A program made the position numbers and the translations under genes. DNA of 64,000 bases from Halichondria panicea (taxonomy: Eukaryota > Porifera > Demospongiae > Suberitida > Halichondriidae), in contig NC_087384.1 in NCBI RefSeq assembly GCF_963675165.1, positions 2,936,501 to 3,000,500 of the forward strand, given 5' to 3'. Shown here in pieces: positions 1 to 64,000 of this stretch. Position 1 is the first letter of the stretch. The number at the start of each line of letters is the position of its first letter. The notes beneath the pieces were generated by a model. That model was not told the DNA's origin. It saw only the letters and a list, made by a program, of their open reading frames with translations, and did not search any database.

Positions 1-61
1 ATGATTGAAGTTAGTAATTCGAGTCTTGGTTAAATGATTGTGATGGTGGCGGGAAGTACTG

Positions 62-874
62 TCATGGCTGCTGTATCATCTGTCCAAGCATTTGCATCAT
101 CTGTAGTTGATGTGCCTGTTCCTCCTTTCTTCTCACGTCTTCTAATTTTCTCTCTTTATCCCATCTTTCTTCCTCTCTTTTTTCAAATCTTTCCTCTGCT
201 TCTCTCTGGTAGCTTAAGAATGTCTCCGTCTGCCTCTCCATAGCCTTTTCTGTCTTGTTTTTTCTGGGGTTTTTTGTTTTAGGGGGAGCACCTGTGTGTG
301 TAGATTTTAAGTGCGTGCACTTGTATGTTTTCTATGAACTTACATTCATCTGTTTTCTCCTTTTCAGATGTACTGGCCTCTCCTTCAGTATTGGCCACAG
401 CACCGGCACTCTCCACTGGAAACTGTGGCTGAATTTGACTGCCATCTGTGTTAATAAATTTAAGATAAGTATCAAGTGTATCATTATAATTATTGTACCG
501 TCTGTATCCTCCACAATCTCATCCACCCTTTCCTCCATCTCAGAGCTTGTGTCAACGAGGAAAGATGGAGCGGAGGCTGGTCGGTGCCCCAGAATCCTAT
601 CCAGCTCGTCATAAAACTTACATGTTTTCCTCCTTTCCCCAGTCTTGTTATTGCTATCCTTTACTTTTTTGTAGTTTGTTTTTAAGTTTTTAATTTTTAT
701 CCTACATTGCGTCCAGTCTCTTTCATATTCCTTTTTCTTCATTTCTTGTGCTATTTTTTCGTAAATTACTTTATTTCTTACAGCTCCGTCCAGTTGCTGC
801 TGCAAGTCACTAGCTCCCCAGATAGCTATTAGTGCCTTCATTTCATTGTCACTCCAGTATGTGCCTCTGTTCAT
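62..874 (-). CDS. Myb/SANT-like protein of a PIF/Harbinger transposon, three exons, apparently intact
   Basis: I read three exons: 874-499, 445-344 and 291-62, with GT-AG introns of 53 and 52 bases, giving about 235 residues. The N-terminus (MNRGTYWSDNEMKALI, residues 1-90) has the spaced tryptophans and basic helices of a trihelix/Myb-SANT DNA-binding domain (YWSD, IWGA, DWTQCRIKIKNLKTNYKK). The middle is acidic and polar. The last exon encodes a highly charged coiled coil (EERFEKREEERWDKERK). In PIF/Harbinger elements such a protein accompanies the transposase and helps it bind the ends and enter the nucleus. A broken copy lies at 31.8 kb, and comparison of the two supports the splice sites. 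The matching transposase would lie left of this window. The start is the first ATG, shared by both copies. The stop lies where the other copy codes a Gln/Pro/Ser-rich tail, so the C-terminus may be slightly shortened. The family is clear; activity is inferred only from the open frame. Confidence 0.72.
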
Positions 875-904
875 TGTCTTCTCTTCTTATAGGACTTCTT
901 ATGC

Positions 905-1106
905 CACAAATGAATTCTTTGCATTCCTTTAATGCGCTTGCAGCTGTTTACACTACTGTCTAAACCGCATTGATCCGGCTTCAAACCACATCAGGTAGGC
1001 GGTTTACGTAAGCCGGTTTTGATAGCGCATTAGTGCGTTTAGACTAGACCTCGTTAGTAGTAATGCGCTTTACAATGCGCATTAGATGCTGCGTGTAAAC
1101 AGGGCT
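905..1106. repeat. Terminal and subterminal region of the left Harbinger element
   Basis: The stretch ends with GCGTGTAAACAGGGCT at 1091-1106. The identical 16 bases close the second Harbinger element at 35471-35486. Inside it are several AATGCGC/GCGCATT words (for example 1061-1086, a near palindrome) and an opposing CTGTTTACAC near 945. Subterminal repeats of this kind are expected binding sites for the Myb-like protein and transposase. The exact outer boundary and target duplication were not resolved. Confidence 0.55.
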
Positions 1107-1239
1107 TCAGACTGAGAGTGATACTGAATCTGATTTCGAAGATGATGACCGTGAGTCTGAATCAGAGCATGAGTTTGAGGCTAGCACTGTTGGTGTTACA
1201 AAGCCCATGTAATTCTTTTTGCTGTACGAGTTCTACAGT

Positions 1240-3190
1240 GTATCAACCAAAAGACGTTTTACAAAAAACTGAACGTATTTATGGTATAGGTAGCAATACC
1301 CGTAAACGGCGCTTACTTCCTCTATGGTATAAGAATTATCCATGGCTCCACTTAGCTTGAAAGTGTACTGTCATCAATGTAAATTTGGATCGGAATTAAA
1401 TTTGAGAATTCCCAGAGCTGAACCAGCTTTTTCAACAGAAGGATTTTGTAATTGGAAAAAAGCCACCAAGAGGTTTAAAGATCATGAAATATCCCACGTG
1501 AAATATCCCACGCTCACCAACTTGCTGTTGCAGCTCATATTTCTCGTTGTCAAGTAAGTACCTGTCAATATAGTTAACAAGGACTCAACTTGGTCGCCGA
1601 AACAGCATACTTCGACAACTTTCTGCCTTGCGCTATCTCGTACGTCAGGGTCTGGCAACGAAACGACCATGCTGGTGGTTCAAATCTAACAGTTCTACTG
1701 CAATTAGTATTGGAAGAGGTGAAGCTCAATCACCGGAATTTATCAATGAGCTAATTGAAATCATGTCCCACAGTGTATTACGTTCACTCCTGGCTAAAAT
1801 GTTCGATCAGAGGTGGTTTGCTATCCTAGCAGATGAGACCAGAGACGTTTCCAACAGAGAAAAATTGGTTTTGTGCATACGATGGATTTTTATACAGTTA
1901 AGTGATGCAAAAGCTGAAACTGTACACAAGTCTTTAAGAGATTCGCTTATCAGTTTATCAGTTTGGGGTTTAACTTCGAAAATTGCAGAGGACAAGGCTA
2001 TGATGGAGCAAGCGCCTTTCAAGGACATATTTCTGGAGTGGCAAAATGGTTTAAAGATGAAAACCCTGCCGCTGTGTCAGTACACTGCTTAGCACACTGT
2101 GTCAACCTTACTTTGCAAGAAGTAACTCGTAAAGTTACATGTATTAAGGAAGGACTTAATTTCGCTATGGAGGCAATACAGCTCATCAAATTTTCCCCAA
2201 AACGACAAGTTGTTTTTGAGAACATACAAACTCAGCAAGTTTCCCCACATTCCTCGATCCGTTCCTTGTGTCCAACTCGATGGACAGTACGTACTGGAGC
2301 AATGCAAGCTATTGTGAAAACAAAAACATTGCAGTTAACGATGGAACAATCATCACATGACTGTTCAAGACGTGCCAGTGGGGTTTTGGCTCTAATGGAT
2401 AGGTTTTCGACTTACTTTGGGCTAAAATTGTCTATTCTAATATTCAGTATGATTGAACAGCTCTCAATTACCCTTCAAAGTATCAACACAACTGCTAATG
2501 GTGGTTTCTTTGCTGTTGTGATACAAGCCCTTCAAAGAATCCGTACTGATGAACTGTTTCTTTCATTTTTTGAAATGGTTCGCAACGAAACAAAGCAGCC
2601 GTGATCCGTGATCCTCCGGTTTTACCCAGAAAGAGACAAATCCCTAGAAGAATAGATGATGGTGCCTACTGTTGAAGATCTGTACAGAAAAGAATACTAT
2701 CAGGCTATTGATTGCGTTAAGGGAGAACTGGAGAGGCGTTTCAACATAGAAAAAATGTTGATTAACAGTGCAAATGGCAAGTCATATTCGTTCCCTAACA
2801 CATTTAAGGAGATTTATGATAAAGACATCGACATGGAGAAGCTTTCTTTACAACTTCAGTTGCTACCTGACGCAATGAAAGGTTCTCCAACTAAAATTAA
2901 GGAAGTAACAAGAATTCGAACTATTTGTGACATCCTGAATGACCAGCCTGGAGTAAAAAATTTATTGTCAGAAGTACATAAAGTTCTCGGGATATATTAC
3001 ACCATTCCAGGTACTACTGCATCTGCCGAAAGAAGTTTCTCAGCCCTTAAACGGATCAAGACGTATTTAAGGAACTCAGCATAGACTGAACCATTGCATG
3101 TTACTTCATGTACATCGTCAACAGACAGATGAATTAGATCTTAACACGATAGCTAAAGAATTTGTAAGCAGCTTTTTTTGGACGTTTCTA
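1240..3190 (+). pseudogene. hAT-superfamily transposase (ZMYM/DUF4371 type), frameshifted
   Basis: Pieces of one transposase follow each other in several frames. A TTF-like zinc-finger region (EPAFSTEGFCNWKKATKRF) is at about 1410-1490. A DUF4371-type core (FAILADETRDVSNREKL) follows at about 1815-1870. The RNase H-like core with GYDGASAFQGHISGV and CLAHCVNL is at 1990-2110. The hAT C-terminal dimerisation motif (TASAERSFSALKRIKTYLR) is at about 3015-3075, and its last residues continue in another frame to about 3170. At least three breaks are visible: near 1360 (stop and frame change), near 2600-2660, and at 3080. DDE-type hAT enzymes of this group cut and paste elements with 8-base target duplications. 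I did not find the terminal repeats. It is a dead copy, and its neighbours are unrelated elements. Confidence 0.75.
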
Positions 3191-4860
3191 AATGATTATA
3201 TTTTTGTGTGAGGAATTTTTATGAATGCAATTCTGCTGTATAATTATAATTATTATATCAGAGCTAATAAGCTTGTAGCTAGCCCGTAGCTAATTATGAT
3301 GTCATAATGAGGAGGTATGGTTCCGGCGCTCCACGCCGGGGCGGTGCCACTTGGGTGGTGCAAACTTGGGTGGTGCTTTGCACCACCCAAGTAGCCCCCC
3401 AACTTTTAAACTGTTCCTACTCCACTGGATACATACAGTGTAGGACGGATTGAAGAGTTTTAACTGTCTGGAAGATCGGCTGCGGCAGTCTATAGATACA
3501 GTACAAGTGAGTGGACGTGTATTACATTTTACTTGAGAGTACAACTGAATGCAGGTTTTAAACTTTCATTGTAGCAGCTACCAGTTCGTCGTTAGTGCAA
3601 GTGAATGAAAATTGTCTGAATGTAGCCTCCTTCGCAGCCTCTCCTTTTTCTGTTCTTTGTCACACGGTCAATAAGATAAAATACGGTAAGAATTGGAGGA
3701 ACAAAGAAAGAAAGAAAGAACGAACCGTCCAAGAAAAAGGAGAGCCTGCCTCGCTAAGTCGCGTGACGGTGGCACAGTGGTGGCACAGTGAAAATGAGCG
3801 TGGGCTTTCAGTAGATGGGCGGAGCCTGACAGGCAACAAAGCCACAGGATGCCTACGCGCATGCAGACTTTATAATTATATAATTATGCGATATTAGATG
3901 GCTTTAAATTAATAGATCTACCTAGCATATATAGGTCTTATCTTTGAGCCTATCCTCAAGCCTCAAATTGAGGCTTGAGTTATTATTATTATTTTATTGA
4001 GCAGTAGTCTAGTCTAGAAACAGTGTATTTGAGAATGACATGACAATGTTGCAAGGTTGTGATCTCATGAGTACTGACAAAGTGAGACTAAACCATACTA
4101 ATTTGTGTGCATTTGTGTGCATGAGACAGGGGCGCGAGCACCAATGCCCTTAGTTCAATACATGTAATAGATGTTAGATCGATAGGGTCCAGTCAATTCC
4201 ATAGTCGTGCAATCCTATTGTAGTCCTTTTGGAAACTTTCTGGCAGTAGAACCAGCTCTATAGTGGATACGGAAATAATACCTGCAGATAAGCACTCACG
4301 GTCTACATTGTCTGTCGTAATACATTGTCTGTCGTAATTTGAGACACTCGAGACACTCGACTAGGTCGAACTTGAGGTCTTAAGAGTAAGGCGAGTTTTG
4401 TAGTCTGTAGTTCTGCTGTATAGTAATTATCCGAGGATAAAATTGGTTGCCCTTGCTCTTCTAGTTTGGATAGTGTGATTCTTCTTTATTATATTCTTCT
4501 ACTTGGACTAAAACATTCCTTCTGATAACATGAAGGGATCTGTAGGATTTTTCAATTGGAGTATTGCTGTGAGTTGTCCAGGATAGGTTCCTTATTTGCC
4601 CAGGTCCTTTTGACAAGGGTAGTCTCCAGCCTCATCTTGTAGAGCTAACTTTTACATACTGTTCTGTAGCTTCACACACTCTTTGCCTGGTAAATACTGT
4701 GTGTCACACTGTGTGAGAGGGCGGTTTACTCTTGCCCACGCTCAATTAAATTTGGCTACGTCAGCGGGGCAGGCCTTCCTTTTTCTTAGTGGCTTCCTTT
4801 TTTCTTTCCAATTATTCCCGTATGGTGACAAACAAGATTATAACTGAAAAAGGAAGGCCT
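3190..4860. other. No gene recognised; small repeats
   Basis: The reading frames here are short and look random. A self-complementary cluster at 3345-3395 alternates CTTGGGTGGTGC and GCACCACCCAAG. It is followed by CCCCAACTTTTAAACTGTTC, and a related arrangement recurs at 36420-36475, so this may be the edge or promoter of a dispersed repeat. Exact adjacent duplications include the 17-base unit at 4304-4320 and 4321-4337. A purine-rich GAAAGAAAG run lies near 3705-3720. Confidence 0.4.
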
Positions 4861-4886
4861 GCGAAGTAGTTTGTAGCATCATAATA

Positions 4887-5270
4887 ATGATGTTGTTCAA
4901 CTGCAGACGCTTGGCACGATTCGCATGGCAAAATTACATGACATTGGTAATGATCCAATCCCAAGTGCAACTATTCGATGTGAACAGAATGGAAATTGTA
5001 TTGATTGAAGTGAAATTGCACACAGCTCAAAACAACTCGACACTACAAAAGTGTTGTCCCAGAAATATTTGCATTGGAAGATAGATGTGTTTTCGATGTA
5101 GTGACGATCCGTGTAAAGGTCCCCATCAAGTTTGCCAAAGAGAGATTCTTGACGGTGGTTACATATCAAGCAAGATGTCAGATGGCAGTGGTGTTGAACT
5201 GAAAGGTGAACAATATGTTGACTATTTTTCGCGGTACCCTGAAGTTGATAAACTAACACGATTGAACTGA
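4887..5270 (+). pseudogene. Possible degenerate coding fragment, unrecognised
   Basis: Two consecutive open stretches (4887-5081 and 5085-5267) give low-complexity-free peptides, the second with a CFRCSDDPCKGPH cysteine cluster. The pieces look more protein-like than their opposite-strand shadow, but I recognise no family and see no start context or splice signal that decides the structure. It could equally be chance. Confidence 0.15.
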
Positions 5271-5398
5271 CCAACTTCACTAGAAGGGGGTCGAGGTGGT
5301 AGCGGGTCAGATGGCTGCCCAACCCCCACAAACGAACACACCTCATCAACAATTGATTGCAACACTCGGTCTCAAAGAGTCACAGTAAACTAGCTTAA

Positions 5399-5908
5399 CG
5401 TTTTCCCTGCTTTAATTAAAAGTGAATATTTGCATATTTTTTATAACCGTATATTAAAAACACTTGTAACCAGGTAGAACCGGATCTGTCGCATCCATGG
5501 ACTCATCTAGCAACCAACCACCAACCACCACCCCACAAATAACAATTGTTAACAGATATAAGTGTTCAGAATGTTCTCACGGTGACATGACATCTTTTCC
5601 CGGAAAATCAGGTTTACAAGTTCATTGGTGGCTCATGATATCCACTGTTGTACTAACTAAGTAAGACTACTCACTTACCAAGATGGTCCACCTCAAATTC
5701 TCAGGCTCTTTCCTCTGAAAGGAAGCTTCCTACAGCTATGATCTGCCATAAGCATCGATATTCTCACTTCCCTAGAACGATCGTATAAAACGGTCACTTT
5801 TCTTTCGACGATTCTGAACCTCGAAGCAAAATAGTAAAAATACCACGTGAAAGAGCAGCTCAATGCAGCGTGCGCATAGCTCCAACACAGCGTAAAGCGG
5901 GGAAAGGG
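5399..5908. mobile_element. piggyBac-like MITE, family 2, copy 1 (510 bp)
   Basis: The element is flanked by TTAA at 5395-5398 and 5909-5912. Its right end reads GCGGGGAAAGGG and its left end CGTTTTCCCTGC, a degraded form of the inverted sequence CCCTTTCCCCG seen intact in the second copy at 27719. Interior blocks shared with that copy include GGTTTACAAGTTCA, TGGCTCATGATNTCCACTG and GTGCATAGCTCCAACACAGCG. No coding capacity is visible. TTAA target duplication and CCC...GGG ends are the hallmark of piggyBac-type transposition. Confidence 0.65.
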
Positions 5909-6006
5909 TTAATCTTTATCTCAAGTCCAACTATTATTGCATGCTACCCTTGCATGCTACCCTCACACCACCGCTGTTTCAAGACTCCACTCAAGCTCTG
6001 TTTACA

Positions 6007-6895
6007 TCCGACTAGAAAAACATTTGCCTTTAAAAAGCGTGGAAACAAGAAATTCGACGAGTGCATAACTCCAATCCGTTACAACACATGTAATAATTCC
6101 CGAAATGTATTAGGATGTTATTTTGTTACTTTATGTTATATATTATTTGCTTATTTGCTAGTATGTATACATGTATAGGGTAAGTTGAATGATTGGAATG
6201 TTTACATAGTATTACATAATCAATCATATTGAAACTTTGTGATACAAGGTATGTGTTTTAGTTTTGTTTTAGTTTTGTGATACCCCCCCTTTACAGTTTT
6301 GAGCAAAGACAGTGCCAAGTAAAGATAAAGAGCCAAAGATCTAGAGGAAAGACAGTCCCAATAGAAAGACAGTCCCAATAGAAAGAGCAAAGTCATTGAT
6401 GCATGAAGTATGACAATGATTTCATGACAGAACAATCTGGGGCTATACTAAGACAGTGCCAAGTATAAAGAGCCAAATAAAGACAAAGATCTAGACGAAA
6501 GACAGTCCCAATAGAAAGAGCAAAGAAAGAGCAAAGACAGTCCAGACAATGCATTGATGCATGAAGTATGATAATGATTTGATAACAGACTCAGGGCTAC
6601 TATATAGCTACTGGGCTATACTTTGACAGTGCGCACATGTGTATACTGTCAGTGTATAGACAACCTATACAATTAACAAACTATATGTGATAGCCAAAGA
6701 CTGTTCAATTTGCCACAACCAGAATTAATGATCCTATAATTGAAAGATTGTTAATCTGTCACTGCACTATTGTGATGCTATTTTTATTATGATACAAGTT
6801 ATCAGCACATGTTCATGACGTTGTAACGGATTGGAGTTATGCACTCGCCGAATTTTTTTAAAGGTGTAGCAATTTTTCACATTGCAAAAGTCGGA
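6007..6895. mobile_element. Long-TIR non-autonomous element (third relative of the module in the Helitron-like blocks)
   Basis: The left end TCCGACTAGAAAAACATTTG and the region around 6060-6090 (CATAACTCCAATCCGTTACA) are matched in reverse at 6816-6895 (TGTAACGGATTGGAGTTATG ... GTCGGA). The same arms bound the first part of the two 1.4 kb blocks at 8002 and 32836. The interior differs completely: it holds two diverged copies of about 145 bases (about 6300-6440 and 6447-6600), rich in AAAGACAGTCCCAATAGAAAGA, which also carry short internal duplications. No gene is visible. Confidence 0.6.
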
Positions 6896-7187
6896 TTCCC
6901 TTTCTCAGTAGTATTTAAATTTAATAGTGTATTATATAACTGAAAGAGTAACGTTCAACCCACCGTCTGTACTATAGGAATATAGGAATATTTGGATTAT
7001 AGCCATCTTGATAGAGTACTTCGAAGGTGAGTAGTCATTCAATATTTATGTAGACCACCTGTATACATAGACCACCTGTATACATGTGCACATGTGTGTG
7101 TGCGTACGCATATGTGAACATGGGAAAAGGTAAGAGGCGTTGACAACCTTTGAAGTTTGTATGTGAATGGGGAAAATTCGCGAGCAC

Positions 7188-7196
7188 TATATAAAG
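7188..7196 (+). promoter_or_regulatory. TATA box of the small spliced gene
   Basis: TATATAAAG lies about 25-30 bases upstream of a TTTTCATCTCAAC stretch (7211-7223) that could be the initiator. A 5' exon ending ATG|GTAAGT at 7241/7242 follows. The combination of box, spacing and donor suggests a real core promoter. Confidence 0.45.
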
Positions 7197-7296
7197 CAGT
7201 TCCCAATGCTGTTTTCATCTCAACAAAGCTTAATACGTATGGTAAGTGATTTTTTTTGATTGCTTTGCTTACCAGTTTGTATAACTGTGATACAGA

Positions 7297-7757
7297 ATGG
7301 CAACTCCTGAACAAACACCTCAGCGTCCAGCCCCCAGTCACTCCTCCAATCCCAAGGCCTGTCTCTCAGGGACAGTCACATGTGAGCCAGCATGTCACAC
7401 AACGGTTCACAAAGTACAGGTGACTCAAAGCAGGTGTGTCGTAGTGTGTCGTAATGAAGCATTGAAACATGATACCTGCCACTCTCTCCATCTCACTTTA
7501 ACTGACACTGAATTCTTTCCCAGTGGAGACAGATTCATATGAATCTAGTAGTAGTAGTGATGAAGACTACACTCCTGCTCCACAGCGTGGTAGAGGCAGG
7601 GGCCGTGGTGGGGGTGGTGCAGGTGCAGGCAGACGTGTCTACGTAAGTATTGAAGTTTTAATATTAATTAATAGTGTTGTTTGAACTTTGAACTTTCCAT
7701 AATTTCCTCCATCTGCAGATATTCAATGCACCAGTGACTATCAATCAGCATAAATAA
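7297..7757 (+). CDS. Small spliced gene, about 80 residues, RG/G-rich, unknown function
   Basis: A 5' untranslated exon appears to end at 7241 (ATG|GTAAGT), and the intron ends at 7295 (TACAG). Coding exons: 7297-7381 (donor T|GTGAGC), 7524-7642 (acceptor TTTCCCAG, donor TAC|GTAAGT) and 7719-7757 (acceptor CATCTGCAG, stop TAA). Phases agree, giving a Pro/Ser-rich start (MATPEQTPQRPAPSHSS), an acidic serine run (ETDSYESSSSSDEDYTPAP), an RGRGRGRGGGGAGAGRR segment and the tail VYIFNAPVTINQHK. RG/RGG tracts often bind RNA or DNA and acidic-serine runs are typical phosphorylation targets, but I recognise no family. It may be an accessory gene of a transposon, since only repeats surround it. The other frames of the exons are inferior. 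Confidence 0.45.
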
Positions 7758-7800
7758 TCAATCAGCATAAATAACTCTTGAACTCTTGAATGTATTATAA

Positions 7801-8000
7801 CAATCCTATGTAAAACCTACTGATAAAATGTGAATAAGATAATGTGAATTGTACAACAATGACTAGCCTCGGACCACCCAGATTAGTATTTCAATCGTCA
7901 TCACTAGCCTCCTTCACAAGGCAGTGAGGCCTGTAATAGAGGCTATCATAATTATTACATGCCTGTCTAAACATGCCTGTCTAAGTAAATTCTTAATCCA
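7801..8000. repeat. Partial copy of the 3' end of the Helitron-like block
   Basis: AATCCTATGTAAAACCTACT at about 7802-7821 repeats the sequence just before the terminal hairpin of the block ending at 9407 (and 34251), but then diverges. The rest of the interval shows only short direct repeats such as ACATGCCTGTCTAA, given twice near 7958-7985. Confidence 0.4.
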
Positions 8001-8572
8001 ATCCGACTAGAAAAACATTTGCAATGTGAAAAATTGCTAGAATTGGCCAGGGGAACCACAAAAAAGCGTGGGAACAAGAAATCAGACGAGAGCATAACTC
8101 CAATCCGTTACAACGTCAATCACATGTATACTGGTAGTTTTCCCATGTTTTCCCAGCCAATATGCCACGCAATTTTTACTGGTGGAGTGATGACCAATCC
8201 CTATATATATTTATTATACATCCATTTTAGAATGTGGGGCACATAATCATGATGATTTGTGATGAATTGATGTTCCTAATACATGCAGTGTTGAGCACAG
8301 GTACACACAGTCCATCCATGCGTAGTAACATGCACGGACCGTACTGGTGACTGCATGGAATGATGTGGTGGATGGAAGCTGATAGGTGGATCTGGAACAC
8401 AGTCTATTATTTAATATACTATGTATTGTACATGTTCATGACGTTGTAACGGATTGGAGTTATGCTCTCGTCTGATTTCTTGTTCCCACGCTTTTTTGTG
8501 GTTCCCCTGGCCAATCCTAGCAATTTTTCACATTGCAAATGTTTTTCTAGTCGGATTCCCTTTCTTTTTCAG

Positions 8573-8742
8573 TACAGTTTACGTATCATGACATGCATAA
8601 AGTGGAACGTCAAGAGGCAGTACAAGAAGAGAAGACAGGACTAATCAGATATCTTCTGGAATATCTCTGGGCTAATAATTATAGTAGAATGAGTAATAAT
8701 TTATTGCTTGATAATTATGTTGAATTTGCGAATCAGTATTAA
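8573..8742 (+). CDS. Exon-like open frame inside the Helitron-like block
   Basis: A strong acceptor (CCCTTTCTTTTTCAG ending at 8572) precedes an open frame to the stop TAA at 8740-8742. The peptide (about 56 residues) begins QFTYHDMHKVERQEAVQEEK and continues with an amphipathic stretch. No matching donor exon was identified. The second copy of the block has the same acceptor but a one-base loss (CATAAGTGG) and an altered middle that break the frame. It could be the captured last exon of a host or transposon gene. I recognise no family. Confidence 0.3.
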
Positions 8743-9111
8743 ATGACAGCCATTTTAAGAGCATGATATCTAGCCAGTGCATATAGCATGCCTGTCAGAG
8801 AAAGGGAGCTAGAGCTGAACAGTGTGAAGAAAAGGAACACCTCAGGCTCTGGAAAAGCACTGCTGCACTGATTTTAGGCGCACGGTTTATTAGCCACGCC
8901 TATCTATTATTATTGGCCACAACGCAATTGCTGAGTCATTAAAGATGGCGGAATTGTCTAGGTAAGAGAAATAGAGACTGAGAGGTCATCTGCCTCGTGG
9001 AAGCAATCGCAAATCTGAAGAAGCGCTTTGTAATCCAGGTTGTAGTCGTTTGGAAACCCTGTGCAGAATGTCCTGGAGATGGCTGTACTTGGAGTAAATG
9101 CTGGGCAAGAA

Positions 9112-9146
9112 ACTTACTTACTCACTTACTTACTTACTTACTTAGT
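9112..9146. repeat. (CTTA)n microsatellite
   Basis: A run of ACTTACTTACTC...ACTTACTTAG follows ATGCTGGGCAAGAA. The equivalent run in the second block (33949-33988) is longer, as expected of a slipping tetranucleotide repeat. Confidence 0.8.
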
Positions 9147-9731
9147 CAGTCAGACAAAGAGCGGTGAAACGTCGAAATAGTGCAATTTTTAAAATGAAAA
9201 TATTCATTCATTAAAATGTTTATGGATTATGAAATGAGAGATACAAAGAGAGAAAAGGCTAAATAAACTATCTGTTCAGCCAGTTTCTTGATGTGGCCTT
9301 TCCCTGCAGAGATAGAACAGTTTGAACATGAGTCAAAATAATTGAAATAATGCTAAACACGGGCAAACCCACTGCCAATCCTATGTAAAACCTACTGGTT
9401 TTACTAATAAATTTTTTGCCACAAACAGCTGCAAGTGGGAGAGCATTAAATCCAAATGAGCATTAAATAGAAGAAAATAATTATGAGTTAGTGTTTTGTT
9501 TTTAAAGGGTTCATTCGGCCGGTTTCCAAGACACCTTTGAGGTACGGCCTTCATCTCGTTTTTCGTTGTTTTCGAGGGATTCGTCTTTGTTATTGGGACA
9601 CTGCAGGTGATAAACACACACAGTAACATTGAATACTCACAATAGTCTTCACTCACCGTATTGACGCTGCCCAGTGTTTGTTTGTTAGCTCTAAGGTCTC
9701 TTGGACCAGTGTGCTCAGAGACACAAATGGA

Positions 9732-9954
9732 AGGAATACTTTTAGCCACACATTCAATGAACGGGCAGTAAACCGTTTGACATAAGTCTCCATGAACAAA
9801 CAACCAATGGGCAAGAATGCGTGTGAAACATTGAACAATTAAGTTCTACACTTAGAGTTTAAGTAATAACAGAAAGAAAAGGTGGTTACCCAGGAATACT
9901 TTTAGCCACACATTCAATGAACGGGCAGTAAACCGTTTGACGTAAGTCTCCATG
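9732..9954. repeat. 63-base direct repeat, two copies
   Basis: The sequence at 9732-9794 recurs at 9892-9954 with one difference, separated by about 97 bases. It lies just downstream of the OTU-type region on the minus strand, and the two copies read as similar peptides there, so it may be a duplicated 3' part of that gene. Confidence 0.7.
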
Positions 9955-9989
9955 TATAACAACAATAGGCAACCTACGCACAGAGTACG

Positions 9990-11690
9990 TGTGAAACACT
10001 TACTTTGTCACAACTTTGTAGTGGTCACCCGTGTGATAAATATACAAACCCCGAGGAGGGGGGATGTTGGGGTCTATTTTGCTCGGACAGTGACACAGCC
10101 AGGCATTTCCAGCCGTTCTCGAGTAGACGAACACCCTTCGCTCGAGCAGATGGGCCAGTGCAAAGATCTCCAAGTGAGTTCCCCAGATACGTGTTTGGTC
10201 CATTTGCGTGCCCCTGACGTAGGGTATCATGTCCGGGTAACCATCAACCAATGTTTACCATAAACAAGTGTTGAAAATCACACATGTGGGCTCGCCTGAC
10301 AGTAATGTGTTGAAGCCGGTAATGACCACAGACATTGCCCTGAACATGCACGCTCCATCCCGTCAACGAGCGAGGGTAAATGGAGCCGAGTCAGGGCAAT
10401 GTTTGGTCCGCCGGCGGTGACGATATTTCTGCGGTGATTAATTTTCAGCAGCAAACACGCCGATTTCTGTTCAACCTCGGGTTGAAGCAGAACGATTCAC
10501 TACCACGATTCTCTGGGTCTTCAACTATATGGCAATCACCAGCAGAGGTGACTGCCTCGTTTAGTTTCTTAACTGGGGGTTTGTCAACTTCAAGGTTACA
10601 TTGCCGTTTGGCTGGCGGGAAGACTGCAGGCGTCCTTTCCTTCCGTTTCTTAACTGGGGGTTTGTCGACATTACTCCCTCCAACCGTACACTGCCGTTTG
10701 ACAATCGCAGCTGTCATTTTCCTTTTTCTGTTTTGTTTAACGGGTACGCTGCCAAGTCTGGCCTGAATGCTAGCCTGAGCCTGTTACACTCCTCCACGCA
10801 CGCCATGATGGAGTCGGGTGTAAAGGTCTATGGACCTGACTCTGGACAACGCCATGCCCTCACCAAACACGCTGTCAGATAGGTCGATGATGGCTTGGCT
10901 CTTGTGTATGGTGACGGCATAAGCGACTATTAAAGGGAGTAGAATTTTTTCAGGACACAGAACCGGTTAGCGACTCTGGTCACTTCTGCCACACGTTAAC
11001 AGTCACGTGTTTAGATTCTATTTCAAGAACGGTGCTAGACCGTCTTCGGTGGACAGGTTTCGTCTCAACATGATGCGGGCCAGGTGGAGCACTTCTTCCA
11101 GACCAGCCGTCAAGCTGCTGTCTTTGTTCATTTCTGTCAGACGCTTTTCGGCCTGTTTGTTCCACTTTCCGTTGGCGCAGGCACCCTCGTCGATTACGTC
11201 TCTACAACGCAGTGGTATTATCTTACTGTCTAGAGTGTTCAGAGTTAACACGCTTTTCTAGTCGAGAAAAGCCATATGGGTTTTTTTACCCTCGCGTTTC
11301 AGTTGCTCGTACTTTTCTAGTACGGGTCTGTCAGGCCGCCTGTTCGCTAGGAAATCCCCTCCTGACGCTTTGAGTGTATAATTTGTCCCTTTCGTTGAAA
11401 GAGCAACATCAATACTAATGTGCCAGAAGTTTAGGTGGCCATCTCCCAAGAAGCAGACTGGTCGCGGGTAGATGCCAGCATACAGTCCAGAAGTACAGAA
11501 GGTTGGTGCTCCAACTGCCACTCCCTGGACGGTTGTCGACTCCCACAATCCCCCCTGCCAAACGAGGAGCACCGATGAGTAACGGTCCAATAATCTTCAA
11601 TCGGACGGTAGGTTTAGCCGGGAGAACACTCGGCAAGAAGACTGAACTCCTCCCCATTATATTAACCATGCAGTGTCGCAACAATATGAT
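9990..11690 (-). pseudogene. OTU-type cysteine protease region, broken
   Basis: Read on the minus strand, about 10360-10325 gives DGACMFRAMS, the catalytic-cysteine motif of OTU peptidases. About 10190-9995 gives WGTHLEIFALAHLLERRVFVYS ending GLYIYHTGDHYKVVTK (given here only in part), with the expected catalytic histidine in GDHY. Upstream, 10717-10445 encodes a basic segment with a repeated (V/L)xVDKPPVKK unit, and 11590-11018 encodes two overlapping frames of one longer protein without a known domain. A stop just before the cysteine motif and several frame changes mean it is broken or has introns I cannot place. OTU enzymes cleave ubiquitin. OTU domains are also known in some large transposons, including Helitron relatives, which is interesting beside the block ending at 9407, but that link is inference. 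Confidence 0.5.
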
Positions 11691-11699
11691 TTATCACCT

Positions 11700-12490
11700 A
11701 TGTATTTTGTGTGCTATTGTTACTTATAATTATTGGACGCATGCGCGTGGGAGGCAGAGCACGTATACTCGATGCGCTATTAGTATTGGTATAGAGGTTG
11801 ACAGCAGGCATGCGTGATATAATTAAAGGGGTTGACATTTTCTCTTAATCACAGATGTGGGGGGGGGGCGAGCAGTACCCGTACATGAAGCAACTGCAAG
11901 CCAATCACCTTGTTACCCAAACAAATTGTGTGTGTGAGGGTTGATGGTGCATCAGACGAGGGGCCTAGTCATCTTGAGGTTCAGTTTTGGTGGACAGAGT
12001 TTCATTTATCCCACAGCAACTTACATCACAGCAACTTACATCACATTACTCGTACTTAAATTGTGTAGAATGGCTGTCTATCCCAAGCTCATTCGAACAT
12101 TTTTATCCCTTCCACCATAAAGGGTAGCGAGCCACATTTCAACTTCTGATTTGGGACTGTTCATCTGTGGGATGGGCTCCATTCAAAAATTGCTGTATGC
12201 CGCAGGTACATCTAAGCCTGCATTTAATTCGTCTGCGTTTGGCTTTAGATATTTGCATGACATGGTCGACTGGCGCTTCAAAATGATAACAAGGTCGACC
12301 TCCTCCGATACGAAGTATTAAACGACGCTCAAACGTAATTTTTTTTTGCAAGCTTGCAAGCTATCATGGTCATGCCAGGCCTATTGTTACAAAACCACAT
12401 GCCCGTGAGCACCTTGCACGATTCAATCCATTCAATCCAGAAAGCTAGATGGAATAACAGATCAGAAGCTAAATAGGTTCAGCCATCTTC
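11700..12490. other. No gene recognised
   Basis: There are short random-looking frames, a G run at about 11862-11870 (GGGGGGGG) and a duplicated CAGCAACTTACATCACA at about 12016-12043. The minus-strand frame 12351-12139 is basic but without recognisable similarity. Confidence 0.4.
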
Positions 12491-12499
12491 CTCATCACT

Positions 12500-13920
12500 G
12501 AATATGGCAAGGGTGGAACTGAACTAAAAGAAAACACCCCAAAGCAAAACCTGCAAACCCAGAGGCCCTCATTCGGTAGTCTAACTGGTGAGGTTGTAAG
12601 GAAGACTGCACTAGCAGCTGCGGGTCCGAGATGCTTATATATGGAGACATATGGAGACGTATGATGGTATCAGCGGAGTGTGATTGAGGCACATAGCATC
12701 ACAGGAAGTGGACCCAGTCGGGCTTAGCTTGATCCCCCCCCTTTCGAAGAACCCTGGAGAGTACGACCAGTGGGAATAGGGGAAGTTTTGAGACGTATTA
12801 TTGGCAAGTCCCTGCTCAAGAGAGATATTACTGCAGGCCACCATGTGCAGGACATGCATGCCGTTTTGACGCAATCGTCTGAATCGTGCAGTGGCCCTCC
12901 ATAACATCCGATACACATGCCCACCTCTGGCAACAGTCCTCTTAAATTTCTACCAGTCACCGTCCAGACTATTTGTCTCAGGACTTCAGGAGGAATGGAA
13001 CTGTCCTCAGAAGAAGGTACCACCCAGGGATGTCCCCTGTCCATGGCGATGTATGCACTAAGCACTGTACCTTTAATAGACAAATGCAGGAGTGTGCTAT
13101 CCACGGATGATTCTCCCAGTGCAGTTCAAATATGGTACACCGATGACTGGGGGGAACCTGAAGATTTTACTACTGCAACATGGACCCGCGTATGGGTACT
13201 TCACAAAACTATCAAAAAAACGTTCCTCGTACTGAAACCAGAATGCCGCAGTTAAACAATTCGAAGGCACAGGCATCCAGATGTTTAGCGTCACCTGGGT
13301 GCAGCGATTGGGGATTGGGTCCCCAGCATTTGTTCCCCAGCATTTGTTGCCAGTTACACGTGGAACGGCTTGCTGACATTGCCTCCACCCAACCCACATG
13401 CAGCATCGATGGACATTTATTCAAAGAACCATGCCTACCGCGGGGGACCACATGCAACCACTGAAGGACGCTATTGATCACAAACTAATAGACACAGCTA
13501 CACTGCTATGTCGTTCAACGATCCTGTTAAGCACAGCAAAACTCACCCAGCGACCTCAATCAAAAGATGGCCGTGCGGGTGCGGCAACGTATTGTACAAA
13601 ATAAATCTACCTACCAGAACCCCTAGCACGTGGCTCAAGCACACCTAACACAATACCTGTTGCAGAGCACGGTTTGATGCTTTTCATGACTACATCAACC
13701 TTCGCTATTGTTGGCCACTGGAAAATTCAAGTTATACGGTAGACCATTCCCAGATCTCTGGCTTCATACACATGCGCCATGATGACACAACAAATCAGGT
13801 GGTAGGATGCAGTCTGGCCTTTTCATTGGCAAGATCAGCCATACGCAGAAGAGCCAGTCTCCAATGGACCTGATCCAAGCGGAGACACAGTTTGAGTGCA
13901 AATAGATACAACTCACAAAC
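12500..13920 (+). pseudogene. Non-LTR-type reverse transcriptase, degenerate
   Basis: Pieces in changing frames give the conserved RT blocks in order. PWRVRPVGIGEVLRRIIGKS is at about 12748-12810. The block with [19 protein letters not shown] is at about 13003-13060. The catalytic strand IWYTDDWG is at about 13128-13152, where the usual alanine of the YADD box is threonine. RWTFIQRTMPTAGDHMQPLK is at about 13404-13465. FHDYINLRYCWPL, which typically starts the C-terminal domain, is at about 13683-13722. At least four frame changes or stops separate these. The enzyme would copy element RNA at a nick in the target. A fragment of the C-terminal region of the same protein type lies at 52365-52710 on the other strand. 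I am sure of RT, less of the clade. Confidence 0.65.
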
Positions 13921-13924
13921 CTTT

Positions 13925-14600
13925 AGAACTTACATGTTTATTTTTTCTAACTGTCCTTCCACATTATAATTTTGAAAAAAAACAATATTGATGACTTCCG
14001 GGAACTACTAGATTTTCTGGAGAAGACAGATGAAGGCTAGGACTCTCTAGCTACGTAAGCTCTAATGTCTTGTTATAAGATTATCTGTGTAATGTGTCAG
14101 TCTTATAAAAGATCGCTCGATCCTACAGAAAGTGTCTCTGTCTTAAGCCTGAGTGATCTATTATAGGTAGTCCTTCACTTTTAGTATTCGTCCGTATTTG
14201 ATTCAACTTATTAGTAGAAGCTTTCCTCCTTTAATTTGGTACTGGTATCACTGCCATTGTGCTTAGTAGTAGCAGGCCTGATGGGATGGGTGATCACATC
14301 ATGGAGGGCCCAGGAAACTACGTGGAATTGTCGTATAACATTTATATTGATCTACGCCAAGCTAGCTAGCTAGCTAGATAGCTGCTCTTTCTAAATTATG
14401 TTTGTTAAAAAGTGGGGCTATAATATACCTGGCTCCTCTTGATGATTATGATTACTGCGCTGATGAAATAGTGAAATTTAATCTTTTATTTGTTACGGGA
14501 ATTTCCCCTTACGTAGACAATCATTGTAAAAAATGAACGTTCGGTGAGTTTCTTCAAAATTGTCGAGCAGCTACACGTACCTTACCTCACACATGTACTA
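13925..14600. other. No gene recognised; AT-rich
   Basis: Only short frames occur. A GCTAGCTAGCTAGCTAG run lies near 14361-14377. Confidence 0.4.
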
Positions 14601-14603
14601 ATG

Positions 14604-14730
14604 GACGTTAAACGGAGTTAACAACAGGGGAGTTGGTTGGAGGCAGGGGGCGGGGTTTGGCCAGACATGCACACTGCCAGGCATTAGGAACATGCGGTAA
14701 CACGCATGCGCATTGGTCAGTAACGGCATC
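14604..14730. repeat. Dispersed repeat shared with 28440-28525
   Basis: GTTGGTTGGAGGCAGGGGGC GGGG followed by TTTGGCCA and GCATGCGCATTGGTCAGTA occur here and, with a shorter middle, at about 28459-28516. Both copies are preceded by a GTTAAACGGA sequence. A frame at 14713-15003 begins in it (96 residues, no recognisable domain). Confidence 0.55.
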
Positions 14731-15215
14731 GTGCGCGGCATGTGCATACTGTGCTCGATAACTGTTGACATATCCAAAAGAATCCATGGGCTCTTCAACG
14801 GTCATAACAGACCCCATCGGGATCGGGAGCTGCAGACGTTGGTCACTAATGCTGTGGAGGCAGCAATAGTGACGGCCCAGTTGTGGCCTGCTAGACGGAT
14901 TGCTATCCCCACAACGGCAGGTGGGTACTCTTCTGGCAGTGAATGTGATCCTTTACTGTGCCAGTTCGTAGAAGCAATAGCAGGGGGCAGCAAGCTTACT
15001 TAGTATCATAGGTACAGGTCGGATACACCTTAAAAGCAACCTCAAAAGCAGGAGGGCAAAGGCAGTGTATTAGAGAAGCTTTGGGTGTATGTCAACAATT
15101 CGACCAACCAAGAGTCATAGAGGGCAAAGGTGCAAAGAGATGCATATGAAGGGTCAGACGACCAAACGGCAGAAGGCAAGGGTCATTTGACCAAGGAAAA
15201 GGCCAATGGCAGAAT

Positions 15216-16409
15216 CCTTTAAACTCCATGGGCCACGATCGTGGCCCGCAATTAGTGACTTTTTTTGCGAAATTCTAATTCTGCGATACTTAGGAAGTAG
15301 CTCGAACTACGCACATCCCTGTATAGAGGAAGAGCACGTGCAATTTAGTCTAGAAATTTCCAAGCCACGTTGCTACGTTAAAATTTCATTAGCATCTTAC
15401 CGCACGAAGTTTATAGCTATGGCTAGGTTGTTTACTTGTGCCGATGTGCTTGAACAGCTTGAGGACAGCGATGGCGATGTCTCCTCTGGTAATGACAGTG
15501 CCTATGAAGGAGAGGGGATAGTAGGATACCTCCCAAAGGTTACCAGCTTTATGCCAGACGCTGATGAACTGTCTGGGACTGGGACTGAGGAAATGCATGA
15601 CGCGCTATGGACCAGGAGAGGGCTCACTGTGTGACTCTGGTAAGTAGTATAGTATAGCTAGAATATCAGTAGTGTAAGTATAGTATAGCTAAAATAGAAT
15701 TAGCAGTAATGAACAGTCTTTATGTGAGCTTGTAAACTTCGTAGATCGTTCACCGAGCCCCACCTCTTCTCTGATGTCAACAGTACCAGGGTGTGGACCC
15801 GTCTGATGGAAGTGGGTCACTGTCCAACGATGACGGAGATGAACTTCCTGATGACAAAAGTGTGTCATTGGGTGATGGACTGTCCGGCGATGATGAAAGT
15901 TTGTTGATGTCTGACAGTGAAGCTGCTCTTTGCAGGCTATACTGAGATACCACTCACACTAGCTGTGCAGTTCTAAAGAGATACCTGGTGACAATAGGGC
16001 TGATGGTTATACATTGTATACCAGAGGCGATGGTACACCTTATCAAAACAACCAAAGGATACCCACGATGTACCTCTTGGGTGGTAATATAGTAATACAT
16101 CTACGTATTGTACTTCAAATTGATATAATTATCTTAGCACTGTTACATTCATATGATGTGAAAATCAAGCTTAGTCAAGCCTTTATACCATATGATAGGC
16201 TGATCCATAAAAAATTTTTTTTTGATGTTATCTCACCGCTGGCCGGGAATTTAAAATGATAAAAACGGGTGGGCGTAATTGCTATGGCAACACATGTTGC
16301 ACCATTTTATTCCTTGTTGTATGGGAAGTCTATTGGTATATGGTTGCTAGGCATTTTATTGCTCTGGAAACCCGATACAGACATAAGAATCCGACGGTTA
16401 AAGGGTTAA
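15216..16409 (+). mobile_element. piggyBac-like non-autonomous element, family 1, copy A (about 1.19 kb)
   Basis: The ends match the family: a degraded left end then the palindrome GGGCCACGATCGTGGCCC (15229-15246), and a right end CCGACGGTTAAAGGG followed by TTAA (16406-16409). It retains what looks like the first exon of a transposase (15419-15633, MARLFTCADVLEQLEDSDGD, then SAYEGEG) and a second acidic segment (about 15800-15930, SDGSGSLSNDDGDELPDDKS) around GTAAGT-type donors. Acidic, serine-rich N-termini are typical of piggyBac transposases. No catalytic domain remains. Copies B-D are at 29814, 50779 and 62562. Confidence 0.65.
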
Positions 16410-18780
16410 GGTCATACGACCAAGGGCGGTTTATGGCATGGCAGAAATCAGGGCGGGTATTTGTGTATGTCAACCAAGGTCAAAGCAAGTGAGTTGTAGG
16501 GATACCCAGGGTCTAACCTGGCTATTGTATTGTTGTACACTCTTTCGGGTTAATGGTAAGCTCGTCGTACACTGCTGTGCTTTTCCAAATATTTGCGGAC
16601 CCTATGCAACCTATTCTGAGCGATAGCACTTTAGTGGGAACGCTTTAGAACACCGGTGCACCGTTAACGGGTGGTAGCTGGAGGATGTCGCCCACAGTCA
16701 TTGTGTGAAGCGAAGTCGTGCAAGCACATGGAGGACAGTTAGTGAACATCTATCAGGCTAGGGGCGTACAGGTCAGTTTAAGAGCTGAGTGTAGTTTTTG
16801 AGCTTTCTATTGCGTTTGTACGGTATCGTTTGACTTCTCGTTAAAGTGGTCACCTGTAACATGGTCGTACCCTGCCCTAATTCTCGGGTTTTAAAGGTAC
16901 TTAAAGCAAACACCCACAACCTCTTGTAGAGAGTAGTGCTCGTGCTAGACAGGCTAGACAGTTCCGCAAACGTGGCGCTCGCTTTTGTGACATACGCCGT
17001 AATGTAACCGCCATGCCTATGTACCAAAGGTGCAGCAGCAAGGGATTGTAATCGTTGATTCTGGCTTCTTGGCCGTTTCTGGGAAGATCGTACACTCTCG
17101 CCTAGTATTGGGAGAACGGTCCAGCTACCAGGTCCAGCTACCATTTTCATGACACGAATATAGCTCGCCAGAGATTTTGGACTTCCTTAAGCTACTCGGC
17201 GACTACGATCCCGGCTCAAAAGTAAAGTATTCATGGACAGCAGTAGCCACAGACACAGGCCTCAGACACCTATTGTTAGTTACGCAAAGAATTAAAATCG
17301 TTACTGATGATAAAAAAATGTTTTCAAGGCTCGAAGAACGAAAGGAGAGGCTACGATAATTATTTTTATAATTACACTCTAAACATTAATGTTGGTGTAG
17401 TCAACACACATAATACGGCTCACCTCGCTGCTTGCTATTCTTTTAGCTACAATAATAGCTAGCATTGTTTCATGTTCTCTTTTCATTGATAATCATTGCT
17501 AGTTACAAAAATAATATGCTTGCTTGCTATTCTTCTGTTAACTGTACATAGCCACCTCTGATTATTGGATCCAGATTATTGGATCCAGCAACACCTACAT
17601 GTAGTGTACATACGTACACAAAAAAGGCTAATCAATGCTTCTTGTACAGTCAGTACCAGACCATACCATACAGCTTCTAGAGATTGTACTAAGGCACCGG
17701 TTGTATTAATTTGACAGCCTAATTTTAAGTCTATAATAGGTGATGCAGGCCCTAAAGAAGACTCTAAACATTCATTATACCACACTTATGTCACTACTAA
17801 TTGGTCAACAGCTGTAGAATAATTATTATCATACAGCCCCAAGCTTTCCATCACTGACAGAAAGTAGAATCTACTCTTGCTGTACTGCAAGAGTAGAAAG
17901 CAGAATCCTGGTGTAATTTCCTGGTGTAATTACTTCACTGCCTGTTCGCTCCAGAGGTAGGCCACCTTATATGGCAATCAGAACTAAAGGAGGTAGAGTT
18001 GTTAATATTCATGTTGTTCGTGCAAACTGCTGAAAAGAAAAAGTGAAAAGAAAAAGATGCCTCGGTCAATCAATATATCGACGAGTCGACGGTTGGGTAC
18101 TACAGGACGGCCTAGAGGAGAATGTATAAAGAGTGTCAAATTAACCTATCCTGATATTAAGCTCCTGATATTAAGCTCTGTATAACCATGGCGAGCGTGC
18201 GCTCTCGCCATGTTATGCTTAGTGTTATAGTTATAATTATGTTTATAATTATGTGGACCAATAAAAATAGTATCTATATATAATTATTGTGGGATGATTC
18301 AGGATCTTGGGAGGGAGGGCAGCAATTCGGATGCCCCCCCTTTTGAAAAACTACCAGGTTACAACAATTTTGCCCACCAACCTTGTTACTTATGGTTACT
18401 TATGCATCTGAATGTAGACCAGTGTTCGCCGTAGTAAATCAAGCTTGTCTTGACTGGTATATGCTAGATATTGCATGCTCTTTGCCAATCTATTTAAAGG
18501 AAAGGGGCAGGGCGGCTCGAAACAATTTCTTCAAAACAATGAACAGTCATCGAGTTAGCACAGTCATCGAGTTAGCTCGTGTAGAAGTCCGACTAGCTAG
18601 TAAACTATGGCATTTTTCTTCAGTTTGTAGATGCCCTCAGGAATATCGCTGGTACTGATCATAGTAGGTCACTGTTCAGTTCGTCTTTTTTCTTCATCTA
18701 ATACTAAAATCGGCAGTGACCACACGATCTTTGTGGTAAATTTTTTGCCACCTAGTTAGCGTACTAATAGGCATTGACAG
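16410..18780. other. No gene recognised; dispersed and tandem repeats
   Basis: Frames are short. Noted repeats: AGCTAGCATTGTTTCATG with its continuation at about 17456-17498, which recurs at about 21543-21582; AAGGGGCAGGGCGGCTCGAA at about 18501-18520, recurring in near form at 21234-21253; exact adjacent duplications at 17560-17587 (14 bases twice) and 18149-18176 (14 bases twice). A hairpin CATGGCGAG...CTCGCCATG lies near 18188-18211. Confidence 0.4.
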
Positions 18781-19269
18781 ATGTAAGGTTAGGAATTGTG
18801 CAGAGACTTTCTGAAGTCGCACAGCAGGTTGGATTGTCTCTTGATGTTGAAACACTGTTTGAAACACTGTCTTCATTTGTGTCGAGTGGACTCTTCAGTG
18901 GCGTTTCTCTTCAGTGATGTACTATCCACGATGGGGCATGTTGATTCCACCATGATTCAGAAGCTAGAGATGCACGTCACAAAGTTAGCGGAATCGTCCT
19001 GTGGTCAGGTACAAATATTGTGAACAGGGGTGATGAAAAAAAATGGGGTTGGTTCCTGACCAATTGGCACAATTGAGAGGGCACATCCGGCAGTACCGAG
19101 GGGGATATGTTTAACGGCAAGGTGGAAGGCTGCTGGTTTGGTTTTGTCTTGAAGGAATTAATTACTGACAAGGACTCCTCTATAAACAGTATTTTCTGCC
19201 GGCCGAAGGTACCATCACCTATTGCTCCAACCATTGTGCTCCAACCATTGTGCGAAAACACTGCACTAG

Positions 19270-19715
19270 CCAGGATTTGAGAGAGGGAGGTCCGAATAGG
19301 AGTGGCGGCAGAAACGTATGGAAGCCTACTTGCGTCTGTCCTGATGAATAAACTTCTTAATGATTTACGCTTGATCATCGGGCGCAAGATTGGTGAATTA
19401 GACTGGCAGCTGGACACCATCATGACCGAACTGCTACAAGAAGTTGAAGCCCGTGAACGAGCGAACCCGGGCTGGAAAGACACCACCAACAGCTGCCACT
19501 CTGTTTTTGGGAGATAAGCCACACTGTTGTTACTGCAATGGTGACCATAGCCCTGGGAGATGCAGTCGAGTAGCCAAAACGGAAGAGCGTAAGCAAATGA
19601 TAATGAAGACTGGCAGGTGTTTTATGTGTCTGAGGAAGGGACATCTCATACGTCTCTGTCGTTCCAAACAGCGGTGCAATGTTTGTGGAGGAAAGCACCA
19701 TTTCTCGATCTGAAC
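19270..19715 (+). pseudogene. Bel/Pao gag region with zinc knuckles
   Basis: The frame 19302-19517 (ETYGSLLASVLMNKL, then EVEARERANP) and the overlapping frame 19444-19713 form the end of a Bel/Pao-type gag. Cysteine clusters CCYCNGDHSPGRC, CFMCLRKGHLIRLC and CNVCGGKHH make two to three zinc knuckles that would package element RNA. A frame change near 19500, where GGGAGATAAG ends the first frame, separates the halves. Upstream of 19270 the frame is lost, and no 5' LTR was found. Confidence 0.65.
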
Positions 19716-19739
19716 ATCATCTGGTCAGACGGAATCAGC

Positions 19740-20640
19740 GACGACTGGACTCAACCCAGCGTCCCCCCCTCCCCCCTTCCAACCCCCGACGACCACATCG
19801 ACACTGCTGGTAAATGCGAGGGGGCCAGTGTTGCTGCAAACGGCAATAATAAAACTGTTTAACCCTGAAGAACCCAAGAGATCAATTGAAGTCAGAGCTA
19901 TACTCGACACTGGTAGCCAACAATCTTATGCGACCAAGAAGGTAAAAGATGCTCTAGCCCTAAAATGCCTTGAGATGTCGGTCATGACCTTTGGAGCGAG
20001 TGACAAAAAGGTGACAAAAAGACTCAGACCTATGACATTGCCAGGATTGGACAAGGTACGGCCAGGAGCAAGAGATGGAGTTTGTATGTGCCCCCTTGAT
20101 TTGTCAACCGTTGACGGCGCAGCAGTCCATTGATCTCAGTATTGAGAAGTATCAACATTTGGCTGGTCTTGATCTTGCCGACTCCCATCGTGGGGAGAAC
20201 GAACCAATGGAAGTGGATCTCCTGATAGGTTCCGACTATTATTGGTGGTTTGCTACTGGCGAGACAAGGAGAGGTGACCTGTACCTGTAGCTGTGCATAC
20301 AAGACCTGTGCATACAAGACTTGGTTAGGTCCTCTCTGGATCACTGTCAATGGAAGAAGGGTGTTCAGCGGCTCTCACTACGCACATTCTGAGGATTGAT
20401 GCCCCCCTGAATGAAGTTCTGCACTCCTTTTGGGACTTAGAATCATTAGGCGTCGTTAACACGAAAGAAGACTCTGTTTTGGAGGAATTTACACGTTCGG
20501 TACAACTAAAGAACGGACGATATGACTCACATCCTAGGTTGCCAGACAACGGTCTTCTCAAACGACTTAGACATGATCCTAAAGTGCTGAAGAATACGAT
20601 TCAATCATCCAGAGTCAAAGAAGCAAAGGAGTCGTAGAGG
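19740..20640 (+). pseudogene. Bel/Pao protease and start of pol
   Basis: The aspartic protease signature AILDTGSQQSYATKKV is at about 19895-19945. The chain is then carried by several frames: 20075-20290 with DLLIGSDYYWWFATGE, and 20350-20637 with LNEVLHSFWDLESLGV, the usual linker before RT. Frame changes coincide with short duplications, such as GTGACAAAAAG twice at about 20000-20025 and CTGTGCATACAAGAC at 20291-20305 and 20306-20320. Protease would process Gag-Pol. Broken beyond doubt. Confidence 0.6.
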
Positions 20641-21085
20641 AGGTGAATCTGCAAGAAGAGACAAATCCACTACCAAAGTACGTGTAGTGTTCAGCCCGAT
20701 CAACAGGGTGTTCGCTAAACGAATGCTTGAACAAGGGGCCCAAATTTGACCAGAAGATTCTGGATATCCTCCTCTGATTTCGAACTCACAAGGTTGCCTT
20801 GACTGCTGACATTGAAAAAGCGTTTTTGATGGTATCTGTCCAAAAGTCAGATCAAGATGTGCAACGGTTCCTGTGGTTCGACGATGTGAATAAGGAGATT
20901 AGGGTGATGTTTGGAGTCTCTTGTAGTACCCTGCAACATCACCTCAGCAAATACGCCGCTTCACACCTGAGACGGTGAAGAAGCTAACCATATTGTCGAT
21001 GATGTAGTCACTGGAGCAAAAGACACAGAAGAAGCGTACCAGCTCTACCTCGAGTCCAAGAGTGTTCTTAAGGTTACGGTATACT
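20640..21085 (+). pseudogene. Bel/Pao reverse transcriptase core, degraded
   Basis: About 20790-20925 reads ALTADIEKAFLMVSVQKSD and RFLWFDDVNKEIRVMFGVS, the first RT aspartate region and following strand. About 20940-21085 gives HHLSKYAASHL and DDVVTGAKDTEEAYQLYLES, including the paired aspartates of the active site. Frame changes lie between them. The RT copy ends abruptly near 21085, where unrelated DNA begins. Confidence 0.55.
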
Positions 21086-21895
21086 GTTCCACCCACGCTC
21101 AAATTTGCGTGGGTGTTCAATGCAGTACACTAGTAAAATGGCTCTCATCTGGCAATGGTCACTTGGCGTCAATTATAAGCATCAGGAAACCCCTCCTTAC
21201 CGTATAGTCTGCTGTTTCTTATTATACGAATAAAGGGGCAGGGCGACTCGAAGAGTTTTTCTCAAGAGAGTAAGTTGAAACAAAGTTACGGCCGTTACGG
21301 CCATTTCTAGCTGTTTTTGTAGGCCAATATGGCGACTGTAGAGTAGTAACAAGGATATATTTTTTGCTGTAAGGTCTCTATGAACAAGATCTCTTCGAGT
21401 CGCCAGTCTTTAGGCATCGAATACTGGTCACCTGGAAGCTATGCAGTCAACAAAACTTGACGCTAAAATTTTATGTTTTTTCCAGCTGACCTCAGACCAC
21501 TTCATTGGATTATAAGACATAGATACTTTTAGCTATAATAATAGCTAGCATTGTTTCATGTTCTCTTTTCATTGATAATCATATGTAGTGATGAGAAATA
21601 AAGAAAATAAATATCTTATAAATTATTCATGAGCAATTAGCATATTCAAGTTTATGACCAACGATGACTTGTTGCAACAAAAAATGAAAGAAAAGGAAGA
21701 GTACAGTCAGTCAGCCCATCTGATGAAACGTATACCAAGGCCCCAGCCCAACCACTACTCTCTGGCGAACAGACGATTCTTGGTGTAATGTAAACAAAGA
21801 TCAGCTGCGTTTCGGATTTGCCAACATAGCCCAAAATGCTCGTCAAGTGGAACCCACCAAACGAAACATAGTGAGCATGATCCATTAGGATTCCT
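21086..21895. other. Insertion of about 0.8 kb between the RT and RNase H parts of the Bel/Pao element
   Basis: After RT, the pol reading is lost until about 21890, where it resumes (SPIVIRFKMLFQELCEEGLN). The intervening DNA starts with a hairpin CCCACGC-TCAAATTT-GCGTGGG near 21092-21115. It also contains sequences that recur near 17.46 and 18.5 kb, so it is made of dispersed repeats. No gene is recognised; the minus frame 21885-21652 is not convincing. Confidence 0.45.
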
Positions 21896-22551
21896 TTCCC
21901 CCATTGTTATCCGCTTCAAGATGCTATTTCAAGAACTCTGCGAAGAGGGACTAAACTGGGACGGACGAACCGCTTACACCAGCTTTGAATCACTGCCCAG
22001 TGATGTTTCTGCCTAGGCTCCGACCGAAGAAGTTGAGTGCTCATTGTATGTATGCAGCTGTGATTTATCTGGTACTTGAGAGTCCAGAAAAACGAATGGT
22101 GAGGTTCATAGTATCGAAAACTTGAGTGTCCCCACTGAAGCCTCTGAAGCCTCAGACGATACCCCGTCTTGAGTTACTATCCGCATTGTTACTAGCCAGA
22201 CTATTGAAGAGTGTCACCACGAGTCTGGAGTCGGAAATACAGCTGAATTACCCTACATGTTGGAGTCGGAAATACAGCTGAATGACAGATTCAAAGGTAT
22301 CCCTGTGTTGGATTCGAGGTGTTGACCGTGTTTGGAAGCAGTTTGTCCAACATTGCGTCTTGGAGATTAGGGAACTTCTTCCCAGTGCCCGTTGGCATCA
22401 CTGCCCGGGTGAGGACAACCCAGCTGACTTACCCTCCAGGGGTGTTAAACCAACTGACCTCGCTAGGAGTGAATTGTGGCTACATGGCCCCATGTGGATA
22501 GGAACCATAATTGACGAACTACCTGAAGTTGAAATTCCTGCCGAGTGCTGA
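21896..22551 (+). pseudogene. Bel/Pao RT-RNase H region
   Basis: Reading resumes with FKMLFQELCEEGLNWD, then after stops the frame 22282-22551 gives TDSKVSLCWIRGVDRVWKQF and HHCPGEDNPADLPSRGV, the RNase H-like end that precedes integrase in Bel/Pao pol. In an intact element the integrase should follow directly; here it does not, and the next domain is the one that belongs after integrase. Confidence 0.6.
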
Positions 22552-22559
22552 GATGGACT

Positions 22560-22748
22560 AGATGGCAAACAGAGTACCTACTGGAGCTGAGAGACAGCCA
22601 TAGGTATACCTCGGACAAGAGTTCAGTGAGCGTAGGAGATGTTGTGCTAGTGTACGATACCACACCGAGAGGATTTTGGTTACTTGCCAAAGTCACAAAT
22701 TTTGTGTCAGGGCAGGATGGGAAGGTGTGTGGTGCCGTTCTCGACTGA
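22560..22748 (+). pseudogene. Bel/Pao post-integrase (DUF5641) domain
   Basis: The segment WQTEYLLELRDSHRYTS ... VGDVVLVYDTTPRGFWLLAK is the conserved domain that follows integrase in Bel/Pao. It is on the plus strand and stops at 22748, directly against an integrase segment on the opposite strand. Confidence 0.6.
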
Positions 22749-22749
22749 G

Positions 22750-23290
22750 ACCATACTCTTCCTCGGGATCGTTGTAGCATAATGAATCCGGAAGATTGAG
22801 AAGTCTTCTACCACAGAGCAAGTGAGCAGGTTCCTCAATGTCGTCACATGAAACGCATGAAAGGGGTCGAGAATTTATGACTCCCTCTACTTCAGTAATC
22901 AAGGTGATAAGCTCATCCAGAGTGAGTCTGGCTCTTCCAACAATCTTCTTAAGACAGCGCTTGGTCATTCGCTCTAGGTAGATTGAAGGTCCCCCCATAC
23001 CTGCCAAGTAGCTCCTCGTGTTGCATCATCTCCTTGAGTGTTTTTGCTGCAGCCTTAAAGGTTTTTCCGTTGTCCGATACAAATCTTCTAGGCTTCAAAC
23101 TTCGGTCGTTAGATCTGATACTACCTCGAGATGTACCGCTCTAGTTACACAACAGGTGTAGAGACATATCCATACCTTGCTCTCGAGGACGGCATTCCCA
23201 GTCTTAATATGGAGTGGTCCTGCAAAATCAACCCCTGTGAAAGTAAAGGGGGGCTCCTGGTCCACTTCAACGTCTATACCCACTTGAGCT
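22750..23290 (-). pseudogene. Bel/Pao integrase core, inverted relative to the rest of the element
   Basis: On the minus strand, 23283-23095 gives FTFTGVDFAGPLHIKTG and CVTRAVHLEVVSDLTTE, the integrase core with its first catalytic aspartate. About 23100-23040 carries the next part (SDNGKTFKAAAKTL) in another frame. About 23007-22750 gives MTKRCLKKIVGRARLTLDEL and VEGVINSRPLS, the end of the core. Domain order within the segment is normal, but its direction is opposite to gag, protease, RT and the flanking parts. A short duplication (CCCACTTGAGCTGT twice) sits at the right junction near 23278-23305. Confidence 0.65.
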
Positions 23291-23299
23291 GTTACCCAC

Positions 23300-23450
23300 T
23301 TGAGCTGTCATCAGCACCTGAAGTCGAGCAACCAGAACGAATTATTGAAGCCGAGCAATCCGAGGAATCTGAGTTGTCGGCAGCTCGAGAGGCATTCACG
23401 AGGCTGACAATGAGAACTGAACTATGTATTCGTAAATTGTTTTTTTTATG
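23300..23450 (+). pseudogene. Bel/Pao pol C-terminus
   Basis: The frame resumes on the plus strand (YPLELSSAPEVEQPE) and runs to the stop at 23451, with an acidic tail (EAEQSEESELSAAREAF). The polypurine GGGGGAGTG at about 23480-23488 follows and marks the start of the 3' LTR. Confidence 0.5.
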
Positions 23451-23486
23451 AACCTCTTGTTGACCATTCCTGGTCAACTCGGGGGA

Positions 23487-23770
23487 GTGTTAGAGTTATT
23501 TATCTGGTTGTGATTATTTTAGTTTGTACGCTTGTACGCGCATGCGTGATGTTGTACCATGTGCCATGAAGTGAACTTATGATAATCAGTCAAGTTGATA
23601 GTTGTAGCGAATACGCTAGTGTGTGTATACTTAAGATCGCCTACTAACATCTTGTATCTAGCTTAGTCATCTTGTTGGAGAGCACCTTCCGTGTTTCTGC
23701 CGTCGCTTTGAGTCTTAGTACCGTCAAGTATGGCTCTTTTCTGCTTGCTTACTTTCTTGAGGAACAGGGC
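23487..23770 (+). repeat. Probable 3' LTR of the Bel/Pao element
   Basis: Right after a polypurine tract (GGGGGAG) the sequence TGTTAGAGTTATTTATC begins, as LTRs begin with TG. No second copy was found in the window, so its end is a guess and the 5' LTR is missing. Confidence 0.35.
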
Positions 23771-23774
23771 TTAA

Positions 23775-25380
23775 ACATAACTAGCTAGCTATAGAGCATT
23801 GCAGTTGAGACTGCAGCTGGCCACGTGTTGTTTGGCTGAGTAAGCAATAATTTTCTCCTTAGCTAACTGAACAGTGAGGCAGTAGATATATACACTAAAC
23901 TTCAGTACTATCTTTTGTCAGCTGTTGGATTCTGATAATGGACGATGCACTGTTTTCATCAAATCATCAAAATTATTACCTCATATTCTAGCACAAAAAT
24001 ACTAGTTGAAGTCTTCCGCGTAAAGCCAATTATTAGCAAGAGACATGATGCTGATACTTACCGTAGCAACTTAATTAATGCGCATCCACTTAGGTGGCAA
24101 AAACTTTGGGGTTTTTACTTCAATTAAAAAATCGATTTTGTGGGGATGCACGAAATCTGCTTCGATTTCACAATGGCTTAGACTTGCACTATGTATAATG
24201 TATAATGCCAGGAGTTAAATTCGTTGCCGCAAAGAGAGATTTCAAGGCAGCTCACGCAGCTCACGTTTCTAAGAGTTTTACTAGCCTCAAGCTCAAGCAA
24301 AACCACAGAAAGCAAATAGTAGCCATCCAGGTTGCCATTGCAATTTTACAGTTGAGCAGTCTTGAAGTCTTGAACCTTACCTGTCTCCGAGTGGAAGATC
24401 AACCTGCGTGTTTGTTCCAGCCACACATTAGTCAAGATCAGCGGTGTTGATTACCCTTGATTACCCCATTAAAAAGCACACCAACCGCTGTTATCCCAAA
24501 GTAGGCGGTATCTAAAGAAGAGACATTGTACCTGACATTCAGTACAGACTATTACAAGATCAGACCGATTTAAAGTAGTTTTTGAGTCTACCAGTGCTCT
24601 ATTAAGTGGTAATGAAGCCAAGACTGTCCCAGGATACATACAAAATATGACACTGTAACACTGTAATCACTGTAACACTGTAATCAACACACAACACACA
24701 AGTGAATCCGGAGCCATTCATTAGCAGGGATCGTTCGTTAACCAACACCTATAAAAAGTAAGCAGCCATGAGCCCCAGGAGGTGGCAGATACTTGTCTAC
24801 ATATACACATAATTGAGTAATACAAAATATACGTACACAAATTAACATCATTATACTTACCACCATGTGGTGAGCACTTATCAATTCGCACATGATTTTA
24901 ATCCGTCAGCCAATGTTCACGCACCACGCACCACATACTTTGCACCAATCATTCGTTTCATGTAACAAGATACAAAAATCATAGGTAAGGAGTTTTTCAG
25001 GTAAGAGAGTTGCTTTAGGAAGGGGAGCAGAGCATGATAAAAATTCAAACACAAACACCCCATATTAATATTATAGTTGATGGACCAAAAAATTCTCTGT
25101 GAATATATCTGCATCCAGTCATATCAATGACGACAAAGTTCGGTCAACCACGGAACAAGTGGATAACCAAGAATTTAATTAAGGAAGTTTTGCTGTGCGG
25201 ATTGTCTCCAAATTAATTCAATTGGGCCCATTATTTTCCCTCGGATCACTTCAATAAAGTGGTTGGCCAGCTGTGACCTCTGGTTTTTATGAACATAAAG
25301 ATAAAGAACCCAGGAAATACATTCAAACTGAAAAAGTGTTTTCCGTTTGAAATCAACTACCATGGATTGGGGATTGGAAC
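23775..25380. other. No gene recognised
   Basis: A lysine-rich frame at 24205-24450 and shorter ones show no known domain. ATCACTGTAACACTGTA is repeated near 24648-24685. Otherwise this is AT-rich DNA. Confidence 0.35.
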
Positions 25381-25381
25381 A

Positions 25382-25583
25382 TACCGTATAGCGTGTAATT
25401 TTCGTGGGGCAAAATATTCGTGGTTTTCGTGGTTGGAGGTCTGACCACGAATATTTTACCCACGAATGAAGCGACCTTGCCTACCTTTACAAGCAGCAAC
25501 CACGAAAATATTACCCACGAAATGTCTCAATATTGCTGAACCACGAATATTTTGTCCCCCGAAAATTACCCGCTATACGGTAG
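25382..25583. mobile_element. Palindromic MITE with TACCGTATAGCG ends (about 200 bp)
   Basis: The left end TACCGTATAGCGTGTAATTTTCG and the reversed right end (CGAAAATTACCCGCTATACGGTA) are inverted repeats. The arms also share AAAATATTCGTGGTT. The interior carries several CCACGAA(A)ATATT words. A degraded partial copy lies at about 50185-50225. TACC...GGTA ends could include a TA target duplication, as in Tc1/mariner-type MITEs. Confidence 0.65.
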
Positions 25584-25589
25584 ATTTCA

Positions 25590-26860
25590 ATGCTCGCCAC
25601 ATCCAATTTTACTTGCTGCATACAATGCAACCAAAAGTCACTAGATCTTATATCTGATACGCTACGTTCTACAGTATGGTAAACAGATGAAAAGGAATAT
25701 CAGAATGAGACGAGTGCTATAGCAGCACATTACTGCACAAGCTAAGAAATCGGCCTGAACACAGATAGCAGCGCATAAACTACGACTTGTAAACTTTAAC
25801 AAAGTGCTGTAACGTGATAATCTTAGGTGACTATTACGTCTCAATTTTGTTCCCCTGTTCCTGTTCAGTGTAACAGGGAGTTCCTATAAAAAGAATCGGA
25901 CTCGGTAGGAGACGAAGGAGTTGCAGCATCAAACTGGAATGTTTCATCAAATCTTGTTTCACATTCAAAATCTGTATCACCATCGTATCACCAACGCTCC
26001 AACGCAGCATTTTTGTGAGCAAAATATCTTTCCCTGCAAAGAGCTTAGATTTCAATGAGTCGACCTCTTCCATGAGTTGATCACACAGTTTGTAGTTGTG
26101 AATGCCTTGGGATTGTTCAATTCGACGCTACAACATGCTGGTTTATGTCTGCTGGTTTACGTCTTGTTTCGATAAGTCTCTTCTTAGACCGAGATTTGCG
26201 ATGTGCAAATTTGTAGCTATGATCAACATCCTGGTCCATATTAAACACGCGAGCAAACTTGGATTGTTTACACAAAGATCCCCCCCCGCTGCTTCATTAA
26301 TGCACGTATGGTAGCAGATTTTCCAAATATATGCGCCTTCATTTATCGTTTCAGTGGGCTTAGGTATAGCCTACAGTAAAGAAAATAGAGATTGAATGAA
26401 ATCAAATGTTAATTCACAAACACTGCAAAGCACAAAGATTTCTTTATACCTGTCTCATGAGACTCAGCCCACTTCCATTGAGAATAGTTGTATGGACTGT
26501 AGTAGGAGGTGAAGACGAAGACGAGGGACTTCCTCTTGATCAACCTACCTCTCAAATTCTTCGTTCTTATGTAGCTTGTCCTGGAACTCCTGTCGAATCT
26601 TTTTAATAGGTCACAAATCACTTTAGAGACACAACCACCTTCTTCTCCATACTATTAAACTAGGGCAAGAACAATGACTAGATATTGTAGTATACTGATT
26701 CTTGTATCCTTGAATATACGGATTGACAAAAGCCCTGCCAACTTACAAATCCCCACCCTCTCCCAGTTCATGAATATCAGTTATGAATATCAATATCAGT
26801 TATGACACATTCACTGTGTGTCGTGAATGTGTCATTTTTGTCAGGAAGTGGCATTTCACA
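25590..26860. other. No gene recognised
   Basis: Frames of 60-80 residues on both strands look like chance. A duplication of TATGAATATCAATATCAGT type lies near 26770-26803 and a C run at 26280-26288. Confidence 0.35.
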
Positions 26861-26869
26861 TGGTTCCAA

Positions 26870-27300
26870 TAAACCAATAAATGTTACCTGTCGGCCTGTC
26901 GGCAATTCGAAACATGCACAAGACATGCCAAACCGCCTTAGCAAGTTGCCCATTACTCCAGACATTTTGCTGAAGTTGCGGGCAATCTGGATATATCATG
27001 ATATGGGCAGCAATCACTGTCCGTCCCTTCAGACGCAGGGTACGATCCGGCGGAATTTAGCAGACGTGTCGATGTCCAACCCGACACCCCCTTCGAAAAG
27101 GGGTAGATATTGTGTTGGGGCGAGCCGAAGTCTTGTCTTAGCTAGTGTCTTACCTAGCTATTCGGGGACAAGACCCGGGGTTTTTGTTCAGGTTCATGTC
27201 CCCGACCTAACCATAAAAATGTTGGGTAGATGGGCGTACCTTCGGACTCACTTAGCTTCAATTTCGGCAGTGCGTGAATTGTCAATCGATACGAAAAAAG
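26870..27300 (+). pseudogene. Tyrosine recombinase fragment (DIRS/Ngaro-like)
   Basis: About 26917-26990 reads HAQDMPNRLSKLPITPDILL followed by LRAIW, the start of the catalytic domain of DIRS/Ngaro-type tyrosine recombinases. FADVSMSNPT-like sequence (given as LADVSMSNPT) is at about 27057-27090, and IRGQDPGFLFRFM is readable in another frame at about 27160-27200. LTIKMLGRW and LASIS are at about 27208-27265, the region that holds the catalytic tyrosine. The conserved histidine-arginine segment between them seems deleted and at least two frame changes occur. The enzyme would circularise and insert element cDNA. The RT part of such an element is not next to it. Confidence 0.55.
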
Positions 27301-27309
27301 TAGACAGTG

Positions 27310-27718
27310 GACTAGTTTGCATTGGGAATTGTATTAATAATTATGTTGAGTCGTAGTTGTTATTTTGTCATGTTAGTGAGTGTTATGGAATTAGTAGTTA
27401 TGGAATTAGAAATACGGAGGAAGTGCTTGGGCTCAGGTAGTCAGGGTCGTGCTCACCCAAGCGGTAAGATCTCATCAATTAGGGCATGGTAATAGGTGGG
27501 GCCATGCGCAGGGGGATCTTGCTAATTCCCTTATGACATAACTGTGGTTACTGCGGTGGTTGCTACAGTTGCTAAGGGAATTAGCGAGGGAATTAGCGAA
27601 GGAACTAGCTGCATACCGACCGGGCTGCCTATCAGTGTACCAAACTGTAGTTAGTAGTAGCTCTGTGCAGGTCAGTTAGGAGCATCTGGCGACACCGAAC
27701 TTTTAAATGTAGTTTTAA
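27310..27718. other. No gene recognised
   Basis: A short GC-richer stretch with a small duplication (GAGGGAATTAGCGA type, about 27588-27603). It is bounded on the right by the TTAA of the MITE at 27719. Confidence 0.35.
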
Positions 27719-28437
27719 CCCTTTCCCCGTTTTAATTAAAAAAAGAATTTCTTTAAAAATTCATATATCATGAACCATACATTGAAATGACTTGTAAATA
27801 CTTCCTACAGGTAGCGCAGACCCCAGAGGTATCTAGCAACTGACCACCCCCCTAATTACCGATTGTTTACAAACATTTACAATTATGTACACAAATATGA
27901 AGGCACAAAGTGACTAAAATAAGTGTTCTCAATGTTCGACATGGTTCAAGCAGGATCAGCAGAAACTTGTCTGTGAGGTCACATCGGCAGACGCCATTTT
28001 CCCGGGAAATGTTTTCTTCACCTACACACAGGTTTACAAGTTCAATTGTGGCTCATGATGTCCACTGCTGTATGGCTACAGATGCTACTCTAGACTTACC
28101 AGATCCAGGAACTTAGGATCTTCTTCATCAGGCTCTATATTTTCTAGCTTGAGGTATCTAGCTATGATCCCAGTCACTGTCCTCTCACTCAACAAGGCCA
28201 TAAGCATCGTTCTCCTCACTGTCTAGCTGCCCTAGAACGGGTTGTACTATTAAGAAGCCATTACAATTAGTCACATGCGGTCACTTTTTTTTCAGCAGTA
28301 CTGTGCGAAGCGTACCTCGAGGCTGTGAAAGAGCAGGTACCTACAGCGTGTGCATAGCTCCAACACAGCGTGGACAAAAATTTTTTGAAAAGAGTCAGTA
28401 GTGCGGCCGGAAAAAGACGGCTTCAGCGGGGAAAGGG
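27719..28437. mobile_element. piggyBac-like MITE, family 2, copy 2 (719 bp)
   Basis: Flanked by TTAA at 27715-27718 and 28438-28441. Ends are CCCTTTCCCCG and CGGGGAAAGGG, perfect inverted repeats. It is longer than the copy at 5399-5908; shared interior blocks are interspersed with insertions or deletions. No coding capacity was seen. Confidence 0.72.
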
Positions 28438-28739
28438 TTAACGTCGTTAAACGGACAGGGGGAGCTGGTTGGAGGCAGGGGGCGGGGTTTGGCCACGCAT
28501 GCGCATTGGTCAGTAGCGGCCACCCTTGCCCTTGTCCCACCTGCCCTTGTCCCACCCTTGTTTTTGTTTCTCTCAGTTCACTCTGAGTTTTTATTTTATT
28601 TTATGGGGCTGGTTCGCTACGAGGTAGTCAGGATTTTACCCTTCGTGCTCAACCCATTGATGGTTGTTTCATAAAAATCACGCGAACACAGCTTTAGCTT
28701 GTACAAAGTACATGTTGTGACCAACAGCGCTTCTGTCCA

Positions 28740-29023
28740 CAAACGCGTTTTCCAAGACTAGTACTGTGTTGTAACTCTGGTAACTCGAGATAGTTCTTTT
28801 GGCAGGTCAGTAATAGATCCTGGTACGATCCTGGTAAGATTTTTCTAGCAGCTATGGCATAGTGATCATAACGATTCAGTCTTTCATGAATGGCATAAAC
28901 AATCTCATGGAGAATAGGCGTCCACACAGTCTTGTACTCATGATATCCTCTTAAACCACACAAAAACACTACACTGAGATTAGTAGTAGCCATGGCATTT
29001 GGCACACTGCACGTGCACCACAA
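28740..29023 (-). pseudogene. HIRAN-like domain fragment
   Basis: The minus frame from 29023 begins MWCTCS; an internal start at about 28993 gives MATTNLSVVFLCGLRGYHEY followed by KTVWTPILHEIV and a DHYAIAARK segment. The pattern RGYHEYK...W.P...E...DHYA fits HIRAN-type domains, which bind DNA ends or are found as stand-alone domains in invertebrate repeats. The second half of the domain (the GH(V/I)P region) is not readable, so it is probably broken around a local duplication (GATCCTGGTA twice near 28817-28838). Confidence 0.4.
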
Positions 29024-29572
29024 TATCTCGCACTAAGTAACAGGCTAGCAGCTGAGTTTTGATTGTTACACAAGCTCAGTGCAGTGTTCTTTAGATCGAT
29101 GTCTCTGTTTAGCTTTGGATTCACTACTGCAGTTGCAGACAAGCACCTTCCCAGTTATATTCCTGAGCAGAGAATATCCGGGCTAGGAAGGGAAGAACAT
29201 GACTCTGTTAACCACAGCCAAGATCTTGCTAATCCAGCAGCTAAGTATTCTGACAAGCAAAGAGCACAGATTGGGAAGTATGCCTGTGAGCATGGCAATA
29301 CAAACGCACAAAGTCCCTAATCTCAATGAAAGTACTGTAAGATCGTTCAAGGGCTTGTATGAAAAAAAATGAAAGAAGAAATAAATAAATTGAATCCTCA
29401 GCCAGCCTTTGCTCCTTGATCTGGATGTTAAATTGCTATACGACGAAGAGGTGGGATTATAAACATTCATGTAGTACGAGTGACAGCAGATGCATTGATC
29501 AAATGTAATCCATCATTTGCCCAGCAACTTTGTAAATTTGAAATGCCACGTAGCTGGGTCCAATCTATATAT

Positions 29573-29642
29573 AGACGCATGAATATGAATATATAGACGC
29601 ATGAATTATATAGACGCATGAATAATATAGACGCATGAATAC
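29573..29642. repeat. Tandem repeat of TATAGACGCATGAAT
   Basis: Four imperfect copies of a 15-19 base unit lie inside the pogo-like transposase, expanding the point where the DNA-binding part meets the catalytic part. Confidence 0.75.
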
Positions 29643-29813
29643 CCAAGGCAGTATATGATGAATGTCGATTCGAGTTTTTAAGTGATGTGGATTATACCTC
29701 CTGAATTGGTATTTAATGCTGATCAAATGCTGATCAAACACCATCTTCATATGTTTCTGTGGGAAGGCCTGTGCCCATTGTAGGTCTGTCCGACAAAAGA
29801 AATATAACATTAA

Positions 29814-30520
29814 CCCTTTAACCGTCGGATTCTTAATTAACAGTGGAATGAAATGTCTGTAAATTCTCTATCGGGTTTCTAGAGCAATAAAAAGCCTAGC
29901 AACCATATACCACCAATAGAATGCCCATACAACAAGGAATAAAATGGTGCAACCATAACAACCAGTCACTTATCATTTTAAATGCTCGGCCAGCGGTGAG
30001 ATAAAATCTAAAAATTTTTTATATGGATCAGCCTATCATATGGTATAAAGGCTTGACTAAGCTTGATAAGCTTGATTTTCACATCATATGAATGTAACAG
30101 TGCTAGTACATGTATTACTATACTATGAAATTGCTATACTATACTACTTGCCAGAGTCACACAGTGAGCCCTCTCCTGGTCTTTCACCGATAGCGCTAGC
30201 GTCTAGGTCCATGTCATCAGTCCCAGACAGTTTATCAGCGTCTGGCATAAGGTATCCTACTATCCCCCCTCTCCTTCATAGGCACTGTCATCACCAGAGG
30301 AGACATCGCCATTGCTGCACATCGGCACAAGTAAACAATCTAGCCATAGCTTTGTGCGGTAAGATGCTAATGAAATTTTAACATAGCAACGTGGCTTGGA
30401 AAATTCTAGACTAAATTGCACGTGATTCTACAGCTCTTCCTCTATACAGGGATGTGCGTAGTTCGAGCTTTTTTTAGAATTTCGCAAAAAAAGCGGGCCA
30501 CGATCGTGACGGTTAAAGGG
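29814..30520 (-). mobile_element. piggyBac-like MITE, family 1, copy B (707 bp), nested
   Basis: Flanked by TTAA at 29810-29813 and 30521-30524. The left end is CCCTTTAACCGTCGG and the right end CGTGACGGTTAAAGGG. Compared with copies A and D it is reversed, and its subterminal palindrome is shortened (GCGGGCCACGATCGTGACGG lacks seven bases). It keeps reversed pieces of the acidic transposase exon. Its removal with one TTAA leaves a continuous host frame in the pogo-like gene, so the insertion point is exact. Confidence 0.78.
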
Positions 30521-31024
30521 TTAACCCCTTTGTTGTGACTCTCGCCGGTGATTTCTTACCAATGCAGATAATCTATGCTGGAAAAACCAACCACGTGGCT
30601 TTGTATTTCCGAAAGGATTTTCTATAAGCCAAAACCGGTCAAATGAAACAGAAAGCTATTGATGACTTCATCAATCCTTATGCCGTCGGCGTCAACAAAA
30701 GGAGAGAAATGGGATGTGTTTAGGGGTCAAATGACTGATACAGTGAAGAGCAAACTGGCATCGTTGTGTATTGAACTTGTTCGGGTCCCTGCCAACATGA
30801 CTCACTTTTTTCAACCATTGGACTTTACCGTGAATGGGTCAGCTAAAAACCTCGCTATATTATTCTGCTTCGGTTCAACAACAGCTTGCAGTGTTATAAA
30901 GCCTCTTCACTTTACTGCAAATGGGAGAGCCACAATTCTTAGAGGCTGGAAGAAAGCTGGCCTCCTCTTAGATGGAACTACAGTGTTGCCACCAGAGGAC
31001 CCTTTTGATGAATTTTATGACTAG

Positions 31025-31800
31025 CTACCGGTATTTATTATAATTATCGTAGTCTTATGAATTAGCCGCCCCCTGCCTCATAAAAGAGGGCGTCTAATTT
31101 CTGAGTGTAGTCCATTTTGAAAAAATTATACCACAAAACTGTAAAAACGCGAACAAATCTACCTGTGAAAATAGGTAGTTGAAACTAGTTGTCCTATAAA
31201 AGGAGTGATGAAAGGAATGCAGAAAGGAATGCAACAAATCAGTGGTTACACGGCAGTCAATAAAGCGCTGTGTATATAAAGAAGGTGGCATATAAAGAAG
31301 GTGGCAGGTGGCAGAAGACTCGAATAGCTAGGCATTTAAGAAGACACGGGACACCACACGGACACCACAATTGTGAGCAGTCCCATTGCTTGCTGTTTCA
31401 TAGTTGGTAATTAGAGCAATATTGAAAAGTGGGTGTGGTTTTAATTTCTAATATTTATACCTGCTTAGTATACTAAATCACATGAAAGCAGAGTGACACA
31501 GAGTGACAGTCATGTGCACCTTGTATGCGGCTGCCCAAACTACACTGCACTTAATTAATTACCAACTACAAGGTGCTAAGTAGATCCTGAGTTTTTATTC
31601 AAGTGATCTCTGCAGCAACAGGTAACTGTACAACAATTATTAATTAGGATTGAAAATTGACAAAAAATAATTATGACTTAAAGTCTAACTGTCTAACAAC
31701 AAATAATACATTCAGGAATGGATGATGAGCACCTTGTAGCGGGTGTGTGGGTCGGAAAAAGAGTATTCCTGTTCAGCATTAAAGGAATTGTAGAGAGAAG
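31025..31800. other. No gene recognised
   Basis: Short frames only. Local duplications include GGCATATAAAGAAGGTGGC near 31287-31308 and CACAGAGTGACA near 31496-31508. The left end of the Harbinger element should lie here, but I did not find the CCCTGTTTACACGC inverted terminus. Confidence 0.35.
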
Positions 31801-31805
31801 AACAA

Positions 31806-32648
31806 TGAACAGAGGCACATATTGGAGTGACATTGAGATAAAAGCTATCTGGGGAGCTACTGACTTGGCAACTTGATGGAGCTGTAAGTAAGAAATAAAC
31901 TGATTTACGAAAAAATATCAAGAAAAAGGGATATGCTGGATTCAATGTAGGGTAAAAAATTAAGAACTTAAAAACAAACTACAAAAAAATTAAGAACTTA
32001 AAAACAAACTACAAAAAAGTAAAGGACGGTAACAATAAGACAGGGAAAACATGCAAGTTTTATGACGAGCTGGATAGGCACCGACCAGCCTCCGCTCCAT
32101 CTTTCGTTGACACCAGGAAAAGGTGGATGAGGTCGTGGAGGATACAGAGACGGTACAATATAATGTTATAATTGATGCATATAGTATACTTAACTTTCTT
32201 TTTAACACAGATGGCAGTCAGATCCAGCCACAGTCTCCAGTGGAGAGTGCGGATGATGTGGCCGATACTGAGGGAGAGCCCAGTACCTCTGGAAATGGGA
32301 AATAGATGATTGTGAGTTAAAATACAAAATTAATTTTCAATAATAATTATCTATACACAAGGTACTCCCCCCACCAACAAAGAAAAGCAGGAAAAACAAA
32401 ACCGAAAAGGGAAGCAGCTGGAGACATTTCTGGGCTACCAGAGAGAAGCAGAGGAAAGGTTTGAGAAAAGAGAGGAGGAAAGATGGGAGAGAGAGAGAAA
32501 GTTAGCGGAAACAACAAGAAAGGAGGAACAGACGCACCAACTCAACATGATTGAAATGCTTGGACAAATGATACGGCAACCAGGACCATCACAGTATTAT
32601 CCACCATCATCGCAACCATTTAACTCTGACTCACAGTACGACTACTAA
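31806..32648 (+). pseudogene. Myb/SANT-like protein of the second Harbinger element, broken
   Basis: The same gene as 874-62: MNRGTYWSDIEIKAIWGA at 31806, a second exon DGSQIQPQSPVESADDV (about 32210-32305) behind an intron of about 55 bases, and a third exon with the coiled coil EERFEKREEERWERERK and tail QPFNSDSQYDY to about 32648. The first exon has several lesions: a stop after GACTTGGCAACT, and an exact duplication of about 30 bases (around 31953-32012) in the basic helix region. The second exon ends in a stop (GGGAAATAG). It is therefore non-functional. Confidence 0.75.
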
Positions 32649-32835
32649 CTTTTAAACATCAAACATTAATCATACAGTCATAATTATAACAATAAAATAA
32701 TGATGCGTATGATAACATAAGTTCACATAATTATCATGTACTACTCCTTATTTGGTTACCACTAATATCTACTGAGCCGACTGTCTAATCTCGCTAAAGG
32801 ATGAGTCACGAGATTCTCCACAAACTTCACAGATA

Positions 32836-34251
32836 TCCGACTAGAAAAACATTTGCAATGTGAAAAATTGCTAGGATTGGCCAGGGGAACCACAAAAAAG
32901 CGTGGGAACAAGAAATCAGACGAGAGCATAACTCCAATCCGTTACAACGTCAATCACATGTATACTGGTAGTTTTCCCATGTTTTCCCAGCCAATATGCC
33001 ACGCAATTTTTACTGGTGGAGTGATGACCAATCCCTATATATATTTATTATACATCCATTTTAGAATGTGGGGCACATAATCATGATGATTTGTGATGAA
33101 TTGATGTTCCTAATACATGCAGTGTTGAGCACAGGTACACACAGTCCATCCATACGTAGTAACATGCACGGACCGTACTGGTGACTGCATGGAATGATAA
33201 AGTGGTGGATGGAAGCTGATAGGTGGATCTGGAACACAGTCTATTATTTAATATACTATGTATTGTACATGTTCATGACGTTGTAACGGATTGGAGTTAT
33301 GCTCTCGTCTGATTTCTTGTTCCCACGCTTTTTTGTGGTTCCCCTGGCCAATCCTAGCAATTTTTCACATTGCAAATGTTTTTCTAGTCGGATTCCCTTT
33401 CTTTTTCAGTACAGTTTATGTATCATGACATGCATAAGTGGAACGTCAAGAGGCAGTACAAGAAGAGAAGACAGGACTAATCAGATATCTTCTGGAATAC
33501 TGGACTAATAATTATAGTATAATGAGTAATAATTTATTGCTTGATAATTATGTTGAATTTGCTAATCAGTATTAAATGACAGCCATTTTAAGAGCATGAT
33601 ATCTAGCCAGTGCATATAGCATGCCTGTCAGAGAAAGGGAGCTAGAGCTGAACAGTGTGAAGAAAAGGAACACCTCAGGCTCTGGAAAAGCACTGCTGCT
33701 GCACTGATTTTAGGCGCACGGTTTATTAGCCACGCCTATCTATTATTATTGGCCACAACACAATTGCTGAGTCATTAAAGATGGCGGAATTGTCTAGGTA
33801 AGAGAAATAGAGACTGAGAGGTCATCTGCCTCGTGGAAGCAATCGCAAATCTGAAGAAGCGCTTTGTAATCCAGGTTGTAGTCGTTTGGAAACCCTGTGC
33901 AGAATGTCCTGGAGATGGCTGTACTTGGAGTAAATGCTGGGCAAGAAACTTACTTACTTACTCACTTACTTACTTACTTACTTACTTAGTCAGTCAGACA
34001 AAGAGCGGTGAAACGTCGAAATAGTGCAATTTTTAAAATGAAAATATTCATTCATTAAAATGTTTATGGATTATGAAATGAGAGATACAAAGAGAGAAAA
34101 GGCTAAATAAACTATCTGTTCAGCCAGTTTCTTGATGTGGCCTTTCCCTGCAGAGATAGAACAGTTTGAACATGAGTCAAAATAATTGAAATATTGCTAA
34201 ACACAGGCATACCCACTGCCAATCCTATGTAAAACCTACTGGTTTTACTAA
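32836..34251 (+). mobile_element. Helitron-like non-autonomous element, copy 2 (1416 bp)
   Basis: Nearly identical to 8002-9407, with small indels only (for example GATAAAGTGG for GATGTGG, and a longer CTTA run). It begins TC after A at 32835 and ends CTAA (34248-34251) before T, with the AAAACC-TACT-GGTTTT hairpin at 34231-34246. It sits between the Myb-like gene and the transposase of the Harbinger element and cuts the last codons of the transposase. The inverted module is at 32836-32952 and 33276-33392. Confidence 0.6.
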
Positions 34252-34253
34252 TT

Positions 34254-35090
34254 GTGCAAAACACAACAAGCGCTTCATTAAACATCTCCATCGAGCTTTT
34301 AGACGACCATAGGCATGCTCAACAGCGGCGGTAGTTAAACGTCTTCTGTTGAGGGGTGAGACTTCCTGTGTCGGGGTAAGCTTTCATGAGCCACTTCAAA
34401 AGAGGGTACGCTGGATCACCTAAAATGACGAGAGGAATTTCATGCTGCCCAATCGTCTCTGTCGAATTGGGTAAAAGTGATCCTTCTTGTCCTTTTTTAA
34501 ATAGAGAAGAGACTCTTGCGTCGTGGACTCGTCCTGGCCAGCCGACATAAATGTCCATGAAAAGACCATTGTGATCAACCAATCCTTGGAGTATGATGGA
34601 ATGCCAACCTTTCCTGTTGCTGTTGTAGTAGTCGGCTGGGCACTCTTGTGGTGAGATGATCTGGCCGTCAATTGCTCCAACACACTGTGGAAAACCCAGT
34701 TTGCCAGCCACCACTTGCTTCAATGCATCACCACAAGGCATATGAATATACCTGGGAAGAAGATGGTCCACAATGCACACACATACGTCTTTCGTTATTA
34801 GGCAAACTGATGCTTTTGAGACACGGCTAATTGTCCTAAAATCCGAGTTTGTTGAGAGAATCGATAGAGACCTTTTTCTGGAGTGGGATGGCTTTCCTCA
34901 TAGAGGTATTGCTTTTCTCAATGGACTTTAACTCTTGGCAGACAAATGGAACGTATCTCGGCTCATTCTGAAATTTTGAATCCAGTCTCGATGGGTAAAT
35001 GTTTCCATTACGACCCGCTCCCACCACTGAGAACTTCTTTCTCTTGTCCAGATAGTTCTTGGTGTGGCATTGTGACAGCAAACAGTAAAC
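34254..35090 (-). pseudogene. PIF/Harbinger transposase (DDE_4, HARBI1-like), frameshifted and 3' truncated
   Basis: The minus frame 34780-34319 carries the catalytic core: FPQCVGAIDGQIIS with the first aspartate, GLFMDIYVGWPGRVHDARV with the second, and LVILGDPAYPLLKWLMKAYP. The glutamate region VEHAYGRLKARWRCLMKR is readable at about 34318-34264 after a one-base shift. The N-terminal part (ELKSIEKSNTSMRKAI) lies at 35081-34836 and joins the core through a frame change near 34860. The gene stops at 34252, exactly where the Helitron-like block ends. The enzyme would excise and insert the element with three-base target duplications, together with the divergent Myb-like partner at 31.8 kb. It is dead in this copy. 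Confidence 0.8.
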
Positions 35091-35470
35091 GTCCTGTCTC
35101 TCATAAAACCAATTTCTTACTTCTTTTTGTTGGTACTTACAGCTTGTTTTCTAAGCATAGTGTTCTTTCCATCAATAAAATAGCAACAGATACAGCAACA
35201 ACATCCATGATAGCAAAGAGCAGAATTTTTGGTTGGTAACTTAGCAACGAATACTAGCCAGCTAGCTATGGGCATGCTCAGAACAAAGGCCTCAGGCATT
35301 AGATCTACTATCATACTGACTTACTTTATTATTATGAGCCATCAGATCACTCCAAACTGTTAGATAAGGTCCTCTTTCCAAGATTCTTACTTCTTTTCCA
35401 ATTGAAGCACTTTCGGTTCAGACTGTTTACACAGCATAAAACCACTTCGTGGTACAATGCGCATTACTTT

Positions 35471-35486
35471 GCGTGTAAACAGGGCT
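35471..35486. repeat. Right terminus of the second Harbinger element
   Basis: GCGTGTAAACAGGGCT is identical to 1091-1106, and the preceding ACAATGCGCATTA also matches the left element, defining the end of the family. Confidence 0.6.
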
Positions 35487-35681
35487 ATAGTGTCATTGTA
35501 CTAATGTTTAAGTGAAGAAAACGAACGTTTGGCAGTGGCACTAGTGATTGGGATAGTCAAGTGAATCTTTAATACTTCACTAAGCATAGTCTTGTAGATA
35601 TTGTTTCTTTATGCTTCCTGTCTTGAACCATTGGTAATTGAGTATCACCCTCAATAAATGAGGAAACAGAATAGCTGCACA

Positions 35682-36233
35682 GGGCCGTAGCCACCAACTT
35701 TAGAGTGGTCAGGTTATGAAATGGAACAAATCGGCGCGCATAGCGCGCCAAAATTTTTGGGGCCACGCCCACTTCTGGTATCGTTGGTTACGCCCTTTGT
35801 CTACTAACTATACTGGTACTAGATTCTGTTTAGCTTTAAAGCTTAGCCCTAACACAAAATAATGTTACAGAACACAACAGCTTTAAAGCTTAGCCCTAAC
35901 ACAAAATAATGTTACAGAAACATGATGGAGAAACAGCAAAGTTTTATTTGGCAAGACCACAAGACCACAGAACTGGTTTGCACAGCTGGATGGTGAGCTT
36001 GGTCTGGAAGACTTAGAAGGGATCATTGACAGCCATAGCATGCAATACTTAATAGTCTTGATCACTTATAGTTCTAGCATTATGCTTGCATGTTTTGCAA
36101 CTGCAGAAGGAGTTCACTGCATGCACATTTTGTCCATTATGTGTTTATTGTAGTGACGACCATTGCCTATTCACCTTGGAAAAAGTGGTCAGGTTGAAAC
36201 CTGACTAACCTGACTGACTGGTGGCTACGGCCC
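35682..36233. mobile_element. TIR element of about 550 bp, CAGGGCCGTAGCCACCA ends
   Basis: CAGGGCCGTAGCCACCA at the left is the exact reverse complement of TGGTGGCTACGGCCCTG at the right. CTGCA occurs directly outside both ends and may be all or part of the target duplication. Inside, TGGTCAGGTT is repeated near both ends, and about 43 bases (AGCTTTAAAGCTTAGCCC...) are duplicated at about 35834-35919. CAGGG ends recall hAT MITEs, but an 8-base duplication is not seen. No gene. Confidence 0.65.
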
Positions 36234-36239
36234 TGCTGC

Positions 36240-36800
36240 AGAGTGCAGAAAACATTCAATTTCTTCCTGTTCAAATCTACATTCAACTTCTACCACCACC
36301 ACTTCAATCTTGTCCTTAGGGTGATGAGGAGCCTACTTTAATACTTGAAGCTTGGTCTACTATAAATTTGGACTCTGTTCGCTGAGACTTCAAGTGCTGA
36401 TACTTCAAGTGCTTTACAAGGGCCACTTGGGTAGTGCACCCAAGTGGGCCCCTCCAACCTTTTAACTGTTCTGTCGAGAGCATGTTCTGGTGCACTTGTA
36501 CATTTGGGCGATTTGCAGCTCAACACTTGGCTCCAGTTCTTTCCCATATTAACCTTCCTTGCAACCTCATTCACATGCATAGGACTTGCTGTCTACTACT
36601 TCTACTACTTGCTATTAACCTTGCTCTTTATCCTCATGTCACATTGGCCGGAACAAACAAGCATGCGCGTAGGACTCCTGGGGGAGTCCCCACACCTTAG
36701 GCAGGAATGACCGGGGGGTCACTCCCACCGGGGAGTCTTCTTGAAAATGATATTACGTGCAATAATAGGGGAGTCTTCTTGAAAATGATATTACGTGCAA
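36240..36800 (+). other. No certain gene; two overlapping hydrophobic frames
   Basis: Frames at 36434-36700 and 36444-36710 both have a hydrophobic stretch (for example FILMSHW, LLLLLLAINLAL), which simply reflects a pyrimidine-rich strand. The sequence ACTTGGGTAGTGCACCCAAGT followed by CCAACCTTTTAACTGTTC resembles 3345-3410. The stretch GGGGAGTCTTCTTGAAAATG is duplicated at about 36733 and 36769. Confidence 0.25.
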
Positions 36801-39440
36801 TAATAATGCGTACCCTTCTTGGACTTGGACAGGTAATAATTTCATCTCGTAAAATTACGTACAATAATTATTACGTTAGGAATACATTCTCTTGTGTATA
36901 ACTGCATTTAACGTACCACTTCTGGCTAGCACCTTCACACTCTTGAAAATCATCTGGTGTAATTACGTGCAAGAATAACGTGCAATAATAATAATCACCT
37001 CTGACAGGTATTTGAATAGAGGGATTGCTATCTTGAGAAGGGTGAAGATCAGAATAAGGTCGCAATATTTATAGCAATGCGTACCCTTCTTGGACTTCAC
37101 AGCAGCCGCGGTGTCAGGGTGAAGATCAGTTAGAGCCTAGAGTTTTCAGCCTAGGGAAATAATAATTAATTAACTCTGAGAATAAAAACTCTGAGAATAA
37201 ATTTGCTGTAGAACTTCTTCACGGTACATGCACATCGTTATCGTTAGGAGGGTGAAGATCAGAGTCTAGAGCACTACGCATACAATGCATCTTATAATTA
37301 ACGCACCACCTCTTCTGGCTAGGTGTGGAGGGCTCTTTCCGGTTGGCTTTGCGTACCCTTCTTGGACTTGGACTTCACAGCAGCCGCGGCAATAATTCTA
37401 AGGCAATTTCATTCCGTGTAAGAACATACGTACCACCTCTCTTGCAGTACTTCTAGACTTGCATAGAGTAGGATCAATGTCTTCAGAGTTAGAATCTATT
37501 ATATCCGGCAATAATAATTCTGCTAAGCGATGGCTCAAAGCAACAATAAATCGTACATTACCTTTCACACATTGAACCGAGGAACTTCAATCTGATTCGT
37601 TGTTGCGCACCTCCGTTGGAATTGGGACACACCCCTCATGATACCAGACATTGAACCCATCACAACACACCATCAACTTGTCCTTCTACACGTGCAGTAT
37701 ACTTTAAGGAATGTTCTCTTCTTGATGTTGCGAACAGTGCTTGGAAAGCGGTGATTCCTCATTTTACTTTGCACATCATTTCACTTTGCACATATTCTTC
37801 GTTGACGGGATCTACCCCAGCACACAAGTCGAACACAAGTCGAACGCCATCGCTATTGCTACCACCTGTTTGAAAACAAACATTTACAACATTTGTAGTT
37901 ATGGTCGGCTTAGGAGTTTTTAGAATGTTGCACACTTGAGAAACTATAGTACCGTCCTCTACAGGTACAGTGTGTGCATTGAGTCGAACAAATCAACAGA
38001 GCCTGGAGATGAAAATTTGTCCGATAGACAATTTGAAGTATAACCTGAACGATTCTGTTAGCGATTGACAAGCTGTGAGTCGACGTCGGACGACAGGCCA
38101 TTTGATGCACGTGTAAAAAAATATTGAGTAAATGAAAGATGCGTGTACAATCACCACTCTACAATCACCACTCTACAGCTTATATACGTAAAATACCTCC
38201 ATCTTAATCTCTCTAACCTGAGAAGAAAAGAGGATCATCCTTTTGCAATCTTGAAGCCTTGTAGATGGAGTATGCAGTCTAATTATGCATTTATACATAG
38301 AAATCTATGGATAGTATACATGTACAAAGTCATGTATATACACAGGTGATGTTCCCCTTACTGTACTTCAACTGTACTTGAAGGTAGCTTTAGACTTGGG
38401 AAGAGGCCATATATTATGGTATACTATATGTGACATAGTTATATCAAGGGCGTATGCTCCACTATCAGTAGACGTAGCTAGCAGAGTTCAAACGTGGGCA
38501 GAGGAATGTGTGCATTTGCATGAAGTGCTAAAAATAGAAATTTGTATTTTTAGCATTTCATGCAGAGTCATGCCGCCCACGCCCACATTTCGCCCACGCC
38601 CACATTTGAACTCTGCTCATATAAGAGTTGCATGCCCTCTCTTCTTTTATACGCCCTTGTCTTGCCCTCTAGAATTGGGTACAGAGGAGTCACTTATCCT
38701 TCTTGGACTCTCCTCTAGAGTTACGTAGAGGGAGGTCAGATTCTAAGGCAATAAGGATACTTTCATCTGGTGTAATTAATTTTTATAATTAAAATCCATA
38801 TACCACCTCATGCTGCTACCCTTGGAGTTTACGGCAGCTCCTTCAGACTCCGATACAGGGGGGTCACTGTCTTCAGAAGGGTGAACACTAGTAGTATGAG
38901 GAACAGACTCAAGAGGAGGAATGCTGTCGTTGTGACTGAAAAGCACTATACAGTCTAATTAACCATTGGCGTAGTATTAACTAACGTGAAACAATCACGT
39001 GCAAGTATACATGTACATGTACACAGGTACGGATACACTGCAGTCAGAGTCACAGTCTAAGCCAATAAAGATACTTATAGTGACATACCACTTGTCTTGC
39101 TACTTAGCCATGTAGTTCCTCTAGAATTGGGTGGAGAGGGATCACTGTGCTTAGCTTTACAGTAGCTCGTCTAGATTTGGGTATAGAGGGGTCACTGTGC
39201 TTAGCCTTCTTGGACTCTCCTCTAGAGTTATGTAGAGGGAGGTCAGATTCTAAGGTCAGATTCTAAGGCACTTTCATCTCGTGTAATTAACATCCATATA
39301 CCACCTTGATTCCTCTTGCTAGCAGGGGGGTCACTGTCTTCAGAAGGGTATGGTAATAAACACGGTACATTGTAACACTGTGTAAGCACATAATTATTAT
39401 AACATACGATCGCATGTATAAGCTGTAGATGAAACATTAA
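36800..39440 (-). other. Array of repeated exon-like modules (possible multi-exon repeat gene)
   Basis: On the minus strand, short modules recur with splice-like borders. Acceptor TTGCCTTAG and donor AG|GTGGTATATGGAT bracket introns of about 45-55 bases near 38745-38812 and 39265-39305. The module reading SDLPLxNSRGESKK recurs at 38698-38749 and 39204-39257. SEDSDPP recurs at 38858-38882 and 39325-39350. AAVKSKKGT or KSKSKKGT recurs at 36808-36829, 37079-37111 and 37351-37389. A run of HSDPS(I/P)P(K/N)SRG units is at about 39100-39215. The peptides are Ser/Pro/Lys-rich and acidic by turns. This looks like exon duplication in one gene, or a dispersed repeat that happens to carry exons. I recognise no family and cannot fix start or stop. 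Confidence 0.35.
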
Positions 39441-39449
39441 TACTAAATA

Positions 39450-40280
39450 AAGCGGACGTACAGCTGCGTAGAATTGTAGTTTTGCAGGGTTTCAGTTAAC
39501 ACATGATGCTCACGTACACCGCAAGGTTCAACTGGATACAAGGTGTGAGATCAAACACATGGTCACATGGCTGCAAAGCTGGAAACACAGAACTAGTTGT
39601 CTGCAATAACTCGAAGAGCAATAACTCGAAGAGCGCTTGGCCGTGAGATAGTGAATGACTTTGCACTACTTTGAGGTATAAACAGTATTTTGTGGATAAC
39701 GTCGTTTATATTCAACAATGGGCCTGTCCTGGCAGTTTAGATAAATGCCAGGCTGTGAGCTAGAAACCTTCAATGGAACTTTCTATCTACTTCCTTCAAT
39801 CCACTTCCGTTCGTTGTGATGTCATGAGAATATACTATGTTATCCAAAGCCCGGGGGGATATTAGCGCATGCGCAAGCAGTTGATACCAGGCGCCTAAGT
39901 GAAGTGAAGTGGGATATGCGGCCTGGGATCGAGGCAACTGAGTGTTAAGTTTGTTGGGAAGATCACTAAAATATCTGTGAAATTCAAAGTGGAGGGACAA
40001 AATGAAGGGAGATACTCGGCTACGTATGGTGGTTACCTGTACAGAGAACCAAGAAAATTCTTAATTCTCACCACTTAATTCTCACCACTTCTTAATTCTC
40101 ACCATGTACCACTTAAATAAGTTAAATACAACGCCACTACTCAGTAGGTCAAAGGTTGTTTATTGGCTACTGCTGAGTCAGCATTTTTCCGTGACAGTTT
40201 TTCGCCATGCTCAAATTCAGCTGTTGCTGCTTTGCTGTTAGTTCTGGTAGTTTCGTTGCTTGGTGAGTATGCAAAGACGG
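39450..40280. other. No gene recognised
   Basis: Short frames only; duplicated AATAACTCGAAGAGC near 39606-39635 and TTAATTCTCACCACTT near 40059-40092. Confidence 0.35.
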
Positions 40281-40289
40281 GGATAGAAG

Positions 40290-40600
40290 ACGACAATTGA
40301 ACTATTCGGCAGCGTGACCACCTTATTCTTTCCAACTTTTTGGGAGCTGTGATGGTAAACCCTTCAAAACGCCAGGCAATTCGAGACGAGGTCGATGATC
40401 TGTTTGTTGAACTACAAGAAAAGCATGGCACAACTCAGACTGTGGGCGAACATGCTACAAGTTGGAACACATAGAGACTCCTAAAGTACCAATGTTCCAG
40501 CCATTGGATGTGTCTCCAGGAAAGTGTGCTGTTAGAGTAACTGAAACAGAGTTGACTGCCTTGACCAAGGAGGCTAAAAAAGATACAGGTGCAATTCATA
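40290..40600 (+). pseudogene. Transposon accessory-type fragment, unassigned
   Basis: In changing frames the plus strand gives VNPSKRQAIRDEVDDLFVEL followed by QEKHGTT, then LRLWANMLQVGTHRDS, then MFQPLDVSPGKCAVRVTETE. The order suggests the middle of a small helical protein of the sort that accompanies invertebrate DNA transposons. The minus-strand frame over the same bases is its shadow. Assignment is weak. Confidence 0.25.
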
Positions 40601-40679
40601 ACTGTGCACAGATAATAATGTTTTGTATGATTATACAAAACATGATAGAACATGATAGTTTATTATGAATATGTAGCCA

Positions 40680-41080
40680 GTGCAATCCTCGGCCGCAGTT
40701 ATTAGCAGTTTTACTATTAGCAGTTTTACATCTCTCGTTGACTGAGCTACTGCTTTCATTCTTCAATCGGCATTAAATGTGGGCTGTAGGGTGGTAGGAA
40801 GATAATGGGGCTGTAGGGTGGTAGGATAATTAATGCACCTACACTTTTACTATTGAGTTCGGGTTTTGACCATTGAATGGCAACAGATTGGACAAAATTG
40901 TAAAATACATATACATCTACAATAAGTAGGTGGATATTATTCCGATTATCGTTTTCCTTTAATGATCGTTTTCATTAAAGTCTGTAAAATTGATATAAAT
41001 AGTGTCTGTATCGTGGCGGAAAGCCACGATACAGAACTTACGTGCATAACTCTCAATGCACATATGTAATTAGCTATTAC
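40680..41080. other. No gene recognised
   Basis: Contains TATCGTGGC-GGAA-AGCCACGATA, a nine-base-stem hairpin at about 41010-41031, and small duplications (TATTAGCAGTTTTAC, GGGCTGTAGGGTGGTAGGA). Confidence 0.4.
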
Positions 41081-42800
41081 CCGAGGCGTCTGTTGGTTTG
41101 TTACCCGAGGCGCGCTTGGGTGGCAACGGGCATCGAACAACGTCAATCATTACCAATAATTATAGCAGCTATGTAGCTCCACCGAGGCATCAGCACCGCA
41201 TTCATATAATATGTAATTATAGTTTTATTACCCGAGGCGCGCGACGGGTCTGTTGGTTTGTTACCCGAGGCGCGCGCGTGTCTGTTTGTTGTTAGTGAGA
41301 GATATATCTACTCATCTACTCACCTGGATACCACAGCACTGCGTTTACAACATGGATAGCCAGCCTTCACACAACAAGTTAGTACTTTTGATAGTGGCAG
41401 CTTTCGGGTGTTTGTCTAATAAAAAGCGACATGGGTTATTTAGCGACATGGGTTATTTACAGCTGAAGTGACACAGGAACAGGGTCACAAAAGCTAGAAT
41501 TAAAGCTCCTGCTGACGATCCCGTACCAGGAACAGCTAAAATTGTGACTGCTGAATCCTAGGTTCTTTGCCGACGGTTGCTATCACCAAAGGTGAATTAT
41601 TGGTGTGATTTCCACTGTGTAAACACGCACCAATAATTACGGCCAGTATTTAAGGTTCCACACGTGCAGTTGTCACCCAAGAAGGAGTAGTTAGTTTAGT
41701 TAATTATTCATTGAAACTACTCTAATGTGACATGTACCACTCAATGTTTCAGCATGCCATGCCAGTGTTTAGCTATAGAGTTGCATGCTACATAAATGCA
41801 TTATCTTTATTATGGCTGTTTGTCACTACTCACCGTTCACAGAACAATATCTTGATTTAAATAGTGGCAGATTTTGATGTTAAAGCTTTGAATAAGCTAC
41901 CTCTAGCACTGCGTTTACAGCATGAGTAGCCTCCACACAACAAGTTAGTACTTTTTGGCAGCTTTCGGTGTTAAAGCTTATGCGTTACTTATAACTGAAG
42001 TGATCCTGTACCAAGAACGATGGAACAGGGTCACTAAAGTAGAAAGCTGTATATGTGACAGGCTCTAGGAAAACCAGACTATTGGAGCAGACTAAAATTT
42101 TGGTGATTAATGTACCAAGTGATAGAGCAGAGCATTGCCTACACAATGATATGCTTAGTTTTCACATACCTAGTTTCATACCCGAGTTATGCGCGTTGGA
42201 AACTCGAAGCCGTAAAATGTAGTATCGAGAAAAACGGCTCTCAAAGATTGCTTAATTAGGAAAAATAAGGTAATAGCGAAAGTTTGGACGAAGCGTTTCG
42301 ATGGAAAGAGTTGGATTTAGAGCATCAGATTTTACAGAGAGGTAGTAGAAGGGCTGTAGATACTTATACATCAATAACATTTTATTTGAGATTTTATACT
42401 GTAGGCATAAATTTAGCTGTAGCTCAATACTAAATTCTGCTCCAATAGTCTGGTTTTCCCAGAGCCTGTCACATATACCAGGAACAATGGAACAGGGTCA
42501 CTACTCCTACGGGATCCTCTACTCCATGCAAAACCTGGAGCCATACTTACTCCAGGCTATACCTGTTCTCAATGTTTCAGCATGCCTCCAGTCTGGCGTA
42601 GTTTTATTGCTCGTCATACATGATAACAACATCACTAATCACTATATGCACTGCATTATATTTCTGGTTTAAGTGCAGTGCTCTAGTTACCCGTGGGCGG
42701 CCACAGGTATAGTAGTCTGTTGGTGTGGGCGGCCACGGGTATAGTAGTCGGTTGGTTTGTTAATCCGAGGCGCGTGGGCGGCCACGAGTTATACTCACTG
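41080..42800. repeat. Cluster of dispersed repeats with GC-rich TTACCCGAGGCGCGC boxes
   Basis: TTACCCGAGGCGCG or close forms occur near 41080, 41102, 41230, 41262, 42680, 42760 and again near 61470 and 61995. Between them are repeated blocks: ACCAGGAACAATGGAACAGGGTCACT-type sequences (near 41475, 42020, 42478, 61165), TGTTTCAGCATGCC (near 41747, 42574, 61296, 61876) and AAATAGTGGCAGATTTTGAT GTTAAAGCTT (41860 and 61572). This is one repeat family in several rearranged copies. No coding frame persists across copies. Confidence 0.6.
41568..41725. repeat. Dispersed repeat, copy at 41.6 kb (partner at 44308-44478)
   Basis: GACGGTTGCTATCACCAAAG and about 130 further bases match 44312 onward, including an internal inversion (GGTGAATTATTGGTG and CACCAATAATTACGG). 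The second copy has an extra TGAATTATTGGTG unit and lacks CACACGTGCA. Confidence 0.7.
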
Positions 42801-42801
42801 G

Positions 42802-43478
42802 TGTTAAGGATGGCTCAGCCACATGGTGCACAGGGCATCATATCTTTGTGATTGTGATATATTAATGGGATATATTAATGGATGAAATTTAGTAGGAATG
42901 TAGTTTTGTACGAAATGTACACGCTTAAAATGTTTGGAGGTCATGTGACCTTCAGCGATGTCGTTACAGTGTGATTAAGAAGATAAAAAAGGAGGATTAG
43001 AAACAAGTGTAGCCACACCCCCAAATTTTTTTATAAAGTACAACTCAGTTTTACCATTTTTGTGGTGCCCGGATATGATGCGTATCATTTACAGGTGCAC
43101 AGAAATCAGGAAAACTGTCGCATTTTCTATTTAATGCCCTCTACTTAAATATGCGTATTTCAATTTTCCGCTTCACCGAAAATGATAGACATCATATCCG
43201 GGCGCCATAAAAATGGTAAAACTGAGTTGCACTTCACAAAAAAATTTGGGGGTGTGGCTGCACTTGTTTGTATTCCGGAAATTGTAAAGTTGTATATTTC
43301 ACTGTAGCTCCACCCCTGAAAGTCACATGACTTTAAAAACACATTCAACATGTTCCTTCATTATAAGACTACATTATTGCAAAGTTTCATCAGTTTATAT
43401 GTAACCATCCAAAAGATATAATCACATATACAAGAAATCCACAATAAATCCCAATAATTAATTGAGCCATCCTTAACA
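42802..43478. mobile_element. Foldback element of about 680 bp with arms of nearly 300 bases
   Basis: The ends TGTTAAGGATGGCTCA and TGAGCCATCCTTAACA are perfect inverses. Similarity continues inward across about 290 bases on both sides: GTCATGTGACNTTCAG, GCCACACCCCCAAATTTTTT and CATATCCGGGC with their reverse complements. This leaves a loop of about 70 bases around 43100-43170. CACTG lies just outside both ends and may be the target duplication. No gene is carried. Confidence 0.7.
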
Positions 43479-43507
43479 ACACTGAGTAGTAGTCTGTCTG
43501 TTTGTCT

Positions 43508-43627
43508 GTTTGTCTGTTTGTTTGTTTGTTTGCTTGTACCAAGTATATCTACGCACTGCATAGATATGTTTGTCTGTTTGTTTGTTTGTTTGCTTGTACC
43601 AAGTATATCTACGCACTGCATAGATAG
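43508..43627. repeat. 60-base tandem duplication with (TTTG)n
   Basis: GTTTGTCTGTTTGTTTG...TGCTTGTACCAAGTATATC...GCATAGATA is present twice back to back with essentially no difference. Confidence 0.9.
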
Positions 43628-43629
43628 TC

Positions 43630-44300
43630 TTGTTTAAATAGTGGCTTCTTTGTCGAGTAAAAGCTAAGAAGCGGGATCACTTCAGCTGAAAATACGTACT
43701 TGATTATGTATTTTGCTTTCAGCATGCTGGTTTAGTTTTATTGCTCTTTATTGCTCTTGAGTTGCGTCATACATGCTAAGCGGTGGAGAATAGCTAGATT
43801 ATTAACTGGCTTTCAATTGGCCCTCGAGTGGGGCAGGTTAGTTTTGGTTTGGGGGGGGCGGGGGGCGGGGGGCACAGATGCAGGTTAGGTTTTGGTGGGC
43901 TACCTTGAAGCCCACACCCAAGCCAAGAGTGGCAGGCAACCATAACCCTCGAACGTTGAGTTTCGGCCCCCTAATACAATGGCCTGGTGTGGGACTAGCG
44001 GGAAGCTGGCATGTGTTGAGGTGGAGCTGATGCCATCATACTTCTCATACTTCTCATACTTCCTTACTTCCTTCCTGCCAGGCGTCAAGCAGACGTCATC
44101 CCGCCGAGGTCCTGATGTCGAATTTTGACATTATTTATTGTTACACGAATTACACCTGTAAAGTTATTAGCATCTAAAGGAAATGTTGTTCTTGTGGTGC
44201 ATGCCTTCTAAATTAAAGCAGTGTTGTGATTGTGATTTATAGTCAAGTTTGATTATCCAGTCACCCACATAAGCCACCAAAACATCAGGTTCGACAACAT
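43630..44300. other. No gene recognised; G-rich tract
   Basis: Contains GGGGGGGGCGGGGGGCGGGG at about 43851-43870 and pieces of the 41-42 kb repeat family (43730-43775). CATACTTCTCATACTTC and CTTCC repeats lie near 44037-44067. Confidence 0.45.
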
Positions 44301-44307
44301 CAGGTTC

Positions 44308-44478
44308 GACGGTTGCTATCACCAAAGGTGAATTATTGGTGTGAATTATTGGTGTGATTTCCACTGTGTAAACACGCACCAATAATTACGGCCAGTATTT
44401 AAGGTTCCGTTGTCACCCAAGAAAAAATCAAAGGTGCTCATTCAGTTGTTAGTGTAGTTAATTATTCATTGAAACTAT
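44308..44478. repeat. Dispersed repeat, copy at 44.3 kb
   Basis: Partner of 41568-41725; see its internal inversion and extra unit. It ends in TAGTTAATTATTCATTGAAACTA in both copies. Confidence 0.7.
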
Positions 44479-44479
44479 A

Positions 44480-45870
44480 ATTACCTCTACTTTTTTGAAA
44501 AAAGTAAAACATGCGAGAAGCATTAGCACAGCGCAGCTTGCAGCACTCGTTGCATCATTGTGTAATTTCTACTCTACTATATGAATGTGTAAGTCACATA
44601 ATTACACAGAAGCCAGCAGATCTAGAGGGGTTCTGTTTATTATGTTTATGCCTCGAGGTGTAGCCGCACGAGAAAGCTGACTGTGTGTGTGTCTGTGTCC
44701 AACTGTAACTGCTGACCAGGACTCAAGCAAATAATTGATTGGGTCCTCAACAAGCAAAACCACAGAAAAAAGTCTAGCAGGTGGGCTGCTCAAGCAAAAC
44801 TACAGCTGTAACTTCTAGCAGCCGCGTATGTTGCATTGCCATTAGTATAATTAGCAATTAATTAGCAAGACTCGGATTGAAGTCGATGTTTTAGCTATTT
44901 GTGCTGTGATGTTGAGATGTTGAGCACGGTGATCTGTTACCTGAAGTGAATATCGGTGACATTATCAAAAACCCATAGTGCCCTTCAGTGAGTTTTTTTA
45001 TATAGGTTTGTTGACCGAGCCAGAAGTTGAAGGCCGATGCTGAAGGCCGATGCCACCGTCGCAGCACACCCGGAGAAAGTTTTTGAAGGAGTAAAGCCAT
45101 AGTAAAGTGTCTCGGGAGTTGTTGTGTATTGATGTTTGATACAAATGTCCGTCTTGTTGAATTTGGACCGTCTGAAATGATTGAATTTGAATTTCGTATC
45201 AAGGAAAGGAAAGCTGATGTGATGCGTTTCGTTTGAGGTCCGTGATTCTGTATCTTCTTTTGTTGAATCCATAATAAATGATGTTCACTGTGCATGACCT
45301 GCTCATTCACAACAATACCTGAAGAATACCTGCTCAGTCAAACTTCCAGGTGTTCATCTGCATCGTACCTCGCTGTGTGCTGTGCAAAGAACTCTCGAGT
45401 CCAACTTTGCGTGGGTTTTAATGCTGCACGTCGTAGACTATTTCAAATGCCTCTTGTGAGTATGGTTGTTGGAGACCCGCACATCACAGTCATACCTAAT
45501 GGAGTGTCAACAAGGTGTGAACTATACTGCTATCCAACAACTACTTACCTCACACATGTCCCAGGTAAAAAGTCAATCATCTCTAACCAAAGAAGCCTTA
45601 AGAAACATACTATCCCCTACCAGAGAAAAGGAGAAAAAGGAGTATACCGCCTTTGTTGCTGGAAATTTTTTTACGTACTGGGCAAATTGGTCACCCGGGT
45701 GGTTTTTGAGCACGTGAGTGCAGGGTCGCGTGAGTGTCTTGTCAAGCAGAGTGTCTTGTCAAGTACAGTCCCTGTCAGCACTGTCAGCACCATACGGGTG
45801 CAGTGTAAACGATGTAGGCTCTCCAGCCTAACCTACGTGTCAGTGGACGAGGATTGTTTGCTGACATTGT
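44480..45870. other. No certain gene
   Basis: A 197-residue frame (45294-45887, plus) overlaps three other long frames (45466-45717 plus, 45310-44891 and 45272-44985 minus). None has a recognisable domain. The end of the plus frame runs into a DIRS-type RT, so some of it may be decayed upstream pol. Small duplications such as TGAAGGCCGATGC (45029-45053) and GTGTCTTGTCAAG (about 45734-45760) disturb any frame. Confidence 0.3.
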
Positions 45871-45879
45871 TTGCTGACA

Positions 45880-46800
45880 TTGGCTAAGATAGACATCAGA
45901 CAGGCTTACCATAATGTGCCCATACACCCAGAGAGTGAACTGGAAAGAGACGATCAACGTATTAACATTCGGGATGCGGTCAGCTCCTTCACACGGCGAC
46001 AGACGCACTGCAATGGGGCCGGAGCACTATTCCACTAGACGCGCTAGGCCAACCTCGCAACAATCAGGCAGAAAGAAGACAAGTCCGTAGGCCCAACAAC
46101 CATTCCTTGGTATTGAATTGGACTCGGTGGGTCTGCCTCCCAGTAGAAAGATAGATACTGAAAACATGGAGGGGGGTGGGGTCGCAAAGCCGGTAAAAAA
46201 AGAGAATTGCTGTCTCTGATCGGATCACTCCAGCTTGCGTCAAAAGCAGTTTGCCAAGGAAGGAGCTTCCTTCGCAGGCTGATTGATTTGTCCATGGCCA
46301 GGAAAGGTTTAAACAAATCAGCCCTTCGCTGGTGGTGCGAATTTATGTTATGCTATGTAGGTTCGGCAGATTGAACCCTACTATCCTACTATCTGGGTCA
46401 CTTCAGACGCATCAGGCTGTAGGCTGTGGGGCATATGGGGAAGAAGCAATTTCAATGGCCGCTCACATCACCATCAAGGAATTGATCCCCGTTGTCTTTG
46501 CAGCAGGAATTCAGTACGATTTGCAATCCTCAGATCAGGGATGAGTAAAGATGAACTCATTATGCGGCATTTATCACAGCTCGTTTTAACTTTGTAGTCT
46601 CCGCTGATGTGGAGCAGATGCACTTTCAAGGGACAATGCTATCCTATTTCATTCTCTCCACCCACAGGCTCTACCCCAGGCAACCCCTGCATTAGTGGAG
46701 CTGCTCTTGCTAACCAAACCATAGATAGTGTAGTAAGAGGGATTGGAAACGGACCGCGATTGTCGGCCAGTCTAGGCTGCGCAGGAAGTTAATTCACTGC
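45880..46800 (+). pseudogene. DIRS-type RT and RNase H, degenerate
   Basis: Beginning at about 45885, KIDIRQAYHNVPIHPE is the first aspartate region of RT. About 46190-46310 reads GKKRELLSLIGSLQLASKAV, then GRSFLRRLIDLSMARKG and WWCEF, the connection to RNase H in DIRS/Ngaro pol. About 46395-46530 carries the RNase H start (VTSDASG in one frame; AAHITIKELIPVVFAA in the next), and about 46590-46625 reads ARFNFVVSADVEQMHF. The YxDD strand is missing, and at least four frame changes or deletions are present. The recombinase of such an element is not adjacent; a separate remnant is at 26.9 kb. Confidence 0.6.
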
Positions 46801-48324
46801 ACCGGAAGCTAATAATAGTTTCTTCACCTTGGGATGGCAGCACAGATTACAGAGCAGACAGACAGCACATGAGACCTTGATAAGAGCTAGAGCTAAAGAG
46901 CAGTGATGAGCATCGAAGGTATAAGTCCAAAATACCAGTCTACATTTGTATAGCTAGCTTGCTTGTCCATTTTAATATTTGTCCCTTTTAATACAGAGAA
47001 CCTTTTAATACAGAGAAACACTCTACTGAGGTCGAGAGAAGCCACTAAGCCTCTGTTTGTGAAGACGAAGGATTCAAGATATTTAGCAGTGCCAGCATCA
47101 TGTAACTGCACTGACTTTGAGCAACAAAGTTGTAGCTATGATTAGCTATGAATGGATGATTTACAAAGGAAATACAATTTAATAGCTATCACTTTAGCGT
47201 ATTGTGTATTCACACTCTTATACTCTTTAATAGTGTATATAGTTGATTCGATTTATAATTATAATTATGGTTGTTTGATCACACGTAAAAAAAATAATTA
47301 TGTGCTTATGTGCATCAAATAGAAATGTAGTTAAACACTTCGAGAGGGTTCTAGCCGATTTGCTCACTCAGAAAGGCACTTGCATCAGGGAGGATGAACA
47401 GGTCTCCTACCATGTCAATGAATGATTTGACTGCAAAGGGGCGAGGGGAGTTTTAGGTTTACAATACACACTGTATATATACGTACCTGACTCAGACTGT
47501 GAACTTCAGTCCTTGTGGCATCACTACAGCATCTTGTTGCAGCCAGTGCACTTAGCTCCTTACGGCTAGAAACCGATTTTTCCCAGTGTCCCAGTCGTCC
47601 AGGTATTCATTCTCCAACCCTATAGTATAATATATATCACCTATGGGCAAGTAAACAAGACGGTAGTAACATAATAAGTAGTAAAATAATAACGTATGAC
47701 TAGTATATACATGTACATACGTCAATTTGTAATTATACATGTAGACTAAACATCACAGCTACTGCCAAAATAAGGCTTTGTTCAGTCAAATGAAGGTGTC
47801 TATTGCACAATATACAGCACTCACTATAATATAATATAAAGGCATTTAGAAATACTCACGACAAATTATATGCCAAAGAGAGGTACGGAAAAGTGGACAT
47901 AAATTTAGGTCAATTTGTCATTTTATCACCATGTTGTGAACTTTTCTTAGTACTTAGCAGGGCCAACTCAACACCATTTCATTCCTTACCTAATTCTCTA
48001 TCAACAACATCATCAATCTTTAATATTGCTTGTATAACAAAAAGATATAGGTACAGAAAGTCATTCCAGTTTGAAAATGCCGCCAATTTCTGATATAGGA
48101 CTGGTAAATAAGGTCCCAATAAATAATGAGGCTCTTAGTTTTAGTGCTTACCTTTGTCCTAGAACAGGAGAAAACCTTGTCTTTGTATCTCTGGACGGGC
48201 GTGATTTAGCGCTTATAGCTGTGTTATGCGCAGCCTGGATTGTCCACAAGGCCCCAAGTTCATTACATTGCATTGATAAGCCCACGTGATCCCGTTTCCA
48301 ATCCCTCTTACTACACTATCTATG
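46720..48324. repeat. 33-base perfect inverted repeat, 1.6 kb apart
   Basis: CATAGATAGTGTAGTAAGAG and 13 further bases (46720-46752) are exactly reversed at 48292-48324. A related sequence in the same reversed direction is at about 61092-61122. The pair could be the ends of an element of about 1.6 kb inserted in or beside the DIRS-type remnant, but I see no target duplication and no transposase between. The interior holds only short frames (for example 46963-47145 and 48071-48289). Confidence 0.45.
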
Positions 48325-48619
48325 ACTAAACCAGACTGGGCATGTGGAGTTCTATTTTCGAAATTCTTATGCTGCAGCTCAACTTTGTTATAGTAATGCA
48401 CCAAATCCCCACCCCCCTCACGGGGTTACAAAGACACTCCCCCAGGGAACACCTCTTTGTACAAATGCATGTCCCCATAGCACTACAAACGACTCTCCCT
48501 CCACACCAGGGGATTCAACAATATTAATAAAAAGTATTAATGAAAAGAATGGTTCACAATGTGCACTTCTATACTACACTTCTATACTACACACCTACAC
48601 ACACAGTCAACGCTATCTG

Positions 48620-48810
48620 GCTCTGTCGAATGAAACCCATTTGTTACAATTGTCGCAGCCTATCCAATCCTGAATAGCGGTCGTCCATTGCTTGCCACAT
48701 ACACGACAGAGGTATACTTCTTTGCTATTGTCCCTAGGCTCAACCGGCTGCTTGGCAGCACGCTTCGCTTTTCTTGTTTCAGCAGCTCCTCTTCGTCTGT
48801 AATTAATCAA
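48620..48810 (-). pseudogene. PHD-finger-like fragment
   Basis: Minus frame 48810-48613: a basic linker (RRRGAAETRKAKRAAKQP) and then YLCRVCGKQWTTAIQDWIGC with CDNCNKWVSF. The spacing C-x2-C...W-x2-CD-x2-C-x2-W matches the first half of a PHD finger, as often found at the C-terminus of invertebrate transposon proteins. The second half is missing. Confidence 0.4.
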
Positions 48811-48829
48811 GTGAAGCTATATCAATCAC

Positions 48830-50370
48830 AGTCATTCATCTTTATAAAGGAACATATATTCCTTAAAGGTTCTCAGGATAAAAAACTTGGTCATTTTTTT
48901 AACTCTGTTTGGACAGTAAGAGAAAATCACTGTGTTCCTGGTTTTCCTGAAACCTGAAGCCTGAGTGTCTACACCCCACCCCCTATGCCAACAAAAACAG
49001 ACTTGGTACCCTGGTGGACCTTTGCCGGCTCTATCTGATTCTACGTTAAGGTCCCTTTTCATTGGCACTGTGTTAATGCAGAGTACTTGTTGACCGTCCA
49101 ATTGTTTTTCATGGATTTCATGGATTTCATTGATGAATGTGAATGTGAAGGTGCGTATGCGTTGAGTTAGACTAAATATCAACGGAAGAACCAGTGACAG
49201 TGGAGAATATCTTCACTGGTGCAGCTCCTCTCTCAGGTATATTAAGGACTGGGACCTTCCAGCTAACGATTTTTAATATGTTTTGTGCAGCTACTTATCT
49301 TTTTACTTCTAAAAACGGTGTTCTCTTAATTTCCGCTATGTCCTCCCAGCGGAAATGTCTGCATGAGCAGCTATCCAGAATTTGTACACACAAAAATCGT
49401 GGGCGTGGCTGCGTTTTAGCAATAATTGAAGCACCTGTGAATTTCGCCTTAGGTTACCATTTAACTGCACCAGCTATGAACAGTTGTTATTCTTTCTTTT
49501 AAAGGCCTTTTAAAGGCCTCTTGTTTAATGTATTGCAGTGTTCATCGTATTGCAGTGTTCATCGTAATAAATAATAGTTCAGAACAAATAATTATTTCTG
49601 GCCTCTGTGTTCCTCACAATTTTGTAATACAAATGTGGTCACGCACAAAGCTAACAGTTTTAATGTAGATATCAATTACGAGCTTTGTTCAAGAGGTGTC
49701 TCTGGTGCTACAGTACTACCTCTTCCGTGGGGAATAGTCTGGGTGGGGAATAGTCTGGGTTCCCCTAACCTATATCAAACAGTAAAATAATAAATTATGT
49801 GTTATTGGACCGATCCATATTTGCACCTAAAATCATGACAACGAACTCCGTCAACCAAAGCAGATATTGAGGACGCACTCTCGAATTGCTGCAAACACAA
49901 ACACACGTAGTGGAGTGAATTCGGTTGTCTACACACAGGATATTTGATTCTTCCATTTGATTAAATATAAGTAGACAGGCATATAAGTAGACAGGCACTG
50001 ATCTTTGGGCCAGCAATGAAGCCACATCCATGCATAGCTATCATGTAGTCTGAAACCTGAACATGGTACCCCGTATAACTGAATGAAAATGCTGCAAATA
50101 GACAATAAGGCGACTGTATCCCCATGAACCACTGTTTACGAATGGTACAAGTATCATAATTATAATAACCATATAGTTATAATAACCGTAATCATAGCGA
50201 GTAATTTTCGTTGGAGCAAATTTTTGTACAATTTTGAACACATTAAATGTTTGTACAATACTAGCCAACCCCCTCACTAGAGGACCACCGTTTGCGCGTG
50301 GATTCAATAGTAAATTTTTTTTAGCAAAACGATGGTCACCCACGTGGCTAGGCTCATACGAGGAGCACTG
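48830..50370. other. No gene recognised
   Basis: Frames on both strands (for example 49182-48832 minus and 49194-49502 plus) lack known domains. A palindromic TTTAAAGGCCTTTTAAAGGCC is at 49499-49519, and a decayed piece of the TACCGTATAGCG MITE lies at about 50185-50225. Confidence 0.35.
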
Positions 50371-50379
50371 AGATGGCAT

Positions 50380-50500
50380 CAAACAAGCGCAAGGTAGACT
50401 TGCCAGAGCCGGTTGGTACTGACAGAAGAACACTACCACAGTACAAAAGAAGACCTTCAACCGTGAGCAAGAGCAGAAGAGCCATGATGACATTGATGAT
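50380..50500 (-). pseudogene. Possible helicase P-loop scrap
   Basis: The minus frame reads LLYCGSVLLSVPTGSGKSTL. PTGSGKS is the form of Walker A motif found in RecQ-type and other superfamily 2 helicases. Only this motif is visible; no motif II was found. This could be chance. Confidence 0.2.
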
Positions 50501-50778
50501 GACATTATGACTAGGTATCTCGACCCCCAAGATCTTTAGGGGCAATTGCATACCGGGAAATTGCATACCAGGCCGCCAGAGGTGTGACCTTCTACCGAAT
50601 ATGTACGTCGTTTCAAAGTTTTCAGCCTATTCTTGACTGTGATTGATGATACACTGTGATTGATGATACTGAACAAGGTGGCCACAGTAAGGAAACTGCT
50701 GACTTCATCCACCAAAATGAGACATTCGGCGTCTAAGATATTTGAGGCAAAAGGAATTTGAAATCATAACATAAGATT

Positions 50779-51820
50779 CCTTTAACCGCCACGGGCCACG
50801 ATCGTGGCCCGCAATTTTGTGAAATTCTAATTCTGCGATACTTAGGAAGTAGCTCGAACTACCCTGTATAGAGGAAGAGCTGTAGAATCACAATGTTAAA
50901 ATTTCATTAGCATCTTACCGCACGAAGTTTATAGCTATGGCTAGGTTGTTTACTTGTGCCGATGTGCTTGAACAGCGATGTCTCCTCTGGTGATGACTGT
51001 GCCTATGAAGGAGAGGGGATAGTAGGATACCTCCCAAAGGCATGCCAGACGCTGATGAACTGAGGTCAGGACATGCATGACATGGAGCTAGCACTATGGA
51101 CCAGGACGGTGAAAGACGGCTCACTGTGTGACTCTGGTAAGTAGTATAGTATAGCTAGAATATCAGTAGTGTAAGTATAGTAGTATAGCTAAAGAATTAG
51201 CTATGTGAGCTTGTAAATTTCATAGATCGTTCACCGAGCTCTCTGATGTCAACAGTATCAGGGGGTGGACCGTCTGATGGAAGTGGGTCACTGTCCAACG
51301 ATGACGGAGATGAACTTCCTGATGACAAAAGTGTGTCATCGGGTGATGGACTGTCCGGCGACGATGAAAGTTTGTTGATGTCTGACGTACTTTGCAGTTC
51401 TAAAGAGATACCTGGTATTACACCCACACTAGCTGTGCAGTTCTAAAGAGATACCTGGTGCTGATGGTTATACAATGTATACCAGAGGCGATGGTACACC
51501 TTATCAAAACAACCAAACGATACCCACGATGTACCTCCATTGTTATAATAATATAGTAATACATGTACGTATTGTACTTCAAATTGATATATTCATATGA
51601 TGTGAAAATCAAGCTGTTTATACCACATGATAGTAAAAAAAAAATTTTTGGCCGGGCATTTAAAATGATAAAAACGGGTGGGCGTAATAACCATGGTTGG
51701 TATGGCAACACATGTTGCACCATTTTATTCCTTGTTGTATGGGCATTCTATTTGTATATGGTTGCTGGTATATGGTTGCTAGGCATTTTATTGCTCTGGA
51801 AACCCGATAGAGAATTAACA
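50779..51820 (+). mobile_element. piggyBac-like element, family 1, copy C, 3' truncated
   Basis: The left end CCTTTAACCGCCAC is followed by the intact palindrome GGGCCACGATCGTGGCCC (50794-50811). It retains MARLFTCADVLEQ-like coding (about 50937-50975) and the acidic segment SDGSGSLSNDDGDELPDDKS (about 51271-51330; the open frame is 51246-51446). It matches copy A through AAACCCGATAGAGAATT near 51817 but lacks the CCGACGGTTAAAGGG right terminus. Confidence 0.62.
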
Positions 51821-51829
51821 GACATATGC

Positions 51830-52360
51830 TTTTTTCTGGCTTGGCCATAATTATGCCTAATTGCGAGTAATCCAATTTGCTATTGATCTATGACTCCTAT
51901 GGCTCTAAGTGTAGGCTCTAAGTGTACTGTTCTTGGTTCCTGTTGAAGACTAAGAATGTCTACCGCTGCAGTGAGTTAAATCCAACCATGGTGAGTGTAT
52001 ACATTTGTAATTATATCATCTTTAGCATAACTAGTGTCGATCTACTCTTGCTAGTGTACAGTGTACAGTGTCATAATTATAGCTGTTTGCCTATACGCAT
52101 TGTTTTTTGTGTATAATGCTATACTCTACGAACATCCTTTTTTTTTTTTTTTTTTTTTAGGGGGCGTGAAAGCTCTCCATCTCGGGGCTAAGAAAAAATT
52201 ACATTGTACAAAAGAAGGAGCAGTCAAGAATAAAAACAAAGCGAATATATATATCATAAGTAGTTCATAAGTAGTTCATAGAGGAATTATGTATTCAGGG
52301 GGGGGATGCGCCCCTCCTGAGATACAAGGTTGATATTGTCCATGTACACTGGTCTGTGTA
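51830..52360. other. No gene recognised; long poly-T
   Basis: A run of about 21 T at 52138-52159 precedes AGGGGGCGTGAAAG, resembling an acceptor site or the reverse of a poly-A tail. A second G run is at 52300-52306. Confidence 0.4.
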
Positions 52361-52364
52361 ACGA

Positions 52365-52710
52365 TGAGCGGCTTCCTCGAATGCACATTATTGCAGAGCG
52401 GATTGATGCAAAAGATAGCCTGCATCTAAGCCATCCCACATCTAAGCCACCCATCTAAGCCATCCCATTACAGCTGGGTAGGGATTTTGTCTTTTCGAGG
52501 ATAACAAATCAGCGAGCCTCTTGTAGAAGTCATTCCTCCCCAGGTTGAGAGGACTAAGGGTGTGAAGACTCCCCGCTCGATTTCTCTGACCCTTTGTCCG
52601 TATTCCCTCTTTTTTGCTTGCTCGTGTCTCCTGTAGGCATCTCCGGAACGGTTGCTAGGTGCATTAGGGTAGAATACCCTTACATCAAAAAATGCATCTT
52701 CAAAAAACAT
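52365..52710 (-). pseudogene. C-terminal part of a non-LTR-type RT protein
   Basis: Minus frame 52710-52468: [14 protein letters not shown], then [20 protein letters not shown], then [15 protein letters not shown]. After a frame change WLRCRLSFASIRSAIMC-like sequence follows to about 52365. This block follows the RT domain in the same kind of protein whose RT remains at 12.5-13.9 kb; the DVRV strand and following basic helix resemble a nuclease fold, but that is inference. CATCTAAGCCACCC is duplicated near 52440-52456 at the break. Confidence 0.55.
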
Positions 52711-52714
52711 CCTT

Positions 52715-53870
52715 CATATCTTTTTCTTATATATACATTTTCTTATATACACACACTAAGGGCCACCTTCGACTTGTAGTTCCCAAGAAAATTGATGAAC
52801 ACTGGCTAATGTAACGACTTCAATTTACTGTCTCGACAATGATAAAATGGGTCTGCGACACTCAAAAATTGATTAACGAACTATACTTGCAGAGAGTCTT
52901 CGACGCACAGTTTGTGGCAAACATACATCATACGCAAGAAAATCGATAAAACTCTGAACTTTACATGAACTTTACATGAACTATGATTATATAACAGTGA
53001 TACAGCAAAAATAGATGTGAATTTGGCACTTTTAATTTTGACAGCCGCCACGTCACAGTGACATGTTTATACGTGCAGTCAATTTCAATTTCGCTTTTAT
53101 TTATTATTACAACTATTTATTTATACGTCCTTTTTTTTTACTATTATACTTATTATTTTATTTCTAAACTACCATTACATCGTCACAATCATTATTTTTT
53201 ACACTGGTTCCACTATTTCTTGTCAGAGGAGGTACGACATCTGCGTGTCATCCGTGTGTGTTTAACACACATTCCTGAACTGAACTTTCACCTAAGAAGA
53301 AATGTGTACCTCCTCTGATTTTTCCATTTCTAAACTACCCCACATGCTAAAGTTCATCATGTATGTCACACGATTCGTCGTAATAAATTATTCACTATGC
53401 AGTCAAGTCGCCAGTGTCACATTTCCGCAAAGGAAGTGTGCCACAATAAGAAAACGCATGTAACTAGTTTACTTCAGCTTCTTATATTTTCAACCCAAGT
53501 GCATTGTTAGTGACTGAAATCAAACAAAGAGTTCAAGACAAAATGGCGGATGGAAGGTACACGAGTGTAAAGATGGTCAAATATTTCTGTAACTAAAGGA
53601 AGGGCACAGGAAGGGCACAAACGAAAATCACTGGTACTGAAGGTAACAATGATAGTTATACATGGAAGACAAAAATGGCCCCAACGTTTTGACCCAAACA
53701 AATTTTGTGGTACGTTGTAGTAGTAGTAGTATGGGTATAGTAGAAGCACTTACTAAAAACTAATATTCATTGATGGTCATCTTTTACGAAACTGAAAGTC
53801 TCCTGTTTCAATACAGTCATCTTCAACATCTCCACTTTGAGAATGAACTGGGCCATCCTTTGTTAGTAAG
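52715..53870. other. No gene recognised; small inverted repeat
   Basis: GTCAGAGGAGGTAC (53223-53236) is reversed at 53305-53318 as GTACCTCCTCTGA. It is flanked on both sides by a direct repeat ATTTCTAAACTACC (53160 and 53324), suggesting a miniature inverted-repeat insertion. TACATGAACTTTACATGAACT is a tandem duplication near 52962. Confidence 0.4.
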
Positions 53871-53879
53871 TTTTCACAC

Positions 53880-55240
53880 GAAATGGTCCAGGCCCACATG
53901 ACCTAGACCCTTTAATGCTCTACGAGTGCTACATCCGGTTTTGCTGCCAGTCTTGTACTTTCTCTGGAATGTCCCATACCACTTGTAAGTTGTGTCACTT
54001 CTTGTCCATCCGTGTCCAGAGAGGACTGCATATAAATATGTATAGGGTTATATATGTATAGGGTTATATCAAATAAAATAAAGAGAATGACTTTACATCC
54101 TCAACTGCACTGTACCTGGTAAATCAATGTCGTTTTCTGTAACCTGTTTCCACCCATAGGCATCTTGTCCAGTGGAGCTTCTGTACTTGGTAAAACGTGT
54201 TCCTCGTTGTCTGCCCTTTCCCATACCATCCCATACCATCCCATACCATCTCTCGTCACCTCTCGTATTTTATTAAGCCATTGAGAGTGGTGTTGTAGTG
54301 CTCCCTGTATAGAGTTGTATAGAGCTTTGGGAGTATCTAGTTTGAAGCCAGAGTAGAGAGCCGGGTCGTTAGGTATGTTACCTATTAGGCATGCTGAAAT
54401 AAAGTGTCTAAGAACGTTCCTTTGCCTATGCCTTTGAAGAAAGAGATGTAATCACATCCAGTGCATGCGTCCAGTGCATGCGTACAGACTTTGTAATAGC
54501 TGCGGGCGCTCAGCACATGGGTCATTATTCAAAGCAGCTATAAAGTTATTCATGCTTAAGAATTTTGGGGATTCTTGTAGTATTCTTGCTGAGTTGGACA
54601 TATATTATGGTGGTGGTGTTTAGTTCAACTGTGCATATAGGCAAGCCAATCTGTGTCTGGACTGAAGATTAGCTTTTTATTCGCTGTAGAGTGAAACCAT
54701 ACACGTAAATCACCTTCATCTGCATTAGACCTTAGGTTTGGCTCAGGCTTCCTGAAGCTGTATGCTGTTTCTCTCACATTTGTAAACAGCTTTTGACCAT
54801 CTTTAAGAAAATCATCTGAAGCAATAAATGATGTCAGTTTTTTCTCTGCAGCCAAGCACTGATCTCCATTTGTGAAGAACTGGAGTCCATGAAGTAAACT
54901 CTATACACACGTGCTGAGAATCTGTTGCCTTGTCCCTTCTATGGGAGGTGTTTGGATCCCCTCTGGATCCCCTCTAATGGTGTCCATTGAGGAGGTAGTG
55001 TGTTAATTATGCTGAGTGGTACCTTTTTTGTAGGTAATGTGTTGTGCTGCACTTGTACGGAAAGCCTTTGTCATCTACTAGAGCCCTAGGCCATACACCC
55101 ATGTCATAACTATAACTGGCTTCATCGTATCCATGATGAGCTAGCCAAGTAATTTGGCGCTCTATCCCTTTAGTACTATACCTTTTGATGAGTTTACTTG
55201 AGCATGGTCAGTCGAGGCTAGTATCAGCTTTTCAGTCCAT
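53880..55240 (-). pseudogene. Uncharacterised transposon-type protein, broken
   Basis: Minus-strand pieces run in a consistent order. About 55200-55060 reads TWLAHHGYDEASYSYDMGVW and PRALVDDKGFPYK. 54900-54630 reads AEKKLTSFIASDDFLKDGQK, then DEGDLRVWFHS, then NKKLIFSPDTD. About 54400-54110 reads NIPNDPALYSGFKLDTPKAL and TRFTKYRSSTGQDAYGWK. The acidic pairs in DEGDLR and SPDTD recall PIN/FEN-type nuclease motifs; proteins with this pattern are repeated in sponge and cnidarian genomes, but I know no name for them. Frame changes coincide with duplications such as CCCATACCAT three times (54220-54249). Function unknown. Confidence 0.4.
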
Positions 55241-55336
55241 TATAGACCCTCGACGTGGGGACAAAGATAGTTAAAGCACCACACTAATGGGACCTTTCTT
55301 TTCTGCAATGGATAGACCAACATATCAACTTCTCAT

Positions 55337-55834
55337 TCATTTTGAAGATGGGGGATTTAGCGCACGGCTTAGTAAACCAGCTCTTCTCAACCTCATAAAC
55401 ACTTCCGAGAGGTGCTTGAGGTGATCCTCGAATGTATCGGACACTACAAGGATGTCATCCAAATAGACAAAACAGCTCGTTCCTTCCAGTCCAGCCAGTA
55501 TGGCCTGCATTAGTCGCTGAAAGGTCGCTGGGGCATTACAAAGTCCAAATGGCATTCTTGTGAATTCAAACAATCCTCGATGAGTCGTGAATGCAGACTT
55601 CTCGCGTGCCTCTTGGTCCAACTCTACTTGCCAATATCCTGAGGCGAGGTCTAAGGAAGAGAAATACTTGGCACCTCCTGCTGCGTCCAAAATATCATCA
55701 ATCCGGGGTAGAGGGTATACATCTCGTCTAGTGACAGCATTCAATCGGCGATAGTCGACACAAAACCTCTTGCTACCGTCCTTCTTGGGAACTATTACAA
55801 CGGGGCTGGCCCATGGGCTCATAGAGGGTTGCAC
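55337..55834 (-). pseudogene. Ty3/Gypsy reverse transcriptase, 3' truncated
   Basis: An open minus frame of 165 residues contains the RT palm and fingers: SPWASPVVIVPKKDGSKRFC, VDYRRLNAVTRRDVYPLPRI, FSSLDLASGYWQVEL with the first catalytic aspartate, RMPFGLCNAPATFQRLM and the active-site FVYLDDILV. It ends soon after, in the thumb, so RNase H and integrase are missing. The frame continues upstream in another register (56144-55884). The only lesions seen are the truncation and a frame change near 55850. Confidence 0.85.
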
Positions 55835-55883
55835 TACACCTTGCTTGCTCCTCCATCTCTTCTACCATTCGACTGATCGTTTC

Positions 55884-56527
55884 TCAGTGGATAAATGGGG
55901 TGCGATAGGGTTGTTGCTTTACTGGGTGGCTATCTCCGGTATCAATGCAATGGCGCACTACATTGGTGCAACCTAACTCGGCACCATTAAGGGCAAATAC
56001 ATCAGAGTAATCATAAAGCAATTGGGTAAGCTGAATTTGCTGTCCTTCCGAAAGGATCATGGAATCAATACCTAAGACAGTCTTAATTTGGTTCATACGT
56101 TCGGAGGTCTTAACAACGGTGTCTACAGATCTACAGATGCACATGTAGTATTAGTACAACAAACATCTCCGGGTTTCAAAACAGGCACAACGTCCAAAGG
56201 TTGTACACACCCTATCTCCATGCCCTCCAAAAGTTGAGTCGAGGCACCATGCACATTCACCATTGGGACTAGCATACAACCATCATCGTCAATAGTAATA
56301 AGGGACTCTTGGGAATACAAACCCTTAGGCTCAAGCTGACCATTACTTGGTTCAAACAAAACAGAACCTCCAGGTAGGGCATGTACATTGTCGATTTTGA
56401 CTCTCACAAAACTGCCTTTCAAGCTGGGTACTATAACACCTTTCACTAACCGCACAAACCGCACAATAGATATTTCAGGGTCAGGGTTACTTCTTGCTAT
56501 GAGGGATTGTCCATTAGGTCTCAACAA
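55884..56527 (-). pseudogene. Ty3/Gypsy protease-RT linker
   Basis: Two minus frames (56527-56123 and 56144-55884) connect protease to RT. They read RFVRLVKGVIVPSLKGSFVR and later LTQLLYDYSDVFALNGAELG, then HCIDTGDSHPVKQQPYRTP, the conserved lead-in to RT. A small duplication (CTACAGAT twice near 56121-56139) lies at the frame change. Confidence 0.7.
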
Positions 56528-57474
56528 CAGGTCTCAACAACGAAAAGCTTAAGGCCGGTATAGCATTCATGCCTAACAATAGGACTTACTGGTTGTACAA
56601 ATACAGGTACACAAACTGACTCACCATCCACGGAAATGTCTACATCAATCTGGGCAGTGATCACTATCTCTCTGCCGCCTTCCACTCCATCCTTGCCATA
56701 GAGTCTCGCAGAGGGTGTCTTTAGTTCAGGTAGTGGCTGGTCTTCGGTTCGGAGGTGACGTACAATTTCGTGTAGCAACTCTCGAGAGATTATGGTAGAC
56801 TGAACACCAGTGTCCAACATGGCTTCTACAGGCACTCCACATACGTTCACAGGCACATACACTGTAGGACCGACTGCCTTGGGGCTTTGTTCTTGGTTGA
56901 CGGTCACGGTATTCATCGTAGCTTCGTCTCTGGGTAGATTATCACGTTTATCACCCAGTCGCTTTACAGCTATCAGGGCTTCTAACTGTTCTATTGACAA
57001 ACTGTTCAAATGTGTCTCCTCACTTGGTTTGGTCTCCAGTAGGGATGTACTGGGGTTAGAGTTATTTCCACTGTGATTTCCACTGTGATTTCCACTGTGA
57101 CGGTTTAACTGACTTGACCTCCCGCTTCTGTAAGGGTTAGTGTTTCTCCCAGGTGCTTCCGGCTGATTTCCACGAAAGGGGTAATCACTCTTGTAGTGTC
57201 CAGGGCGCTGGCAGTGATAGCACACAGGTTCTCGAGTCTTCCTCTCTTCTCGGCGTGTACTTTCAGACTGTGGTGTGGCCTGCTCTCTTGCTCGGAAAGT
57301 GTTCTTCTTGGGGGTATCTTCACGGGACGCAGCAGATTCTGCATATTGTCGTTCATGTCGTTCTATCACTCGTGCCCTATCATAGAGCTCTTGAAAAGTC
57401 TCGCTTGTCTTTGGTGCACCCAGTCTCCTTTGCCATTTAACAGGCAAAGCTTGAAAGAAGCGTCCTTTCAGCAA
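56521..57474 (-). CDS. Ty3/Gypsy gag nucleocapsid and aspartic protease
   Basis: This 317-residue minus frame has the end of the capsid region (ALPVKWQRRLGAPKTSETFQ), then one CCHC knuckle (CYHCQRPGHYKSDYP, with the last position of the usual pattern replaced). An asparagine/histidine-rich linker follows, containing three in-frame 12-base repeats (HSGNHSGNHSGN, 57064-57099). Next is the retropepsin motif EAMLDTGVQSTIIS. The zinc knuckle would bind element RNA and the protease would cut the polyprotein. It is the longest open frame in the window. Confidence 0.75.
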   Translation of the reverse strand: MLKGRFFQALPVKWQRRLGAPKTSETFQELYDRARVIERHERQYAESAASREDTPKKNTFRAREQATPQSESTRREERKTREPVCYHCQRPGHYKSDYPFRGNQPEAPGRNTNPYRSGRSSQLNRHSGNHSGNHSGNNSNPSTSLLETKPSEETHLNSLSIEQLEALIAVKRLGDKRDNLPRDEATMNTVTVNQEQSPKAVGPTVYVPVNVCGVPVEAMLDTGVQSTIISRELLHEIVRHLRTEDQPLPELKTPSARLYGKDGVEGGREIVITAQIDVDISVDGESVCVPVFVQPVSPIVRHECYTGLKLFVVETCC

Positions 57475-57913
57475 ACGTTCAAACTCTCGGCCTTGGACGC
57501 TTTGCGCCCTAGTGCTTGAAGCTCCAATCCTAGATCTTCTATCGACTCATCTCTCTGGACTTTATGATGGAACTCCATGTCTCTAAGTTCTTCAATATCG
57601 ACAGCCTTGAAGCGGGCTCGTAAGGCATCAACTACCTTCTCGTACTGACTCTGGTCCGTGTCTGGGAGAGCACGGAGAACTCTCAGAGCCGTTTTCTCCA
57701 ATAACAATTTAATCTGATGTAACTTTTGCTCAGTACTCCATCCGGCAACTTTAGCTCGTTCTTCAAACTGTTCAATCCAACGCGCTCGAATCCATCTTCT
57801 TCCATTTGTTTCCCTTCATCGGTAAAGGCCTTTAGGGGTGGTAGGTGCTGGGCAGCTGTAGCTTGTGTTTGGGCAGCAATTGCCTCTGTGTGAGCTTCCA
57901 AAAGCCTTGTCAT
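57468..57913 (-). pseudogene. Ty3/Gypsy gag capsid part, frameshifted
   Basis: Two overlapping minus frames (57913-57683 and 57707-57468) contain KLLLEKTALRVLRALPDTDQ-like sequence and HKVQRDESIEDLGLELQALG, typical of the capsid of Ty3/Gypsy gag (retrotrans_gag-like). One frame change separates them. Confidence 0.6.
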
Positions 57914-58191
57914 TGTCGCTACAAGTAATGACTCACTAGGAGACTCTCTTCCAGCAGGGGGCAGCAGTTGTTCCTCTCCTCCTGGTGGCTCTGTTCTTCG
58001 TGTATCAGTTTCAGTTCTTCGATCGGTAGTTCTTTCAGTTCCTCGATCTTCAGTTCTTCGGATAGGGTCGGTACCTCGGTACCTCTCTCCATATGGGGGG
58101 GTTCTGCCCTCTCTAGCGGTGTGGTATGTCCAACCTCTGCCTCATCGTCAATAGACGGGTCATCCTCCGAGTCAACTTCTTCCTGAAGTGA

Positions 58192-58735
58192 TCATAGTTC
58201 AGCAGTAACTGCTTCCAATTGTCCTTGTAGATTATACTTCTCTAATTCAAACGCATCAGTCAGGGTTTGTTCCCTCTCTTGAGCTTGTCGTCGCTCTCTG
58301 TCCACTTCATTCTGTTCTCGGTGGATCGCCTCTTGATGCTCAACTCTAAGTTGCTCCAGAGCCCTCAAATGCTTTAGCTCAGCTCTTGTCTCAGATTCCT
58401 CTAGCTGTCCTTGGAGCAGCGCACGGATTTCTTCTTCACGGTTCCGGGTCGCCTCTTCTACTTGAATGCGATGGGTACGGGTCGTCTCCGTCACTTCAGC
58501 TCGAAGCTGCTCTATCTCCTCCAACTGATTCGTCCTTAGCAGCAGCCAACTCTTGTCGAAGTGTCTCCAAATCTGTCTGTAACTGTTCCATGGTCTCTAT
58601 ACTCTCCGTATGAGTAGTTCTCAACCGTTTTCGTAACAACACGTGTCTGGAGTCTTGGGTCAAAGCCTGCAACTCACGCCTTGACATGAACACACAGGTC
58701 CTGGCAGGGTCGCCAAATGTGACGGCTACGGTCAC
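58192..58735 (-). CDS. Ty3/Gypsy gag N-terminal coiled coil
   Basis: Minus frames 58735-58496 and 58524-58192 encode a long heptad-rich coiled coil (ETMEQLQTDLETLRQELAAA; EEIEQLRAEVTETTRTHRIQ; EQLRVEHQEAIHREQNEVDR). They start just inside the LTR and primer site and are separated by one frame change near 58515. Gag of this length with an N-terminal coiled coil is unusual but known in invertebrate elements. Confidence 0.55.
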
Positions 58736-58840
58736 TTATTGCAGGCGATGCAACTAGATAAAAGCAGCTTGCTCCATGCTCACTTTCACTGCTAATTTAT
58801 CATATCAAGACTCTGTCACATCACATGACCAACTGTCACA
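58718..58840 (-). repeat. 5' LTR of the Ty3/Gypsy element (about 123 bp)
   Basis: TGTGACGGCTACGGT at 58718 and ACTGTCACA at 58840 form TG...CA ends with short inverted repeats. On the minus strand the LTR is followed directly by TTTGGCGACCCTGCCAGGAC, the likely primer-binding region, and then gag. No second LTR was found downstream, where the element is cut at 55.3 kb. Confidence 0.55.
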
Positions 58841-58939
58841 AAAACAATGAATAATATTATAATCAATGAATAATTGTTACATATGCTTCAATTGCCGAAC
58901 CGCTAACCGAACTAACCAAGAAGAATTTGCCGGAGAGTG

Positions 58940-59110
58940 TGGACAGCGAAAACCGAGTTAGCATACCAGCGGCTGAAGAAGGTACTCGTATCTGCTCCAC
59001 TCATGAAGAATCCTGATTTTGCTCGGACATTTATCTGGAGTTGGTGTTGGAGCCGTTTTGAGCCAAGGAGGATCAACCAATTGCCTATTTCAGTGACTTT
59101 TTGTGTGGTT
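58940..59110 (+). pseudogene. Ty3/Gypsy RNase H fragment, opposite strand
   Basis: Plus-strand pieces read YQRLKKVLVSAPLMKNPDFA and, after a frame change, LETDASGVGVGAVLSQGG with the first RNase H aspartate. It belongs to a Gypsy-type pol but runs opposite to the element at 55.3-58.8 kb, so it comes from another copy or a rearrangement. Confidence 0.55.
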
Positions 59111-59154
59111 GGATGAAACAGACTCAGACAAGCGTGATCACGTTCTAAAGTGGC

Positions 59155-59640
59155 TTACCCCCCCCTGTTTATCACCGTTATCTGGTTAGAGGAACTCACC
59201 TTTCCACTATAAGTGCCCTCAGTTCTGAAGGTCTTATAGCACATGAAATTATGACAGGTACTTGATAAATTTTATGATTTTTGCAGGGTAACCTTATTCC
59301 ATGTATCTTGGTTATGGACAACTGTTCGATTCACCATGTACAAATAGGCTTGTGGAATTTTGGCCATTTTCTTACCACCTTATAGTCCTGACTATAACCC
59401 ATGTGAGGAGATGTTTAGTTACATCAAGTATTACTTAAAAGACCACGACGAATTGCTCAATCCTACATCAAGCAATCCAGCATTCAGACAAGTTCTGAAC
59501 TCAGTATTGTTAAGTGTCACCGAATCACAATGTAAACAATGGATTTCACATGCAGGATATGCAGGCAAATTAGAGTACAACAATTATTATAAATGTACCG
59601 TGTCAAAATGTCTTAATGTCACCCATGATTGTTTTGTGCA
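59155..59640 (+). pseudogene. DDE_3 (Tc1/IS630-like) transposase C-terminal half, with intron
   Basis: The exon ending at about 59261 reads RGTHLSTISALSSEGLIAHE. A short GT-AG intron of about 25 bases (GGTACTTG...TTTGCAG) precedes NLIPCILVMDNCSIHHVQ at about 59286-59345, the second catalytic aspartate. Then MAIFLPPYSPDYNPCEEMFS (59360-59420) carries the third acidic residue, followed by YIKYYLKDHDELL. A small break lies between 59345 and 59360. The N-terminal half is missing. TA-targeting is usual in this group. Confidence 0.65.
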
Positions 59641-60067
59641 TCTCTTGATATTCAGCATCAGAAATAACACCATCTTCTTTCAATTTATGCCACTTGGTCA
59701 GCTGGTCAATACACTGTGTGCGTAATCCAATGCGTTTTCCAGGACTCGACACACTAACAGCAGTCTCCCTTGCTTGCCGAAAATGAATTTTGTCAATAAT
59801 TTCTTTCAGTTCGTCCATCTTTTGAAGCCTCGCATCAGACACGTTTGACACGTTTGATCTCTTTGGCACTGGTCCATCATCAGATGTGTCACTAGAACTT
59901 AAGGGTCTCTTTGCACGAGACAGCTTAATCCACAAATTAATCCCTCGTCTTCTGCGATGCTCATCGTACATCTTTGATAGTTCTTCATCACCTATTAGAG
60001 GAATTTGCTTCCCTTTAAAGCTGTGACCAGGTACGAAAGTACCCAAGAGTGAATTCTTTACTGGCAA
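59603..60067 (-). CDS. Small charged protein, transposon accessory type
   Basis: A 154-residue minus frame. The start MPVKNSLLGTFVPGHSF lies in a basic N-terminal half (DEHRRRRGINLWIKLSRAKR). A Ser/Asp-rich linker follows, then a helical C-terminus (ARLQKMDELKEIIDKIHFRQ; CIDQLTKWHKLKEDGVISDA) ending with a helical hairpin. Such hairpin tails recur in invertebrate transposon-borne proteins. It is convergent with the DDE_3 gene and overlaps its 3' end. No lesion is visible, so it may be intact; function unknown. Confidence 0.45.
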   Translation of the reverse strand: MPVKNSLLGTFVPGHSFKGKQIPLIGDEELSKMYDEHRRRRGINLWIKLSRAKRPLSSSDTSDDGPVPKRSNVSNVSDARLQKMDELKEIIDKIHFRQARETAVSVSSPGKRIGLRTQCIDQLTKWHKLKEDGVISDAEYQEMHKTIMGDIKTF

Positions 60068-60099
60068 GGTGATCCTTTAAATCGGCCAGAAGTGCGCAA

Positions 60100-61090
60100 A
60101 ACATATCATCGAGTAATCCATTCAACAACAGCATTGTTCCCATGAAGAGTGTTCCCATGAAGAGTGAAGATATTTACATTGTACTTCCACCTTACCTATA
60201 ATTATAATTACGCGTTATAATTATGTAAAATGAGGGCTATTATATGCATGGATATATCCAATAACTGTGTGTGGTTGCAGGTTACTTACACTTGTCTGTT
60301 GAACATGAGCTGGTTGACGGTAACACTAGCTGATTTCGTTCCTGCCTGGATATGAACTTATGGTAGGATTTAATGGTGAATTAGATATGTCTGTATCAAC
60401 CAGTGTATCAACCAATCTGGACGCAAACGCCTCCGAACCACAGCCCACAGCTCGATATTCCTCCGTAAATCTCAGAGCCCACAGCACAACACACGACAAA
60501 GCTACTAGTTTAGCTATAGCTGCAATCCACGTGTTTGAGCTGCTGTGTTTGAGCTGCTGTGACGGATCACCGGACGTTCCAAGTAAATTGAAATCACTAC
60601 CGGGGCCAATAACAATTATGAGGTAAAAATAGGTGACTACACATTCAATCACACAAAAGCTATACATCCACCTGATCCAAAACTAATGCTCTTGGGGTGA
60701 TCACCAATCATAAGGGAATGTATGCCTAAAATTTAAATTTCTGTAACGCTTAGCGTATTACCAAAAAAGGGATCTTTAGTGGTGCTCTTTAATTCAACTT
60801 TTTTCTAGCACTTTGGCTTGGGGTGATACCACATGATTTACCAACAATCTAAACATTAATCATTTCAGAGAAAAAGGTGTACAATACAAGATTAAACTTA
60901 CCTAAATTCAATAGTTGCAACGGCTTGAATAATGGTTATTCACTATCTATATAAACACAGTTGCACTGGATACTGGAGAACTTGACAGAATACTAGTGAC
61001 AACTCATAAAGTCCTAGATTTGCAATAATCTCAGTTACCCGCGGGAATAGATTAGCCATCATTAGGCGAGTTTTAATCGAGGTCACATAC
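60100..61090. other. No gene recognised
   Basis: Two overlapping opposite frames (60360-60626 plus, 60667-60326 minus) have no domain. CATGAAGAGTGTTCCCATGA is part of a tandem duplication near 60140-60172, and TGTGTTTGAGCTGC is duplicated near 60529-60556. Confidence 0.35.
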
Positions 61091-62060
61091 TTCTGTTTCC
61101 AATCCCTCTCTCCTACATCTATGGTATATACCAGGAAGTTGTATATACCAGGAACATAATTATACCAGGAACAATGGAACAGGGTCACTAAAGTGGAAAT
61201 TCTAAAGTGGAAATTATAGCTCCTGCTAGACTCCAGGCTTCTTTGCTGTGATCCTAGTGCATATATCTATAGCACCACTACCTGTTCTCAAATGTTTCAG
61301 CATGCCGTGGTTTAGTTTTATTGCTCCTGAGTTGCTGTGCAAGTCATACATGATAACAACATCACTATAATTATTATGGCAATGCACTGCATTATATTTC
61401 TGGTTTCATGTCACGGTTTGCACTTTAGGCGCGTGGGCGGCCATGGGTATAGTAGTCTGTTGGTTTGTTACCCGAGGCGGGCGTGGGCGGCCGCTATTCA
61501 AATGAAAATTTATCTATCTATCCATCTATATCTCTATCATCTATCCTTCACAGAACAATATCTTGGTTTAAATAGTGGCAGATTTTGATGTTAAAGCTTC
61601 ATTGTCGAGCAAACATTGTCGAGCAAAAGCTAAGAAGCTTGAACTTGCACGTTGCAGCTAGCTATAGCGACACGTGGCCTTGATTACGTAGTTGCAGCTG
61701 AAGTGATCCGTACCAGGAACAATTGAATTAGAAAGCTAAAATTGTGACTGGTCGTTGGCTGACACTGGATCCTATACTCCAGCCTGGCAGGAGTCTCTAA
61801 GTCTAAGACTCCAGGCTTCTTTGCTGTGATCCCAGTCCACAGTGCATGTCTAATGTGACATGTACCACTCAATGTTTCAGCATGCCTCCAGCTCTTGAGT
61901 TGCTGTGCTAGCTACATGCACTGCTATTAATCACTCTTCTGGTTTCTTTATTATCATGTCACCAGCTGAGGGTTTGCACTTTAGTGCTCTAGTTACCCGA
62001 GGCACGCGTGGGGTTCACTAAGTTCACCCTGTTTGAAACGGTTACGTCATAATCTTACCC
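61090..62060. repeat. Second cluster of the 41-42 kb repeat family
   Basis: Blocks match the 41.3-42.8 kb cluster: ACCAGGAACAATGGAACAGG, TGTTTCAGCATGCC, AAATAGTGGCAGATTTTGAT and the GC-rich TTACCCGAGGCGGGCGTGGG. A sequence related to the 33-base inverted repeat of 46720/48292 lies at the left edge (GTTTCCAATCCCTCT). Confidence 0.55.
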
Positions 62061-62555
62061 GCCAAATACAATAATTTTAAGCACACCATGTCTCTCAGTG
62101 CAGGCTGGCTGATTCAAAACCTTCTTGGTTAGTATAATGTACTAATGATAAGTATATAAAATTATAATTATGAGAATAAGCTATTATAAAAAAAATATAT
62201 GTTGCTCGTAGGGCGATAGACCTAAGTCTAAATGGCTTATACTATGAAGGTGACATTGTCAAGAGACTTTAACTTGCTATGGAACTCGACGTTCGTGTAA
62301 GACATTATGTGGTAAAAATGTATACAGAAACAGCAATAACTAATTTGTGTTGTATAACCAGAGGAAATGGCACACCAACTCCATTCTGCTCTCGATCGTC
62401 AATTTGGCCCACACTATTATAAAGAGAAGACAAAGAGCTCGAGGGTATTTATTCAAGGCAGTTCAAGGCAGTCGCAAAATAGGATGCTTGGCACACGTAA
62501 CAATAAAAAAATGTATTGAGTATTCTATTCATGCACACGAAACTCGAGCCATTAC
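62060..62555. other. No gene recognised
   Basis: One basic frame (62347-62601) runs into the MITE and is not convincing. AAGGCAGTTCAAGGCAGT is a small duplication. Confidence 0.35.
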
Positions 62556-62561
62556 CCTTAA

Positions 62562-63248
62562 CCCTTTAACCGTCACGGGCCACGATCGTGGCCCGCAATA
62601 GTGACTTTTTTGCGAAATTCTAATTCTGCGATACTTAGGAAGTAGCTCGAACTACGCACGAGCTGTAGAATCACGTGCAATTATTTCATTAGCGCACGAA
62701 CGCAATGGCTTGAGGACGATGTCTCCTCTGGTGATGACAGTGCCTATGAAGGAGAGCTACCAGCTTTATGCCAGACGCTGTCTGGGACTGATGACATGGA
62801 CCTAGACACTAAGCGCTATGGACCAGGACGGTGAAAGACCAGGCTCTGGCAAGTAGTATAGTATAGCTAGAATATCAGTAGTGTTAAATAGAACAGTCTT
62901 TATGTGAGCTTGTAAATTTCATAGATCGATAGTAATACATGTACGTATTGTTCTTCAAATTGATATATCTTAGCACTGTTACATTCATATGATGATGTGA
63001 AAATCAAGCCTTTAATACCATATGATAGGAAATTTTGGATTTTATCTCACCGCATTTAAAATGATAACGGGTAAATGATAACGGGTGACTGTGGTTGTTA
63101 TGGCAACACATGTTGCACCATTTTATTCCTTGTTGTATGAGCATTCTATTGGTATATGGTTGCTAGGCATTTTATTGCTCTGGAAACCCGATAGAGAATT
63201 TACAAACATTTCACTTCACTGTTAGTTAAGAATCCGACGGTTAAACGG
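62562..63248 (+). mobile_element. piggyBac-like MITE, family 1, copy D (687 bp)
   Basis: TTAA at 62558-62561 and 63249-63252 flank the ends CCCTTTAACCGTCACG and CCGACGGTTAAACGG. The palindrome GGGCCACGATCGTGGCCC is intact (62577-62594). It is an internally deleted version of copy A: short pieces of both acidic exons remain (for example GATGTCTCCTCTGGTGATGA) but no frame survives. Confidence 0.75.
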
Positions 63249-63299
63249 TTAAAGAAAAAAAATGGCTGAACTAAAATAAAAGCTGAACTCAACGAACAC

Positions 63300-64000
63300 C
63301 GTGATGCTCCAAAATCTAAAGCGCTTTACTATATCTCCTTGCCAACTGTAGAATCACATCAAGGTCATCCTACAGGTGAGGGAGAAAGTAGCACAAAAAA
63401 TTGCGGAAATAGACACTCCTTTGCCACTATGTGATGCAAGGGGATATATGCAAGGAAAATGTACCAGATCCCAACGATAGGGGATACTTTCCAACGAACA
63501 CTGACTTAAGAAATCATATTTACATGGCTAAGCGAGCCCTACAACTGTCATGCCTAGACCAAGAGAATATGAAACTAAAAGTTGAACAATGGAATGAGTA
63601 GCCACCATTTTCGTCCATATGTAGCTAAAAAGAATAGCGAGGGATAGTTTCAGCGGAAACGATGGAATTGATGGAGAGTTGTCAATAACTGACAACGAGC
63701 AATATGAGCAAACCCTGCACCAAACAGAGCAGCTTTTAGGTCGATATGGTAACACGATAAGCACTAATAAGTATGAACTTACTTTGTTCTTCATATGTGT
63801 TCGCACAAATGTTGGGTACTCAGTAGTGGCAGAATTTATCATACAAAGTGAAACAACAAAGCATATTCTGGAAGCTCTAACAATACTAAAAGCTTGGAAC
63901 CCAACATGGCACCCACAATACTTTATGTGTGACTACTCGCCCTTGAAACAGCGAGTCACTGTCTATTTGTGTGCATGGACCCGATGGGTTAAGGACCATA
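63300..64000 (+). pseudogene. MULE/SWIM-type transposase, broken, continues past the window
   Basis: In the first part, VREKVAQKIAEI and then RGYFPTNTDLRNHIYMAKRA are readable in different frames (63380-63580). From about 63645 one frame stays open to the window end: LLGRYGNTISTNKYELTLFF, ICVRTNVGYSVVAEFIIQSE, LKAWNPTWHPQYFMCDYS, which is the core of MULE-related transposases with a C-terminal SWIM finger expected outside. A segment seems deleted between DYSPLKQ and VTVYLCAWTRWVKDH. Just left lies a piggyBac-like MITE. Confidence 0.6.

What the first reader, a model, noticed from the sequence alone, without database searches (positions are those of the whole stretch)
8002..9407. Pair of 1.41 kb blocks with Helitron-type ends (TC...hairpin-CTAA between A and T)
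Two almost identical blocks (8002-9407 and 32836-34251) have unrelated flanks. Both are preceded by A, start TC, end CTAA and are followed by T, with a perfect six-base hairpin AAAACC-TACT-GGTTTT just before CTAA. That is the Helitron pattern, yet the one-base spacing and the inverted-repeat left part are atypical. It may be an undescribed non-autonomous Helitron-like family. A fragment of the same 3' end lies at 7802-7821.
Basis: partly seen in the sequence, partly recalled or inferred. Interest (0 to 1): 0.75.

Follow-up and report, generated by a model that had tools for sequence, protein, structure and literature searches.

The report
Helitron family with a backwards transposase
The two matching blocks are recent copies of a short jumping DNA of the Helitron kind; the larger relative that carries the jumping enzyme holds its gene backwards and starts with a doubled, mirror-image end, a layout that I found described only for Helitrons with other kinds of ends.

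Summary
Both 1.41-kb blocks belong to a high-copy family (40 scored copies at 97-100% identity; 348 hits to the 3' end, 0 in the control) with ends A|TC...hairpin-CTAA|T. At 42 junctions the base before is A in 41 and the base after is T in 42. Empty sites for three insertions show no duplication or loss at the junction. The hairpin is 8 bp, not 6. The left inverted repeat is two facing copies of the TC end.

The likely autonomous partner is in the genome: a 10.4-kb element with the same ends and Rep, PIF1-helicase and OTU domains, all encoded against the TC-to-CTAA direction. A relative on C1 (RepHel DNA 81% identical) with diverged ends has the same layout, and block 1 itself lies inside an old decayed copy. 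Reversed RepHel genes are reported for Helitron2/Helentron elements; in the papers searched I found none with TC/CTRR ends and A|T targets. The layout works like bacterial IS91/ISCR. New variant of a known kind.

The parts
8002..9407 (+). Non-autonomous Helitron copy 1, A|TC...CTAA|T
   Evidence: empty site seen in four related sequences
8002..8128 (+). Outer TC-end arm (left terminal sequence) of copy 1
   Evidence: 96.9% to the inner arm over 127 positions
8429..8555 (-). Inner, inverted TC-end arm of copy 1; its outer boundary also reads A|TCCGAC on the minus strand
9385..9404 (+). 3' hairpin GTAAAACC-TACT-GGTTTTAC; CTAA is 9404-9407
32836..34251 (+). Non-autonomous Helitron copy 2, A|TC...CTAA|T
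32836..32962 (+). Outer TC-end arm of copy 2
33266..33392 (-). Inner, inverted TC-end arm of copy 2
34229..34248 (+). 3' hairpin of copy 2; CTAA is 34248-34251
6007..17226 (+). Old, decayed copy of the RepHel-bearing relative, TC end at 6007 (preceded by A); interrupted by copy 1 and by other DNA at about 11393-16540; its 3' end was not found
   Evidence: blocks 75.7% (6027-7970) and 79.3% (9403-11392) to the C13 element
6007..6085 (+). Outer TC-end arm of the old copy (with a deletion)
6807..6896 (-). Inner arm of the old copy (with a deletion)
7801..7822 (+).
9408..11392 (-). Helicase/OTU-side region of the old copy
   Evidence: C13 3746-6158
16541..17111 (-). Helicase and Rep remnants of the old copy; 66-77% protein identity to the L022 Rep fragment, with a stop codon

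Best explanation
The blocks are members of a non-autonomous Helitron family with canonical ends (A|TC ... hairpin-CTAA|T), derived from a larger element by loss of its middle. The larger element (C13:3164577-3174944, 10,368 bp, and relatives) makes a Rep/PIF1-helicase protein with HUH and two-tyrosine motifs. Inferred by analogy with Helraiser: Rep nicks at the TC end, the strand is peeled off towards the hairpin, the hairpin and CTAA stop the transfer, the strand is circularised and joined between A and T of a new site. Shown here: ends, target, empty sites, recent spread, and a RepHel gene that in all seven informative loci lies antisense to TC-to-CTAA, so that the presumed origin lies downstream of the gene and the presumed terminator upstream, as in IS91/ISCR. 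Also shown: the TC end is doubled as a long inverted repeat whose arms changed together in three lineages. Inferred: the arms are kept alike by foldback of the single strand and conversion.
For: Ends and target: 41 of 42 junctions A before, 42 of 42 T after; 38 of 41 non-autonomous copies start TC, three lack that T. Empty sites: block 1 against four relatives, L001 against 39 repeat copies in the listing with two aligned, L003 against one. Recent: 22 copies (high scorers) differ by 0.54% on average, gaps left out. Shared ends with RepHel: 25 of 25 bases of the 5' end and 23 of 23 of the 3' end at C13; element 891-1406 is 82.7% and 1-127 89.9% to it. Domains: PF14214 9.4e-27, PIF1, Pif1_2B, OTU. 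Motifs HUH, YxxxY, Walker A and helicase VI found in C13 and C1; all in one frame in C1, in three frames in C13. C1 relative (C1:9036309-9044891, 8,583 bp): A|TC...CTAA|T, hairpin with one paired change A-T to C-G. dN/dS C13-C1 0.36, 0.40 and 0.19 over 272, 268 and 549 codons. Orientation antisense: L022, L039/L040, L043/L090, L041/L066 with both ends, L044, L097 and the window copy with one end.
Against: Strand transfer itself was not observed. The hairpin touches or overlaps CTAA instead of lying 10-12 bases inside. The C13 copy has a 13-base direct repeat flanking it (none of 50 shuffles gave 13), and 6-base shared words near junctions are commoner than in shuffles (6 against 2.5), so a minor duplication effect is not excluded. 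The C13 gene is split over three reading frames (introns or damage not settled). The seven antisense loci are relatives, hence one inherited layout, not seven independent cases. No OTU hit was found in the C1 protein scanned.
Confidence: 0.82

Rival explanations
1. The blocks are moved in trans by another, sense-orientation Helitron, and the antisense RepHel is only cargo picked up by one element.
For: Helitrons often carry captured genes (recalled); the C13 gene may be damaged; the genome assembly has gaps or withheld stretches.
Against: The antisense gene stayed under purifying selection between the C13 and C1 lineages, which share the layout. Of the PF14214 loci (21 matches) I read DNA around those on 15 of the 21 lines; the loci outside this family (L021, L045, L046, L093, L094, L095, L096) showed no family ends beside their Rep; L095 and L096 held only 264 and 59 bases of weak similarity. 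The five loci not read match the Helentron-type Rep at 66-87%; four more loci found only were not read.
Confidence: 0.1
2. The family is a Helitron2/Helentron with unusual ends, for which a reversed RepHel is already described.
For: Reversed RepHel genes are reported there (PMC3627910, PMC4067079, PMC5148889, passages); OTU domains occur with Helentrons (PMC4067079, passage); DINE-1 has an inverted repeat at its 5' end (PMC4067079, passage).
Against: Target is A|T, ends are TC and CTAA; no asymmetric terminal inverted repeat above shuffles (win1 182, C13 94, C1 183 of 200 shuffles reach the observed length); no endonuclease hit in the proteins scanned, whereas the Helentron-type L021 protein has one; Rep only 26-39% identical to L021.
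Confidence: 0.12
3. A cut-and-paste or foldback transposon with the long inverted repeat as its ends and a TA duplication.
For: TA stands on both sides in 18 of 42 junctions; the 127-nt arms look like terminal inverted repeats.
Against: The inner arm lies 850 bp inside the element; TA on both sides is absent in 24 of 42; empty sites show a single A|T.
Confidence: 0.02
4. The two blocks are a segmental duplication.
For: Near identity; one other pair of copies on C9 shares flanks.
Against: Unrelated flanks and A/T boundaries in 22 copies.
Confidence: 0.01

Closest known systems
Helitron1 (canonical Helitrons; Helraiser/Helibat1)
   Same: TC and CTRR ends, A|T target, no duplication, 3' hairpin, Rep HUH plus two tyrosines plus PIF1-type helicase
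   Different: RepHel antisense to TC-to-CTAA; hairpin overlaps or nearly touches CTAA; TC end doubled as a 127-nt inverted repeat; OTU domain on the helicase side in the C13 copy
Helitron2/Helentron with reversed RepHel (Helitron-2_CRe, Helitron-1_DR, Helentron-Da-40, FoHeli4/5)
   Same: Reversed RepHel; Helentron-Da-40 also has an inverted repeat at its 5' end (PMC4067079, passages)
   Different: T-rich or TT targets, asymmetric terminal inverted repeats, endonuclease in Helentrons; none of these found here
IS91/ISCR rolling-circle insertion sequences
   Same: Origin downstream of the transposase gene, terminator region upstream with its promoter (PMC13393415, PMC6218425, passages)
   Different: Bacterial, no fused helicase, different ends and targets (recalled)

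Membership tests
Helitron1 | 5' TC and 3' CTRR ends | tested here: met
   38 of 41 non-autonomous copies and both autonomous copies start TC; 40 of 41 and both end CTAA
Helitron1 | insertion between A and T without target duplication | tested here: met
   41 and 42 of 42; empty sites. Exception: 13-base repeat around the C13 copy
Helitron1 | hairpin about 10-12 bases from the 3' end | tested here: inconclusive
   8-bp hairpin present and kept by one paired change in C1, but 3 bases from the end here, 6 in the fold of C1
Helitron1 | Rep (HUH, two tyrosines) fused to PIF1-type helicase | tested here: met
   fusion in one frame seen in C1 only
Helitron1 | RepHel in the same direction as TC-to-CTRR | tested here: not met
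   antisense in 7 of 7 informative loci; 2 more loci uninformative, 1 not examined
Helitron1 | RepHel falls in the Helitron1 clade | not testable with these tools
   only Helraiser was available as reference (E 3.4e-6 for the Rep)
Helitron2/Helentron | asymmetric terminal inverted repeats | tested here: not met
Helitron2/Helentron | insertion at TT or T-rich sites | tested here: not met
   A before in 41 of 42
Helentron | endonuclease domain fused to RepHel | tested here: not met
   no hit in four ORFs scanned; hit in L021 as control. The C13 gene parts between ORFs were not scanned
IS91/ISCR | transposase gene antisense to origin-to-terminator | tested here: met
   layout met if TC is the origin, which is inferred from Helraiser; membership not claimed

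The most novel reading that the evidence does not exclude
A third Helitron layout: canonical TC/CTAA ends with an IS91-like reversed gene order and a functional double origin, in which two facing TC ends are needed for transposition and are kept identical by folding of the single-stranded intermediate.
Probability: 0.3. Interest if true: 0.65.

Novelty: new variant of a known kind. Interest (0 to 1): 0.5.

Why it matters
Gene direction relative to strand transfer decides what a Helitron can lose or pick up: with the origin behind the gene, read-through past the hairpin would carry off DNA upstream of the transposase promoter, as in ISCR elements. A young family with canonical ends, an identified candidate enzyme and a doubled origin would let one test whether gene order matters and what the long foldback at the TC end does.

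Tried and rejected
One-ended copies. On contig C1 I fetched the 11 exact 5'-arm hits that lacked a partner arm (L036, L098-L107). Five are only about 92-133 nt of TC end followed by other DNA, which looked like transfer that starts at TC and stops early. Joined flanks gave no empty site in a capped listing, and in 2 of the 5 the right flank begins exactly at the break with another repeat (a third within 12 bases), so insertion of other repeats explains them at least as well. Dropped.

Transfer from the inner TC arm. L042 seemed to be a copy that started at the inner arm and ran through RepHel. Its left edge is an ordinary A|T insertion into a RepHel copy and its right edge is another repeat-like end. 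Dropped.

A stand-alone palindromic element. Ten arm pairs on C1-C3 without an exact 3' end (L024-L033) proved to extend into the element body. L107 ends with the palindrome, a single case.

Self-insertion origin of the reversed gene (model of PMC5148889): possible, but no remnant of inner ends was identified; not tested further.

Ends of the Helentron-type family (L021): searched, not established.

Full report
Observation. The two blocks are as described. They are 98% identical over 1420 columns. A search with block 1 scored 40 of 1075 first-look candidates and returned 40 near-full copies at 97-100% identity on many contigs; block 2 was not among them, so this is a lower bound. The 28-base 3' end has 348 hits at up to three mismatches and none in the control, the 28-base 5' end 659 and none. 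On contig C1, 24 of 32 exact 3' ends have a 5' arm within 2.5 kb upstream; of the other eight, L110, L111 and L112 are nearly full with a diverged 5' end, L023 is a 5-kb copy with an insert, L113 is split by an insert, and L108, L109 and L114 are partial as far as seen.

Ends and target. I read both ends of 41 non-autonomous copies (the 40 and block 2) and of two RepHel elements. One copy (C1:8781415) lacks its 3' end and was dropped, leaving 42 junctions. The base before is A in 41, the base after T in 42; upstream the sites favour TATA. 38 of 41 non-autonomous copies start with TC; in L005, L047 and L057 the T is replaced; the one non-A is L005 counted that way. Two copies on C9 share flanks and are one insertion. 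Abutting repeats are absent or one base in 22 of 42, TA in 18 and four bases in 2; the longest shared word within 20 bases is like shuffled pairs except for more 6-mers (6 against 2.5) and one 13-mer at the C13 element.

Empty sites. Block 1 sits in an older RepHel element, so four relatives show the site without it: in L042, L043 and L044 the flanks join at A|T with no gain or loss; in C13 four extra bases lie close to the left of the junction. Joined flanks of L001 matched 39 places and of L003 one place across the junction; the alignments made (two for L001, one for L003) are exact at A|T.

Structure. The 3' hairpin is an 8-bp stem, GTAAAACC-TACT-GGTTTTAC, followed by TAA. In the C1 relative it reads GTACAACC-TACT-GGTTGTAT, which keeps pairing by one A-T to C-G change and one G-T pair, and the end is still CTAA|T. 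The left part is an inverted repeat with 127-nt arms and a 300-base loop in the blocks, about 740 bases in C13. The inner arm, read on the other strand, also begins A|TCCGAC.

The RepHel elements. PF14214 gave 21 matches. The C13 element, C13:3164577-3174944, has exactly the block's first 25 and last 23 bases. Its three longest open frames, 644, 686 and 665 aa, lie on the strand opposite to TC-to-CTAA; one 245-aa frame on the other strand overlaps the helicase frame. The 686-aa frame matches Helitron_like_N (9.4e-27), the 665-aa frame PIF1, Pif1_2B and OTU; the 644-aa frame has no Pfam hit. The Rep is related to Helraiser (3.4e-6) and keeps HYH and YxxxY. The C1 element, C1:9036309-9044891, begins A|TCAAAACTAAAAAAC and ends CTAA|T on the minus strand, with Rep and helicase on the plus strand; RepHel DNA is 80.7% identical to C13 over 5053 columns, the 3' end region 68.6%. 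dN/dS between the two is 0.36, 0.40 and 0.19.

Orientation. Ten loci carry a Rep fragment at least 55% identical to that of L022. In seven at least one end could be placed: L022, L039/L040, L043/L090 and L041/L066 (both ends), L044, L097 and the window copy (one end). RepHel is antisense in all seven. L042 and L092 were uninformative and C9:3146434 was not read. L022 is a 9.25-kb element inserted in another copy, exact on the CTAA side, with ten target bases missing and the first base changed on the TC side. L043 has lost part of its hairpin. These are relatives, so the layout is one inherited state, older than the C13-C1 split.

Doubled TC end. Arms within an element are 96.9 and 97.6% (blocks), 98.4% (C13) and 96.7% (C1) identical, whereas arms of C13 and C1 are 82.8-86.8% and arms of the blocks and C1 79.3-82.8% identical. 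So the arms changed together in these lineages. Against it: among close relatives the pattern is weaker (L022 95.2%, L043 92.9% within, both nearer to C13 than to their own partner), and in the decayed window copy 77.2%; the identical arms of 19 of 20 block copies say little because the copies are young. I infer foldback and conversion in a single-stranded intermediate; a role in transposition is possible and untested.

Second family. L021 and relatives encode OTU, Rep, PIF1 helicase and an endonuclease, which fits Helentron. Their Rep is 26-39% identical to this family, and no family ends were found at the three such loci first fetched or at L094.

Mechanism. From Helraiser work (PMC5876387, passages): nicking at TC, hairpin as terminator, circles with joined ends, A|T integration. 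If that holds here, the origin lies downstream of the gene and the terminator upstream, the order of ISCR, where terIS holds the transposase promoter and oriIS is the downstream side (PMC13393415, PMC6218425, passages).

Known or new. Reversed RepHel is reported in Helitron2 and Helentron elements (PMC3627910, PMC4067079, PMC5148889, passages), with self-insertion proposed as the origin (PMC5148889). Searches for the same in TC/CTRR elements and for long inverted repeats in Helitrons listed no such case; I saw listings and passages, the library lacks most subscription papers, and Repbase was not available.

Noticed in passing
C13:3164577-3174944 (L039/L040), flanks: The C13 RepHel element is flanked by a 13-base direct repeat (three bases off on the left). 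It could be a duplication or a pre-existing tandem repeat; no empty site was found.
   Followed up: partly
L039 3517-3548; window 7801-7822; L042 2647; L043 8335; L044 2585: RepHel copies carry an internal copy of the 3' end about 2 kb from the TC end; in C13 it runs to CTAA|T and so could act as an early stop.
   Followed up: partly
L014 and L015, 3' side: Two copies have a second partial 3' end in tandem right after the first (70 and 22 nt).
   Followed up: no
L025 2274, L069, L028 160, L023 5062; window 46718-46753, 48283-48324, 61088-61125: A shared motif (CATAGAT...GGGATTGGAAAC) stands at breaks of several truncated copies; two copies break at the same base of the hairpin. Probably the end of another mobile element.
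   Followed up: partly
L036, L098, L101, L104, L106: Units with only about 92-133 nt of the TC end followed by other DNA; L101 and L106 break at the same place.
   Followed up: partly
window 34322-34897 (-): Fragment of a DDE_Tnp_4 (Harbinger-type) transposase close to block 2; a Myb/SANT-like frame lies at 335-886 (-).
   Followed up: no
window 55340-57546 (-): Retrotransposon remains: reverse transcriptase and aspartyl protease domains.
   Followed up: no
C1:13256000-13265999 (L021): A Helentron-type element with a 1707-aa open frame (Rep, helicase, OTU, endonuclease); ends not found.
   Followed up: partly
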